DNA of 64,000 nucleotides from Saccharomycopsis phalli (taxonomy: Eukaryota; Ascomycota; Saccharomycetes; Ascoideales; Saccharomycopsidaceae): contig CP073212.1 of assembly GCA_020342235.1 (NCBI GenBank), forward strand, positions 1,612,001 through 1,676,000. The letters run 5' to 3'. Below the pieces are notes generated by a model. It was not told the DNA's origin and made no database searches. It saw only the letters and a list, made by a program, of their open reading frames with translations. Made by a program: the position numbers and the translations under genes. Positions 1 through 64,000 of this stretch are shown here, one piece after another; position 1 is the first letter of the stretch; the number at the start of each line of letters is the position of its first letter.

Positions 1-183
1 TTTACTTCTATAGCTATACTAGGCTCCCCTGGAGGATGAGATTGATTTTTCAGCATCAAAAAAACTAAGGACGGCGCCGCTAATTTTGGAGTTGAGAGAA
101 AACCCTTTGAATGGGGATAAAAACTTTCGACTTGATCTTTAAGGAACTGTTGAAGAGAGATGACTCAAAAGAAGCTATGGACT
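1..183 (-). mobile_element. LINE-C 3' end fragment
   Basis: The sequence matches the 3' untranslated end of LINE-C copies at 29008-29140 and 42660-42860, with shared stretches around GGACGGCGCCGCTAA and CTGTTGAAGAGAGATGACTC. It is cut by the window edge on the left and stops where a LINE-A fragment of the opposite strand begins. No coding sequence is left. Confidence 0.7.
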
Positions 184-1304
184 TAGGATTCATTGATGTC
201 ATTACAATTGTCAAAACGGGAACCTGTTGATGAATACCATTTGAGGATAAGGTTTAACCAAACACTATTAGAGTTAACATTCCATAATAAGGTTCAACTG
301 ACAGTGAAGACAAGTATCCGGAATAGGAACAAACTGGTAAACAGAAGGAGGGCGGAAGGAGAAAACAAACGAGGTCAAGTTATTAGGCATTACCCTTGAT
401 TCAAGGCTCAGCTTCAGCAGCCATCTAAAACAAACATTGTCCAAGATGCGCGGTACTGCTGAACAAATAAGGTACTTAAGCCGAATGACAAGAGGAACCA
501 CGATAATATTGTTTAAAACGTGCGTAGTTCCAATTATATCGTATGGACTCGAGGTGTTCTATAACAGCATGACAAAAACTCAATGGGGTCAGGTCAGTGC
601 GATATTCAACTCAATCCTACGACTGGAGCTAGGTCTCCTAAGACCCACGTCCACCCCGATTAACTACATCGAAAGCGGTATTCCACCACCAACGATCCTA
701 CACAAGTCCTTGGTAATAATGAAATCCATGAGATGGATCATAAATACATCACGCCAAAACCCGGTCCACTCAAGTTTGTTCCAAACTACCACGATCAATG
801 GAAGCACGAGAATCACAATTCCCAAGCGCCCTCTTATCCAGGACATGTTACAGGCAACAGCCCCCACAATCCCGATATCAGAACGTTTGATGCAGTCGCC
901 TGATTACTTGAACAACGCGCTGATTATGCACTGAGGATCAGCGACTCGAAAACGACCCACCACCGATACAAGATCCAAGGCGGGCCCGCATCCAGTGGCT
1001 CAAGAAAATGGCCTCAGACGCGGCCACCAAAGAGCGACAGGAAATGGTAACCTCAATCAGTGACTCACTTCCAAACCACTATAGGAACGCACGTAAAATT
1101 AGCACCAGACCGATCAAAGTGCACCGAGACAGATCCAAGCTCCTCCTCACGGAAGCGCTCGCAGGCCCCACGGAAATCCTCAGTTTGGCATTACAACTAC
1201 TCAGTGGAAAGAGCCTCACAGACGGATCGTTGCTCAAACTATTTGAGCAACGATGACCCAACGTGCAAAAGATGCGGGATTCACTCCCCCTCCATCGTAC
1301 ATGA
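184..1304 (+). mobile_element. LINE-A fragment, ORF2 C-terminal half
   Basis: Translations in shifting frames match the LINE-A ORF2 protein from just before the reverse transcriptase FIDD box (here FIDV) to the terminal CxxC finger. The longest open piece, 437-934, matches the segment from the TAEQIRYLSR region to the IPKRPLIQDM region. Several frameshifts and a segment replaced by a 79-bp repeat (225-303) make it dead. It lies on the strand opposite to the full-length LINE-A at 1875-6990. Confidence 0.85.
225..303. repeat. 79-bp TG...CA repeat, copy 1
   Basis: A block beginning TGTTGATGAATACCATTTG and ending CAACTGACA replaces about 40 codons of the surrounding LINE-A fragment. A nearly identical block is at 12200-12278. 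Both begin with TG and end with CA but have no clear target duplication. The class is unknown; it is too short for a normal LTR. Confidence 0.5.
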
Positions 1305-1323
1305 AGTACTTGACGTACATTAG

Positions 1324-1456
1324 TGACGTACATTGGTGAAATGTACTTATCCTATCAGAGTTCTTGGTCTCGTAACCATGATTGATAATGTGGTTGCAAC
1401 CGGATGAAGCAGTATTACCCTACCTATAATGCCTTATAAGAGGGATTTACTGCGCC
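1324..1456 (+). mobile_element. LTR family W, truncated
   Basis: Starts TGACGTACATTGGTGAAATG and matches, in reverse, the two W copies at 38733-38969 and 40027-40265. Only about half of the LTR is present before the LINE-B tail begins. Confidence 0.55.
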
Positions 1457-1874
1457 AAAGTTATAATAATAATAATATTTATTTAAGGCTATAGCTATAC
1501 TAGGCTCCCAGGGGAGATTTATACTTCGTCGTCTATGACTAAGGACGGTGCTGCTATATAGTCGTCGAAAGAAAACTCTGCAACAGAGATAAAAAACTTT
1601 CGACCAGAGCTTGTAAATATGTAAGGTAATGAGCATTGGAGGGGCAATGAGTTTTTCGCCTAGATCTTTGGAGGTAACTTTAGCCACCCCCTCCCCAAGG
1701 TACTAATTCGGTAGCCCTCCTAACGTGCTGTAACAAAAAGAGAAAGCTACCGGTCCAGCACCGACGAGTAGAATTCTATAAGATTTTTAAGCTTCGCCTT
1801 ATCTGAGAAGAGGATGCGAGCTTGAGTAGCGTTGGTAATTCCTTCAGGAATCTGTGCTTGGGCACGAGAGTCCA
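1457..1874 (-). mobile_element. LINE-B 5'-truncated 3' fragment
   Basis: Nearly identical to the 3' end of the full LINE-B (13990-14400): trinucleotide tail at its low-coordinate end, about 275 bp of 3' UTR, then the last codons of ORF2. It breaks off exactly where the trinucleotide tail of LINE-A starts, so LINE-A appears to have inserted into it. Confidence 0.85.
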
Positions 1875-2132
1875 ATAATAATAATAATAATATTTATTTT
1901 TGTATTTAGCTATATATTGTCTCCGGCAATACGGTGATTCGACAGATATATTTTCACTCAGGAACATCCTGAGGCAGCATTGCTGTTGAAGAAAACCCTT
2001 TGTCAACCCTCATTTGGTTGCTTGGGATTAAAAACTTCAGTGGGGGCAGTTATATTGTTGGTGCTTGGTGCTTGTATGGATTGTGTAAGAAGCCTGGTCA
2101 CTCTTGTTGTCGAATGTGACCGCTGAATCTCA

Positions 2133-5100
2133 TCATGTGTTGGAGGAATCATATTCCAACACGTTCTGGTAGAACTCAAGGAGTTTGTGGACTGATTTTT
2201 GGTCGGCAAACACTTTTCCAAGCGTATTGCGTATGCCATGAGTGGAATCTAGTATGTCATCAATGCGCGATAGAATTCGAGCTTCTAGGAGCTCTGGGCA
2301 TCGTAGGTCATGTATGATGGAGGGGGAGTGAGTCCCACATCGTTTGCACTTTGGGTCATCATTGCCAAATAATTTGAGCAACGATCCGTCTGTGAGGCTC
2401 TTTCCGCTGAGTAGTTGTGATGCCAAACTGAGGATTGCCTTGGGGCCTGCAAGTGCTTCCGTGAGGAGGAGCTTGGTTTTGTCTCGGTGCACTTTGAAAG
2501 GAGTGGTGCTGATTTTGCGTGCGTTCCTATAGTGGTTTGGGAATGATTCGCTGGTTGAGGTGATCATTGCTTGCCACTCTTTGGTTGCTGCGTCTGAGGC
2601 TATTTTCTTGAGCATCTGGATGCGGGTCCGTCTTGGATCTTGCATCGGTGGCGGGTCGTCCTCGAGTCGTTGTTCCTCTAGTGCATAATCCGCGCGTTGT
2701 TCAAGTAATCGAGCGGCTGCGTCAAACGTTCTGATATCTGGATTGTGAGGGGCTGTTGCCTGTAACATGTCCTGGATAAGAGGGCGCTTTGGAATTATGA
2801 TTCTCGTGCTTCCATTGATCGTGGTAGTTTGGAACAAACTTGAGCGGACTGGGTTTTGGCGTGATGTATTCATGAACCATCTCATAGATTTCATTATTGC
2901 CAAGGACTTGAGTAGGATCGTTGGTGGTGGAATACCACTTTCGATATAGATGATCGGGGTGGACGTGGGTCTGAGGAGGCCTAGCGCCAGTCGTAGGATT
3001 GAGTTGAATATCACACTGACCTGACCCCATTGGGTTTTTGTCATGCTGTTATAGAACACCTCGAGTCCATACGATATGATGGGGACTGCGCACGTTTTGA
3101 ACAATATTATCGTGGTACGTCCCGTGGTTCCTCGTGTCATTCGGCTTAAGTACCTTATTTGTTCAGCAGTACGGCGCATCTTGGACAATGTTTGTTTTAG
3201 ATGGCTCCTGAAGCTGAGTCTTGAATCAAGGGTAATGCCTAATAACTTGACCTCGTTTGTTTCCTCCTTTCGTCCTCCGTTCGGAAGTTGGAGGCTAGAT
3301 TCACAGTTCGGTAACCGTCTTCGATTCGGGAAGAATCGTATGTATTGTAGTTTCGGGCCATAGTCAAAGCTTGTGAAATTCTCTTGACCCCATTGATGGC
3401 ATTCCTGTAAGCATCGTTGAAGTGTATGCTCAATGTCGCCTCGGGATCCCGTTTTGACAATTGTAATGTCATCAATGAATCCTAAAGCCACAGCCCCTTT
3501 CCGCTCAAGCCGGTTGTAGAGGTCGTGGGTGTAGATCATGAAGAGGATTGGAGAGATTGGAGAGCCTTGTGGGACACCGAACGTAACGGGGAGGTGCTGG
3601 TCTGATAACTGTCCATCAATTTTTAGCTGAGTGCTTCGGTTCTGGAGGAAGTTATTAGTCCAATTAATTATCTCGGGTGGAGCGCCGACGGCCTGCATCT
3701 TTTGTAGTAGGATCGGGTGGCTCATGTTGTTGAAGGCACCTTCAATGTCGACTAGGACTGCTCCGGAGTGGCTGGAGTTGTCTAGTGGCATTTTCTGGTT
3801 GTCCTTGAGGTGAGTCTGGGCGTGGACCTTGAGGTTATTTACTAAGGTTGTAACCGCATCCGTTGCGCAGTACCCTTTGCGCCCCCCAAATTGGTAAGAT
3901 GGAAGTTGGATTTTGGCAACCAATCTTTGGGTCATGATTGACTCGAAGATTTTCCCAAGTATATTGAGTAAGCTAATTGGTCGAAATGATTTTGGTGTCT
4001 CGTAATTGGCCTTTCCCGGTTTCGGGATTACTACCGTGATGCTGGTTTTCCACTGTTTGGGGAATGCTCCAAGTTTGAGGCACGCGTTGTAGATCAATTC
4101 CAACTGGTCAGGGAAGGTTTTCCCATGCCAAAGCTCCCTGATTTGACCAACGGTGAGCTGGTCAGGACCTGGAGCTTTTTTGAGCTTTAGGTATCTGATG
4201 GTGTTGAATATTTCCTCCTTCGTTATTGGTTCGATGTCGTCCCAATGAGTGTTGTGCGGTTGGAACGAAGCTGGCGTGAGGCTCTCACCTACAGTGATCT
4301 GTGGGTAAAAGGTTTTGCCAAAGGCTTCGTGTTGTTCCTCGTACAGTTTCATCATTCTATGGCGCTTTGCTGGGTTTGTGTATCTGTAAGCAGTCCAGAT
4401 GGTGGTGTGGTCCAACTTGAGTAAGAAATCATTCCAGCACTTGGATTTGGCTTTTTGAACAGTTTCCTGAAAGGCCTTCTGAGCATTGCTTCGTTCTGGA
4501 TTGTCCATTGCGAGGCTTGTGACAGTTCTATACGCGTCTTTGACTTCTTGAGTGAACCACCTTTTTGAGCGGCTATTTACTAGTTTCATCGGGGTGTTTC
4601 TGTCAATTAGTTGCCTTAGACTCTGGGTTAACTTGGCGGATGCCTTGTTTAGTTCATCCTCTGTGTGGATGGCGCTTGCGAACCGACGTTTATCTAGTGT
4701 TGCACGTACCTTTGACCAGTCCGTTTTAGAGTAGTTATGCACCGTTTTTGGCTTGATCTTGTTCGACATGTCGGGAGGGCGGAGTGATACGCGAAGACCG
4801 AAGTGGTCGGAGCCGAATTGCCGAAGCTTTGGCTGTGGTGTCACTTGCCCTTCCAACTTATCGCTGATTAGTATAACATCAAGAGTGTTACCGTCACGGT
4901 GTGTGGGCTGGTCGATGATGTTAAGGCATTGGAGTTTCCCCATTTCCATGATGTCATCGATCCTCAGTGTGGCCTTCCGTGCTTCCACCCCTGCTATGTT
5001 GCGAGAGGTAAAGGCTGGGTGGGCTGCATTGAGGTCGCCCATGATAATTCCATTGAAAATTCCTTGTTTGTCTATAATGTAGTTTCTTACTAGTTTTAGC

Positions 5101-5486
5101 GACCGGGACTTGAGGTGGGCCTTGGAATCGTGCGGCGCATTGTAGATGTTGATGATGTCTACAACTTGCTTTCGTGATTCTAAGGTGATTCCCACACAGT
5201 CTCTATCTTTTAATTCATTGATATACCTTGTGCGGTAGCCATATTGTTGATCTTTAATTTTCTTGTTAACATATGTCGTGGCCCTAGGTCGGGCTGACTG
5301 GTCGTTTACCTCAGGGAGGTAATCATATTTGTCATAGGCGGCGTGGTTGCAAGTCTCATCGGGGTTGCACTGACGTGCAGTCTCCTGGACTAATAGTATT
5401 ACTGCCGAATTCTTGTAATGGTCAAGGACCGCTTCTAGATGCGGCCTTCGTTTCTGGATGTTGATCGAGATGATTGTTATCTTCAT
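2133..5486 (-). CDS. LINE-A ORF2: endonuclease / reverse transcriptase
   Basis: The 1117-aa protein nicks the target and copies the element RNA from that nick. An apurinic-type endonuclease fills about residues 1-240: N9 in SINIQ, E35 in LLVQE, GDLN with D151 and N153, and SDH at 226-228. The reverse transcriptase spans about 430-700: FRPISLLN at 501, the catalytic aspartate D580 in VDIEGAFNN, GVPQGSPISPILF at 637, and FIDD with D672 and D673 in place of the usual YADD. A C-terminal C-x2-C-x8-H-x3-C finger (C1047, C1050, H1059, C1063) closes the protein. No RNase H domain is visible. The ATG overlaps the ORF1 stop as ATGA, which fits re-initiation after ORF1. Residue 833 is encoded by CTG. 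Confidence 0.92.
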   Translation of the reverse strand: MKITIISINIQKRRPHLEAVLDHYKNSAVILLVQETARQCNPDETCNHAAYDKYDYLPEVNDQSARPRATTYVNKKIKDQQYGYRTRYINELKDRDCVGITLESRKQVVDIINIYNAPHDSKAHLKSRSLKLVRNYIIDKQGIFNGIIMGDLNAAHPAFTSRNIAGVEARKATLRIDDIMEMGKLQCLNIIDQPTHRDGNTLDVILISDKLEGQVTPQPKLRQFGSDHFGLRVSLRPPDMSNKIKPKTVHNYSKTDWSKVRATLDKRRFASAIHTEDELNKASAKLTQSLRQLIDRNTPMKLVNSRSKRWFTQEVKDAYRTVTSLAMDNPERSNAQKAFQETVQKAKSKCWNDFLLKLDHTTIWTAYRYTNPAKRHRMMKLYEEQHEAFGKTFYPQITVGESLTPASFQPHNTHWDDIEPITKEEIFNTIRYLKLKKAPGPDQLTVGQIRELWHGKTFPDQLELIYNACLKLGAFPKQWKTSITVVIPKPGKANYETPKSFRPISLLNILGKIFESIMTQRLVAKIQLPSYQFGGRKGYCATDAVTTLVNNLKVHAQTHLKDNQKMPLDNSSHSGAVLVDIEGAFNNMSHPILLQKMQAVGAPPEIINWTNNFLQNRSTQLKIDGQLSDQHLPVTFGVPQGSPISPILFMIYTHDLYNRLERKGAVALGFIDDITIVKTGSRGDIEHTLQRCLQECHQWGQENFTSFDYGPKLQYIRFFPNRRRLPNCESSLQLPNGGRKEETNEVKLLGITLDSRLSFRSHLKQTLSKMRRTAEQIRYLSRMTRGTTGRTTIILFKTCAVPIISYGLEVFYNSMTKTQWGQVSVIFNSILRLALGLLRPTSTPIIYIESGIPPPTILLKSLAIMKSMRWFMNTSRQNPVRSSLFQTTTINGSTRIIIPKRPLIQDMLQATAPHNPDIRTFDAAARLLEQRADYALEEQRLEDDPPPMQDPRRTRIQMLKKIASDAATKEWQAMITSTSESFPNHYRNARKISTTPFKVHRDKTKLLLTEALAGPKAILSLASQLLSGKSLTDGSLLKLFGNDDPKCKRCGTHSPSIIHDLRCPELLEARILSRIDDILDSTHGIRNTLGKVFADQKSVHKLLEFYQNVLEYDSSNT

Positions 5487-6967
5487 TGTGATCCAACTTG
5501 GCTTGAGTCACTGTGGGAAACCATCTGAGTTCGACTTGACCGTAGATTATATCTTGATGTCGAGTTCTCATCAGGAGCTGGGTAAGTCTCCGTCGTATTG
5601 ATCACTAGATCTTTTGGGATCTTGGGTTGACTGGAGGGGTTACTCGTGGCGTTTGGGTTTCCCGGTGTGCCGCTTTGTGCGGTGGAAGCAGGAGGGATGG
5701 AAGATGGTTGGCTCGTTTTTGACTTGGAGCCGCGGCTTCGGCGTGGCCGTCGCGGTGACTCTTTGAGGAGGTCAAGGTGAGTCCGTTTCCGGATGTTGCG
5801 CTTTCCCTTGTACTCGGTTAGTCTGTGGATTTCTCCTTCGATGCAGTAGCGTTGTTCTGACGCGAATTGCGCTGTTGCCTCGTCCGGGAAGAATAACCGA
5901 GCTGAGTAGCGTTTTGTGCATTCGATAGGGATTGTGGACCAATCCGGCATGTTTTCTGGGCTAATGAGTGGTCTTGGTGCGGAACACAAGGCTTCTCCTT
6001 CCCACTGCGCATTTCTTAAGGTTCTCGAAATTTCGAGTGCGACGTTGTCGGGGGAGAAGGTTGCTGGGACGTTTTGGATTACCCGTGAGACCCATGGTTT
6101 TGTGTTGAGTGGTCCTGGTGATCCGAGCGCAGATTGGAGTGTCAACTTGTTTTCGTCGGTGAAGGGTTCGTTTAGGTGGACCCGGAAGTGGTGCGCCGCG
6201 GTGAGGCTGATCATGCTGATCTTGCATGCCGACTGGTCAATGATGGCTTTGGACTCAACTTCGAATTGGATGCGTTTTGCAGCACTCCATGTTCGACTTT
6301 GAGGATTAACGTAATACGCTAATCTGCCAGCTGTTTCAAGGTCTTTGCCAGTTGGTCTTTGCTCCCGGGTTTTGGTTCTGGTTGCAGTGTGGCCACGTTT
6401 TGATGAGGTGGCCGGGGGTGCGAGGAATGCATGTTGGGTTTGTAGAAATTGAATGGCTTCCTCCTGTCCAGCTTGGCGGAGGAAGGTGGTTGAATCAAGT
6501 TTGTAAAACCGGGCGGCCCCAGAGATTGCGTTAGTGAGTACTCCGTAGGCCTGTATAGCGTCACGAGCCCTGTCCTCAAATGTGTAATTTGAGTTCCCGC
6601 TTTGGGAGGGGTGGTCAGTTTCATAAGGTTGGATAAGCTTTTCTTCGACGTTTTGTCGGTTCCAAGTTTGTGGGGGTGGCGAGATGGCACCCGGTGGGGT
6701 GTTGTATCCGCTTGTTTCGTGTTCTGAGGGGTCGGTTTCGTCCTCCTCGGTGAGGCCATAGGATTTTTTAATTTGGCCGTTGGTGTGTGTTGCTGGTGCC
6801 CTGGCGGCACTTGGGTCAATTTGAAGTTGGTTAATAGATTCGCCGTGGGAATCCATGCGGTTTGCTGTTGTTTGGGGCCCTAATGGGTCGCCCGGGGGTT
6901 CAAACTCATTTTGTGTTTCACCAATTTGGGAAGAACTCATTTTAGGTCTTGTTATGCATATCTGCAT
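5483..6967 (-). CDS. LINE-A ORF1 (RNA-binding gag-like protein)
   Basis: A 494-aa protein directly upstream of ORF2, homologous to LINE-B ORF1. The N-terminal third is polar and proline-rich. Residues about 250-410 are conserved between A and B (for example xPWxxRVxxNxP and the FFPDEATAQF / FFPNEDTATF block) and probably bind RNA. The tail is basic (PRRPRRSRGSKSK) and serine-rich. No CCHC knuckle is present, unlike many ORF1 proteins. A second in-frame ATG at 6940 (MSSSQ) could be the real start. The stop codon overlaps the ORF2 start by ATGA. Confidence 0.8.
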   Translation of the reverse strand: MQICITRPKMSSSQIGETQNEFEPPGDPLGPQTTANRMDSHGESINQLQIDPSAARAPATHTNGQIKKSYGLTEEDETDPSEHETSGYNTPPGAISPPPQTWNRQNVEEKLIQPYETDHPSQSGNSNYTFEDRARDAIQAYGVLTNAISGAARFYKLDSTTFLRQAGQEEAIQFLQTQHAFLAPPATSSKRGHTATRTKTREQRPTGKDLETAGRLAYYVNPQSRTWSAAKRIQFEVESKAIIDQSACKISMISLTAAHHFRVHLNEPFTDENKLTLQSALGSPGPLNTKPWVSRVIQNVPATFSPDNVALEISRTLRNAQWEGEALCSAPRPLISPENMPDWSTIPIECTKRYSARLFFPDEATAQFASEQRYCIEGEIHRLTEYKGKRNIRKRTHLDLLKESPRRPRRSRGSKSKTSQPSSIPPASTAQSGTPGNPNATSNPSSQPKIPKDLVINTTETYPAPDENSTSRYNLRSSRTQMVSHSDSSQVGSQ

Positions 6968-7072
6968 CTAGTCTCTTCCTTCAGACTCCACCATATTCCT
7001 CGTGTTTATTTCATATCCAAATTCACCAGAGAAGTGTTTAGTCATTCTTTACTTCAGAAGTTTCCCAGTGCT

Positions 7073-7163
7073 ATTGGAAGCTCGAATTCTAGCACGCATT
7101 TACGAAATACTAGATTCCACTCATGGAATACGAAACACACTTGAAAAAGTGTTTGCCAACCAA
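7073..7163 (+). mobile_element. LINE-A short fragment
   Basis: About 90 bp matching the ORF2 segment LLEARILSRIDDILDSTHG, on the strand opposite to the neighbouring full element. It lies about 100 bp upstream of LINE-A ORF1. Confidence 0.7.
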
Positions 7164-7636
7164 CCTTACAAACCCGATACAAGTACTATGTATCAACAAT
7201 ACAACCGCTCATGCTGAAGTATTTTGTTATGGTTAACAAACCACTGCAGATCAGTTCACTAATACAATATCGGTGTCGGTTAAAATATCTACAACAGTAA
7301 GATATGGAAGCCATTGAGAGAAACGCCAGATTAAGACATTAATAATTAGACTATTCAAAGAATAGTCTAGCAAATATTTTTTAGCTATTTCGCCGACTCC
7401 TCTCTTAGCTACTATACTACACAAAATATGTAATAAATGCTATATGGCATATAAATTGGTAACAGTTGTCGCTAAATTCTTGTTGTTCATGTCATCACTG
7501 TCGAAATTCTAAATATGAATTTAGGTTGATGCAAAGCAATCATATGCCACATGTATCAAGAATCTCCAAATATGTGGTTTGACAGACGCAGTATAATGCA
7601 GACGCTATAATATAATAATAATTGTAATAGAGTAAC
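7164..7636. repeat. LTR debris upstream of family P LTR
   Basis: About 7235-7290 resembles the start of family P and 7291-7345 resembles the end of family Q, including the gag start ATGGAAGCCATTGAG. From 7350 to 7440 a stretch around GAATAGTCTAGCAAATATTTT recurs at 33890-33965 and, reversed, at 7985-8030, so it is a further unclassified repeat. No gene is visible. Confidence 0.45.
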
Positions 7637-7980
7637 TGTCGTAGTTAATATTTCCGTATGACTCAGACATAGTATTATAATGAACTATAAACTATATAAC
7701 AATTTGTTGTGTTCCTTTAGGATTTGGATAACCGGATTGGGCTCTGCTACATATAATGTCTAGCTGAATTGTTCAGGAAAGTTGTGATTTCACTATAAAG
7801 TGGTAAACCTCCTTATATAGACGTTCGATTCTCTTCTAAGACCCCTATCCTCCAATAATATTGTCTCCAATACTATTGGATGAATTCCTTAGTTTAATCA
7901 AGGCTGGAGGCCAGTGATGTTTTTACCGACGCCGATCTTGCATATGCGCACTATTCTGCAGTGGTTAGTTAACCACGACA
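7637..7980 (-). mobile_element. Solo LTR, family P
   Basis: 344 bp with ends TGTCGTAGTTAA and TTAACCACGACA. It is flanked by GTAAC and GTGAC, an almost perfect 5-bp target duplication. Homologous copies are at 8294, 19662, 26770 and 46673. Confidence 0.8.
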
Positions 7981-8154
7981 GTGACTAAAATACGAGTTGG
8001 TAAAATAGCTAAAATATATTAGCTTGAATACTATATTGTTGATGTCTAAATCAACTTCTGGAGAGTGTGACATCGTTACAATCTTATACTCAAATATTTA
8101 GTAAATTATAGATGAGTTTTGTGTCGTAATCTGGCGTTTCTCTCAATGGCTTTG

Positions 8155-8832
8155 TGTTGAGGTTGAGAACCACAAGTAAGACACTTATAACGGAGAAACA
8201 ATTCTACGTTGGAATGTACTCACTGAACAAGACAACAGCATAACCGCTTAGTTGTCTTGCTCAGTGAAACTCATAACAATAGGATCTTATAAGTGTCGTG
8301 GTTAACAACCACTGCAGAACAATTTCACCTGTGCGACGTCGGCGTCGGTAAGAACATTACTGACTCCCGGTGTTGATAAGACTGAATACTCCAATTCCAG
8401 TTATATTGGAATTGATATTATTGGAAGATAATATTCTGATAAGAGATGGAGAAAGTCTATATAAGGAGGGGTTCCCTTCTTATAGAACACACAATTCAAC
8501 TGAACAGTTCAGCTAGACATTATATCTAGCAAAGTCCAATCCGGTTATCCAAATCCTAAAGGAACAAAACAAATAATTAAGTAGTTTATAGTTCACATAA
8601 TACTATTTCTAATTCAGATGATACTATTAACTACGACAATAAGGGAATATTATCTCATATAAAGAGAGGATATTTCCGTAGTTCAAAAAAGAACAAATAA
8701 ATCAATCCAATCATCACTACCGTTCCGATTATTCAATTATAAAGGAACAAAACTCATCTATAATTAACTAAATATCTTAGTATAAGTTTGTAACGATGTC
8801 ACACTCAATGGACGAGGATATTGACATCGACA
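8155..8832 (+). mobile_element. Solo LTR, family R, split by a P LTR
   Basis: Starts TGTTGAGGTTGAGAACCAC and ends ACATCGACA, with a perfect 5-bp duplication CTTTG on both sides. Without the inserted P LTR and its duplication it is about 328 bp. Near its end an ATG starts MSHSMDEDIDIDT, so the element's gag frame begins inside the LTR, as in Ty1. Related copies: 23502-23837 and 28685-29007. Confidence 0.85.
8294..8638 (+). mobile_element. Solo LTR, family P, nested in family R
   Basis: 345 bp from TGTCGTGGTTAAC to AACTACGACA, bounded by perfect ATAAG duplications at 8289-8293 and 8639-8643. A TATA-like TCTATATAAGG lies mid-way. It is younger than the R LTR that it interrupts. Confidence 0.9.
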
Positions 8833-8837
8833 CTTTG

Positions 8838-8937
8838 TCGTAGTTAATAGTATCGTCTGAATTAGAAATAGTATTATGATGAACTATAAACTACTTAATT
8901 ATTTGTTTTGTTCCTTTAGGATTTGGATAATCGGATT
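8838..8937 (-). mobile_element. LTR family P fragment
   Basis: About 100 bp matching the terminal part of P in reverse orientation. It is cut off by the Q LTR that starts at 8938. Confidence 0.7.
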
Positions 8938-9523
8938 TGTCGTAATCTAGCACAGATCCTTATGGCATCCATATCTACTGTTATAGATAATTCATCTTCT
9001 TGTTACTATACTAGCTATTTCCTGTCCTATTTATATTCTTTCTGAGATGCCTTCAGTTATCTTTAGCTCATGAGTTCATTATCAGTATGACCTCATATTA
9101 CTCTTAGTTCACTATTAGTATGACCTGATAACACTATTAGATTACTATTAGTATGACCTCATACTACTATTATACCACTAAAAGTATGACCTCATGGTAC
9201 TAATAGATTACTATCTCTTAGTACAAACTTATTTATCATGCATGATGTATTTCAACATGCATTAGTTCCTTCAACACTTTCAACACTTAATCTCTAGGAT
9301 CTTCGCCATCTTCAACATTTAATCTCTCAGATCTTCGATATCTTCAATACCCTCTCTTAACTGAGAGCTTCTCATTCCACACAGAAATTAACTCATTGAA
9401 TTTACTATCTGCTAGAATCTTTGTGAACACATCTGCAATATTTCTTCAGCACCAAGTTCTTCTTCATCCTATGGTTCTAACCACCAAAGCATTTCTTTGA
9501 CCCTACCACCAATTATAGTTTCT

Positions 9524-9599
9524 TCAATTTCTTCGATCAATCGTTTCTGAAGCCTTCCGCTTCAATTTCTTCGACCAATCGTTTCTGAAGCCTTCCGCT
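9524..9599. repeat. Tandem duplication of a 38-bp unit
   Basis: The unit starting CTTCAATTTCTTCGA occurs twice head-to-tail inside the copia-like relic. The two copies differ at a single visible base, so the duplication is recent. Confidence 0.7.
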
Positions 9600-10387
9600 T
9601 CAATTTCCTGCGCCATAGACATAGCGGAATAATAGCAGCTACCTTCATCAAAAACTAAGCATGCGTCACCGTAGCAATAATTAGTTTCGTCGGATAAAAC
9701 AACCGACAATTCTCATAGTGCTTCATATTATATGTAGACTCTCATCATCAATGGAATTTCATCAAAACTTGATAACCCATCAGTCATAACTGTTTTTCCA
9801 TCAGCACTTCTCCGGTTCTTTATTCGCATTTATCATAACTCTTCACTTAACTGCCTTGATACATCCATTCCTTTACCCCATTTTGCTAAGAATATCAGGA
9901 AAATATCAACCCATGACGGGCTCCCATGAAACTGGTGAATAATTTTATTTCCAAATCTTCCACTTTAATCAGTTCTAACTATACCAGCTCAGTGCAGTGA
10001 TCCTTTACTCTGAAGTTGTCTCTTGCTGATAATAATAAGCTCAATCAACACTTCAATGCTTTCTAAAATACTTTCATTTCCTTTCATTGTATCGATAATT
10101 TCAATCGTGTCAGCTGCATAAATCATCACAGCTCCTTCACTAATCACAGCTCCTTCACTAATCACAGCTGTTTCAACAACATTAACTTCTTCAATACTGT
10201 CAGGTCCATTAGCACTATAATCTGTTTCAATAATGACAAGTTCCTAGGTACCATGTCCTTGTCTTTCATTGGCCCAACTTTGCTTCTTCGCCAATGAAAC
10301 TAGTTCTTCCTGAGCGTCATTACTATCCTGGTCAATCATATCTATTTGCCACTTGACATCCATGTCTGCTAATAAATCTCCCAACTA

Positions 10388-10595
10388 TCCATAAGTCCCC
10401 TAATAAATCTCCTGACTATCCATAAGTCTCTTAATAAGTCTCCAGATTATCCATAAGTCCCCTGACTATTCATAAGTCTCTCAATAAATCTCCTGACTAT
10501 CTATAAGTCTCCTAATAAGTCTCCTGACTTTCATAAGTCTCTTAATAAGTCTCCTGACTTTCCATAAGTCTCTTAATAAGTCTCCTAATAATCCC
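10388..10595. repeat. Tandem repeat, about 31-bp unit
   Basis: Imperfect copies of CTCCTGACTATCCATAAGTC and CTCTTAATAAGT alternate through about 210 bp inside the family Q element. The array seems to have grown after the element died. Confidence 0.7.
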
Positions 10596-10984
10596 AATAC
10601 AGAAATCCGATACCTCTTTTCCCCCTTTGACAGCTGAACCTATACTAGGGTCAGCTTCATTCGAGGTAGAGGATCCACTATTAAGTGCTTCTCTAAAGCT
10701 CCACATAATGTGATTCACAGGATCATTAATATTCTAATAAGTATCTTTGGGCAATCCATTTTGCAATGAAATTCCATTGAGAGCATCTAATCCATTAGCT
10801 GCTTTACTCAATACACCATTGGGCGAACTGTCTGGTAAACCACGACCCCCCATTAACAAGATACTGAACAAGACCAATGCCATACGGATCAAACTTCTGA
10901 ACGAACACCTTTGCCCATCTAGCATAACTGGTAGCTCTTCGCAACTTTTCTGTCGGGTGAAAAACAGCCGCGCTTTCAGGGTAA

Positions 10985-10993
10985 CTCATAACC
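10985..10993 (-). other. Primer binding site, initiator tRNA-Met half type
   Basis: On the element strand the nine bases GGTTATGAG follow the LTR end ACGACA with no gap. They are complementary to CTCATAACC in the anticodon loop of the initiator tRNA-Met found at 58428-58499. This is the half-tRNA priming known for Drosophila copia and yeast Ty5. The site is inside the gag frame (Q-V-M). The same nine bases follow a Q LTR end at 12350-12358. Confidence 0.65.
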
Positions 10994-11277
10994 TGTCGTA
11001 ATCTAGCACAGATCCTAATGGCATCCATATCTACTGTTATAGATAATTCATCTTCTTGTTACTATTCTAGCTATTTTCTGTCCTATTTATATTATTCTCT
11101 AAGATGCATTCAGTTATCCTTAACTTCTGATGTCTGTACCGGTGATCTCCTTAATGTATGACCCCACCGTCCATCCCCTTAATTTATGAGATCCCCAATA
11201 GGTCGATCTCCTTAATCTCTCTCAGATCTTCAACAGGACGATCTTCTTAATCTCTCAAATCTTCGACATCTTCAACA

Positions 11278-11485
11278 GAACAGACCTCCGTTATCTGTGA
11301 CTTACTTGTGGTGTTCAACCTCAACAAAAAGGTATACTACTAGAACAAAGGAGATATCCCGGACCTTAAATTAATATATATATATATATATATATAGGAG
11401 TGGAATTATAGACGCATCAATTAATATCGTTTTTGATTAAGGGGGCCTTGGTACCTTTAAGCAGAGTCATGGGATATTTGTTCGA
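11278..11485. other. LTR family R stub and TA microsatellite
   Basis: 11278-11326 matches the first 49 bp of family R in reverse. About 11372-11395 is a run of TA dinucleotides. No gene is visible. Confidence 0.5.
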
Positions 11486-12145
11486 GTGTTTTATGAGATG
11501 TTATTTCATCTGTCTTAAAGTGAGATCACCATTTTCATAAGAGCTCTGGGAGTTTGAGTTAGTTGAAATGAAATAAGCAATAAGGCCAGCTACCTGAGGA
11601 GCGGCAACTGAGGTACCTCCAACTGAATAACCTCCAACTGAAAAATCCTCACCAGTGGCAAAGAAATCAACACAACTTCCCCAGTTTGAAAAAGTGGATT
11701 CAGCACCCTTGAAATTACATGAGCCAACGGTTATTGCTTCTTCTGAACTGACCAAAGGAATTTTACAAGCATCCACATTGTTGTTACCTGATGCAAGCAC
11801 GACATGAACATTTGGATAATCTTCAAGAAATTCATCTAAAGATTTCAGTGCTGAATCTAGAGGTCTATTGTATCACCCTTATGGCCAACACTAATATTGA
11901 TAACGATACCTTTGTGATGAGACTGTAGACGATATGTGTAATAATCATCGATTGCATGACCAACTCCGTTTAAAATGTCATCCAGTGTAAAGTCGTCCCT
12001 AAACATTACAGGAATATAAAAAAACTTGTGCATTTGGTGCGACACCTTCATATTTTCCAGCAATAATAGCGGAAATAGCTAGTGAGTGATAAGGATTATC
12101 AGAGACAGGACGTTCCTCATCTTTTTGGTCCATATAAAGAACTTG
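11486..12145 (-). pseudogene. Subtilisin-like serine protease pseudogene
   Basis: Three frames together show an S8 peptidase. Near 12050-12130 YHSLAISAIIAGKYEGVAP matches the catalytic-His region (HGTxVAGxIAG...GVAP). At about 11900 VINISVG matches the conserved VINxSLG. At about 11790 ASGNNNVDAC matches AxGNxNxDAC. At about 11600 GTSVAAPQVAGL matches the catalytic-Ser box GTSxAxPHVAG, with Gln for His. The frame changes near 12020 and again near 11865, and the catalytic-Asp region and signal peptide are absent. It is probably a degraded copy of a cerevisin/proteinase-K-type gene (inference). The 5' side is cut by the 79-bp repeat and a copia gag fossil. Confidence 0.75.
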
Positions 12146-12199
12146 TGGCTAATGCACGAATATGTCTTTAAAATTAGACATTGGTTCCAAGGGAGCAGT

Positions 12200-12278
12200 T
12201 GTTGATGAATACCATTTGAGGATAAGGTTTAACCGAACACTATTAGAGTTAACATTCCATAATAAGGTTCAACTGACA
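12200..12278. repeat. 79-bp TG...CA repeat, copy 2
   Basis: Differs from the copy at 225-303 by only a few bases. It sits between the protease pseudogene and the copia gag fossil. No matching 5-bp flanks are seen. Confidence 0.5.
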
Positions 12279-12307
12279 ATGAAACAAGAATTGACTTATT
12301 TACACCA

Positions 12308-12904
12308 AGTAAATATGGAAGCCGTACAAAGAGAAGCTAGATTACAACAGGTTATGAGAGACCCTGGAAGCGTGGCTCTTTTTGAGCCGACAGAAAAGTT
12401 GCAAGGTCTACTAATTATGCCAGGTGGGCAAAATTAGTTGTTCGAAAGCTTGATCGTTACGGCGTTGGTCTTGTTCAGTACCTTATTAATGGGGACCTTG
12501 GGGTTCCTGATGATACACCTAGTGAGTTGGTGAATCAAATTGCAACGGTGTCTGATGGCATTATGGATATGTGTTGGACAAAGGAGTCTCACTGGCAGTG
12601 AACACGTTTATTGGACCACACGTATGTTCAACCAATCGGGAACGGTTCCATACACTCAAGGCTGAATATGAAACTATGACTTTTAACCAAGCTATTCAAG
12701 GTGCTGCCGTGGCGACACCAGAATCAAGGGCACGGTTACCTATTGAAAATCTTTTAGTAAGATATCGAGATTACTGGAGTACTTTCAGCAATGAAATGCT
12801 TATCTGTGCTCTTGCTATATGTTCATTAAGGCTTGATGGGGTTCCCGAATCAATATATTCAAGCCATGGTTAACAAATACGAACAACGGACCATCAATGC
12901 AGGC
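12308..12904 (+). mobile_element. Copia-like gag fossil with Q-type LTR end
   Basis: An LTR end of Q type (12308-12349, ATGGAAGCCGTACAAAG to ACAACA) is followed directly by the primer site GGTTATGAG and a degraded gag-like frame. KLDRYGVGLVQYLING matches FDPYGIGLVQYLVNG in the element at 8938-11277. The fossil is broken and ends where LINE-A sequence begins. Confidence 0.65.
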
Positions 12905-13989
12905 AATCCGCCACCGATGCAAGATCCAAGGCGGGCCCGCATCCAGATGCTCAAAATAGCCTCAGACGCAGCAACCAAAGAGTGGCAAGCAATGATCACC
13001 TCAACCAGTGAATCATTCCCAAACCACTATAGGAACGCACGCAAAATCAGCACCACTCCTTTCAAAGTGCACCGAGACAAAACCAAGCTCCTCCTCACGG
13101 AAGCACTTGCAGGCCCCAAGGCAATCCTCAGTTTGGCATCACAACTACTCAGCGGAAAGAGCCTCACAGACGGATCGTTGCTTAAATTATTTGGCAATGA
13201 TGACCCAAAGTGCAAAAGATGCGGGATTCACTCCCCCTCCATCATACATGACCTACGATGCCCAGAGCTCTTAGAAGCTAGAATTCTATCGCGCATTGAT
13301 GACATATTAGATTCCACTCATGGCATACGCAATACGCTTGGAAAGTGTTTGCCGACCAAAAATCAGTCCACAAAATCCTTGAGTTCTACCAGAACGTGTT
13401 GGAATATGATTCCTCCAACACATGATGAGATTCAGCGGTCACATTCGACAACAAGAGTGACCAGGCTTCTTACACAATCCATACAAGCACCAAGTGTTGA
13501 AGATGTCGAAGATCTGAGAGATTAAATGTTGAAGATGTCGAAAATCCTAGAGATTGCTGAAAGTGCTGAAAGTGTTGAAGGAGTTAATGCATGGTGATAT
13601 ACATCATGCATGATAAATAAGCTGGTATTGAGAAATAGCAATCCTTCAGTACCATGATATCATACTGTTTATGGTATATTAAGAGTATGAGGTCATAGTA
13701 TTAGCAATCTAATAAAGTTATCAGGTCATACTAATAGTGAACTGATAATAATATGAGGTCATACTAATAATGATGTCATGAGATAAAGATAACTGAAGGC
13801 ATCTCAGAAAGAATATAAATAGGACAGGAAATAGCTAGTATAGTAACAAGAAGATGAATTATCTATAATAGAAGATATGGATGCCATAAGGATCTGCTAG
13901 ATTACGTCACCAAGCACCAACAATATAACTGCCCCCATTGAAGTTTTTAATCCCAAGCAACCAAATGAGGGTTGACAAAGGGTTTTCTT
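12905..13989 (+). mobile_element. LINE-A 5'-truncated copy split by a Q LTR
   Basis: Starts in ORF2 at PPPMQDPRRARIQ and is nearly identical to the full LINE-A down to the 3' UTR. A family Q solo LTR (13495-13909) sits in the 3' UTR. The copy ends abruptly in its 3' UTR where the LINE-B tail starts. The ORF2 frame shifts at GIRNTLGK. The open frame 12833-13525 is therefore a chance fusion of gag fossil, LINE-A and LTR, not a gene. Confidence 0.85.
13495..13909 (+). mobile_element. Solo LTR, family Q
   Basis: 415 bp from TGTTGAAGATGTCGAAG to GATTACGTCA with a perfect 5-bp duplication CCAAG at 13490-13494 and 13910-13914. This copy fixes the true ends of family Q. A TATA-like AATATAAATAGG lies near 13810 and the gag start ATGGATGCC near 13878. 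Confidence 0.9.
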
Positions 13990-14271
13990 ATAATATAATA
14001 ATATTTATTTAAGGCTATAGCTATACTAGGCTCCCAGGGGAGATTTATACTTCGCCGTCTATGACTAAGGACGGTGCTGCTATATAGTCGTCGAAAGAAA
14101 ACTCTGCAACAGAGATAAAAAACTTTCAATCAGAGCTTGTAATATGTAAGGTAATGAGCATTGGAGGGGCAATGAGTTTTTCGCCTAGATCTTTGGAGGT
14201 AACTTTAGCCACCCCCTCCCCAAGGTACTAATTCGGTAGCCCTCCTAACGTGCTGTAACAAAAAGGGAAAA

Positions 14272-17200
14272 CTACCGGTCCAGCACCGACGAGTAGAATT
14301 CTATAAGATTTTTAAGCTTCGCCTTATCTGAGAAGAGGATGCGAGCTTGAGTAGCGTTGGTAATTCCTTCAGGAATCTGTGCTTGGGCTCGAGAGTCCAA
14401 TAGTATCGGGCATGTGAAATCGTGAAAAATAGATGGTGCAGCATCCTCACATCGGCTGCATGATGGGCTCGCTTCGGCATTGAATAAAGTCTTAGTTTTA
14501 TGTGAGACTAGGCTTTGGCCGCTAAGGAGTTGACTGATTTTGCTTAGTGCTCGTTTGGGCCCAACTAGTGCTTCTGAAAGTAGTAATGTTGACTTTTCAG
14601 TAGTAACTTGAATTGGACCTCGGCGTAGCGTTGTGTAGTGAGTCGGTAGTCGGATTTCATTGGAGTCAATGAGTTCTTGCCATTCCTTGGTTACTTTTTT
14701 CCTTGTAGCTTCTTTTAAAACAGAAATTTTTCTTTGTTTCAGCGGGGCCATTTGTTGTGTGGCAGTTTCCAGTTCAGTCTGATCTTGAATTAGTTGCTCT
14801 GCCCTCTGATTGATTCTTGAGGAGACGTCTTCAAAGGATCGCTGGTAGGGAATGCTGATGTTGAGGGCCGCGAGTGTCTCTTTGATGAGGGGATACGCGT
14901 GGAGTTCATTGTTTGCGACGCCTGATTTAATCTGCGTGTCTATGCTCTTTTGTATGGGGTTGCTGGGATTGGTATTAGTGAACCATCTGGTGCACTTGTC
15001 AATAGCAATTCGTTTGAGTAGAAGTGATAGTGGAAGAGAGCCTGACTCAATGTTGAGGATGCCAATCGCAGTTGGTCTTAGCATGCCCAAGGCCAGTCGT
15101 AGAGCGGTGTTGTGACATACCTGTATCTTGTTCCTCTGACTCTTGTTGAGCTTGAAGTAGAAGATCTCTAGTCCGTAGGATATTATCGGGAGCGTGCATG
15201 TTTTGAACAAAGTGAGCGTAGTAGTTCCTCTTGTGCCATGTGTAACGCGACTGAGTGTTTTAATACGCTCTGTCACTTTTTTGGCGCGGGTAATCGTAGA
15301 CTTGATGTGTTCTGTGAATCGTAGTCGTTTGTCTAGAGTGATTCCCAATAGTTTGACCACCTCCGATTCGTCTTTCGTCTGTCCATTTGGAAGGCGTAGG
15401 ACCGAGCCGGTGGTGTTGGGATGGAAGCGAATGTATTGTAGCTTTTTGCCATAGTCGAAACTAGTGTGGTTTTCTCGTGCCCATTGGTGGCAGATCCGTA
15501 GGCTCTCCGAGAGGGCCTTCTGGATCGTCTTCTGTTTGCCATGCTTGAAGATAGTAATGTCATCAATGAATCCTATTACTTGTACTCCATTGTCTGTGAG
15601 TCGCTTGTAGAGGTCGTGTTTGTAGATCATGAAAAGGATGGGCGATATGGGCGAGCCTTGTGGCACTCCGAACGTTACTGGAATCCACGATTCCGAAAGT
15701 TCATTGTTGATTCGGAGCTTTGTCTTCCGGTTAGTTAGAAAGCTGCTAGTCCAGTTGATTATTTCAGGGGGAGCTCCTACCTGTTTCATTTTGGCTAGGA
15801 GTATGGGGTGATTCATGTTGTTGAAGGCACCTTCGATGTCTACCAATACTGCCCCAGAGTGGCGGTGTTGGGATGGTAAGGTGCGGATTCCTGCTGTTAA
15901 CACACGATGTTCTCTGACTTTTTGAACTTGTTTGTACCGTGACACTTCGTTGACTAGTGACATGACCGCGTCTGTAGCGCAGTACCCTGCTCTGCCCCCA
16001 AATTGTCCATTTGGTAGCTTGATTGTTGCTGCAAGGCGCTGAGTCATGATTGATTCGTAGATTTTTCCCATTATGTTCAAGAGACTGATTGGCCTGTACG
16101 CCTTTGCCACGTTATAGTCTGGTTTTCCCGGCTTGGGGATTACCACTGTGATGCTTTCCTTCCACTGGTCTGGGCAGATGCCTAGCATTAGGCACGCATT
16201 GAAAATAGCTTCCATTTGGTTCGGAAATGTGTTTCCTTTCCATAGTTCCCGAATCTGTCCCACTGATATTTGGTCGGGCCCAGGGGCCTTTTTTAGCTTT
16301 AAGTAACGAAAGGAATTGTATATCTCCTCTTTTGTAATCAGGTTGATAGTGTCAGACGGGACTTTGTGTAGTGTGAACGTGTTCCGTGAGAGTTCTTCCC
16401 CTACAGAGATCTGTGGGTAGAAGGTTTCACTAAAGAGCTGAGTTTGTTCGTTATGCAGCTTGGACATCTTGTGGGTGATGCGGGGGGTGGAGTATTTGAA
16501 CGCGGTCCAAATTGTAGAGGAGTCCAAGGATTCAAGAAACGAGTTCCAGCAATCCGCCTTTGCTCTTCCAAGAATCTTGGTGAATTCCTCTAGGGCGTTC
16601 CGCCTCTGTGGGTCATTCATTGCCATTTTCCTCATTCTGTCAAATGCAGCTTTCACCTCTGGAGTTAACCATCTCTTTGACAAATAACTAACTTTTTTCC
16701 TTGGCGTGTGGTCAGCTATAAGCTTCTGGATTCGTTTTGTGAACGAGTTGGTGACCTTGTTGAGAGCCTGGGGGGACCGGAGTTGAAGCTTCGGCCCTTT
16801 GCGGTCTAGCTCTTCGAGTACTTTCAGCCAGTCAGTTTTGGAGTAATTAGGGAGCAGTAGAAAGGGGCCTGGGCCCCTAGTGCCCGAAGTTTTTATATTG
16901 ACCCTAAGGCCATAATGATCGGATCCAAACTGCATAAGTTTCGTCAGGGAACTTACCTTCCGAGATAGTGAGGGACTTGCAAAGATGACGTCTAACGTGT
17001 TACCTCTTTGATGTGTAGGTTTATCATACTCATTAAGGCAGGAGAGATCTCCGAGCTCAATGATGGCGTCAATAGCAGCAGTGTCAGATGTAGCACGTTG
17101 GCCCGGTATGATCCGGGAGGTAAAAGATGGGTGTGAGGCATTTAGGTCGCCCATGATGACCCCTTTAAAGCGGCCGCCACAGGAAACTAGGTGATGCTGG

Positions 17201-17649
17201 AGAGTCTCAAGGGACTCTGATAGGAGGTGTGCCGCGGATGTTGCCGGGGCGTTGTAGATGTTGATGAGATCGATGGAGAGTCGTCTGGATGTGATCTTGA
17301 TACCTATTATATCTCCTCCCCGTAGTGTATCAATGTGGTCAATCCGGAACTTTGGTGATGTTGATTTGATGATGTGGTTGCTAACATAGGTTACAACTCT
17401 GGGGCGGACAGGGGGTGCTCCAGTTGGAGCCGACTCCGTAAGCGCCTCGTTTGCTGTGGATGATGATTGGGATTCGGGGACGTCGAACATAGTAAAGGCT
17501 TGTCCTAGGTTTGTGAGGCCCCATGCACCATGACGGTATGGAGGCTCTTGAACCATGATAATGGCCTTTGAATTTTTGTAGTGATTAAGTGTTGCTTCGA
17601 GGATTGGTAGTTTCTTTTGTATGTTAATGGAGATAACTAATATCTTCAT
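14272..17649 (-). CDS. LINE-B ORF2: endonuclease / reverse transcriptase
   Basis: A 1125-aa homologue of LINE-A ORF2. The endonuclease shows SINIQ, MVQEPP with E35, GDLNASHPSF and GSDHYGLRV. The reverse transcriptase shows YRPISLLN, VDIEGAFNN, GVPQGSPISPILF and FIDD. The C-terminal finger reads C-x2-C-x7-H-x3-C (CSRCEDAAPSIFHDFTC). It acts by target-primed reverse transcription, as known for the class. The ATG overlaps the ORF1 stop by ATGA. The codon at 15094-15096 (RxALGMLRPT) is CTG, where LINE-C has AGT. Confidence 0.92.
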   Translation of the reverse strand: MKILVISINIQKKLPILEATLNHYKNSKAIIMVQEPPYRHGAWGLTNLGQAFTMFDVPESQSSSTANEALTESAPTGAPPVRPRVVTYVSNHIIKSTSPKFRIDHIDTLRGGDIIGIKITSRRLSIDLINIYNAPATSAAHLLSESLETLQHHLVSCGGRFKGVIMGDLNASHPSFTSRIIPGQRATSDTAAIDAIIELGDLSCLNEYDKPTHQRGNTLDVIFASPSLSRKVSSLTKLMQFGSDHYGLRVNIKTSGTRGPGPFLLLPNYSKTDWLKVLEELDRKGPKLQLRSPQALNKVTNSFTKRIQKLIADHTPRKKVSYLSKRWLTPEVKAAFDRMRKMAMNDPQRRNALEEFTKILGRAKADCWNSFLESLDSSTIWTAFKYSTPRITHKMSKLHNEQTQLFSETFYPQISVGEELSRNTFTLHKVPSDTINLITKEEIYNSFRYLKLKKAPGPDQISVGQIRELWKGNTFPNQMEAIFNACLMLGICPDQWKESITVVIPKPGKPDYNVAKAYRPISLLNIMGKIYESIMTQRLAATIKLPNGQFGGRAGYCATDAVMSLVNEVSRYKQVQKVREHRVLTAGIRTLPSQHRHSGAVLVDIEGAFNNMNHPILLAKMKQVGAPPEIINWTSSFLTNRKTKLRINNELSESWIPVTFGVPQGSPISPILFMIYKHDLYKRLTDNGVQVIGFIDDITIFKHGKQKTIQKALSESLRICHQWARENHTSFDYGKKLQYIRFHPNTTGSVLRLPNGQTKDESEVVKLLGITLDKRLRFTEHIKSTITRAKKVTERIKTLSRVTHGTRGTTTLTLFKTCTLPIISYGLEIFYFKLNKSQRNKIQVCHNTALRLALGMLRPTAIGILNIESGSLPLSLLLKRIAIDKCTRWFTNTNPSNPIQKSIDTQIKSGVANNELHAYPLIKETLAALNISIPYQRSFEDVSSRINQRAEQLIQDQTELETATQQMAPLKQRKISVLKEATRKKVTKEWQELIDSNEIRLPTHYTTLRRGPIQVTTEKSTLLLSEALVGPKRALSKISQLLSGQSLVSHKTKTLFNAEASPSCSRCEDAAPSIFHDFTCPILLDSRAQAQIPEGITNATQARILFSDKAKLKNLIEFYSSVLDR

Positions 17650-19394
17650 TTTAATTGCCGGCGACCAGACTTGGATGCTCCACTCTGGTAGGTTTTGGCT
17701 AGAGTTATTCTGGGACGGAGTTTCCGGGCTTTACTCTCAATCTCTTTTGCAATTCTTTCTGCCTTGATTGCTTTCCGGCTGACAGTGGCTTCGTTTGTTG
17801 ATGGAGTCGAGTCTTCGTCATTTTCCTGAGAGGGCTCCTCTTCCTGCTCCTCTTCTGGGTCTGACTGGAGCTCTAATGCTTCATCCATGTTGTCTTCCAG
17901 GTATGTATCGTCTCTCTCCTGGTCATCTTGTGGGACATAGTCCGGGTCCATGTCCTCGGATTCATTATCGGCATTGTCTTGGTGGGTCAAGGAGTCGTCC
18001 TCAGGGGTGATGTCCTTGACTTGGGTTTCAGGTACCTTCTCGCTATCTGGAGTAGCTGATGGTGGGGTGGTGGCTTGAGGCTGGGCCTCCAGTGGTGGAC
18101 TTCTCATTTGAGATTGACTGCGTGTGACTCTCCCGCTATGTTGGCTTGTGATTGGTTCATTTGGCGGACTCATGTGTTGCCGTTTTCTTGGATTTGACCG
18201 CTCTCTCGTGGCGTACACTGGGATGGGTGTATATCCGTTAAGGTAGAAACTTTGCTTGGTGAAGAAGGTAGCAGTGTCTTCATTTGGAAAGAAGACCTTG
18301 GCACAGTAAGCTTTTTCGTTATCTTCTGAGATATTGTCCCAGTCAATGTGGACATCTCGTTTGATGAGAGCTCGTGGAGGGGCGGAGAAGAGTGGGTCAT
18401 CCCATTCTAGTTTTTTGACTTCCTTTATGAAGAAAGCTTCAAGGGCGGCTGGTGAGACTTTGAGGGGGATGTTCCCCACGACGCGTGTGGCCCAAGGGCT
18501 CGGGTCGAAAAATCCCAGTGAATCAAAGATGGAAAGAACAGTATTCTTTGCCTCCATGCTCAATGGCTCGGAGACGTGGATTCTGATCTGTTTGGAGCGT
18601 GTGAGAGTGACGCGGGTAGCCTGTGGGATCTGTTCGCGGAAAGTGTTGACTTGTTTGACTTGTTGGTCCCTTTCAGCTTGAGAAGATGGGTTTGGATTCG
18701 GGTTCTGAATGTAGAAGAGTTTCCCTTGAGCGTACAATTCCCTTCCGTCAATACGGTAAGGTGAATTAGGGCGCCCCCTATGGGTTGGACGAGTTGACGA
18801 TGGATTGCTTTTCATGCCCCGGGCGGCTACTTGAGAGTAGCTGGTGCTTTTGGTGGATCTGAGTTCAGCCTTTAGTTCCCGGAACTCGTTCACTAGGGTG
18901 CTGCAGATCTGTTTGCATCCGTGTACATCTTTGGCAAGGTGGTTGATGTGCTCTGCGGTTAATTTTTGCCAAGATAATGTTGGTTGTTCAGAGCAGAGCT
19001 CCTGCATGATGCTGTTGGTGGTGATAATCCATGGGCGGATGAACTCTGGGATGTCTTCGGTAAGTTGAGGAAGAGGGATTCTCCGTGCGAGCGCTTTCTC
19101 AATCGACAGCGGTAAGTGGGATGTCGGCCAGACGGAATTGGATGTCGGTGATGGAGACTCTGTCCCGTGTTGGGCAGCGGAGCTGCTCTCAGGGGCAAAG
19201 TTAGGGGATTGGTGCGATGCAGTTGCATCTGACCATGGTTCCTGGATTGGCCGCCGCGGCGAGCCTGGGCTTTTTTCAATCATCCTGGGCGGATCTCCTG
19301 GGAAATCTGCTGATGATTGATGAACCGAGGGGGCCAAAGGCCCCTCGGATACTTCGCTTTCAGAAACGTGATTCCTGGATGCAAAATTTTCCAT
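17646..19394 (-). CDS. LINE-B ORF1 (RNA-binding gag-like protein)
   Basis: A 582-aa protein sharing its central block with LINE-A ORF1 (PWATRVVGNIP, FFPNEDTATF). It is longer because of a very acidic C-terminal stretch (about residues 470-545, rich in D and E) followed by a basic end (KARKLRPRITLAKTYQSG). No zinc knuckle is present. The acidic segment is absent from LINE-A ORF1 and may compete with RNA or hold a chaperone (inference). The first ATG at 19394 is the only start that fits, since Q LTR sequence begins six bases upstream. Confidence 0.8.
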   Translation of the reverse strand: MENFASRNHVSESEVSEGPLAPSVHQSSADFPGDPPRMIEKSPGSPRRPIQEPWSDATASHQSPNFAPESSSAAQHGTESPSPTSNSVWPTSHLPLSIEKALARRIPLPQLTEDIPEFIRPWIITTNSIMQELCSEQPTLSWQKLTAEHINHLAKDVHGCKQICSTLVNEFRELKAELRSTKSTSYSQVAARGMKSNPSSTRPTHRGRPNSPYRIDGRELYAQGKLFYIQNPNPNPSSQAERDQQVKQVNTFREQIPQATRVTLTRSKQIRIHVSEPLSMEAKNTVLSIFDSLGFFDPSPWATRVVGNIPLKVSPAALEAFFIKEVKKLEWDDPLFSAPPRALIKRDVHIDWDNISEDNEKAYCAKVFFPNEDTATFFTKQSFYLNGYTPIPVYATRERSNPRKRQHMSPPNEPITSQHSGRVTRSQSQMRSPPLEAQPQATTPPSATPDSEKVPETQVKDITPEDDSLTHQDNADNESEDMDPDYVPQDDQERDDTYLEDNMDEALELQSDPEEEQEEEPSQENDEDSTPSTNEATVSRKAIKAERIAKEIESKARKLRPRITLAKTYQSGASKSGRRQLK

Positions 19395-19400
19395 TTTGGT

Positions 19401-19645
19401 GTTTATGGTATATTAAGAGTATGAGGTCATCGTATTAGCAATCTAATAAAGTTATCAGGTCATACTAATAGTGAACTGATAATAATATGAGGTCATACTA
19501 ATAATGATGTCATGAGATAAAGATAACTGAAGGCATCTCAGAAAGAATATAAATAGGACAGGAAATAGTTAGTATAGTAACAAGAATAAGAATATCTACA
19601 ATAGTAAGATATGGAAGCCATTGAGAGAAACGCTAGCTTACGACA
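19401..19645 (+). mobile_element. LTR family Q, 5'-truncated
   Basis: Matches 13668-13909 of the complete Q LTR and ends CTTACGACA. It carries the gag start ATGGAAGCCATTGAG at 19611. It is joined head-to-head with LINE-B. Confidence 0.8.
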
Positions 19646-19661
19646 TATATATGTCCTTATA

Positions 19662-20006
19662 TGTCGTGGTTAACAACCACTGCAGAACAATTTCACCTGT
19701 ACGACGTCGGTGTCGGTAAGAACATTACCGACTCCCGGTGTTGATAAGACTGAATACTCCAATTCCAGTTATATTGGAATTGATATTATTGGAAGATAAT
19801 ATTCTGATAAGAGATGGAGAAAGTCTATATAAGGAGGGGTTCTCTTCTTATAGAACACACAATTCAACTGAACAGTTCAGCTAGATATTATATCTAGCAA
19901 AGCCCAATCCGGTTATCCAAATACTAAAGGAACAAAACAAATAATTAAGTAGTTTATAGTTCACATAATACTATGTCTATTCCAGGCGATACTATTAACT
20001 ACGACA
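19662..20006 (+). mobile_element. Solo LTR, family P
   Basis: 345 bp, nearly identical to the P LTR at 8294-8638, with a perfect duplication TTATA on both sides. The high identity suggests that both inserted recently. Confidence 0.9.
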
Positions 20007-20334
20007 TTATACCTAAGTAGGTTTTTAACTTTAGCGTGTCCAAACCTCTTATGTAATTGTAGGGCTATACACTCCAGTGCTTGTGAATTCTCCACCATAA
20101 AGATAGAGACTCGTTGTTTAGAGGTAAGTAATTTAAACCTGTACTGTTCCTGACTAAAAGAGTTTTATCCCCATCATACTCAAGATTCGACCCTTCCTTG
20201 CCAGCAATTACCCATACCAGTTGAGTTGTTCTTGCTGCTCTTTGTGAAATGTTCAAGATCAGACACTGTTTTATCTTCGTCAACCGGGTTACCTTGCTTC
20301 AATCGTTGGTGTAATCCAACAATCTTTCCATTCA
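20007..20334 (-). mobile_element. Copia pol fossil (pre-integrase region)
   Basis: On the minus strand an open piece (20065-20283) and its continuation resemble the GAG-pre-integrase region of copia elements: a GLNYLPL segment and, in another frame, an H-K-R-F-G-H motif near 20060. It is broken, and no LTR of its own is attached. Confidence 0.45.
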
Positions 20335-20515
20335 AGGTATTTTCAAGTCTAAACTACTATCTTTTATATCTGTACCTGCCACATATTAGTGTCCACTCGG
20401 CTGGGGCGGAGCCATGCTATGTGTAGTCATGGATCGGCCTCCATGCTTCCCATGTTGCCTAGTCCGCGTAAAACGTAAACAACTTTTTATATCATAGCGC
20501 GTGTAATGAAGAAGA
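20335..20515 (-). mobile_element. LTR family V fragment
   Basis: Matches the V LTR at 58880-59060, for example GTCTAAACTA with ATCTTTTATA and CCATGCTTCCCATG. Neither end of the LTR is complete. Confidence 0.55.
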
Positions 20516-20699
20516 AAGGGTTACCCTAAAAATCTATTTACCCTCTGTTTGGCTCTCAGGAAATGGTCAAGCCAAGTCCATTCCCTTGGAGCAAAGAATG
20601 TCTCTTACCTTCTCCAGATATACGTTAGAGACCCATTAATCTATGATATACCTAACAAGAGGAGAATAACACCAAAAAAATTCAAGTTATCCAAAAAAT

Positions 20700-20792
20700 G
20701 GTCCCTACCAGGATCGAACTGGTGATCTTGGCGTAACTCGATCATACAATCTCTTATTAGCACCACGCCTTAACCAACTGGGCCAAGGGACC
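20700..20792 (-). tRNA. tRNA-Ile(AAU) with intron
   Basis: The reverse complement folds as a cloverleaf with acceptor GGTCCCT / AGGGACC, T-arm ACCAG-TTCGATC-CTGGT and anticodon loop CTAATAA. The anticodon stem TGGTG / CGCCA only closes if a 20-nt intron (about 20731-20750) is removed after position 37. The intron contains ATT, able to pair with the anticodon. A family S LTR lies 13 bp upstream of its 5' end. Confidence 0.88.
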
Positions 20793-20805
20793 AAATTTTG
20801 ATAAA

Positions 20806-21246
20806 TGTAACGGGCAATCCTCGGTACCTCTTCTCTGGAGTATAGAAGGTACACGTGAATGGCACGTGAATGCATACAACATGCAATGACAACAGGAAGA
20901 GGACCGGGACGCTCCGGTGAACAAGGTATAACCCTTGTGAGGGTACGTCTTTAGGTCATGTACATCAAGAGACAGGTATACTCTTTCCTATTAAGGATAA
21001 AGAAGGTCTAGTCCGTCCCAAAAAGGGATTCTGACGCCCTTCCAGACGTAAGTCAATGGCACACCGCCACCATATAGAATAATATAAATAGCTGGGAAAC
21101 CTGCTATGAAGCTAACTCACTTTGGGAGAAATCCCATCTTAGCTTATTATAACAAACATTATTGTAAGCTCCTTCTATCCCCTCGGAATAGTATTTTATT
21201 GAGGTAATACTGAATATCCTGACCATTTAGGATATTGATTATTACA
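20806..21246 (+). mobile_element. Solo LTR, family S (Ty3-like), tRNA-associated
   Basis: 441 bp, TGTAACGGGC to GATTATTACA, with perfect ATAAA duplications at 20801-20805 and 21247-21251. It contains the TATA-like AATATAAATAGC. It is 13 bp from the 5' end of tRNA-Ile, the position favoured by Ty3-type integration. A copy of the same length, reversed, is at 27951-28391. Confidence 0.9.
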
Positions 21247-23501
21247 ATAAATTTTCGTTATTGGGGTTAATCCTAGCGTAAGCGCTTACTAATACTGCAG
21301 GTCGATGTTACACGTGAATATTGACAACGGATATTGCCAAGTGCTGAAACTAGTCGTGAGTAACAACTGAAGTTTTCTAAGTAATGAGATATTCAAGCGC
21401 TGATCATGTTACATATTATAATTTATTGACCGGAACACTAATCAGTCGATATTTATATTAAGTTATCTTACCTTTTGGAAATGGAAGAATGGAAAAACAT
21501 CCTCCAAGTATCGCAGATTTGCAACGCAACTCTTCTAAGGGGACTCAGAGTCCCCGGTCCGTCAGACGTCAGCGGATTTCACTTGAGATTCTTCTGAATA
21601 GATTGATATTAATCTCGACTCATCCCCGAAGTCGTCAGCGGAACCACACCCAGATGTTATCACACCATTACTCCTTTCCAAATACGTCCAAGATAGAGTG
21701 TCCGATAACCATCAAAGAGGCCGCATCTATCATTCATTCGACAGAAACCTTTCAAAAATCGGTAACGACTCCCAAACCCACCAACCGTTGGGAAAGGCCT
21801 TTAAACCCGTCTTACCCACTCCTACAGAGTACAGGTGAAAATGAGTTTCGAACCTGGGCTCGTAACATCTACGAAGCACATACCACTGCTACCCAAATGC
21901 TCAATTACTTCACCAGGGCAAAATAATAATCCTAAGCACCCCCAGAAATACTGGAACCCCTCACCCGTACCCAACTGGAGGAGATCAAAAGGAGCGCCAA
22001 CGAACTCCTCAAAGAATTCCCCAATGTCGAAACTTACACCCGCACCCGAAGAAACCAGATCTACATCCACTTCAAAGAAAAAGCCAATGAGAAATCCATC
22101 CAAGCTGTTCTCAAAGCTTTCAGGTCTCTGGGACTCTTTGACACAACCCTTTGGGTGATATGAGTACTCACTAACAACCCAATGTGGGTATCATCACTGC
22201 AAAATGCCGCCGAGCTTCAATTCCTGGAAAAGGAGCGTGACTGTGAGGGAAACCTCCTCGCCACTACCCCAGTTGCGCTAATCACTGATTCTAAAGACTT
22301 CCAATGAGACCAAGTTGATCCTGAAACCCTAAGCACCTACTGCGCACGGATCTCTTTTGTTTCCGAGAAAACCCCGGAGCTCATGTCAAAAATAACGATT
22401 CACCTTGATGAAATCTCCTTCTGTTCACTTCAACAATCACGGAAGAATCACCATCCGCGGAAAAGTATGAGATCAGAAGATACAGGCCCACTAAACCCTG
22501 AACGCAGAACCCATAGCCGATGACTCCGTGAAAATGGTCAAATTCCTGGGCCAAAGCCGCCAGGGCAAACCCCAATAACCACCGCCCCACCACCAAATCA
22601 CTACAAGAACTCATCACCAATCATCATGGTACAAGAAGAGCCCCCTTACCATTTAGGGGAATCGGGCCAGATAAATCTACGAGAAGTATATACCATATTC
22701 GTCCAAATAAACACACCTACCACTTCGCACTCACCCAGGGACAACCACGACGGAGACGATATGTAACCGGCATCCACTCGATCAAGAGCCGTTACCTATG
22801 TGAGTAACCACATAATTTAATCCACCTCACCAAAGTTACACATTCGCCAAATTATTTTGCTATTCAATAGGGACATTTTGGGCCTCAGAATATCCTCACG
22901 AAAACTCGCCTATGATTTCGTCAACATATACAAAGCACCTGTGGGCTCAGCACCCCCACATAAAATCAACGTCCCCCGAGAAACTTCAGTCCTATAGTAT
23001 ATCTCTTGAAGGCCGGTTCAAGGGCATCATCATCATGCGAGTTCTTAACCCGTGCCACTCCTCTTTCACCGCGTAGCGCAAGCACACGAGATTAAAAAGC
23101 ACGCTCAGTAATAATAGAAGGTATCATCACAGCAGCGGGGTCTCGTGACTAAATGAATTCAAGAAGCCAAAACACCAAGGAGGCAACACTCATGTCATGG
23201 CTTTTGCCAGCGACGCTCTTGCCAGGCATGTTTCGCCGCTCAAGAAACTTCGCAGGTTCGGCTCGGATCTCAACTGCTGTTGCCTTAGGTGCCTGATTAA
23301 AACTTCACTAAGACTCAATAAGGTTACGGATAGCTTCACCAGAAGAATAGTTTCTCTTCTTCTTAAGCATTACTTAGAGAAATAAGTATGTTACCGGTCC
23401 AAGATATAGGTCACCCCAGAGGCCCGGGCCTCATTTGACAGGGTGCGTCATATGCATGTGGAGGTCCCATTAAGATATAAAGCACAACAGACATTTATTA
23501 G

Positions 23502-23837
23502 TGTCGATGTCGAATTCCTCTTCTTATGAGTGTGACATCGTTACAAACTTATGCTCAGATATTTAGTTAATTATAGATGAGTTTTGTTCCTTTCATAATT
23601 GAATAATCGGAATGGTAGTGATGGTAGTGATGATTGAATTGATATTCTTCTATATTTTTAATTACAGAAATATCACCCCTTTATAGGATAGATATTCCCT
23701 TATAAGAACCTATCATCATGAGTTTCACATTACGTCACAACTGCACATTGTACCTATTGTGCCGTCCCGTGAGTACATTCCAACGTAGAATAGCTTCTCC
23801 GTTATAGGTGTCTTACTTGTGGTTTTCAACCTCAACA
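23502..23837 (-). mobile_element. Solo LTR, family R, in LINE-C
   Basis: 336 bp, in reverse TGTTGAGGTTGAAAACC to ATCGACA, flanked by ATTAG and ATCAG (one mismatch). It interrupts the segment before the LINE-C reverse transcriptase. Confidence 0.8.
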
Positions 23838-25182
23838 ATCAGAATAACCAAGAAGGCAAAAGAGACCTGCTGGAATAGGTTACTTGAGCAACTAGACCAG
23901 GTATCCATCTGGAAGGCCCTTGAACACACTATCTCTAGCGTCAACCATAAGATGGCATTAACGCATGATGACCAGGTGAAACTATTTGAAGATGCCTTTT
24001 ACCCACAGATCCCTGTAGATGAAAACATTTCCCCGAGCACCTTCACCTCGCATAAAGTTGACAGCAACTCTATAAGTCCAATAATCACAGAGGAAATATG
24101 CTATACCCTACGCTACTTGAAATTAATGAAGGCCCCAGGGCCTGGCCAAGTAACGGTGGAGCAGATTAGAGAACTATGGGAAGGATCTAATTTCCTGGAT
24201 CAAATTGAAGCCATCTACAACGCATGCCTCTCCTCTGGCACATGCTCCAACCAGTGGAAGGAAAGCATCAAAGTAGTGACCCCCGAACCAGGTAAACCTG
24301 ATTATAACAACGCCAAGGCTTATTGGCCGATAAGTATCTTGAAAATCATGAGGAAAATCTTTGAATCAATCATGCAGCAACGTTTGGCGACTATAACCAG
24401 ACTACCGAATCAAAAGTTTGGAAGCCGGGCAGGATAATCCGTGACTGATGCTGTTATGAAACCAATCAATTATGGTGTTATGCCACTAATCAATGATGTT
24501 AACATGGACAAAAATTATTAGAAGAGACGTAAACTACAAAGGTACCAGAAGCGCATCGACGCCCTTCCATCACAGCAGAAGCACATGGGCGTGATGCCAA
24601 ATTATAAAGGCGCTTTCAACAACATGAACCACATTATTCTCTTACCGAAGATGAAAGAAGTAGGGGCATTGCGCGAGATAATCAATTAAACTAGCAGCTT
24701 CCCAACCAATAGGAAAACAAAACTTTGCATTAACAACTAACTCTTAAACGAATGGATACCAGTTACTTTTTGAGTGTCTCAAATCTCGCCGATTTCGTCT
24801 GCTCTTTCCATGATCTACACTCACGATCTCTACAAGCGACTACGAGACCATAAAGTTAGCATAATTGGCTTTATCGATGACATAATCATATACAATAAAG
24901 GCGGACAACGGACGATCCAAAGGGTACTCTAAGAAAATCCCAACATATGCCACCAGTGGACACAAGAAAACTACACAGGATTTGACTACGGCGAAAAACT
25001 ACAATACATCAGATTCTTTGCAAAATCTAGCTGCTCATTTCTCTATCTCCCGGATGGGTCAATAAAGGACCAGTTCTCAGATGTGAAACTACTATGGATA
25101 TCCTTAGACCCAAAACTAAGCTTCAGACAACACATTAGAAACGTGTTACTTTGACTAAAGAGAATCGCCGGGCAGATACAGG

Positions 25183-25429
25183 TGTCGTAATCTAGCAGAT
25201 CCTTATGGCATCCATATCTACTGTTATAGATAATTCATCTTCTTGTTACTATTCTAGCTATTTTCTGTCCTATTTATATTATTCTTTAAGATGCATTCAG
25301 TTATCCTTAACTTCAGATGTCTGTACCGGTGATCTCCTTAATGTATGACCCCACTGTCCATCTCCTTAATTTATGAGATCCCCAATAGGGCGATCTCCTT
25401 AATCTCTCAGATCTTCGACATCTTCAACA
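25183..25429 (-). mobile_element. Solo LTR, family Q (short form), in LINE-C
   Basis: 247 bp with perfect ACAGG duplications at 25178-25182 and 25430-25434. It matches the short Q form of 10994-11277 rather than the 415-bp form. Confidence 0.9.
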
Positions 25430-25475
25430 ACAGGCCATCAGTCGCATAACTAATGGAGCCCGAGGGAAACATACG

Positions 25476-25478
<3 letters not shown>

Positions 25479-25532
<54 letters not shown>

Positions 25533-26553
25533 TTTATTTTTGTATTTAGCTATATATTGTCTCCGGCAATACGGTTATTCGACAGATATATTTTCACTCA
25601 GGAACATTCTGAGGCAGCATTGCTGTTGAAGAAAACCCTTTGTCAACCCTCATACGGTTGCTTGGGATTAAAAACTTCAATGGGGGCAGTCATATTGTTG
25701 GTGCTTAGTTTTTGTATTGATTGTGTAAGAAGCCTGGTCACTCTTGTTGTCGAATGTGACCGCTGAATCTTATCATGTGTTGGAGGAATCATATTCCAAC
25801 ACGTTCTGGTAGAACTCAAGGAGTTTGTGGACTGATTTTTGGTCGGCAAACACTTTTCCAAGAGTATTGCGTATGCCATGAGTGGAATCTAATATGTCAT
25901 CAATGCGCGATAGAATTCGAGCTTCTAGGAGCTCTGGACACCGTAGGTCATGTATGATGGAGGGGCAGGGAGTCCCGCATCTTTTGCACTTTGGGTCATC
26001 ATTGCCAAATAATTTGAGCAACGATCCGTCTGTGAGGCTCTTTCCGCTGAGTAGTTGTGATGCCAAACTGAGGATTGCCTTGGGGCCTGCAAGCGCTTCC
26101 GTGAGGAGGAGCTTGGTTTTGTCTCGGTGCACTTTGAACAGACTGGTGCTGATCTTGCGCGCATTCCTATAGTGGTTTGGGAGTGATTCACTGGTTGAGG
26201 TGACCATTTCTTGCCACTCTTTGGTTGCCGCGTCTGAGACCATTGTCTTGAGCATCTGGATGCGGGCCCGCTTTGGATTTTGTATCGGTGGCGGGTCGTC
26301 TTCGAGTCGCTTTTCCTCCAGGGCATAATCAGCGCGTTGTTCAAGTAATCGAGCGACTGCGTCAAACGTTCTGATATCTGGATTGTGGGGGGCTGTTGCC
26401 TGTAACATGTCCTGGATAAGAGGGCGCTTGGGAATTGTGATTCTCGTGTTTCCATTGATCGTGGTAGTTTGGAACAAACTTGAGCGGACTGGGTTTTGGC
26501 GTGATGTATTCATGAACCATCTCATGGATTTCATTATTGCCAAGGACTTGAGT
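25479..26553 (-). mobile_element. LINE-A 5'-truncated copy in LINE-C
   Basis: Carries the last 256 codons of ORF2 in frame (25773-26543), the 3' UTR, and a long ATA-unit tail at 25479-25530. Flanks AGGGAAACATACGATAAT (25463-25480) and AGGGAAACACACGATAAT (26554-26571) form an 18-bp target duplication with one mismatch, as expected for target-primed integration. Its similarity to LINE-A at 1875-6990 marks it as young. Confidence 0.92.
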
Positions 26554-26769
26554 AGGGAAACACACGATAATCATGCTCAAAGCATGCGCACTACCCCTAA
26601 TCACATATGGACTAGAAATCTTCTACATGAGTTAATCAAAACACAAATTGAAGCCATCAGAGTATGTTACAACATTTCATTGCGTAGTGCACTTGGCATA
26701 TTGAAACCGACTCTGACTGCCACCCTCAGTATCGAAGCAGAAATGCCTCCGATCCAACCACTATAGAAC

Positions 26770-27085
26770 TGTTGTAGTTCATATTTCGGTCTGATTAGAA
26801 ATAGTATTATGGTAAACTATAAACTACTTGATTATTTGTTTTGTTCCTTTAGGATCTAGATAACCGGATTGCGCTCGGCTAGATATAATGTCTAGCTGCA
26901 TTGTTCAGGTAAAATTGTGTATTTACTATTAGGAGGAAGTCCTCCTTATATAGACTATTTGGATCTCTTCGCAGACCTTTATCCTCCAATAATATTGTTT
27001 CCAATACCATTGGCTGGATTACTTAGTCTTATCAACACCGACGTTGCACTAGTGAACTGTTATGCAGTGGTTGTTAACCATGACA
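26770..27085 (-). mobile_element. Solo LTR, family P, in LINE-C
   Basis: 316 bp with perfect AGAAC duplications (26765-26769 and 27086-27090). It inserted after LINE-C had already lost its linker region. Confidence 0.88.
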
Positions 27086-27360
27086 AGAACACTACGCGGA
27101 ACGGATTCATCAGTGGTCACAACTGCCAAAGATAAATTATTACTAGATGAGGCCTTAGTCGGTCCAAAGAAAATTTTGAGCCCTATCAGTCAACTTCTAG
27201 ATGGAAAAAGCTTGGTATCAAGCACCATCAAGAAACAGTTTAATCCTGATTGCAATCCAAAGTGCCCTAGGTGCGACAACCCCTAGTCCCAAACTATGAA
27301 GCATTAATCTCTCCGGATCCGAAGAATAGCTATAGCCTTAAATAAAATAATAATATCCCT

Positions 27361-27799
27361 ATTTTTCACATATACGTATCCACTAGGTGGATGTGGCGCC
27401 GTACCATGCGTAGACATGGATCGACGTTCACACTTCCTGTATCACCAAGACCGCACGTCATGTGCCCAATTCTTATATCATCTGACGGACCTCGAATTTA
27501 CGGGGCCACTTTAGGTTGTTGGTGGTTTGTTGGTGGTTTGTTGGCAAAAGTATCAGTGGGTAACAGTGTTGTGTCAGTCACAATGCACGAATTACAGCCG
27601 TAATATATGTATAATAATATATAAAAATTTGCTCCTCGATTTAGTGGACCTCCTGTCCTTTAAATACTAACTGGTGATTGCTTATTGTTCCTATTGTTCT
27701 CCTCCTCATCCTGCATATTTATTATGATTCCTTTCTGAAACGACCTTGATTATTCGTCACATACGTAGTATGTACGTCATCATCCCGTTTATGATGTCA
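27361..27799 (-). mobile_element. LTR family V copy split by a U LTR
   Basis: 27361-27482 and 27780-27799 match consecutive parts of the V LTR at 58930-59062. A U LTR lies between them. The distal part of V is missing. Confidence 0.6.
27483..27779 (-). mobile_element. Solo LTR, family U
   Basis: 297 bp, TGACGGACCTCGAATTTAC to GTATGTACGTCA, with perfect TCATC duplications on both sides. The reversed copy is at 39515-39800. Confidence 0.88.
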
Positions 27800-27866
27800 T
27801 AAATGTCCGTCAAAATATAAAAAATTCAATTTGTTAAATCATTCAATAAAGGTACAAAAATATAAA

Positions 27867-27937
27867 TGCGTAGACCGGGAATCGAACCCGGGGCCCATCG
27901 ATGGCAACGATGAATTTTACCACTAAACCATCCACGC
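27867..27937 (-). tRNA. tRNA-Gly(GCC)
   Basis: The reverse complement gives acceptor GCGTGGA / TCTACGC, anticodon stem CATCG / CGATG with loop TTGCCAT (anticodon GCC), and a standard TTCGATT T-loop. No intron. A family S LTR begins 13 bp upstream of its 5' end. Confidence 0.95.
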
Positions 27938-27950
27938 TCTTATTTTTCAT

Positions 27951-28391
27951 TGTAACAATCAATATCCTAAATGGTCAGGATATTCAGTATTACCTCAATA
28001 AAATACTATTCCGAGGGGATAGAAGGAGCTTACAATAATGTTTGTTATAATAAGCTAAGATGGGATTTCTCCCAAAGTGAGTTAGCTTCATAGCAGGTTT
28101 CCCAGCTATTTATATTATTCTATATGGTGGCGGTGTGCCATTGACTTACGTCTGGAAGGGCGTCAGAATCCCTTTTTGGGACGGACTAGACCTTCTTTAT
28201 CCTTAATAGGAAAGAGTATACCTGTCTCTTGATGTACATGACCTAAAGACGTACCCTCACAAGGGTTATACCTTGTTCACCGGAGCGTCCCGGTCCTCTT
28301 CCTGTTGTCATTGCATGTTGTATGCATTCACGTGCCATTCACGTGTACCTTCTATACTCCAGAGAAGAGGTACCGAGGATTGCCCGTTACA
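27951..28391 (-). mobile_element. Solo LTR, family S, between two divergent tRNAs
   Basis: 441 bp, highly similar in reverse to 20806-21246. It fills almost all the space between tRNA-Gly and tRNA-Leu, 13 and 14 bp from their 5' ends. Its flanks (TTCAT and CATTA) do not form a duplication, which suggests recombination between two elements at this site. Confidence 0.9.
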
Positions 28392-28405
28392 CATTATTAT
28401 CACAT

Positions 28406-28487
28406 GGTAACGTGGCCGAGTGGTCTAAGGCGCCAGGTTAAGGTCCTGGTATCTTCGGATGCGCGAGTTCGAATCTCGCCGTTATCA
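28406..28487 (+). tRNA. tRNA-Leu(AAG)
   Basis: Acceptor GGTAACG / CGTTATC, anticodon stem CCAGG / CCTGG with loop TTAAGGT (anticodon AAG), a long variable arm (TATCTTCGGATGC) typical of class II tRNAs, and T-loop TTCGAAT. No intron. Confidence 0.95.
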
Positions 28488-28529
28488 TTATTTTTGCTCA
28501 ATTCTGGTGAGTAGTTGGTAGTGTTGCAG

Positions 28530-28684
28530 TTTATATTTCTGTCTTAGCCAGACATAGTGGTATAATGAACTATAAATGACGTACATACTATGTATGTGCC
28601 GAATAATTAATATTGTGTTCAGAGAGTACTCATAACACACAGCTGCAATGCAGGTAGAAAGAGAAGCAATCAACAATTAGTATT
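28530..28684. mobile_element. Fragments of P and U LTRs
   Basis: 28533-28577 matches the terminal part of P (reverse) and 28578-28684 the start of U (TGACGTACATACTATG). The U part is cut by the R LTR at 28685. Confidence 0.55.
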
Positions 28685-29007
28685 TGTTGAGGTTGAAAAC
28701 CACAAGACACCTATAACGGAGAAGCTATTCTACGTTGGAATGTACTCACGGGACGGCACAATAGGCACAATGTGCAGTTGTGACGTAATGTGAAACTCAT
28801 GATGATAGGCTCTTATAAGGGAATATCTATCCTATGAAGGGGTGATATTTCCGTAATTAAAAATATAGAAGAATATCAATTCAATCATCACTACCGTTCC
28901 GATTATTCAATTATGAAAGGAACAAAACTCATCTATAATTAACTAAATATCTGAGCATAAGTTTGTAACAATGTCACACTCAATAGAAGAGGATTTCGGT
29001 ATCGATA
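28685..29007 (+). mobile_element. LTR family R
   Basis: 323 bp from TGTTGAGGTTGAAAACC to about ATCGATA, including the LTR-internal gag start MSHSIEEDFG. It lies between a U fragment and a LINE-C fragment without a visible target duplication. Confidence 0.75.
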
Positions 29008-29515
29008 TTAAGGAGCTGTTGAAGAGAGATGACTCAGAAGGAGCTATGGAGTCTCGCCCCCGGAGGGACTACCTGCCCGGCTGCCCTTCTTGTGGTGCTG
29101 TAAAAAGAAAAGGGATCTACCCATCCACCACTAACGTGTAGAATCCTATAAGGGGATGAATTGATTTTGTGTCTGAGAAGAGGCGGCGAATCTGCGCTCT
29201 GGTTATGAGGCCTTCGCCGATTGTTTCCTGAGTTCGGAATACCTCTAAACATGGGTATGATAGGTCATGGAATATTGTTGGGGAGGGATTATCGCACCTA
29301 GGGCACTTCAGATCGCAGTCAGGGTTAAATTGTTTCTTGATGGTACTTGGTACCAAGCTTTTTCCACTTAGAAGTTGGCTAATCAGGCTCAAAATTTTCT
29401 TCGGGACAGCTAAGGCCTCAGCTAATAGGTGTTTATCTTTGGCGGTGGTAACCACCGGTGAATCCGTTCCGCGTAGAGTTCTATAGTGGGTTGGAAGAGT
29501 AATATCGCTAGTGTC
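29008..29515 (-). mobile_element. LINE-C fragment, ORF2 C-terminus
   Basis: 29117-29455 encodes in frame AKDKHLLAEALAVPKKIL through the finger C-x2-C-x8-H (CPRCDNPSPTIFHDL). It is 5' truncated, and its 3' UTR is cut by the R LTR. It is better preserved than the LINE-C relic at 21489-27352. Confidence 0.8.
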
Positions 29516-30236
29516 CTAGTTACTATATTATACAATTAAACATAATCGTATTTTCCTTGTGATTCTATCACTATTATATGACATATGTTCTCATCATAAC
29601 ATATTAAATCTATATGCTGACCTTAAATGATTTGTTGGACTTGCCTCAAAACCCATATGGTATACATACATTCAGCTATCCTCGACTTTCGGTTATGTGG
29701 AGTGTTCAGCCCCATGCCATAAAGTGTTACCCGGCAAGTAACTTATTGATTGCCAGTTTCCAAATGAAGATCAATTACTGGGAAACTAAACTTCCAATTG
29801 GTTTCGAAAAAACTAAATTATATGAATTGCGATAGACATTAACTCGAATTATGTGTGACTTTGATCAGTCTTAAGATTCACTTACAGCAGCTCTTCAATA
29901 GAATTAAGAAACAGCTTTAGTCGCGTCGCAGAGGCATATAGCCTGAGAACTACATTAACTGCGTACTAATGAACTCTTAAGCATTGTGTCGGACTAATAA
30001 ACTATGAACCAAATCATATTAAGGCACATTTGGTTTCAAATCGATATTTTTTGAATCTGTTGCGCGCTTTCGTTAATTTTCAATACATGTATTAAGTTCT
30101 TCAGACCATTAGTTATTGCCCTAGGAGATGAGGGTACTTACTGGTTATTAGCTCGAGCTAAGTGGGTTTGTTAAAGTCTATGCTTTTCCTACTTAATTGC
30201 GGCTACTACAATATAAATCAAAGTCGTTTCTATTGT
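29516..30236. other. No gene seen
   Basis: AT-rich sequence between a LINE-C fragment and the end of the 516-aa gene. A 73-aa open frame at 29614-29835 shows no recognisable features. Confidence 0.5.
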
Positions 30237-31787
30237 CTAATTCTTGGACAGACTATAAGTAAGCCCAAAGAGCGCCGTCATAGCATCTGTGTAATGTGGA
30301 AAATGCTTTACCAGGCCAAGAAATGAATTCAATGTTCTTCCGAATCTAAAGCTGTTCACCACTTCGCCTAACTTCAAGCCACTAGCTACACCTCCCAATC
30401 CAACTGAAATGACCCCTACTAAGTTCAATATAATATCACCAGCAGATATATTCCCTTGGATAGCCCAACTTCCAGCAATTCCGGCGGCAGCAACTGCAGC
30501 ATCAAGTGCAACGGCCAATTCAGGGCCCAATACACACGAAAAGATGCCAACTATTCCGAGGACTATATTCAAAATCATAAGCTCTCGTTCCTTCTTTTCT
30601 ATGTCAAGCTCTTGCTGTCCCTGAATTCTAATGGAAGTCACCGAATCGGACACACTAGCAAAGACTTGTATAGGAATTAGCAAGTCAAAGAGATCACACC
30701 CTGGCTGGTTAAAGAGATTACTATTAATCGATGATATCAAGTTTCCAATGTCTGTAACATTCTGAGACGTGATATTTGCAATTGGGTTAGGAATTAAATT
30801 CATGATCTTTGGGGCAGTGGTATTCTGAAGGGTATATGACAAGTGAAAAGTATTGACGCTGAGTGCTGGTATAGCTGTTTGGTATGTAACAAAGTCCACA
30901 TCACCTGGGCCTATTGTGATATTCCAGTAGTTACTCATTGAGTTGCATGCGTTATTCAAGTTATCTGCGGATATAAAGGCATTATTCACATTATACACTG
31001 GCCGATTAAATGGAACAACATAAAAAGGGGTTAAGGCATAATGCGGAGCAATTTCGCAGTTTTGAATAGGTTGGACCAGCCAACTATTTTTTTTGTCAAC
31101 ACCGCAACCGTAATACGTTCTGCCCAGACTCGTGGCGTACCATTTTCCCCAGTCAGCAAGTATTGCATCCTGCATAATCTTCAAGTAAGCATTATACTGA
31201 TTATTGTATGTTTTGAGATCGCCAAGTGCTTGTGACACGTTTGTCTTTGCTGTGTTTCCAAGATTGGTGGTGTATATAACTGCTGCCTCATACCAACATC
31301 CATATGGTGCGGAGTTGATATCACTGAGAGAATTCACCGTCATACTTTTACAGTCATAGATATTCACATACTCATAGTCAGGTTCAACCAATAGTGCTTC
31401 GGCAATTTGTTCGGGTAGCTGGTCTAGTTGAGCCTGAAGACCAAGGAACTCCCAAGTTATTTGAATGTTTTTTATTCTCATGTCTGTCAGAACATTCAGT
31501 ATAAAGTTCAATATTGGTTCAACTGGCAAAATATCTGTTACTTGATCTAAAAATGATGACAGTGAATCCTGGGAATCGTTGTTTGATAGTGAAGTGTCTG
31601 AATTTGAAGTGTCTGAATTTGAAGTGTCTGAATTTGAAGTGTCTGAATTTGAAGTGTCTGAAGTTGAAGTGTCTGAAGTTGAAGTGTCTGAAGTTGATTT
31701 CGTGATGCGCTTTATTAGTGAAACATCCTCTGATATTGGGAATCCCTGTGAGAGAACTAAAAATAATATAAATATTGAAATATTCAT
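30237..31787 (-). CDS. Secreted protein with SDTSN repeats and hydrophobic C-terminus
   Basis: A 516-aa open protein with no family I can name with confidence. Residues 1-15 form a signal peptide. A Kex2-type KR site follows at 26-27. Residues 31-66 are seven tandem pentapeptides of SDTSN/SDTST type, encoded by a 15-bp repeat. The body (about 75-395) has many N-glycosylation sequons (NIT, NTT, NVT, NVS) and several cysteines. Residues 403-475 are strongly hydrophobic and rich in A, G, V and L, preceded by charged EKKERE. That pattern (charged stretch, then a long A/G-rich hydrophobic segment) resembles the C-terminal part of fungal killer-type GH18 proteins such as the zymocin alpha/beta precursor; no chitinase domain is present, so this is only a loose comparison. 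It appears whole, and the LTR and LINE debris around it suggests a variable chromosome region. Confidence 0.75.
   Translation of the reverse strand: MNISIFILFLVLSQGFPISEDVSLIKRITKSTSDTSTSDTSTSDTSNSDTSNSDTSNSDTSNSDTSLSNNDSQDSLSSFLDQVTDILPVEPILNFILNVLTDMRIKNIQITWEFLGLQAQLDQLPEQIAEALLVEPDYEYVNIYDCKSMTVNSLSDINSAPYGCWYEAAVIYTTNLGNTAKTNVSQALGDLKTYNNQYNAYLKIMQDAILADWGKWYATSLGRTYYGCGVDKKNSWLVQPIQNCEIAPHYALTPFYVVPFNRPVYNVNNAFISADNLNNACNSMSNYWNITIGPGDVDFVTYQTAIPALSVNTFHLSYTLQNTTAPKIMNLIPNPIANITSQNVTDIGNLISSINSNLFNQPGCDLFDLLIPIQVFASVSDSVTSIRIQGQQELDIEKKERELMILNIVLGIVGIFSCVLGPELAVALDAAVAAAGIAGSWAIQGNISAGDIILNLVGVISVGLGGVASGLKLGEVVNSFRFGRTLNSFLGLVKHFPHYTDAMTALFGLTYSLSKN
31580..31705 (-). repeat. In-frame 15-bp tandem repeat
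   Basis: Units reading GAAGTGTCTGAATTT or GAAGTGTCTGAAGTT on the plus strand occur seven to eight times, encoding SDTSN or SDTST on the minus strand. The unit is a multiple of three, so copy-number change keeps the frame. Confidence 0.9.
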
Positions 31788-32544
31788 TTTTGTCCTATAT
31801 CCAACGTATAGCAGTTTTCCTCAAACTATATACACCGTCAAGGCTCCATTGTGTGGTATCCTTCGTTCTGGTAAGATCTACTTTAGTGGCAGTTCAAACA
31901 CTCAGATCTGAAACACCTCGGCATGCATGAACAAGAATCAGTGCCAAAATAAACTATCCTATTTTTATTTAATATTCTATTTTGAGGTCGTGGAGGTTAA
32001 TTGAATCAAGTCATATTGATACAAATATGATTATGAGCGCTATTGAATTGACTTTATTTTTAATCTCTTGAATGAGGTAAATTCGTTTTTGAGACAAGGC
32101 TGAATACACTAAAATAGCGAACCGTCACATCTATGGATTCTGAAACTGTAATTTAAACTACATACCAATATTAAATAATCAAAAGCAATAATATTTTAAC
32201 AAATATTGGTAGCATGTAACCGCAAGTTTATAGATATGAAGCTGATTATACGCAGATATAAAACTTATATCAATCAGTTTGAAAGAGAGAATGATCACTG
32301 AAGTACTGGGCTTTACAATCAAAATAATGGCTTTTATTTCTTTATATGAATAATCGGAAACGATTGTGATGGTTTTTTTCTATTTATAATTATTTGGTGG
32401 ATATCTCTCTCTCTCTCTCTTCCTATGTAGTCGAGATCTACACTTAGTTGTGCGTATTCCCCCAAGGGTCCTCTAACGGACGTTGTAATACGTGTAGTAT
32501 CATAGATGCGCGACGCTTATACTCTACCGTCGCAATTTGTGTAT
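31788..32544. other. Upstream region of the 516-aa gene; no gene seen
   Basis: AT-rich; contains a CT dinucleotide run near 32405-32422. No coding sequence was recognised. Confidence 0.4.
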
Positions 32545-32690
32545 TATATCTATCATGGCCTCCATATCTTACTACAGCAGATAACTATTTACTTGCTACC
32601 TTTCCTGACAAATCTATTTTCTATCTACACTATTCTCGAATCGGCTTACCGCATAGCGACATAGCCTCTAATTTCTTTTTGCGCTGATCT
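32545..32690 (-). mobile_element. LTR family Q fragment, old
   Basis: CATGGCCTCCATATCTTACT and following sequence resembles the reversed Q LTR (GGCATCCATATCTACTG...CTTGTTACT). Well diverged, so older than the other Q copies. Confidence 0.4.
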
Positions 32691-32694
32691 GCAT

Positions 32695-35425
32695 ATTGAT
32701 AATAACAATAATGTTTATTGAAGGCTATGGCGATACAAGGCTCCCAGAGGAGATTTATACTTCGCTGTCTACAACTAAGGACGGCACCGGTATGTAGTTG
32801 TCGGAAGAAAAACTTGTATCAGAGATAAAAAAGTTTCGACTGGTATTGGTAAATATGTAGAGTAATAGACTTTGGAGGGATGATACGCTTTTACCTAGGT
32901 CATTGAAGGTATCTTCAGCCACCACCTACCTGGGGTACCAGCACGGAAGCCCTCCTCTCCTAACGTGCTGTAGCAACAATGGAGACCATCAGTCCAGCAC
33001 TGATGAGTAGATTCCTATAAGATTTTAAGCTTTGCCTTATCTGACGAGAATCGCAGACTTGATTAGCACTGGTGATTCCTTCGTGTATCTGTTCTTGGGC
33101 TCGAAAGGCCAGGATTGCCAGGCAGGCGAAGTCGTGGAAAGTGAATGGTGTGTGATCATCACATCTATTGCATAACGGGTTAGCTTCGGTGTTGAATAAA
33201 GTCTTTGTTTTATGTGAAACTAGGCTTTGGCCGCTAAGGAGTTGACTGATTTTGCTGAGTGCTTGTTTGGGCCCAACTGGGGTTTCTGAAAGTAGTAGTT
33301 TTGACTTGTCAGTAGTCACTTGAATTGTACCTTGGCGTAGTGTCTTGTAGCTAGATATAATAGAAGTAGCAGTGAAATAGCTAGACAGAATAGCAGTCGG
33401 TAGGGCCTTGCCAAGATGACGTCTAATGTGTTGCCTCTTAGATTCGTGGGCTTATCATAGGTATTAAGACAGAGAGATCTCCGAGCTGAATAATGGAGTT
33501 AAGAGCAACAGTGTGAGATATGGCACGTTGGCCCGGCACTATCCGGGTGGTGAGATATGGACGTGTGGCATTTAAATCACCCATGATGACCTCTTTGAAG
33601 CAGCAGCCACAGGATATGAGGTAATTCTGGGCCATCTTTGTGGCTCAAGGAAAATGGCCTAGCCAAGTCCATTGCCTTCCCACAACAGCATAGTCTTTCT
33701 CATAATTTCTTATCATTGTTGATTGTTGGAGGATCTTAATTGCTCTCCTCTAAATTCTTTTTCTTTGTTCCTTTTCTTGTCATTTCTTTTAACTTGTTTT
33801 CTGGGCCAATCTCCTATGTATATGCAATAGTCTAGTCGAGCCCATTCCCTTCTACAAAGAGAACGTCTCCCTTTTTCCCATTATTAATAGTCAGACTATT
33901 CTTTGAATAGCCAAGCGAATGTATTTTAGTTATTTTACCAACTCGTAGCCTAGTTACTATATTACAAGATATCTAATATCTTCATTATAACTGGCAGGGA
34001 TCAGGCGTTGAAATTCCCACCTGGTGGCTTTGGCTAGACTTAATCTTGTTTGGGGTCTCCGGGGGTAGAGTCTTGAGCGCTTTGAGTTGGGATGCTGTCT
34101 TGAATCTGAGCTACAAGCGTTGACTCGCGAGTTGGAGTAGCTGATGGGGGACAACTTGAGTCGGAGTCTCTTGTGATGGGGTTTTCGTTTAAGATTGGCT
34201 GCGTGTGATTCTTCCGCTATGTTGGCTTATGATCTGTTCCGTCGGTGGGCATTGCGGTTTTTCTTGGATTTGACCGCTGTCTCGTGGCGTACACTGGAAG
34301 GATGTTAATTCCGTTAACATAAAATATTTGCTTGATGAAGAAAATGGCGGTATCTTCGTTTGGAAAGAAGAGCTTGGCGCAGTAAGTGTCGTTGTTATCT
34401 TGTGGGATGATGTCCCAGTCAATGTGGACATCTCGTTTAATGAAAACTCGTGTAGGGCAAAGAATAGCGGGTCCCCCCAGTCCTAAGCTTTGGTTTTCTT
34501 GACGAGGAAAGCTTCCAGCTTGACAGATAAAGTGCGGAGTGGGGTGTTTCCCAAGACACGCGTGGCTCAACGGCTCAGGTCAAAAAGTCCTGGTGATTCA
34601 AAGATGGCCATGTCAGAATTCTTTGCCTCCGTGCTCAATGGCTTGGAAACGTGATTTCTGGTTTGTTCGGAGCGAGTAACTGAGACGTGAGAGGTTTCTG
34701 GGAATTGTTCAGGGAAAGTTTCGAGTTGCTTAGTTTCATGGTCCGTCTCAGCTTGGAAAGTCGGATCTGGATTCAGATTCTTAATGTAGAAGAGTTTCCC
34801 TTGAGCATAAAATTCCCTTCTGTCAACATGGCCAGATGCATGGAGCCGCCCTTTTTGAGTTGGACGAGTTGAAGGTGGTTGTTTTTGCAAGCCGCAGACG
34901 GCTACGTGGGAGTAGCTGGTGTCTGTGGTGGACCTGAGTAAAGCCTTTAGCTCACGAACCTCGGTCAAGAGAGTATCGTATGCCTTTTCGTTCCTGTGTT
35001 GAGCATGAATGAAGTAGTTGAGATGCTCTGTAGTTGATCTTTGCTGTCAGATGTAGGTTGTTCAGAGCAAGTACTACATGAGGATAGTGTTAGTGTTACG
35101 AGCCCATGCCACAACGTGGTCCGACATGTCGTTTGTGGGGTAAGAAGGCCTAGCTCCGCGAGCTCTTTTGCGATGGGCTGAGGTGGATAGAATATTGGGC
35201 AGGCGGATTTGGGTGTTGGTGAAGGAGTTTCTGTCCCATTTCTGGCAGCGGAGCTGCTCTCAGGAGCAAAAATAGGGTGTTGGTGTGATGCGATTGCATC
35301 TGACCATGGTTCCTGGATTGGTTGCCGCGGTGAGCCAGGATGATTGAAAATCATCCTGGGTGGATCACATGGGAAATCCGCTGATGATTGATGAACCAAG
35401 GTGGCCCTTGGCCCATCGAATTCTT
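32695..35425 (-). mobile_element. LINE-B relic, internally deleted
   Basis: Order on the minus strand: ORF1-like sequence (about 33957-35425, including KRDVHIDWD and FFPNEDTAIFF), an unrelated insert (about 33645-33955), an endonuclease piece (33407-33635, MGDLNATRP), then a jump to the ORF2 C-terminus (about 32960-33345, KLLLSETPVGPKQALSKIS) and the 3' UTR. The RT core is gone. Divergence from the full LINE-B is high, so it is old. Confidence 0.8.
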
Positions 35426-35460
35426 AACTATAAGAAATGTGATTCATGGATGCAAAAGTT

Positions 35461-35575
35461 TTCTTTCTTTCAGGCATCCATATTCTACTATTGTAAATAT
35501 ACTGATTCTTGTTACTATTCCAGATAGTTTCTGTCCTATTTATATTTTTCTCTGAGATGCATTCAGCTGTTATCC
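35461..35575 (-). mobile_element. LTR family Q fragment at RNase T2-like gene end
   Basis: GGCATCCATATTCTACTATTG and the following 100 bp match the 3' half of Q in reverse (CTGTCCTATTTATATT, GAGATGCATTCAG). Its edge overlaps the last codons and stop of the gene at 35563-36690. Confidence 0.65.
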
Positions 35576-36690
35576 ACTTCACTTCCACATTGGCCGTCCT
35601 TATCTGCAAAACAGGAGACCAAGTGTTGTGTCCCTTCAACTTGTGGGGAGCAATACTTACTACCTAAAGTTAAAGGTTCAATATCACGCTTATCAGCATA
35701 CCGACTGTTACTCAACAAATTACCCGTGCCTTCAGCTGTAACATAATATTTGAGGGAATTAAGGGAGCAATAAAGTTTTTTTTTATTAGGTGTCACGCAA
35801 ATTATTCCCGAGAGAGCCAAATTTGAGATTCCAGTATCACTCAACTTTTTTTTAATCTCCTGTGTGGTGTAAAATTTCCCAGGCTTGAACTTTTTTACAA
35901 AACCTTGGGGTGGAAGATCATTATTTGATGGCGTTCGGTACTTTTTACCAAAACTTTGGGATACAAAACCATTCTCTGATGGCATTTGGTACTTTTTAAC
36001 TGCAGTTATGTAGTCCAAATAAGCCTGTCTCCATTTAACAGCATTCCTGGCTTGATTTTGCAACCAATCGAATCTCCTAGCCTGTCCATCAGAGAATACG
36101 TTAGTCTCTCTAAACTTCTTCAATGTCATGTAACCAGAATCGTCTGACATGCTGCTTTCTTTGACATAGTAGCAACGTGGGTCGAGGGACGTAAATGCAG
36201 ATGAATGTTTCATGGCTTCAATTAGCGGAAACTTTATGTCATCTGCCAAGGACCAGTGCTCCTTAATCCATTTATTTTTACTTAGTAAGTTGTTGGAGTC
36301 GATCATACTCATCACGGGATTCAATTCGTCGTCGTTTATTTCAACCCTTACATTCCAAGTATCTGTCCATAATCCATGGATATCAGCTTTATTCGTTTGG
36401 TAATGGTAAAAGTAGGACAAAATTAAGTTCTGGTTTTTTTCATTAAGACAGGTAGTATCCGTATATTTAGATTTATCTTTTCTACCAACTTCGCAGGAGC
36501 TGAAGTCAAATGATTCGTATTCTGATAAAAGTTTACCAGCATATTCTTTGATCAGCTTGAGTTTAGACTCTTCAAAAGTTAGTACCTGTGTACCGGTTAA
36601 GCGCAACTTGGGGGTAGCCTGGCTGAGTTCCAAAAAGACTAAAGCGAGAAGCAAGTTAAAAATGGTTGTGATGTTCATTGATAAGTACAA
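35563..36690 (-). CDS. Secreted RNase T2-like protein
   Basis: A 375-aa secreted protein. The first ATG gives a signal peptide with hydrophobic core FNLLLALVFLELSQA; a second ATG four codons on (MNITTIF) would serve equally. IHGLWTDTW (104-112) matches CAS I of RNase T2 (IHGLWPD), including its histidine. At 138-147 KNKWIKEHWS lies where the second motif (EHEWNKHGTC) is expected but is only loosely similar, so activity is uncertain. Further on YTTQEIKKKL and the region to LYCSLNSLKYY resemble the SEI...C.....L.EI..C end of the family. RNase T2 enzymes cut single-stranded RNA outside the cell or in the vacuole. The body is rich in lysine, and a duplicated segment (QSFGKKYRTPSNN / PQGFVKKFKPGKF) separates the halves. 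The last codons run into LTR sequence. Family assignment is moderate. Confidence 0.6.
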   Translation of the reverse strand: MYLSMNITTIFNLLLALVFLELSQATPKLRLTGTQVLTFEESKLKLIKEYAGKLLSEYESFDFSSCEVGRKDKSKYTDTTCLNEKNQNLILSYFYHYQTNKADIHGLWTDTWNVRVEINDDELNPVMSMIDSNNLLSKNKWIKEHWSLADDIKFPLIEAMKHSSAFTSLDPRCYYVKESSMSDDSGYMTLKKFRETNVFSDGQARRFDWLQNQARNAVKWRQAYLDYITAVKKYQMPSENGFVSQSFGKKYRTPSNNDLPPQGFVKKFKPGKFYTTQEIKKKLSDTGISNLALSGIICVTPNKKKLYCSLNSLKYYVTAEGTGNLLSNSRYADKRDIEPLTLGSKYCSPQVEGTQHLVSCFADKDGQCGSEVDNS

Positions 36691-37135
36691 TGGTCAGTTC
36701 TGGTGGTTTATATAGTTGTTTTATTTTATTCATGGATAGAAGCTGGTTTATTGCCGTGCTATTTGCGCGTAATTGCCGTGTTTTCATGGCTACGTGCTTT
36801 GTGTGTTTGAGACTTAGGCTTAATATACAAGTGTCCGTGTTGCATACTCAATGCTTCATTGCTGGTAATTATATTTATTAGGTTTATTTTTCAATGTAGT
36901 TTACAATGTGCAGTATTAATTAGTATAATATCTTTACTGCTCTCGCTCATGTCAAAAGTTTTTTTTCTAACCGAGACTAATGCCCAAATGTCAAGTATAC
37001 AACGGCCCGGTAAAGATCGACAGAAAAAAAACTTTTTAGTCCGACGTCAGGAAAATTTGAGGATCATTCTGGGGTCATACATATTACTAGAAGCACCTAT
37101 TGTTTCATGACATGATCATGTTTCAAACTACTCAG
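36691..37135. other. Upstream region of RNase T2-like gene; no gene seen
   Basis: A TATA-like TATATAG is at about 36710, some 20 bp upstream of the ATG on the coding strand. Open frames on the plus strand here are short and featureless. Confidence 0.4.
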
Positions 37136-38703
37136 ACTAATAATAATAATAATGATAATAATATGTTTATTTAAGGCTATAGCTATACTAGGCTCCAAGA
37201 AGAGATTTTTAATTCACCGTCTACGACAAAGGATGGCACTGTTATGTAGTTGTCAAAAGAAAACTCAGCAACAGAGATAAAAAAACTCACAACTAGCGCT
37301 GGTGGAAGTTGTATCTTTGTAGATCTGTTCTTGGGCTCGAAAGGCCAAGAGTGTTGGGCATGTGAAATCGTGAAACGTAGATGGCATCTATTGCGGACTG
37401 GCTACGCCGTTGAATAAAGCCTTGATTTTATGTAAAACTAGGCATTGGTCGCTAAGAAGTTGGCTGATTTTGCTGAGTGATTGTTTGGGCCCAACTAGGG
37501 CTTCTGAAAGTAGTAGTTTTGACTTGTCAGTAGTCACTTGAATTGAGCCTCAACGTACCACCTCGTAGTGGGACGGGAGTTGGATATTATCGGAGTCAAT
37601 GAGTTGTTGCCATTCTTGGGTCACCTTTTCTGTGTGGCCTCTTTTAGGACAGAGATTTTTCATTGTCTCAGCGGGGCCATTTGTATTGGGTCAGGTTCAG
37701 TCTGATCTTGAATTTATTGTTCCACCCTCTGATTGATTTTTGAGGAAACGACTTCAAATGATCTTTTGTAGGGAATGCTGATATTGAGGGCCGCAAGAAT
37801 CTCTTTGATGAGGGGATACACATGGAGTTTATTGTTTGCGACTCCTGATTGAATATGCGTGTCTATACTCTTTTGAATGGGGTTACTGGTATTTGTATTA
37901 GTGAATCATCTGGCGTACTTGTCAATAGCAATCCGCTTGAGAAGAAGTGATATTGGGAGAGTACCTGACTCAATGTTGAGAATGCCAATCGTAGTTGGTC
38001 TTAGCATGCCCAAGGCCAGTCGTAGAGCGGTGTTGTGACAAACCTGTATCTTGTTCCTCTGAATCTTGTTGAGCTTGAAGTAGAAGATCTCCTATCTGTA
38101 GGATAGAATCGAGAGTGCGCATGTTCTAAACAAGGTGAGCGTAATGATCTCTCTTGTACCATGTGTAACGCGACTGAGCGTTCGGATATGCTCTGTCACT
38201 TGTTTGGCACCAGTAATTGTAGGCCTGGTGTGTTCTGTGAATCTTAATCGTGTGTCTATGGTGATTCCCAATAGTTTGATTACCGCCGGTACGTCTTTTG
38301 TCTGTCCATTTGGGACATGAAGGACCGATCGGGAGGACCTTGGATGGAAGCAAATATATTGTAGCTTTTTACCGTAGTCGAAACTGGTGTGGTTTTCCTG
38401 TGCCAATTGGTGGCGGATCCGTAGGCTCTCTGAGAGGGCCTTTTGGATCGTCTTCTGCTGCCTTTGCTTGAATATTGTAATGTCACTAATGAATCCTATT
38501 ACTTGTATGCTATCGTGTGTGAGTCGCTTGTATAGGTCGTGTGTGTAAATCATGAAAAGGATGGGCGAGATGGGGGAACCTCATGGCACTCCGGACGTTA
38601 CTGGAATCCACGATTCCGAAAGTTCATTATTGATTTGGAGCTTTGTCTTCCGGTTAGTTAGGAAGCTGGTAGTCCAATCGATTATTTCAGGAGGGACTCC
38701 TAC
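37136..38703 (-). mobile_element. LINE-B relic, 5'-truncated
   Basis: Starts with an AAT-unit tail and 3' UTR, followed by the C-terminal half of ORF2 in broken frames. The longest piece (38092-38553) reads MIYTHDLYKRLTHD and contains the RT box as FISD. It stops in the segment corresponding to GAPPEIINW. Confidence 0.85.
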
Positions 38704-38732
38704 GCCCACAATATTAATATAATAACATCATA

Positions 38733-38969
38733 TGTTCAGAGTACGCAACTATCTTAACTACCAGAATCATGATATAATGTTCCAATAGAAACCGTAATAA
38801 ACATTCTGTCTATAAAATTCTGAACTAAATATTTAGGAAGCTGTAAACCCCTTTCATAGAACATTCTGGGCAGGGTAATACATCTCCATCTAGGTACAAC
38901 CACAACATCAATCGTGACTATAAGACCAAGAACTCTGATAGGATAAGTACACTTTACCAATGTACATCA
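38733..38969 (-). mobile_element. LTR family W
   Basis: 237 bp, homologous over its length to 40027-40265. In reverse it starts TGATGTACATTGGTAAAG. No target duplication is seen. Confidence 0.6.
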
Positions 38970-39046
38970 AAACATAAAAGTACTTTTCGGCTTTGAATAA
39001 ATATGCAAAAAACAAGCCATTTATCAACCAAAAAGGAAAAATAAAA

Positions 39047-39118
39047 TGCCTACTACCGGGTTTGAACCGGTGATCCCCGCATTACGAGTGCGATGCCTTA
39101 CCACTTGGCCAAGGAGGC
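39047..39118 (-). tRNA. tRNA-Thr(CGU)
   Basis: The reverse complement gives GCCTCCT / AGTAGGC (one mismatch in the acceptor stem), anticodon stem TCGCA / TGCGG with loop CTCGTAA (anticodon CGT), and T-arm ACCGG-TTCAAAC-CCGGT. No intron. Confidence 0.9.
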
Positions 39119-39136
39119 TAATAATATCTAAAAAAT

Positions 39137-39425
39137 TGTAACGAGAATTGGTCAGAACGACTGTACACGTGAAATGATCACGTGTACAGCCATAAGGTCA
39201 GGGATCCAGCCAAAGATATATGCAGGGGGAATGGGGAGAAGCCATGAGAGGAGTGACAATAAGTACTATATATAAGAGCACAATAAAGGGGTAAGGAGGA
39301 TTAACCTGATATTAAGGGAATCTTAATACTTCTTACAACTTATACTGTGTAGTTAACATAAGAATTACTTGACTATTCAGCATAATAAGTGTGTTAACGA
39401 GAGGTTCTGATTATTTCTCGTTACA
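39137..39425 (+). mobile_element. Solo LTR, family T, tRNA-associated
   Basis: 289 bp with inverted ends TGTAACGAGA / TCTCGTTACA and perfect AAAAT duplications at 39132-39136 and 39426-39430. It contains TATA-like ACTATATATAAGAG. It is 18 bp from the tRNA-Thr 5' end. It shares the TGTAAC...TTACA ends and the tRNA position with family S, so probably also Ty3-like. Confidence 0.88.
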
Positions 39426-39514
39426 AAAATATTGAAAATCTAGCTGGTTAATCCTTGAGCAGGCAGCTGAAAATATTAAAATCTTCTGTTATAACAATTA
39501 GATTGATTGATTAG

Positions 39515-39800
39515 TGACGTACATACTACGTATGTGACGAATAATCAAGGTCGTTTCAGAAAGGAATCATAATAAATATGCAGGATGAGGAGGAGAACAA
39601 TAGGAACAATAAGCAATCACCAGTTAGTATTTAAAGGACAGGATGTCCACTAAATCAAGGAGCAAATTTTTATATATTATTATACATATATTACGGCTGT
39701 AATTCGTGCATTGTGACCGACGCAACACTGTTACCCACTGATACTTTTGCCAACAAACCACCAACAACCTAAAGTGGCCCCGTAAATTCGAGGTCCGTCA
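39515..39800 (+). mobile_element. Solo LTR, family U
   Basis: 286 bp, TGACGTACATACTACG to GAGGTCCGTCA, with perfect ATTAG duplications. Nearly identical in reverse to 27483-27779. Confidence 0.88.
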
Positions 39801-39840
39801 ATTAGCAAGGTCATACTGCTAAATACTGATATAAATTGTA

Positions 39841-39950
39841 AGTGACGGACCTCGAATTTACTGATGTACTGACGTACTTAGTGTTGTCTCTTCTCTGATG
39901 GGGACCTTGCACTAGTAGTAATAAATAAATAATAAGTGATGTACTAACAA
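39841..39950. mobile_element. Fragments of U and V LTRs
   Basis: 39842-39860 repeats one end of U, and 39873-39945 matches the V end (CTTCTCTGATGGGGAC, then AATAAATAAATAATAA) found at 58734-58800. Confidence 0.5.
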
Positions 39951-40026
39951 AAAACCTTAGACTGTAATCAATCATAAGGAAAAACTTAATACGTAAATAC
40001 GGCCCACAATATTAAATAAATAATAT

Positions 40027-40265
40027 TGTAGGTTCGGAGCACAGAACTATCAGTAGCTACTATAACAATTATACATTGTTCCAATAGATACCGTAATATA
40101 TATTCTGTATATAAAATTCTGAACTAAATTTCTTGGAGGCAGTAAATCCCTTTTATAAAGCATTATAGGTAGGGTAATACTGCTCCATCCAGTTGTAACC
40201 ACATCAATCATGGTTACGAGACCAAAAACTCTGATAGGATAAGTACATTTCACCAATGTACGTCA
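40027..40265 (-). mobile_element. LTR family W
   Basis: 239 bp; in reverse TGACGTACATTGGTGAAATG to CTACA. Homologous to 38733-38969 and to the fragment at 1324-1456. No target duplication is seen. Confidence 0.6.
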
Positions 40266-42303
40266 AAAGTTATCTTGTATATTTAGTTGCCAATCTCTCG
40301 CTTCAATATTGTAAACCTTTTCTTCTGTTTGGACACATATCTGAGATGTTTCTGCTGAGTAGCACCCATTTTTGTGCTGTTATAGTTCTTGAGAGGACCA
40401 TTATTCATATAGACTATATTTAGGATGTTAGTTATTTCTCCGTTTTCGTGTAGAGTATTGCCTCTAGTTCTTTCACAGTTTCCCTATTTTCCTTCAATTG
40501 CTAAATGTGCTAGCTGATTGATTCCTCATTGGCAATTATATGTCCCGTTATTTTCCAAGATGATCTTAATACCCATTTTGTTAAGTGATCTGCCGGATTG
40601 TTCGTCCCTTGTATCTGAAAAATATGGACGATGTATTGCTGTATAAGCTCTTTAATGTATTATAGAATCTGTTGACTAATTCTGTTTAATGATGGTTTTT
40701 TTCTCTTTCTCACTGGCTTATATTTCCTCCTTGTACCAATTCTGATCTTCAGACAGTCTCGTAACTCCTGATATGTATATTTAGCTTAGTGTAGTATACT
40801 CTGTCAATCTCATCACATAACGTGCCCAAACTTTTATTTCCAGACAATTCTTCGTGATAATTGCAATACTGGCGAATCATAGTGATAAAACACGAGTGCC
40901 AGCGACTGCCACTTGTTGCGTCTCGTGGACGTATGGCTGATGATATTGATGTCATATTGGATGAATTCCCTAATAATTATTGATACATCCTTTCGGCTGA
41001 ATTTTGATAAATTTTAGAAGCTTGTTTTAGAATTTTTCCTGTAATTCTTGGGAACTCTGCTCTTGAATGTAAATTAGGCTGAAGTAGCATGATTGATTAT
41101 TCCAATTTGTTGCAGTTTCTAATACATTGGAATTCTGGGGCATTGCTATATTGTAAACTTCTTATATTACTGCTTCTAAATTTCTCTTATACTCATGTGA
41201 CGGTCTCCATCAACGGGTTTGCTAAATCATTTCCAAGTATGATGGTTGGTTAGTAGAATCCGGTGTATTGGTCAAAACTCGTATTTATATATAAATTCTC
41301 ATTTCGTGATCACGAGAAGGTCTGAGTGGACCGCAGTGTCACCTATATAATGGTGACGATGGTGCATGATGTGGTATGCGTGTACCTCTGTGCGTGATCT
41401 CATTTGTTATCCACATAGCACAAATTTTGTATTATTGAACCTTTATTTATCCTCATCGTCATATTTTACCGTGATATTTATTTGTTTTAATCATCCGATG
41501 ATATTATCATAGCTCACGTGGTTAGAACATAAGAGGTAATCAAAAAGAGCTTAGCCAGCAAAATGCGAGATTCTTTTATGGCTTTTGACTAGTATAAATA
41601 AATTCATCTAGATAATTCGTTTGTACGTTTCATAGTTTTGATTATGTATGCAATTATCCGAGTCAATCCGATCTAGTCCCAATAATAATATCATTGATGT
41701 CTTGGGGTTAAATTAAAGTGTCATTTCCAAATATTCTAATTTTTCCGTCTTTATAATTCCATCCAGACATTCATATTGCCCTCTTGGAAGGTTTACAAAC
41801 AATGGCTGGCTCGTCGTCTCTGATTTTATTAATATCAAAGTCCCTAGAACTTTACAGTTCATGATACATTTCCAAGTGAGACTGGAGATCATAGCAGACT
41901 CAATCCTGCCTAATTATGAAATGCAAATGTGCATTGTTCGACATTCATTGCTATTACACGTCTCTTTGATAGAATAATCGCTTTTGAAAGTCTTAATACT
42001 CTCTGGCGTGTCAATTGAATTCCACCACAATGTCGTTTATCTTCTTATCTTTGGATTTGTTGTATAGTACGTTGAATGTAAAGTCTTTACTTGGTTCCGT
42101 ACTTGAGTTGTTGATACCTCCATATCGATATTTTCAAATTGGTTCCTATCAAGTGTCACCATACTATTTACTTTGAAATTCCACCTTTGTCATGCCTGAT
42201 AGATTTCGTAGTTGATATTTTGTTGTTTTGTATCTCCAAGTGTTTTCTAGTCTTGGTAGGACCGTCTATTTCGATGTAGATGCCTGATGTTCAGGGTAAC
42301 TAA
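40266..42303 (-). mobile_element. Retroelement-like relic, superfamily unresolved
   Basis: Two short minus-strand matches suggest old retroelement coding sequence: near 40585 QGTNNPADHLTKW resembles the NPADxxTK end of an RNase H / integrase-type polyprotein, and near 41680 LLLGLDRIDSDN resembles the LIGxD end of a retroelement protease. The rest shows no clear match and is broken. It is very old; the assignment is tentative. Confidence 0.3.
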
Positions 42304-42625
42304 TGATGTACATGACTACTATACACAGATAAGTTTTTCTAAGGATGATCCACTTGGAAAAATCATTGATAAGAGGAAATAGATATATCAAATAAATTTG
42401 TCTATATTAGCCAGGAGACAAATATTGATATTAAGAGAAATGCCATAGTGCAACAGCAAGTATGGACATTATTTAGAGTAGTGTCAGACTACAAGAGTAA
42501 CTTCGTCATAAATAAGCCAGGGAAATAAACAACAGGCCATATATACGAGCTACACCTGATATGGTTGTGAGCATGAATTTTACCTTAATCTTATTGAGAC
42601 AACCACACTTCACGTGATGTGTCAT
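42304..42625. mobile_element. Possible old LTR
   Basis: 322 bp with ends TGATGTACATGAC and GTGATGTGTCA, reminiscent of the TGACGTAC-type ends of families U, V and W. The flanks do not match, and there is no second copy in the window. Confidence 0.3.
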
Positions 42626-42632
42626 ATTAACG

Positions 42633-42960
42633 ATAATAATAATGTTCATTTACTTATATGGCTATACTAGGCTCTCCTAGAACGGATGATTGATATTTAC
42701 CTGTCGAAACACTAAGGACGGCGCCGCTAAATTTGGAGTCGAGAGAAAACCCTTTGAGTGGAGATAAAAACTTTCGACTTAATCAGTAAGAAACTGTTCA
42801 AGAGAGGTGATTCGGAAGGAGCTATCGAGTCTCACCCTCTGGGGGGACTATCTACCCGGCCAGCCTTGTGGTGTTGTAAAGAAAAAAAAAGATCTACTCA
42901 TCCAGCACAAACGTATAGAATCATATAATTGAGTGAACTTCTTTTGCGCATATGAAGAGA
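42633..42960 (-). mobile_element. LINE-C 3' end fragment
   Basis: Begins with an AAT-unit tail at 42633-42645, followed by the LINE-C 3' UTR as at 1-183 and 29008-29110. It is truncated in the last codons of ORF2. Confidence 0.75.
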
Positions 42961-43605
42961 TGGGTTTCTTTTGGCTTCTGTTAGAAACTCCTTTTTTTTT
43001 AACCATGTTCTTTATTTAATCTTGAGGTGTGAATATTATTTGGGCATTACTCAGTCCAGCGTAATGTAACATACATAATACTCTCTATTGTCTGTTGAGC
43101 TGCATGTATTTGCATACAGATGTGAATCTCAAAAGTGAAGCCGAGGGATTCAAAATGTCTCATGCGGTGATGACAGTCGGAAGTCTTTTTACTACAGCCT
43201 TCTATTGACCAAAGTGTAAGGCAAGAAGCTGGTTTCTTTAAATTGTATTAAATTCATTAGTCATCGGATGCAAAGGACGATCTACGAGTATGGCCGTGTA
43301 TACATCTAGTCCGAATGGCAAATGTGAACATGTACTATCGTAAGGATTACTATAAAAGCTGGTAGGATTTCTAATTTGCAACGAATCTTGGGGCTAGTGA
43401 AATATCGAATTTCGATAACTGACCTTCAATAGTGGCTTGATTTCACTTGTTGACGGCACACAGTTGCAATGAACTGTTAAATACACTAGGACTTAATTTC
43501 TACCAAGTTTGAGGATAAGATGCAACCCTGGTTACCTATTGTAACTGAGGTTTGAGGAACCACTGCTATTTACAGATTCTGCGATAACAGCACTTTGGAT
43601 AGACA
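42961..43605. other. Upstream region of the zinc-finger gene
   Basis: No repeat or gene recognised. It separates the LINE-C remnant from the transcription factor and probably holds its promoter. Confidence 0.4.
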
Positions 43606-46284
43606 TTGTACGATGAGCTACAGTTGAATGCCTCTCTCAAAGTCCCAAACTTTTGCAAATCATCAGCAGGACTGTACTGTTTATCATATGATGCAAAACC
43701 ACTTTCCTCATTTCAGTCATTACCAACTCGCTTATTCATGCAGCCCAACAGTGTCGGTGTCCGCACGAGATCACCCGGACGGAGATGCACCCCGGTTCAA
43801 CGGAAAGGTCTGACAGCGAAAAAACCAAAGTATACCAACACACCCACAATGAAAGTACAGGAAAGGCACAGGTGTCCCGTTGATGGCTGTGGAAAGTCCT
43901 TTTCACGGTCGGATCATTTGGCTCGGCATAAAGTTAACCATGCGCCAGAGAGACTCTACCAGTGTGGCATTGTAGGGTGTGCGAAGCTGTTTATACGGAA
44001 GGACGTGAAAGAGAAGCATGAGATGCGTCACCGGGTGAGGTTGAAAAAGAAGAAAAAATTAGTTACCAGGAAGGTCGATCAAGGGGTGCCGGCGCCCTAC
44101 AAGGATCAAACCAAGAGACCGTGTCTCGATATGGATGGACCCACAAGTCTCAGTGGACCAATTCTTTTCAATGTAAAGACCCCATTTAACAATATGGTGA
44201 ACGAGCCATGTTTAGACTCTCCGCGCCTCGTCATTAAATCGCCAAGTGTAACCAAGCCTCCGGAGTCTTTAAAGTCGCTTGGTACTCCAAAGTCCACAGA
44301 ATCGTCGCCAAGTACCTTGTCGTTACCAAGTACTTTAAAGCTTCCGAGCTCCATAAAATCCCAAGGCACATTAAAGCCTCGAGGAAAGTTAAACTCTCTT
44401 GAAGAAGGTTCCTTGGGCAATCACATGTCTCTTCCTGGAGAGTGGTTTCCTGGTACTAATACACAGCTTCCATACCGGCAGATTACCCCTTCTTTATTAC
44501 CCACTGATTTGACCCAATGGCTCTTCAATGACGAGGTGTTTTTAGACACACATTCCAGTCCAACAGAATTAGATGACCTGGCCTTTCTTGCTGAACGGTT
44601 GTTGGAAAGCGCGTTCTGCATCTCACCAAACTTTAGCAATCACGATCATGTCGATGACCAAATCATCAGGACCTTGGTGGATGAAATCCCTGCATTAGCC
44701 TCTCTCCAGTTTGGTGTCGCGCAGGCGAAAAGGTGCTTAGAAATATTCTGGTTGGTGTTTCAGGTACAATTTCCGATTCTTCATCGGCCGTCTTTTAGCA
44801 CTAAAACTGCACGTCCATTGCTCTTACTTAGTATGATTATGATGGGTGCTGGTCTGTCCCGATTCACTGGTATAGATGAGAGTCAGGTGTTGGAGCTGCC
44901 ACAGAAATTGGCTGACACTATCGCTGAGCCCCTCCGATGGCTTTTATTGTCGTCCAATGACTTCCGGTCTCCTCCAAAAGCATGGATTCTTCAGGTATTG
45001 ATTATCCTTGAGGTGTATGAGATTCTCTTGAGCAACAGAAAGCTCCACGAGAGAGCGTTCCTTCATCATGGATTAAAGATCCAGCTTCTACGCAGAAGCC
45101 CTATGCTTGGTGGCGATCCTCTGAGTCACCAGTATGATTATAAACAGTTGATTAAGGGTGACGACGTGTGGAAAAACTGGATCGAGTTGGAGTCACTCAA
45201 ACGCGCTGCATTGGTTTCTTTCTACTTGGACACGATTCAGGCCACAGTCTTTGGTCATGAGATTATAATATTTGCATACCAGATAAAGCTCCCGGTACCC
45301 TGCGATGAGCAGCTTTGGGAAATGACACACATTGACAAGCATAATTTTCCGCCCCACACTGAGAGCCCCGCATTCATTTCAGTTTTGACAAAATTGCTCC
45401 ATCAGGAGAAACTTGACGTCAGTCCGTTCACAAGAAAGATTCTCTTGGCCGGTCTTTTGACAATTAAGATGCAAATGGAACAAAAGGACTTACAGCTTAC
45501 ATTCTTAGACTGGAAGCCTATGAGACAGTCCTGGAAAGACACAATATATAAAGCCGTAGAGGTTTGGCGTCATAACGTTTGCAATGACAACTGTTGTGAT
45601 TCTAGTAACTACTGCTCCTTAAATGAGCCACTGGTTCTGGAACTCTTAATGCCCGACAGAAAATGCAAGTTTCCCATCTACCATCTTTCACAGACATTTA
45701 TGGGAATCAAGCAGTACGATTGCATTATCTACGCTGGTGCTGCAAATCGTATGAGTGTTAAAACAACAGATCGTGATTATCGTGTTGTAAAGGAGCGAAT
45801 TAACACATGGGCGAACTCATATAACGGAGCAATTTCAGTACTTCACTGCTACTTTTTTCTTTATGAGATGCTCTTCCTGGGTGACAAAAGGCTCTATTAT
45901 AACGCGGCGCTCGATCCATTGTTTTATCGACCTAACATCGTCGCCATGGCCTTGTTTGTAATTTGGGCATTCAATTATAGTTTACAGGGCCCTGAGTCGT
46001 ATTCTCAAACAGATTGTTACAAAGAAGATGGTCATGTCTACTTGGGGCGAATCTTTAACCACTTGAGAGCACATACCGGTAATTGTCCTATATCTAACGA
46101 CCTCATCAGCCAGTACGCGGAAGCGTTGCCAAAGATCCCTAACAAGCATCACTTGGTTGGTTTCTTGACCCTATTTTCTGATGGATTTAAGAACAGTCTG
46201 TCTGAGGTGAGCCAGGAGTATGGTGGATTATTACAAAATTGCATTTCCAAAAGCCTTGGAAAATGTCCGGCATCGCATAACTAA
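43606..46284 (+). CDS. C2H2 zinc-finger transcription factor with fungal TF domain
   Basis: An 892-aa nuclear regulator. Two adjacent C2H2 fingers near the N-terminus: C90-x4-C95-x12-H108-x3-H112 (CPVDGCGKSFSRSDHLARH) and C120-x4-C125-x12-H138-x3-H142. They are followed by a lysine-rich nuclear signal (RLKKKKKLVTRK). A low-complexity linker (about 190-290) is full of serine, proline and lysine repeats. The region about 360-850 resembles the fungal-specific transcription factor domain, with FWLVFQVQFPILHRPSF at its start. The overall plan matches ADR1/Klf1-like yeast regulators. Target genes are unknown; the nearest intact downstream gene is a sugar transporter 5.3 kb away. The codon at 43987-43989 in finger 2 is CTG where most fingers have serine (KSF). 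The 86 residues before the fingers are less certain as coding, since later ATGs exist. Confidence 0.88.
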   Translation: MYDELQLNASLKVPNFCKSSAGLYCLSYDAKPLSSFQSLPTRLFMQPNSVGVRTRSPGRRCTPVQRKGLTAKKPKYTNTPTMKVQERHRCPVDGCGKSFSRSDHLARHKVNHAPERLYQCGIVGCAKLFIRKDVKEKHEMRHRVRLKKKKKLVTRKVDQGVPAPYKDQTKRPCLDMDGPTSLSGPILFNVKTPFNNMVNEPCLDSPRLVIKSPSVTKPPESLKSLGTPKSTESSPSTLSLPSTLKLPSSIKSQGTLKPRGKLNSLEEGSLGNHMSLPGEWFPGTNTQLPYRQITPSLLPTDLTQWLFNDEVFLDTHSSPTELDDLAFLAERLLESAFCISPNFSNHDHVDDQIIRTLVDEIPALASLQFGVAQAKRCLEIFWLVFQVQFPILHRPSFSTKTARPLLLLSMIMMGAGLSRFTGIDESQVLELPQKLADTIAEPLRWLLLSSNDFRSPPKAWILQVLIILEVYEILLSNRKLHERAFLHHGLKIQLLRRSPMLGGDPLSHQYDYKQLIKGDDVWKNWIELESLKRAALVSFYLDTIQATVFGHEIIIFAYQIKLPVPCDEQLWEMTHIDKHNFPPHTESPAFISVLTKLLHQEKLDVSPFTRKILLAGLLTIKMQMEQKDLQLTFLDWKPMRQSWKDTIYKAVEVWRHNVCNDNCCDSSNYCSLNEPLVLELLMPDRKCKFPIYHLSQTFMGIKQYDCIIYAGAANRMSVKTTDRDYRVVKERINTWANSYNGAISVLHCYFFLYEMLFLGDKRLYYNAALDPLFYRPNIVAMALFVIWAFNYSLQGPESYSQTDCYKEDGHVYLGRIFNHLRAHTGNCPISNDLISQYAEALPKIPNKHHLVGFLTLFSDGFKNSLSEVSQEYGGLLQNCISKSLGKCPASHN

Positions 46285-46399
46285 ATAGACTTTTTTCACT
46301 ATATTTTATGAATCATGAATTTCACTTGTATCGAGTATGACGGTAAAAATCCCCTGTTCTATCAAGTAATTAATAACAAAGTTAAAGAGGTCAATTGTT

Positions 46400-46529
46400 T
46401 GTCGTAGTTAATAGATCTGCCCTGATTGGAGAGCCTACTATTATATTCAGTGACGGAAAGTCGATAACTCTTTTACCGACTCCGGCCTGACTACCCGATT
46501 TATTCTGCAATGGTTAACTAATCACGACA
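46400..46529. mobile_element. Short P-like element, 130 bp
   Basis: Ends TGTCGTAGTTAA and GTTAACTAATCACGACA match family P, and perfect TTGTT duplications flank it, but the middle is shortened. It is either an internally deleted P LTR that moved, or one that lost its middle after insertion. Confidence 0.7.
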
Positions 46530-46672
46530 TTGTTTATTGTGATTTTTACTAGGGTCCTTACAGATTAGATTTTAGTTTAACATGTGATTTCTGAAATTTC
46601 TGCGTGGGTTTACATTCAGCATGCAGAGCTTTGTTAAAGTTTGAATTTGATGTAGACATTACTATGAATGGG

Positions 46673-47004
46673 CGTTGTAGATTATATTTTGGTCTGGTTA
46701 GACATAATATTATGATGAACTATAAACTACTTAATTATTTGTTTTGTTCCTTTAGGATCTGGATAACCGGATTGGGCTCTGCTAGATATAATGTCCGGTA
46801 AAATTTTGCGTTTTCTAAAAGGAGGAAGTCCTCCTTTTAGAAAACTATTTCGATCTCTTAGCAGACCCTTATTCTCTAATAATATTGTTTCTAATACCAT
46901 TGGTTGGATTACTTAGTCTTATCAACACCGGGAGTCGGCAATATTCTTACCGACACCGACGTTGCACCAGTGAACTGTTCTACAGTGGTTTGTTAACCAC
47001 GACA
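46673..47004 (-). mobile_element. Solo LTR, family P
   Basis: 332 bp, homologous to 26770-27085, flanked by ATGGG and ATAGG (one mismatch). It includes a perfect 17-bp inverted repeat at 46810-46845. Confidence 0.8.
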
Positions 47005-47754
47005 ATAGGAATATGACGAATTTATGTATTTCATTCTTCCTTTGGGCTGGAATGATTGATCATAAATCCCAATGATCTTTAATCAATAGACGCCCCAGAA
47101 AATTTTCGATTTGGCGTTATATAGTCGTTCAATCCAAATACTTTTTTACTATAATCAGGCCATGATTGATATTCACCTCCGTGTAATATTATAAGATTCC
47201 TTATTGATCATAATACAAGTGTGAATATTTTCTTACGCAATACCTAGTTCATAACTTAGAGCATCTGATTAATACTACAAAACTTTTTGTTATAATTTAG
47301 TAAATCTCGTAATTTAAATATTCCTTTACTGTTTGCGTGATTTATGTTCTTTTATACCGATTGAAAAGTGCAGCAATTTTATTGTGATTCATTCTTGAGT
47401 TATTTATAGACTTTATTGCGACTACACTAGGCTAAGTGAAACCCTGCCCTTATGCTGTATCACTTAATATACAATATGAAGAATTTGGCTTAGTTTATTG
47501 TTAATAATAATACATACTTTGGTTTTTTTTTGGTTGAAATAGCCCGGAATCAAGCCAGGTACTAAAAGGCGAGTTGGTTGTAGTCACGTGTAATCGGACT
47601 CAGAAAGGTGATATACAACGAGACATTTGGAAATGGGAGTACACCTGATGATGTCCAAGCCATCCAGAGAAAAAGTCAGAAAAGCAATGTCTAAAGGAGA
47701 GTCGATGAAAATTAAATAAAGTTAAACATATTGTTCACTACAATCTGTGATAAA
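47005..47754. other. No gene seen
   Basis: AT-rich sequence between a P LTR and a LINE relic. I recognise no coding or RNA feature. Confidence 0.4.
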
Positions 47755-48190
47755 TAATCAATATTTATTTTCGTACTAACGTGACATGTACCCCGAACCG
47801 GGGGTGGCTCAAGTCACCAACGGCCCAGGGGGAAGCTCATTGTCCATCATGTTCTGCTGAAAGTCTATGTATTGGTGGACTAATTTATGGTATGCAAAAC
47901 TTTCCCTGGTATATTCTGCATTCTATTAGCAAAGTCTCATAGTTCATCTATTCTCGAAAGAATTCGGGCTCCTATGAGTCTTGGTCATTGGTGGTCATGT
48001 ATGATTGTGGAAAATGTAATTCCACATTTCTTGCATTCCAGGTATTCATCTTCAAAGAGTTGTAGCAATTTGCCGTCCGTAGGTCTGGCTCTACTGAGTA
48101 ACAGGGAAATCAAGCTAAGAATCGACTTGGGTGCTGAATTTGCTTCCAAAAGGAAGCTTAGTTTTGTCTTTGTAGACCGCTAAAGGCCAT
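47755..48190 (-). mobile_element. Old LINE relic, A-like
   Basis: Minus-strand translation gives KLSFLLEANSAPKSILSLIS, a finger with C-x2-C and H (ECKKCGITFSTIIHDH), and GARILSRIDEL, all aligning with the LINE-A ORF2 C-terminus. Divergence is larger than between the other copies, and stops are present. Confidence 0.7.
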
Positions 48191-51100
48191 TTTCTCATTC
48201 CTTGCACTTTTTGGTAAAGTATTGGGAGGTAGACACTATGGAAGGTGGCTGTTTCCTGCTGACCAAGCCATAATTGACTAAGGTCATCTGTGTTTTAGGC
48301 AACTGGCCCAATAGTACTTCTCTTACTCTGTGATCTATTTTAGCAAACCCCGCTGATTGTTTTAAGTAAAAAGGAAAAGCATCAGTGGTGCTTTTTGGTA
48401 TGCAGCCTTTGTCTTTCTGATATAAAAGCAACCTTATGCCATTCAGTCATGTCTACCCCTCAGCGCCGATTCTTCAGGATAGATCATTTCCGTCAAATTG
48501 AAAACTGAGGCTTCTTTTATTTATTTATTTATTCTTCTTTTGGTTGGTTATCCCCACTTTGGAAAATTTTGATTAGAAAAGTTCTATCGCGTTCAGTGTG
48601 ACTTTACCTCGATCACACTATTATTATTTTGTCAACAACAAGCTATGCTGTTAGTATAAAACAGAAATATTTATAAATGAGTTGTAAGTAAAACTGTCAT
48701 ATCTATGGCGTTTAGCTTTATAATTTGTCCATCTCTTATTGGCTCCGTGGGTAGTCTTAGATTGCTAGAAAATATTAAAAATCATATTCAGATAGACAAC
48801 ACTATATTGAAGAGAAAATTGAAATCATATCAGTATATGACCAGTTATAGCTAGTCCTGTTAAGCATAATTCAGAGCATCACTTCGACAAGGCGTGTTCT
48901 CGATAATATCACTATAACTAGTGTGTGACTGGGTAGGGGTCATGGAAGTAGGGAAAACAAAATAAATTCACTTCGGAATGGGACATGAATGAATTAACAG
49001 GCTTGTCTAAAGAAGTAAGTAATTGTTAGCATAATCTGTAGTCCTTTATTAAGTATAGCCTTCTGGCCATTTTAATGTGATACAAAGATTCACCTGTGTT
49101 TTTCTAAGTCATCGAATTTTCTTATGTGAATGTGTAAACAGATTTCTATGGGGTTTGGCTTCGGATACTGCCCAGCAATTCACCCGTTGATTTTATTAAT
49201 CACGCGCGGTACACCATCAATATTCAGCCGACTAATGTGCCCCGCTTGAATCAGGCTTAGGACCTGCTGCTTTCTCGTACCATATTTTGAAAAAGGCTGG
49301 TAACTATGGCTAATTGTAATTTTTGTGTAGGAAGGAACTGTCACTATTTTGCCGTATAAGGGATTATTAATCCAGTTGTTTGGTTATATACATTGTACGA
49401 CCCCACTGACAAGAAATATCGATGAATTTTCGTAAAAAGCGTCGGAACCATCAATGAGGTTTCGCCGAGAGTATGTGCATGCGAGATTATGTGGATTATG
49501 GTGCCATGCTAATGTAACGATTGTCTATTAGGATGTGCAACCCATCCGTGGAAACAATGCAAAAAACATATTATGCACCGTAACTCCGAAGCAACTGCCC
49601 AAACTGCCGTCTGGACCGTTTAGAGCGAGTACATTACTGATTCAGCTACTCTCAGGAATGGGAAGTGACTACCTGAAACTTGAGCGTGCTACATACATAA
49701 CTTTCAAGTTTTGCTGGCTGTGTCTTTACACTCTTGTAAATAAAGGAATCATCAGTGTATATCATATGCGTTTAGCGGAGTTTGCCGTATTTTTACAATT
49801 GACATTAATGTTAACGTTTTCAAAAAAAACACCCAATGTTTGCTATGCAGATTTTTCTACTCCACACTTTCATCACATGCCCAATGTGGTTTCTCTAGTT
49901 GTCACCATTTATCGTATTACTGAAATTGGTTTAAACGGTCAATTTTTCTGACCTGGTGTGTTGTAGTAAATATTACACCGTCCATAACTGGTAAGTGCTC
50001 GCTCGTATGGTTCCTACTGTGATTTTCTACTAAACTCTTCCGCCTTATACGTTTGTAGTTTGTCAATCTCGGTGTAGATAAATACCAATGGGGAATTTTT
50101 ACCACAAATATAATGTTTGTCATAATACTTATTAAAATACTGGGTTATATTGTCGAGAAAAAATTACGTTGAGTGTTTCGGATGTTCAAACCCATTTGGT
50201 GCTAAGCTTCCGACATAAGTGAATACCTCCCAATACTCTTTTAGAATTTTCCTCTATATACGTTAAGAAATAGCAAGAACCACCAAATTACTTTCGGAAA
50301 ATAAATTACTTTTTGCCTAAGTACCAGATGCAGTTGGCAATGAGGAGTTTCTAAGAAAGCACCCTTTGATTTGTTTGGCGCTAGGGTTATCAAAAAGAAT
50401 GTCCCGAAGCACTGCCCCCTCAATTTTGTGGAGGTTCTTGCTTGAACGAGGAATCTTGTATTCGTGCTATTGCGGTCACAAAGGCGTATTCCAGCATCCA
50501 GTAGGTTTTGGGAATACGAGTGTAGCACTTAGATCTCGTAACATTTTGATTGCGTAAAAGTGTGCTCTTCAATGGGGCTGGCTGAAGTATTGGAAAGCTC
50601 ATATTACTTAAGCGGATAATACGATTACTTCATACACTTTTGGCGTTGAGCTGTTGGATGCGTCCTGAAATAAGAGATGCCGGGCATTATATACCGGGAA
50701 ATGTTGGTTCTAAGACTTCTTTTGTGTTCTAGACATTGCAAATACTCACTTTGAGTATTTCACTCCCGGGGTAATGTATTGTTAATGAAAACGTTTGACA
50801 CGGTTTTGACGTGATTGAGTTTTGGGCGCCAAGAGAGCACCAAGAGAGCCGAGAAATTGACCTGCTTAGAGCGCCAAGAGAGCTAAGACCGCCGAGAAAT
50901 TAATACAATGGCACAAAAAGCTATACTTAATGTATTTGTTATAACTATCAGGATATAAAGGGTACATAGATGAATACTATAATTGATATTCAACGTAATA
51001 TAATATGCGGATAGCATCATATCTGACCATTTCGGTAGTAAGGTATGAAAATCTTTCGGCACTTAGCATACAAGATTTCCGAAGTATACGCAAGTGCATG

Positions 51101-51532
51101 CCCGCACTATGCATGAAAAGGGATGAGGGGCAGATGTTGATACTTGGCAAACAATTTCTGTGTTCCGACGAGCAGAGCGTAGGCTAGCCCAAAATATTTT
51201 TACAGATTTTTTCGGTGAACCCGGTGCCCGTAGAAGCAACCAAGTATTAATCTTAAACGGGGTATATACTACCAGTATTACTGTAACAATATTTGAATTC
51301 TATTTAAAATTTTAGAGAGATTCACACCGAGGCCAAGTAATCGGCAAGATTACTACTGCTACTGCCAAATAGCTGGGGTGCATTCGGGAGCTAGTGAAGA
51401 AAAGTACCGAAACATTCCCGTGACTATTCTCTAGCCTCACAAGTTTATTTTGTGGAGAAATGGGGGAAGATGCATAAGGTATATGCACAGAAATGGAATT
51501 TTTCACAGCCATCTGCATCATCTACACTGAGG
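48191..51532. other. 3.3 kb without a recognisable gene
   Basis: AT-rich. A 138-aa frame at 49535-49951 has no recognisable domain and is not called. A direct repeat is at 50828-50902. This may be the upstream control region of the transporter plus decayed element sequence. Confidence 0.5.
50828..50902. repeat. Imperfect direct repeat upstream of transporter
   Basis: GCGCCAAGAGAGC and GCCGAGAAATT each occur twice, in the same order, about 45 bp apart, with a third CACCAAGAGAGC. The block lies 690 bp upstream of the transporter ATG. Role unknown. Confidence 0.5.
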
Positions 51533-51539
51533 TATAAAG
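51533..51539 (+). promoter_or_regulatory. Likely TATA box of the transporter gene
   Basis: TATAAAG lies 53 bp upstream of the ATG at 51592, a plausible though rather short distance for a yeast TATA box. Confidence 0.35.
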
Positions 51540-51591
51540 GGTAAGAAATTTCCCCAAGAAAAGCATCAAATATCGAAAACATCTTTCTTAA

Positions 51592-53232
51592 ATGTCGATG
51601 GAAATAAAGGAAAAAGATATCGAGGCAACTGCAGCCCACCCAACCACTCTTGCTGATGTGACTCCAAAGTTGGAGAAGTTCTGGACCCACTATCCAGCTT
51701 TGGTCAGATTGAATTTTCATCTTATTGGAAGTGTTATGGTTTTGATTACCAACGGTTTTGACGGAACTATGATGAACAACTTGCAGACTTTGCCAAGTTG
51801 GAAAAAATTTTTCCACAACCCTCACGGTGTGGCTTTGGGTAACTTGAATATCGGTGTTACTGCCGGTGGTTTGATTTGGGCTCCTTTTGCTCTTGTCTTG
51901 GCCCAGTACCTTGGTAGAAAGAAGATGATTATTTACGGTAACATTATTTTGATGATTGGTGCTATCCTTCAGGGATGTGCTCAAAACATTACCATGTTCA
52001 TTGTTGCTCGTTTCTTAATTGGTTTTGGTGGTATTGCATTTGCTGGTGCCGGTCCTCTTTTGGCTGAGACTGCGTTCCCTACTCAAAGAGCTATTCTTAC
52101 TTCGTTCTTGAATGCCTCCTTCCCAACTGGTGCTTTCGTGGCTGCTTTGGTCACCTGGGGTCCATACAACAGTCACTTGCGATTCAACAACTGGTCGTGG
52201 AGATTGCCATCGCTTTTGCAGCTTTTCTTCCCATTTTTGTCTACTGCTTTAGTTTTCTTCGGACCTGAGTCTCCACGTTGGTTAGTTTCCAAGGGAAGAG
52301 ATGAGGAAGCCTTTGAAATCTTGACCAAGTACCACGGTTTTGGAGACCCAGAAAGTCCACTTGTGCAATTTGAAATGTCCGAGATCAAGGCCGCTCTTGC
52401 CATGGAGGCCGAGAACAAGAAGAACTTGTGGGTTGAGTGGTTTAGAACCAAGGCTAACCGTCACAGATTGGGTATAACTTTGGTGTTGCCATTCATGCAA
52501 CAATGGTCTGGAAACTCTTTGGTTGCTTACTACTTAACTCTTATCTTGAACAACATTGGAATCACCAACACTCAATCTCAATTGAAGATCAACATTGGAT
52601 TGACAATTTACGGATTGGCATGGGCCTACGCTGTTTCTACTGTTACCAACAAGTTTAAGAGAACTACTATGTTGATGACTGCTTATAGTTCCATGGGTTT
52701 CTTTTTCCTCATCTGGACGATTTTATCTGCATTGAACGACCAACAACACTTCAAGAACAAAGCATTGGGTAAGGGTGTCGTTGCGATGATCTTCTTGTTC
52801 CAGGGATGCTACCATATTGCCACTCCAATTCCAGCAACCTACATCACTGAAATTTGTCCATATGACTTGAGAGCCAGTGGAATTGTTCTTTACCAGACAT
52901 TTACCAACGTTGCCAACGTTTTTAATGCATACGTGAACCCTGTTGCTCTTCAAAACATTTCTTGGAAGTACTACATTATCTATGTGGTTGCCTTGTTCTG
53001 CTTTGTTGCGATTGTGTACTTCTTCCTTCCAGAGTCCTTGGGTTACTCCTTGGAAGAGGTTGCTGTTATCTTTGGTGACAACATTCATGAAATTCAAGAG
53101 GCTGGTGCTCATGCTGTCGAGGAGATGGAGGAGCAGCACAGAATTGACATGATTAAGCCAACTGCTGTCCACAATGAAGATACCAACAAGGCTCCGGAGG
53201 AGAGCAGCAGTAACAGTGTCGGCAAGAACTAG
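51592..53232 (+). CDS. MFS sugar transporter, lactose-permease-like
   Basis: A 546-aa plasma-membrane transporter of the sugar porter family. Twelve hydrophobic segments are visible. Family marks: NGFDGTMMNN in the first segment, YLGRKKMIIYG in the loop between segments 2 and 3, RFLIGFGG, the PESPRWLVSKGRDEEA signature after segment 6, MQQWSGNSLVAYY in segment 7 and FFLPESLGYSLEEV after segment 12. The sequence resembles fungal lactose/disaccharide permeases (Lac12 group) more than hexose carriers. The ATG has A at -3; a second Met at residue 3 is an alternative. It lies 675 bp upstream of, and in the same direction as, a cytosolic GH88 hydrolase, so its substrate may be an unsaturated uronate disaccharide (inference). 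No CTG codon was noticed, consistent with strong codon bias. Confidence 0.93.
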   Translation: MSMEIKEKDIEATAAHPTTLADVTPKLEKFWTHYPALVRLNFHLIGSVMVLITNGFDGTMMNNLQTLPSWKKFFHNPHGVALGNLNIGVTAGGLIWAPFALVLAQYLGRKKMIIYGNIILMIGAILQGCAQNITMFIVARFLIGFGGIAFAGAGPLLAETAFPTQRAILTSFLNASFPTGAFVAALVTWGPYNSHLRFNNWSWRLPSLLQLFFPFLSTALVFFGPESPRWLVSKGRDEEAFEILTKYHGFGDPESPLVQFEMSEIKAALAMEAENKKNLWVEWFRTKANRHRLGITLVLPFMQQWSGNSLVAYYLTLILNNIGITNTQSQLKINIGLTIYGLAWAYAVSTVTNKFKRTTMLMTAYSSMGFFFLIWTILSALNDQQHFKNKALGKGVVAMIFLFQGCYHIATPIPATYITEICPYDLRASGIVLYQTFTNVANVFNAYVNPVALQNISWKYYIIYVVALFCFVAIVYFFLPESLGYSLEEVAVIFGDNIHEIQEAGAHAVEEMEEQHRIDMIKPTAVHNEDTNKAPEESSSNSVGKN

Positions 53233-53906
53233 ATTTCTAGAAGCTAAATCTCTTTAGCAAGCGTTGACTTATACGATTTATATAACAGAATAGTTTTATT
53301 TTAATGAGGTGATTTATAAATGTAGTCTTTGAGTAGTCCAGTTTGCTTGCCGGGGGTTTAGTATCCTGCTTGGTGGTACATTGCTGTTTGATATAGTCCA
53401 TACTGGTCCGTTTCTAGCAGAGTCTTCTGTACCTATGTATACTACTACGGACTCTCGGATATTCTTTTACTCGGATATGCGTTTGGTACACCTGGCAGTT
53501 TCTGGCCCGCTATATACGTTGGTAACTTGTTACACTCACTGGATCTTAATGACCACGCGCATAAGTACGCATCTATATGCTGTAATTGTGCGTCTCTTGG
53601 CAATTTACGCCGCATGACAAATCTTAATGAGTCCGGATTTCAGCCTGAGAAAAAAGCAAGAAGCAGTGTTCAACAGCGCCAAGAATATGAGCCAAGCTTT
53701 AGATGCAGTTGTCCTTGGTATATCTGCGTTGCAAGTTTCTGAAATTTTGTATTTCGGCTATCCTTCCGACGGCTATCGTGTCGACGTTGTGCGTAATAGG
53801 AGGTACCCCACCAACCCCACCTGATCGGGCCACGATGCAGGTTTTCACCGGGGTTCCTCGGCATATAATATGGGGCTCTTGGCACTACAAGACGACAAGA
53901 AACACA
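53233..53906. other. Intergenic region before the GH88 gene
   Basis: Contains the transporter terminator region and GH88 promoter. Frames that seem to extend GH88 upstream (from 53703) encode a sequence unlike the family; a TATA-like CATATAATATGG is at about 53861. Confidence 0.45.
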
Positions 53907-55130
53907 ATGTCTGACGTGAAGCAGCAATTGAACGAAATCAAGGATGAATTATTTGGCGAGTCTCCTGTCGCTAAGATCTGGGGTGTTGCCAGACAAAAGT
54001 TGAACGACACTCATCCACCAGTGGAGTTCCCAGAGTACTCGTACGGCAAGTACGAGTATAAGCCAATCAAGTTCTGGACCGCAGGATTCTTCCCAGGATC
54101 GCTTTACACCTTATTGGAGCGGAGCATCAAGTACCCAGAGCACTTCCCAGCCGAGAAGTTGGAGTCGTTGAAGTTGCAATTTGCCTCGAGATGGTGGGCC
54201 GAGAACTTGAAGGAAGAGGCCAAGCGGACCAACACCCACGACATGGGATTCTTGATCTGTCCTGCCTTTATTCGGGAGCACGAGCTTTATGGCACCAAGG
54301 AAAGTTTGGATGTCTTGGTGACTGCTGCCAACTCGTTGGCGTCACGGTTTAACGAGAAGGTTGGATCGCTCAGAAGTTGGGATCGCCAGATTAACAAGAA
54401 GCGGGAGATCACCAATATGGACGAGGACTTCTTGGTGATCATCGACAACATGTGCAACTTGCAATTGCTCTACTACGTTGCTGCCAAGACCGGTGACTTG
54501 CGTCTTTCGACCATTGCTACTAAGCACGCCGAAACCACTTTAAAGAACCACTTCCGTCATCCTGAATGGTCGACGCCTCACGTTGTCAACTACTGCCAAA
54601 AGACCGGTGACGTCAAGGAGAAATTCACCCACCAGGGTTACGCCGACGACTCTGCTTGGTCTAGAGGACAGGCTTGGGCTATCATGGGATTTATTGAGAG
54701 TTACAAGTGGACCAAGAAGGAGGCTTTCCTTGATGCTGCCATCAATGCCACCGACTACTTTGTCAGTAGATTGCCAGAAGACGGTGTTCCAGGCTGGGAC
54801 TTTGACGCCCCAGACAAACACATTAAGGACGTGTCGGCTGCCACTGGTGCTGGTCTCGGTATTCTCCAGATCTACGAGCACACCAAGGACGAGAAATACT
54901 TGAAAATCGCCGTCAAGTTGATCCACGATACCATCAAGTTTGCTTACAATGACAAGTCCACCATTAACGCTGACGGCAGTGTCAACGGTGTCAAGGAGAC
55001 TATCTTGGACCACGCCACCGTCAACAACTACGAGTATGCTCTTCACAGATACGCTGACCACGGTTTGGTCTATGCTGACTACTTTTACTTGGCGTTTGGT
55101 AACAAGCTTCTTGAGTTGGGTTTGGCTTAA
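53907..55130 (+). CDS. GH88 unsaturated glucuronyl hydrolase
   Basis: A 407-aa enzyme that hydrolyses the delta-4,5-unsaturated uronic acid from disaccharides made by polysaccharide lyases; the released sugar opens to a 5-keto-4-deoxyuronate. The family is seen in FWTAGFFPGSL (56-66), THDMGF with D112, the catalytic-acid region IIDNMCNL with D180, THQGYADDSAWSRGQAW (241-257) and WDFDAPD (297-303); D112 and D180 correspond to the two catalytic aspartates of bacterial UGL. The start is the ATG at 53907 (context ACACAATGTC): an upstream in-frame ATG at 53703 would add 68 residues with no family similarity. There is no signal peptide, so the enzyme is cytosolic and its substrate must be imported, fitting the transporter upstream. 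GH88 is rare in budding yeasts as far as I know, so transfer from bacteria or filamentous fungi is possible. Confidence 0.9.
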   Translation: MSDVKQQLNEIKDELFGESPVAKIWGVARQKLNDTHPPVEFPEYSYGKYEYKPIKFWTAGFFPGSLYTLLERSIKYPEHFPAEKLESLKLQFASRWWAENLKEEAKRTNTHDMGFLICPAFIREHELYGTKESLDVLVTAANSLASRFNEKVGSLRSWDRQINKKREITNMDEDFLVIIDNMCNLQLLYYVAAKTGDLRLSTIATKHAETTLKNHFRHPEWSTPHVVNYCQKTGDVKEKFTHQGYADDSAWSRGQAWAIMGFIESYKWTKKEAFLDAAINATDYFVSRLPEDGVPGWDFDAPDKHIKDVSAATGAGLGILQIYEHTKDEKYLKIAVKLIHDTIKFAYNDKSTINADGSVNGVKETILDHATVNNYEYALHRYADHGLVYADYFYLAFGNKLLELGLA

Positions 55131-55429
55131 TGACTTACGATCCACAGTAATGCATGGTTATTATTATTGTAGCTTTGGTAATAAATATGGTTGGCTGGTA
55201 AGCTTTGTAAGAATTGTATTAGCCAGATATCACAATAACATCCTTTTATGTTGTTTAGTAGCTTTACAGCGTTGTGTATCTGTATTGTGATTATCTCAAG
55301 TCTCCTCTAATAAGATTGGGGCAATTCACTTCCTCAGAATATATAATGTGTGTTTGTTTTCTCTAATATATTGTACTCAATTTAAATTCTGTTCCTTCAT
55401 ATATCCTAAAAATATTTTTATAAACAAGT

Positions 55430-55548
55430 GCTCGCGTGGCCCAATGGTTAAGGCATCTGACTTCGAATACTAAACAGTGTTTGGCATACGAGAGTTAATA
55501 CTCTTAGTGGATATCAGGGGATTGGGGGTTCGAGTCCCCTCGTGGGCT
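55430..55548 (+). tRNA. tRNA-Arg(UCG) with intron
   Basis: Acceptor GCTCGCG / CGTGGGC, anticodon stem TCTGA / TCAGG, loop CTTCGAA (anticodon TCG), T-loop TTCGAGT. The stem closes only if a 46-bp intron (55467-55512) after position 37 is removed. The intron contains CGA, able to pair with the anticodon. Confidence 0.9.
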
Positions 55549-55916
55549 TTATTTTTATTGCGGTAATATGTATTGTGCGGGTAACTGTTACCGACTTAAA
55601 CTACCATAATGCAACGGACTCTTCTGAAGCATTAGACGCAAATGCCAATATGACGAGGCTAGTCTTGTACTGAAGACCCAAATGGAAATAAAGAGAGCAA
55701 CGTTCTGAATAAGAACAGCAGGCTGTTCTTTTTCAATTGGTCCGAAGAAACTAGACTAATTTGTTCAAAGGCTCTTCAGATATCGTATTCATTTTACCAA
55801 GTAACTTGACCAATCTCTAAACATATCAAGTAGCAGCCACTTTAGTAATGTGCGATTACGTATACCATTCTACAAAGGAAATGATAGGTTATTCAATAAC
55901 AGTCGTAAATACAAAT

Positions 55917-56843
55917 TTACTGGTCATCATCAAAGACCTTGATTGGAGCCCAGTTTGGACTGAGGAACCGCTTGGTTCCCTTGGTCTTGTGGATGTTGGT
56001 GATCTCCTGTCCCTCCTCGTCGGACAAGTCAACAATCTTCAAATTGTTCTCGATTCTGGAAGCTGTCACCGATTTAGGCAAGACAGCAACGCCTCTCCAG
56101 ACAGACCAGCTGACCAAGATATTGGCTGGGCTGATGTCATGCTTCTTGGCGATCTTCAAGACGGTCTCGTCACTCAACAAAGGAGATCCGGTAGATCCCA
56201 ATGGCGAGTATGCTTCCAAAAGGATATTGTGCTTGTTGCAGAAGTCCAACAACTTGAGCGATGGCAAGTATGGGTGCAATTCGACCTGGTTAACCACGGG
56301 CTTGATCTTTGTGCGTGGATCGTTAAGCAATCTGGTCAAGTTGGTGATGCTGAAGTTGGACACACCAATCGACTTGGCCTTACCCTGTGCCTGGACCTTT
56401 TGGAGATCTTCGTAGCCAGCAACAAAGTCCCAGTCAACCAAGATGTCCCGATCACCGTTTGGCAATGTAGGAATCGATGGGTGGTTTCCGTTTGGGTTCA
56501 AGGCAACAGGCCAGTGCATCAAGTACAAGTCAATGTACTCCAATCCCATCTTCTTCAAGGACTCGTTGATGGACTCCTCCACCTTGGTCTGGCCAATAGG
56601 AGACAACTTTGTGGTGACAAAGATGTCCTTTCTGTTGATCCCAGAGTCCTTGATGGCCTTACCAACAGCTTCCTCGTTTCCATAAGCTGCAGCAGTGTCA
56701 ATGTGGTGGTATCCTGCCTTGATAGCAGCAAGAACAGCACTGTACACTTCCTCGCTGGACGACTTCCAGGTACCCAATCCAATTGCTGGAATACTGAGTC
56801 CATTATTGAGCTTAAAGGTCTTGGTGCAGATGTGGGCGGCCAT
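55917..56843 (-). CDS. Aldo-keto reductase (GCY1/YPR1-like)
   Basis: A 308-aa NADPH-dependent reductase of carbonyl compounds, cytosolic. The catalytic tetrad is complete: D49 (HIDTAAAYGNE), Y54, K79 (TTKLSP) and H110 (YLMHWP). GVSNFS and VLPKSVTASRIENN are the cofactor-binding marks, the K-S...R pattern pointing to NADPH. Length and sequence fit the yeast GCY1/YPR1 group. It converges on the GH88 gene with tRNA-Arg between. A role in reducing the keto-uronate released by GH88 is attractive from position, but these enzymes are promiscuous and common, so this is inference. Confidence 0.93.
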   Translation of the reverse strand: MAAHICTKTFKLNNGLSIPAIGLGTWKSSSEEVYSAVLAAIKAGYHHIDTAAAYGNEEAVGKAIKDSGINRKDIFVTTKLSPIGQTKVEESINESLKKMGLEYIDLYLMHWPVALNPNGNHPSIPTLPNGDRDILVDWDFVAGYEDLQKVQAQGKAKSIGVSNFSITNLTRLLNDPRTKIKPVVNQVELHPYLPSLKLLDFCNKHNILLEAYSPLGSTGSPLLSDETVLKIAKKHDISPANILVSWSVWRGVAVLPKSVTASRIENNLKIVDLSDEEGQEITNIHKTKGTKRFLSPNWAPIKVFDDDQ

Positions 56844-58427
56844 TTTTCTTTTTTTTTTGTGATTAGAAAAATGGGTTGTCTAAGATTTATATAGCAATTA
56901 CTCCCCCACCAATCGGCAAGGGCTCTTCCGATATGTACCAACCGGACGGGTATATGATTCGGAGAATAGTGTTGCTTATTACACGAGAATTCGTCGGATT
57001 TGTCCAATTGCAAGAGAGTTGCTCATCTCTGTTCTTCCACAAGAGATTGACTCGAAAGTATGCTTGTGTAATTCATTCAAAGATGTTGTACACTTGTAAA
57101 GTGATGTGGACTCCCAGACTGGTATTGGCACATTGACCACTTGTATATCTTGGCGGATGACAAATACCGACGGATGACAAATATCAATGAATGACAAATA
57201 TCAATGAATGACAAAATATCAATGAATGACAAATGGTGGCAGGCTATAATGTCTATACGAGTCTCGGGATCAGTTTGATGTAGTCCGGGGTAGATTGGCT
57301 TTGGGAACGAAGTACAGGGTCTGCTTCTGATTTCTGATCCATCTGCATTAAATCAACATCCTGGGTTTGAATAAAGCTTGTTACCAACCTTTCCTTTAGC
57401 CCTGTTGCTGTTTATGGTATCACTGTGACTCGGTCAACTCTTGGTTATGTTCCTCACTTAGCACTATACCAGGTAGTAGATTCAGCATACGGTCACTCAC
57501 GTAGTTTGGTTTAACCCGTTAACACCGCCATTGTCATTAAATATAGCCCTAAATGATTCGGCGATACATTAATTGTTAGTGTGGAGCTTTCTGATGGTTG
57601 ATTTAAACTAACATATCTGTTTTCAAAGTGTCAACGCTAAAAAGTCTCTGTATATGCAAAAGGCTATATAATGGGACAACGTTACAGTCGTCTTATGGCT
57701 TGGATATTAGGACCCTGGTCGAGCTTAGACCAAAAAAAATAAAACCAGAATTGATTCAGTGGCTCAAATTATTACGGATGCACAACATTAATGTGACCTC
57801 CAGTCAGACCTAGTGTTTCCTCTTCTATGTTGGGGTCCTTTCACTGGCAGATGAATAAACAATAAGTAAACGTACTAAACACAAGGGTGTACGTAAGCAA
57901 TAGCAGAGATTCAAGCTAAGTTACTGACGTAAGATTATAATGTGCTAATCCATGTCTTTTTATACCCATACGTTCCGCAGTATCGTGGCTGTGCCATCGT
58001 GGCTGATTCACGTTTCCTGGAGACATGGTTCCTCTTAAACGGGATAGTCCTTAATAGATCGACTCTTCTAGATCGTATAGTCCACTAACTTTTTGGTCTA
58101 CCTTTCGAATCATACCTTGTACGATATCAAAGTCCGCGCACCGAACAGATATACCTTGAGTGATTCACCATCCAACAATAGCCCATAATGCTATATTAGT
58201 GCTCTTGATTTTATAAAATCAAACCAATGTCAATTCTTCCTCCATTTGCTGCACTTACCCCACATTTATCCGGCTTGAATACAAGGGAAAATTTTACCAT
58301 GTTGTCATACAAATATTAAGAATGCATTATGCACGTTTGTTATAAGCCCTTGGTTGGCTTCTCATACAAGAATTTGACACATCATTGAAAAAAAATAAAG
58401 GCACAATTCTAATGAATTATGACAAAC
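56844..58427. other. Intergenic region; possible diverged V LTR
   Basis: Holds the promoter side of the reductase gene and a short tandem repeat (57155-57235). About 57793-58120 contains CCTAGTGT, CTTCT and a T-rich TTTTTATACCCATAC that resemble family V in order, perhaps a very old copy. No gene was recognised. Confidence 0.4.
57155..57235. repeat. 17-bp tandem repeat
   Basis: About four and a half units of ATGACAAATATCAATGA type, the last copies nearly identical. Non-coding. Confidence 0.8.
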
Positions 58428-58499
58428 TAGCGCCACAAGGTTTCGATCCTCGGACATCAGGGTTATGAGCCCTGCGCGCTTCCACTGCGCCATGGCGCT
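58428..58499 (-). tRNA. Initiator tRNA-Met(CAU)
   Basis: The reverse complement starts AGCGCCA and ends TGGCGCTA, giving the A1-U72 pair of eukaryotic initiators. The anticodon arm GGGCTCATAACCC has the three G-C pairs typical of initiators, and the T-loop is ATCGAAA, lacking the TTC of elongators. Very similar to the S. cerevisiae initiator. Its CTCATAACC loop is complementary to the primer sites of the Q-type copia elements in this window. Confidence 0.96.
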
Positions 58500-58733
58500 C
58501 GTTGTGAACTTTAATTTGTGATTCATTATCATCGATTACCGTTTAAAATCTTGTAAGAGAAAAGGTCCGAAACTATAATACAAACAAGTTTATTACTTCT
58601 TTTGGCGAGGATTATAAGAATTATACAGAAATTGATAAATGTATCTAGACACAATGGAGAATACATTTCTGGGACAAGCTATATCTGAGTCATTTGGTTT
58701 GCAATCTTCTGGGAGTGATTGATGGTTATCATT

Positions 58734-59062
58734 TGACGTACCTAGTGTGGTCTCTTCTCTGATGGGGACTTTGCACGGGTAGTAATAAATAAATAATAAT
58801 CAATAGTAGTGAGCTCAGTAAGATACGAGGTATTATTGATAGTGCCGAGCTATCTTACAAACGTATTTTGTATTTATATTGAACTAAAGATCTTCAGGTC
58901 TAAACTAATATCTTTTATACCTGCATCTCTCACATATACGTGTCCCCTGTGTTGTGGCGGAGTCATACTGCACATCATCATAGATCGGCGTCCATGCTTC
59001 CCATGCTGCTTATTCCGCTTATCACGTGACTATCTTCTTGTATCATACTTCGTATGACGTCA
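58734..59062 (-). mobile_element. Solo LTR, family V
   Basis: 329 bp, ends TGACGTACC and TATGACGTCA, with perfect TCATT duplications at 58729-58733 and 59063-59067. A TATA-like GGTATAAAAG on the minus strand sets the orientation. This is the most complete V copy in the window. Confidence 0.88.
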
Positions 59063-59135
59063 TCATTAATGAATAGTGATTGATTGTTTACTAATTGGAC
59101 TACTAATGTTGGAATACGCGTCATAATATATTGAA

Positions 59136-62100
59136 TCACCATGCTATCTTGGCAATAAAACTTTCCGGATACTTTCTAACAAAGTATTTCCGAATCTCAT
59201 CATATATCAACACCACCAAACCAAAGCCCATAGCAATAAAGTAATATTCCACAGGGGGATGCGCAGTGCCGGTGATTTTGTTAAACCACGGAATGTAGTT
59301 AAAAAAAAAAGTCACTGCAAGTGCAAAGCCAATAGCAAAGAACATCAAGTGGTTTCTGGTTAAAGGGTTGAGAATTGGCGGGTGTTGGAAGATGGATAAC
59401 GTACGTGTTCTGACTGCCATCAAGTTGAAAAACTGCATAATGACGAGGTTTATGAAGTAAACCGCCGAGGAAACGTTTCCAACCGTGGAAATTGTGTCTG
59501 CTGATATGTTAAAAGAGCCATAGGAGAGCGTGAGCTCGCTGAATGGGATTCCATTGCGTTTGAAGTTTAGGAAGCAAACCAACATAGACGTGAACGCGTA
59601 ATATGTACCAATGGTAAAGTACGAGTGGAGAAACAACTTATAGTCAACAAGTCGCTCACCAGAAATCGATCGAGGCTTCTTTTTCAAAAGGTTTCGTTCA
59701 GGAGATTCATAGGCCAATGTGATGGCACCGGCACAGTCTGTGAAGCAACAGATCAAGATCATATTGAATGATGAAAGAGCCTGTGGCAATCCAAAGATGA
59801 TGTTAAGAAGTACCGGCCAGAGTTCTGCGTAAGTTCCAGCGGGGAGAAGGTATGCGATAGTCTTTCGCAAGTTCTCAAACACCAACCGGCCATACAAGAG
59901 CGCGTCAAGAATCGACGAGAATGAGGCCAAAAGCACCAAGTCAGAAGCTTCCTTGGCAACATCTGATCCTTCAGCCATTGCAATACCGACGTCGGCCTTT
60001 TTTAACGATGGAGCGTCATTTATACCATCTCCAGTCATCCCCACGATGTTTCCTGCTGCCTGAAACTTCTCCACAATTCTCAACTTCTGTTCTGGAGTGG
60101 CTCTTGCAAAGACAATCTCAGTGTAGCGCGTCAAGACCGACCATTGCTCATCAGTTAGCACCAGTAAATCATTTGATGTCACCACAACTGCCCTTTCGAT
60201 AAGACCCTCGTGTGTCAGCTTGTTGGTAAGTAAGTCAGACGCCAGATCGACGTAAGACTTCGAGACAATACCACACAACCGAGCAATTGCAACTGCAGTA
60301 AGTTCAAAATCACCTGTCACCATTGCCAATCGTATTCCAGCCTCTCGTAGCGTGTCCACAACATGGGGTATGTCATCTTTTGGCGGGTCAGTGATACCTA
60401 CAAGTCCGACTAATGTGAGGTCTGACTTTGTAAGTGACGTAAGATACGCGGTAACTTGATCGGAGTCTTGCCAGAAACTTTCTGGCTTGTCATCATGTAA
60501 AGTTCTAGATGCAAGCAACACCACTCGTTTCCCCTGGTTTGCCCAGCGGCTCTGGATATTGATAATCTGGCTCTTGACGGTATCCAGTATGAAGACCTTA
60601 CTGTCTCCATCGAGATAGTGGGAGCATCCCCCTAACAAAATATCAGGAGCACCTTTAATGGTAAAGAACAAGTCACGATAATTGATCCCTACCTTCTGAG
60701 CCGCTTCTTCCGTCCGTGCCTGATACATTTGTGCCATGTACTTTGTCTTGGAGTTGAATGACAACTCACCGCGCAACAGCCACATGCCTCTAATCTCCTC
60801 AGTAGAACCAATAGTCTCAGCAAATCTGAAAATGGCTTGATCAGTAGCGTTCGAGTGAATCGTTCTATCCATTAATGGAAGATGCATAGTCCGTGGGTCA
60901 AACGTAGCAGTGTTGCATAGACTGGAAATTGCATGGAGTTGACCAATACCGTCGAGGTCCTGAATTTTTGTGTCATCCAATAGCGCCAAATCGGTGATTC
61001 CCAATGTAGCGTCAGTGACAAACATCTTGTTCTTTGTCAATGTGCCTGTCTTGTCTGAACAGAGCACCGATACCGAACCCAATGTCTCAACAACTGACAA
61101 AGATTTACACAAAATCTGTTTCCGGCGCATTACTCCAGCGGTAATAATCAAGCAAGTAGTCAAAGCAATTGGCAAGCCTTCTGGGATGAATGCCACGGCA
61201 ATTGAAACGATGTCGACAATCAAAGTAGGCACGGTGATCCATTCAGGGAAGGACTTGTGCAACCAGGCGCCCCAAAGAATGCACACGAGTACAATAAAGG
61301 CAACAATAATCGATACTGTGATCATTACAAACCGCAATACCTCCTTTTGCAATGGCGAGAGTCCGTGTTTCGGCACAGATGAGATACGTGCAATCTGGCC
61401 AAACACAGTACTATCAGCGGTACCCACAACTATCGCCTTTCCAGAACCCATGACACAGAACGTTCCCTGCATAGCAATACACTTTGATTCCAAGTAATTA
61501 CTGCCTCTTGGTTCGGTTTTGATCGATGCTGGCACGGGTTTTGACTCACCAGTAAGCACCGACCGATCAAAGGCAAGATCTGAACTATGTTCGAATATCC
61601 GCACGTCAGCAGGAACCTTACTACCCATCTCCAATATCACAATGTCACCTGGAACCAAGTCGCGTGCAGAAGTCGTCATTGGTGTGCCGTTGCGAATCAC
61701 TCGACAATCTGAAGGCAACACCGAGTGAATCGAGTCCATAACCCGTGAAGATGTGAAATCCTGAATGAAGTTGAACGCCGCCTGTGCTAGAAACACAATG
61801 AAGAGCACCACTCCAAGCACAAGGTTTGCCACTGCCGGTGGTTGGCCCAAAGGTTTCCATGAGATGCAGCACAAGATGCCTCCAGTCATAAGCAACGCGC
61901 CAAAACCACCAAAGAAATACATGAAAATCTTCCGTGCAAGTCCCGAAGGCGGCTTCAGCTGCACGTTAGGACCGTATCTTTTCATCAGTTCTGTGGCACC
62001 AGCGTCAGAAAGCCCGCTCACCAAGTTTGTGTAAAGCTCTGCTGCTACTGACTCGGGGTCTCGAATATGCCACGTCTTGTCAGCAAACTGCTTTGCTTTT

Positions 62101-62339
62101 GGATCCAGGTCCTCATCAGCATCCTCAATTCTGTGAGAAATTGTCTTGAACGCAATTGGCAACACGGTCTCCGGTGGAACTTTCTCCCTCAAGGAAACCT
62201 CAGAAATCCTTCGGTGAAGGGAGGCACGCCGTGAAAGACCTGGACGCTGCTCAGGCTTGGACTCAACATCAAATCGGATATTTTTCTCGGAACTGAAGTC
62301 GTCGTACTTCACATCAATCGAGCTTTCGGCCATTGTCAA
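59136..62339 (-). CDS. P-type cation ATPase, ACU-like
   Basis: A 1067-aa membrane pump. A cytosolic N-terminus of about 135 residues precedes the first membrane pair. TGES (263-266) marks the actuator domain, FIPEGLP (384-390) the ion-binding fourth segment, DKTGTLT with phosphorylated D429 the P domain, KGAPDILLGG the ATP-binding region and TGDGINDAPSLKKADVGIAM the hinge. Six hydrophobic segments fill the C-terminal part. The FIPEGLP motif, SVLCSDKTGTLTKNKM and overall similarity to Na/K-type pumps point to the fungal ACU group (alkali cation uptake) rather than Ca2+ (PMR1) or Na+ efflux (ENA) pumps. ACU pumps take up K+ or Na+ at the plasma membrane at low external concentration. Subgroup moderately sure; family certain. 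Residue 127 is encoded by CTG. Confidence 0.9.
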   Translation of the reverse strand: MTMAESSIDVKYDDFSSEKNIRFDVESKPEQRPGLSRRASLHRRISEVSLREKVPPETVLPIAFKTISHRIEDADEDLDPKAKQFADKTWHIRDPESVAAELYTNLVSGLSDAGATELMKRYGPNVQLKPPSGLARKIFMYFFGGFGALLMTGGILCCISWKPLGQPPAVANLVLGVVLFIVFLAQAAFNFIQDFTSSRVMDSIHSVLPSDCRVIRNGTPMTTSARDLVPGDIVILEMGSKVPADVRIFEHSSDLAFDRSVLTGESKPVPASIKTEPRGSNYLESKCIAMQGTFCVMGSGKAIVVGTADSTVFGQIARISSVPKHGLSPLQKEVLRFVMITVSIIVAFIVLVCILWGAWLHKSFPEWITVPTLIVDIVSIAVAFIPEGLPIALTTCLIITAGVMRRKQILCKSLSVVETLGSVSVLCSDKTGTLTKNKMFVTDATLGITDLALLDDTKIQDLDGIGQLHAISSLCNTATFDPRTMHLPLMDRTIHSNATDQAIFRFAETIGSTEEIRGMWLLRGELSFNSKTKYMAQMYQARTEEAAQKVGINYRDLFFTIKGAPDILLGGCSHYLDGDSKVFILDTVKSQIINIQSRWANQGKRVVLLASRTLHDDKPESFWQDSDQVTAYLTSLTKSDLTLVGLVGITDPPKDDIPHVVDTLREAGIRLAMVTGDFELTAVAIARLCGIVSKSYVDLASDLLTNKLTHEGLIERAVVVTSNDLLVLTDEQWSVLTRYTEIVFARATPEQKLRIVEKFQAAGNIVGMTGDGINDAPSLKKADVGIAMAEGSDVAKEASDLVLLASFSSILDALLYGRLVFENLRKTIAYLLPAGTYAELWPVLLNIIFGLPQALSSFNMILICCFTDCAGAITLAYESPERNLLKKKPRSISGERLVDYKLFLHSYFTIGTYYAFTSMLVCFLNFKRNGIPFSELTLSYGSFNISADTISTVGNVSSAVYFINLVIMQFFNLMAVRTRTLSIFQHPPILNPLTRNHLMFFAIGFALAVTFFFNYIPWFNKITGTAHPPVEYYFIAMGFGLVVLIYDEIRKYFVRKYPESFIAKIAW

Positions 62340-63047
62340 AAGGTTGTCGAAACTTCAGGTTGTTTACAGAAAAAAAGGGCATGGTTATGGATTTTATACC
62401 AAATAATTGTCTACAAAGCATGTTAAAACTCGTATCACATTGGAATAGGTGTGTTATCTCTAAAATAATTCCCGCAACTATGTATTGTTCCCTTGATGTT
62501 TGGCCTCCAAAGATAGTTGCGCACGTGATTTTCTTCTCTCTGCCTGTGTGCAAAGTCACGGGAAGGTCTCTTGGGCTCAGGATTTTTTTTACGAGTGTTT
62601 ATGCACATGCGCAAGTCATAGTTCTTTGGTTTGAGATCCTAAAAATCCCTCATTAACCAGCCAATCATCACAAACCGATGACATAATTCTTGCCCCTCTC
62701 ATTTGACTCTGAGACTATTTGGCTCGATATATTTTTCCTAGGTTGGAAAACTTCGCTGAGAATCTTGTTTTACTCGCATGGAGGTAGTTCGATTATCAAT
62801 CTACTTCAAGCATAACACTTTGCACTCACTAATGACGCAATATAATTATGATGTAATCTTACGTGGCCTTGATTACCAGTAATTGCAAATTTTTGCACGG
62901 TCTAGTTAGGATTAGTTCCTCATTTAGGGTTTTGCCGTGATATCCCAAACGGGTGACTGTCGGACGACGTCATTGCTACATTAGTATATTATATGTTTTA
63001 TGAGCTATTTAACCTGCAAACTGTTAATCCAGTTTGGAAAAAGACGC
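62340..63047. other. Intergenic region, ATPase promoter and HPPD 3' side
   Basis: The two flanking genes are transcribed in the same (minus) direction. Open frames here are short and featureless. Confidence 0.5.
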
Positions 63048-64000
63048 CTACTCGAGATTTGCATCGTTAGTGAGATTACCACGAGCCCGTTGTTCAAACT
63101 CAATGGTCTCAAACAACGCTTTAAAATTACCCTTACCAAACCCATTGTGATTATGGCGTTGGATAATCTCCAAGAATATTGTGGGTCTATCTAACAATGG
63201 CTTAGTGAAAAGCTGTAGTAAGTACCCGTTTTCATCAAAATCAACTAGAATCCCATACTTCTGGATCTCGTCCAAGGATTCCTTGATTTGTATCTTGGAA
63301 CTTTTCAAGCGAAGTCTTAAATCATGGTAGTACTTGTCGGGGACGGTGATAAACTCGCATCCCCTGGCTCTCATTGATGCAATTGTCGTGAGAATATTCT
63401 CTGTGGAAAGAGCAATGTGCTGAATTCCAGGCCCGTTGTTGTAGTCCAAGAATTCCTCAATCTGTGACTTGCAACGCCCAATGGCAGGCTCGTTGATAGG
63501 CATCTTCACTATATCTTCGGTTCCAGTCATGACAATCGACTTGAGTGCGGAATACTCGGTAGAAACGTCTTCCTCATCGACGCTCCAGAATCGATGGAAT
63601 CCAAAAGCTTGGGCGTAGAGTTTACATGATTCGTTCATCATATGCCATCCCTGGTTCTGTACACAGTGGTCGATGGTCTGAAGCTTTACTGGGGGAAGTG
63701 ACTTGATGAGCGGCGTGGTGAAACTTGAAAAAAACGACTTTCCCTCCAAGGACTCGTATCCTGGCAAGAATGGACCATTGTACTCTGATCTGTCTACCAA
63801 AGTGTGTGTAGTATCTCCAAAGACCCCGACCTTTGCCATTCTAACCTTACCATGTATGTCTTCTATTGTGTGAGGAGGCAAGATACACCGTGCACCATTA
63901 GCAACTGCAATTGAATAAACCTTATCTACTTGATCCACTGAAAACGCAACGTCCTTTACAGCGTCTCCATGCTTGGTAATGAATTTTGACATTTCTGTCA
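63048..64000 (-). CDS. 4-hydroxyphenylpyruvate dioxygenase, 5' end off window
   Basis: The non-haem iron enzyme converting 4-hydroxyphenylpyruvate to homogentisate in tyrosine breakdown. The visible 314+ residues (numbered from the Met at 63992) carry all three iron ligands: H109 (TIDHCVQN), H192 (GIQHIAL) and E275 (IFLEIIQR), plus GFGKGNFKALFE near the end. The frame stays open upstream of that Met to the window edge (T-E before it), and the family needs about 80-100 more N-terminal residues, so the start lies outside. S. cerevisiae lacks this enzyme, whereas many other yeasts use tyrosine this way. No other tyrosine-pathway gene is in view. Confidence 0.95.
   Translation of the reverse strand, partial: TEMSKFITKHGDAVKDVAFSVDQVDKVYSIAVANGARCILPPHTIEDIHGKVRMAKVGVFGDTTHTLVDRSEYNGPFLPGYESLEGKSFFSSFTTPLIKSLPPVKLQTIDHCVQNQGWHMMNESCKLYAQAFGFHRFWSVDEEDVSTEYSALKSIVMTGTEDIVKMPINEPAIGRCKSQIEEFLDYNNGPGIQHIALSTENILTTIASMRARGCEFITVPDKYYHDLRLRLKSSKIQIKESLDEIQKYGILVDFDENGYLLQLFTKPLLDRPTIFLEIIQRHNHNGFGKGNFKALFETIEFEQRARGNLTNDANLE

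Follow-up and report, generated by a model that had tools for sequence, protein, structure and literature searches.

The window, i.e., the whole stretch of 64,000 nucleotides from Saccharomycopsis phalli analysed here (genome 14.15 Mb, 8 contigs), carries the gene of an MFS sugar porter next to that of a predicted GH88 unsaturated glucuronyl hydrolase, with the gene of an aldo-keto reductase (AKR) further on (Table 1). A sequence-only reading of this DNA had named these three genes, and all of them are present with open frames, as seen from ORFs, Pfam and solved structures. We consider it plausible that the locus is a novel version of the permease-glycosidase pairs known from yeasts, in which the reductase may have a part. 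More specifically, and with confidence a little short of even, we propose that MFS and GH88 together form a scavenging module for small unsaturated glucuronides, from which 5-keto-4-deoxyuronate (DHU) would be released and passed on via an AKR and an aldolase.

Table 1. Features of the MFS-GH88 locus, in positions of the window
Feature	Position	Strand	Basis
C2H2 + Fungal_trans regulator gene	43738-46284	+	Pfam
MFS sugar porter, 546 aa	51592-53232	+	open ORF; Pfam Sugar_tr (PF00083) E 4.2e-68
TATA-like box, 5' of GH88 start	53864-53869	+	consensus-scan match, not proof
GH88 unsaturated glucuronyl hydrolase (predicted), 407 aa	53907-55130	+	solved-structure matches
tRNA gene with intron, between GH88 and AKR	55430-55548	+	Rfam RF00005, 45.1 bits
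Aldo-keto reductase (AKR), 308 aa	55917-56843	-	PF00248 E 3.6e-50

MFS and GH88 share one orientation and are separated by 674 bases. The AKR gene is convergent to both, and the tRNA gene, with anticodon TCG (Arg) as assigned by eye, intervenes before it, two features absent from the sequence-only reading; this tRNA gene is absent from the ARAGORN output, unlike that of the Rfam search. The next recognisable gene upstream of MFS encodes a C2H2/Fungal_trans protein, a possible candidate for regulator of the locus. It lies beyond an ORF-poor gap of 5.3 kb, across which no gene was found by ORFs and Pfam. The seven small ORFs around the locus genes have no Pfam match, and TACTAAC branch sites occur at chance level only. 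As a separate observation on this genome, CTG stands at Leu-like positions of its ATPase, judged by eye. Its enolase matches best the Enolase 1 entries 7vrd, 7v67 and 1ebg, which come from Candida and Saccharomyces.

The GH88 protein is matched by eight distinct solved-structure sequences, all of GH88 type, with 3wiw as the best (E 1.5e-40, residues 48-396). Five of the eight are named GH88, unsaturated glucuronyl or unsaturated chondroitin disaccharide hydrolase, and the other three, named gbs1889, equal 2zzr ('Unsaturated glucuronyl hydrolase') save single changes in the printed alignments. The positions of D112 and D180 are invariant in 10 of 10 aligned sequences, and they align with positions reading Asn in 3vxd and 3ani; we take D115 and D175 of the streptococcal enzyme to be the two catalytic aspartates. 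The earlier assignment is supported by this homology and by the retention of both aspartates, and it is credible that the protein is an unsaturated glucuronyl hydrolase. Family membership is here based on solved structures, not on Pfam: the GH88 model PF07470 gives 18.8 bits, below its cut-off of 26.6, and the GH127 model 29.1 bits, just above its cut-off of 24.9. When the whole genome was searched with PF07470, the window's own GH88 gene was not among the matches. The model passes its cut-off on two of three GH76 proteins, from which follows that it discriminates poorly in this genome. Four PF07470 rows, considered as GH88 paralogues, were dropped, as they are located in three GH76 proteins. 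GH88 occurs in one copy in the genome, a count that derives solely from the protein search (two candidates scored, one match), since the PF07470 search omitted the window's gene. Structure prediction with a two-row alignment as input gave a pLDDT of 51.6.

The longest GH88 frame, 53703-55130 (475 aa), contains a further in-frame ATG at 53835, and the likely start is the ATG at 53907, with the two upstream ATGs less likely. This preference comes from the position of the TATA-like box, from the distribution of CTG codons (two in the 67 codons counted of the upstream extension, none in the GH88 body) and from the short N-terminus of the Pantoea homologue, where only 12 residues precede the residue aligned with GH88 residue 1. 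The query of the plasmid search described below was the short form only, so that the extension is invisible to that search. With the likely start, the protein has no signal peptide as judged by eye, in keeping with what had been claimed. If translation instead began at 53703, the N-terminus would bear a hydrophobic stretch that could serve as signal peptide, the enzyme would be secreted and the MFS protein would import the freed sugar. Such secretion is very improbable, since the TATA-like box sits 3' of this ATG, the CTG codons are confined to the extension and the Pantoea homologue has 12, not 68, residues in the corresponding region.

The MFS protein may be lactose-permease-like, judging from the motifs GFDGTMMNNLQTLPSW and QQWSGNSLVAYYL and not from a database match. 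It scores 217.2 bits against TIGR00879, just below the cut-off of 237.8. In a tree of the genome's own transporters (23 genes, after one of the initial 24, which has an internal stop, had been left out for length) it joins a paralogue on contig C3, L020 (100/100), apart from the group that we take for hexose-type carriers; a grouping with hexose carriers, named at the outset as refuting the suggested pathway, is not seen in this own-genome tree. Sugar porters are common in the genome (28 match rows), so that a single transporter neighbour can be there by chance, and AKRs are numerous as well. This favours an alternative in which the GH88 enzyme is genuine and cytosolic, kept or acquired from filamentous-fungal stock, while the MFS protein would transport a different sugar and the AKR would be a carbonyl reductase of general function. 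That the C3 paralogue of MFS adjoins a Gig2-like gene, that the tRNA gene intervenes and that the AKR gene is convergent all fit chance neighbourhood. However, a cytosolic GH88 requires some importer, the MFS and GH88 genes are codirectional at a distance of 674 bases, and a transporter lies beside GH88 in two of the eight plasmid loci examined. We hold chance neighbourhood to be less likely than not, yet a serious alternative.

The promoters bear on the same question. Five patterns were scored in 11 promoters, with 300 shuffles each. The CGG/CCG pattern occurs 17 times in the MFS promoter versus 9.8 expected by shuffling (p 0.01) and 17 times in the AKR promoter versus 9.7 (p 0.01), and the GH88 promoter has CCCCAC twice versus 0.2 (p 0.01) and GGGGT four times versus 0.8 (p printed as 0.00). 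These four lowest p values all belong to the three locus genes, and the lowest in the other eight promoters is 0.07. Common nine-mers number 18 for MFS-AKR versus 9.4 expected and 14 for GH88-AKR versus 8.5, but only 4 for MFS-GH88 versus 10.1, i.e., fewer than chance, which speaks for chance neighbours. Eleven-mers are not shared at all, and the MFS, GH88 and AKR promoters have no single element in common. Since many patterns were tried and no common element emerged, the comparison is mixed and a hint at most.

GH88 is common on bacterial plasmids, where 216 of 72,556 records match the window's protein, as might be expected if the gene were a recent bacterial transfer or the contig foreign. 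This origin is scarcely credible, because the best listed plasmid match has 37.5% identity and all 216 are below 60%, the relatives in a scan of bacterial and archaeal genomes with strict patterns are at only 36%, the gene lies within a 2.3 Mb contig, and its composition resembles that of the neighbouring AKR gene (GC3 0.66 in both). Scans of viral contigs gave no fungal match. As for gene neighbourhoods, an 'oligosaccharide MFS transporter' stands directly before GH88 on a Pantoea plasmid (NZ_CP016891.1), ABC permeases adjoin GH88 in Rhizobium, and a DHDPS-family gene lies near GH88 in Halocatena.

The reductase is more loosely tied to the pair. Its best solved relative is 4ijc, a D-arabinose dehydrogenase, and the genome has at least nine other AKR genes. 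The AKR is a weak candidate for the enzyme that would reduce the released keto-deoxyuronate. Of the three-gene pathway suggested from the sequence, the GH88 identity, the lack of a signal peptide on the likely start (by eye) and a transporter outside the presumed hexose-type group of its own genome are supported, and the link to the AKR is weak, with about ten AKRs in total and a convergent gene behind a tRNA gene. The bacterial isomerase KduI was not found in the genome by a search that was positive in 6 of 14 controls. One RpiB-family isomerase is present on contig C7, so that DHU could also take an isomerase route. This protein passes the ribose-5-phosphate isomerase model TIGR02133, and among solved structures it is closest to 3qd5, a putative ribose-5-phosphate isomerase from Coccidioides. 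We weighed this protein as a candidate for DhuI but decided against it, as it scores as ribose-5-phosphate isomerase; an erythrulose-phosphate role is possible, with a below-cut-off model pointing to it. Two proteins of the dihydrodipicolinate synthase (DHDPS) family PF00701, which we take to be the family of the fungal galacturonate-pathway aldolase, are encoded on contigs C5 and C4. Both score best on dapA, yet below all cut-offs, including that of the archaeal KDG aldolase model. Together with a dehydratase-like gene on C1 they may serve another sugar-acid pathway.

The steps that we propose are as follows. Polysaccharide lyases of other organisms would make an unsaturated glucuronide outside the cell, and the MFS permease would import the disaccharide with its 4-deoxy-L-threo-hex-4-enuronate end. 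Cytosolic GH88 would then hydrate the double bond, giving the partner sugar and DHU, and an AKR would reduce the C1 aldehyde of DHU, without the bacterial isomerase. GlcA and GalA differ at C4 alone, and this difference is lost in the lyase step. From this follows that reduction of DHU would give L-threo-3-deoxyhexulosonate (2-keto-3-deoxy-L-galactonate), on which the aldolase of the fungal galacturonate pathway acts. This compound would be split into pyruvate and L-glyceraldehyde by one of the two DHDPS-family proteins, and an AKR would turn the L-glyceraldehyde into glycerol. The accessible parts of the literature describe the fungal reductase-aldolase pathway and fungal uronate reductases of broad specificity (PMC6353982), an aldolase with 'L-threo' in its name, per a reference title (PMC3933009), and the chemistry of DHU in bacteria (PMC12838403). 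A complete eukaryotic pathway for unsaturated uronides, with a dedicated permease, a cytosolic GH88 and one AKR step that needs neither the isomerase of bacteria nor the dehydratase of fungi, is unlikely as a whole; it would be a eukaryotic three-step counterpart of the bacterial DhuI-DhuD-KdgK-KdgA route.

As no lyase was found, the yeast would scavenge the products of other organisms' lyases. The searches differ in weight: pectate lyase PF00544 was not found in the genome by a search positive in 2 of 14 controls, the negative for PF14099 is weak, as one of 14 controls was positive and under cut-off, and the PL8 search (PF02278), with nothing in the genome, is uninformative, as it was silent in all 14 controls. 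Concerning the substrate, His242 of the GH88 protein replaces streptococcal Arg236, and the streptococcal YSWHSGK motif aligns with a stretch without it. We take Arg236 and Ser365-Ser368-Lys370 to be the residues of the streptococcal enzyme that are specific for the sulfate group; as read from the alignment, the predicted protein here is without sulfate-site residues of streptococcal type. Their absence would suit a substrate from plant material, i.e., side chains of pectin or arabinogalactan after lyase action, instead of a glycosaminoglycan. In the available parts of the sources, moreover, fungal GH88 is usually grouped with pectin enzymes (PMC2441463, PMC5307856), a putative unsaturated glucuronyl hydrolase of Aspergillus niger is controlled by AraR (PMC5617896) and GH88 is present in Rhodotorula endophytes (PMC6476726). 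On the other hand, the pectate lyase would again have to be foreign, the unsaturated galacturonyl hydrolase YteR belongs to GH105 according to the accessible text of PMC12838403 and no solved match is GH105-named, and heparinase II/III or sulfatase genes occur close to GH88 in four of the eight plasmid relatives. A plant substrate is held tentatively, with the balance slightly against it. It concerns the substrate alone and is compatible with the scavenging module.

If the scavenging module is real, it places a budding yeast in a 'cheater' niche beside lyase-making bacteria, gives fungal GH88 a testable pathway and shows how DHU, described with bacterial enzymes as far as the sources at hand go, enters fungal metabolism. 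To our knowledge, standard yeast growth tests omit such unsaturated sugars. The permease and hydrolase could also be used for engineering yeasts that grow on lyase products of xanthan, ulvan, hyaluronan or pectin.

Among known systems, the MFS oligosaccharide transporter gene that directly adjoins GH88 on the Pantoea agglomerans plasmid NZ_CP016891.1 is alike in arrangement, but it is bacterial and seen as annotation only. Among the open-access titles and abstract beginnings listed, none is on GH88 with a permease in budding yeast, which does not prove absence, and the papers found on GH88 and Saccharomycotina all concern filamentous fungi; the accessible portions of this literature contain no tested pathway for fungal GH88. 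Aspergillus and Rhodotorula have GH88 too (PMC5307856, PMC6476726, PMC10662464), and the putative unsaturated glucuronyl hydrolase of A. niger would share its activity with the enzyme proposed here (PMC5617896). In the available parts of these four papers no linked permease is described, and their organisms, either filamentous fungi or yeasts of the basidiomycetes, differ from this ascomycete yeast. In the glycosaminoglycan clusters of streptococci and Streptobacillus, as far as the accessible text goes (PMC5430744), import of unsaturated disaccharides is combined with a cytosolic GH88, as proposed here; but import is by PTS or ABC systems and a lyase is included, whereas here the importer would be MFS and no lyase was found. 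Downstream, the streptococci have DhuI-DhuD-KdgK-KdgA, whereas here an AKR gene lies nearby and KduI was not found. Similar in plan are the permease-glycosidase pairs LAC12-LAC4 and CEL1-CEL2 of Kluyveromyces (available part of PMC6926475), where, also in a yeast, a sugar permease gene adjoins that of a glycosidase acting after uptake. Those clusters serve neutral disaccharides with ordinary glycosidases, whereas the enzyme here is a GH88, which would hydrate unsaturated uronides.

A sugar transporter of the major facilitator superfamily (MFS), a GH88-type hydrolase and an aldo-keto reductase (AKR), the gene set of the sequence-only reading, are all present as intact open frames in this genome of 14,148,124 bases in 8 contigs, where the window spans C1:1612001-1676000 (see table). 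The proposal built on them, that the yeast imports an unsaturated disaccharide, splits it in the cytosol and uses the AKR to handle the released 5-keto-4-deoxyuronate (DHU), is borne out in its gene set and partly supported for the pairing of a permease with a cytosolic GH88. We tentatively take this pairing as the best explanation of the locus; a part for the AKR in such a module is conjectural. The AKR does lie near GH88, as claimed, but on the opposite strand and transcribed towards it, with a tRNA gene in between, and this position is poor evidence for a link to the other two genes.

Features of the locus and other elements in the window
Feature	Position	Strand	Remark
LINE-type retroelement	2133-6967	-	
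LINE-type retroelement	14272-19394	-	
C2H2 + Fungal_trans regulator	43738-46284		next recognisable gene upstream of MFS
Interval upstream of MFS	46285-51591		5.3 kb, no recognisable gene; longest frame 139 aa; frames tried without Pfam match
Sugar-porter MFS	51592-53232	+	intact ORF
In-frame extension of GH88	53703-53906		68 codons ahead of short start
Alternative GH88 start	53835		possible in-frame ATG, adding 24 residues
TATA-like box	53864-53869		immediately ahead of short start
GH88-type protein	likely start 53907, end 55130	+	intact ORF
tRNA gene with intron	55430-55548		between GH88 and AKR
Open frame of 348 codons	55848-56894	+	wholly antisense to AKR
AKR	55917-56843	-	intact ORF
Repeated word AAATATCAATGAATGACAAAT	57162-57234		upstream of AKR; 21 bases, four copies, 81-100%, period 17-18 bases
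P-type ATPase	59136-62333	-	

The long antisense frame is most likely a by-product of codon usage in the AKR. In both LINE-type elements the two ORFs are open; the first has no Pfam match and overlaps ORF2 by 4 bases, and ORF2 carries endonuclease and reverse transcriptase domains. Among solved structures, the P-type ATPase is most closely related to Na,K-ATPase alpha subunits (best E 1.8e-154), with SERCA matches far behind, and presumably it belongs with the fungal ACU-type pumps.

For the hydrolase, the Pfam GH88 model scores below its cut-off (18.8 bits) and the GH127 model slightly above its own, so that the family call was placed on matches to solved structures instead. Eight distinct PDB sequences were matched, the best being 3wiw (E 1.5e-40). 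Five are named GH88, unsaturated glucuronyl or unsaturated chondroitin disaccharide hydrolase; the other three are named gbs1889, and their aligned part is that of 2zzr ('Unsaturated glucuronyl hydrolase') with no or single changes. Yeast D112 and D180 occupy positions that we take to be those of the catalytic aspartates D115 and D175; D112 aligns with Asn in 3vxd and D180 with Asn in 3ani, and 2zzr has Asp at both. When the yeast protein is aligned with nine prokaryotic relatives, each 28-35% identical to it, 42 columns are invariant in all ten, including H111, D112, W158, D180, H225, Q243, W251, R253 and W257. By protein search GH88 is a single-copy gene. Four PF07470 matches elsewhere in the genome were rejected as paralogues, all lying inside three GH76 proteins; this PF07470 search missed the window gene itself.

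A cytosolic place for GH88 depends on its start. The extension contains a hydrophobic stretch that could resemble a signal peptide. From the sequence it is judged probably untranslated, because of the TATA-like box, because CTG occurs twice in 67 counted extension codons versus never in the GH88 body, and because only 12 residues of the Pantoea homologue precede the residue aligned with yeast residue 1. With the likely short start, GH88 would lack a signal peptide by eye, as the sequence-only reading stated.

The MFS protein is a full-length sugar porter (PF00083), scoring slightly below the TIGR00879 cut-off; its putative lactose-permease label is drawn from sequence motifs. A genome search for sugar porters gave 28 matches in 27 genes (two matches are pieces of one gene). 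Sequence was available for 24, and 23 entered an unrooted tree confined to this genome. There MFS forms a pair with a gene on chromosome 3 (39% identical, support 100/100), and the two then join two further genes (92/97). Grouping with hexose carriers would have spoken against the proposed import; in this tree MFS is separate from four genes that carry a QQLTGINFIFYYG-type motif and that we presume to be the hexose carriers.

At least nine more genes of the AKR family occur in the genome (11 matches, of which two belong to a single gene), the nearest of them at 51%. Among solved structures the AKR comes closest to 4ijc, a D-arabinose dehydrogenase. Its promoter shares 18 nine-mers with that of MFS, versus 9.4 expected, and 14 with that of GH88, versus 8.5. 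No element common to all three promoters was found.

According to the excerpted text of PMC12838403 and PMC5430744, bacteria turn DHU into D-KDG in two steps, an isomerisation followed by a reduction. Enzymes of such a pathway were searched for in raw DNA, exon by exon. KduI was not found in the yeast genome, by a search positive in 6 of 14 control genomes. DhuI belongs to the RpiB family (PMC12838403, in part), and one RpiB-family gene lies on contig C7 (L059, G000:C7:565901-566600). It was not counted as DhuI because its protein passes the ribose-5-phosphate isomerase model TIGR02133 (184.8 versus a cut-off of 168.2 bits); its closest solved relative is 3qd5, a putative ribose-5-phosphate isomerase, and it may act in erythritol or in DHU metabolism. 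The two PF00701 proteins score highest on the curated model dapA but stay below its cut-off, and with the KDG aldolase model and others they likewise fall short. The mandelate racemase group gave one dehydratase, on C1, and an enolase matching solved Enolase 1 entries from Candida and Saccharomyces. Neither pectate lyase nor PF14099 lyase was found in the genome, the latter with a weak control, and a PL8 search was negative in the yeast and in each of 14 control genomes.

A shorter route can be considered. Glucuronate and galacturonate differ at C4 only, and the lyase step erases the stereochemistry at C4 while C2 and C3 are kept. It would follow that reduction of the C1 aldehyde of DHU gives the aldolase substrate of the fungal galacturonate pathway. 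The yeast would then require only GH88, AKR and aldolase, families all represented in this genome; the fungal uronate reductase is an AKR, and the fungal aldolase a DHDPS-family protein. On a Halocatena plasmid a DHDPS-family gene lies about 1.8 kb past GH88. Fungal uronate reductases are described as unspecific in the part of PMC6353982 cited here. We infer this shortcut, of which no statement was found among the papers that the literature searches listed.

As to substrate, we take it that the streptococcal enzyme holds sulfate by Arg236 and a Ser-x-x-Ser-x-Lys motif. Yeast His242 aligns with Arg236, and the motif region with a stretch lacking Ser-x-x-Ser-x-Lys. The Arg236 column, with Arg in one of the ten sequences (Rhizobium) and His in two (yeast and Hymenobacter), is mixed and therefore variable. 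These residues would count mildly against sulfated fragments. On the other side, among eight plasmid neighbourhoods of GH88 relatives, two have heparinase II/III genes nearby and two more have sulfatase genes, so that acidic or sulfated glycans are often the targets of related enzymes. In fungi, GH88 is mostly grouped with pectin enzymes (PMC2441463 and PMC5307856, in excerpt), and in Aspergillus niger a gene for a putative unsaturated glucuronyl hydrolase requires AraR (PMC5617896, likewise).

Recent transfer of GH88 from bacteria is unlikely, because its relatives on plasmids (37.5% identity at best among the matches listed, all 216 matching records below 60%) and in bacterial and archaeal genomes (one at 36% in a strict-pattern scan of the collection) are only distantly identical. 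Presumably the yeast sequence resembles filamentous-fungal GH88. GH88 in a yeast is already known and thus not itself new, since Rhodotorula species carry it (PMC10662464 and PMC6476726, in the portions cited); its pairing with a permease in a budding yeast did not appear among the papers listed by the literature searches.

Assuming about 6,000 genes, and with about 27 sugar porters, a given gene has a sugar-porter neighbour by chance with a probability of roughly 1%, an estimate of modest weight because the pair was picked after the fact. The MFS and GH88 promoters share fewer nine-mers than expected, which counts against a non-chance pairing. The plasmid loci offer a comparison: a transporter adjoins GH88 in two of the eight, none lies within 2.5 kb in five, and one is without annotation. 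The two are a Rhizobium plasmid, with sugar ABC permeases around GH88, and a Pantoea plasmid, where the gene immediately ahead of GH88 is annotated as an oligosaccharide MFS transporter; they speak for an MFS-GH88 pairing beyond chance. The Pantoea agglomerans plasmid (L064, NZ_CP016891.1), a bacterial parallel to the yeast gene pair, is typed as conjugative.
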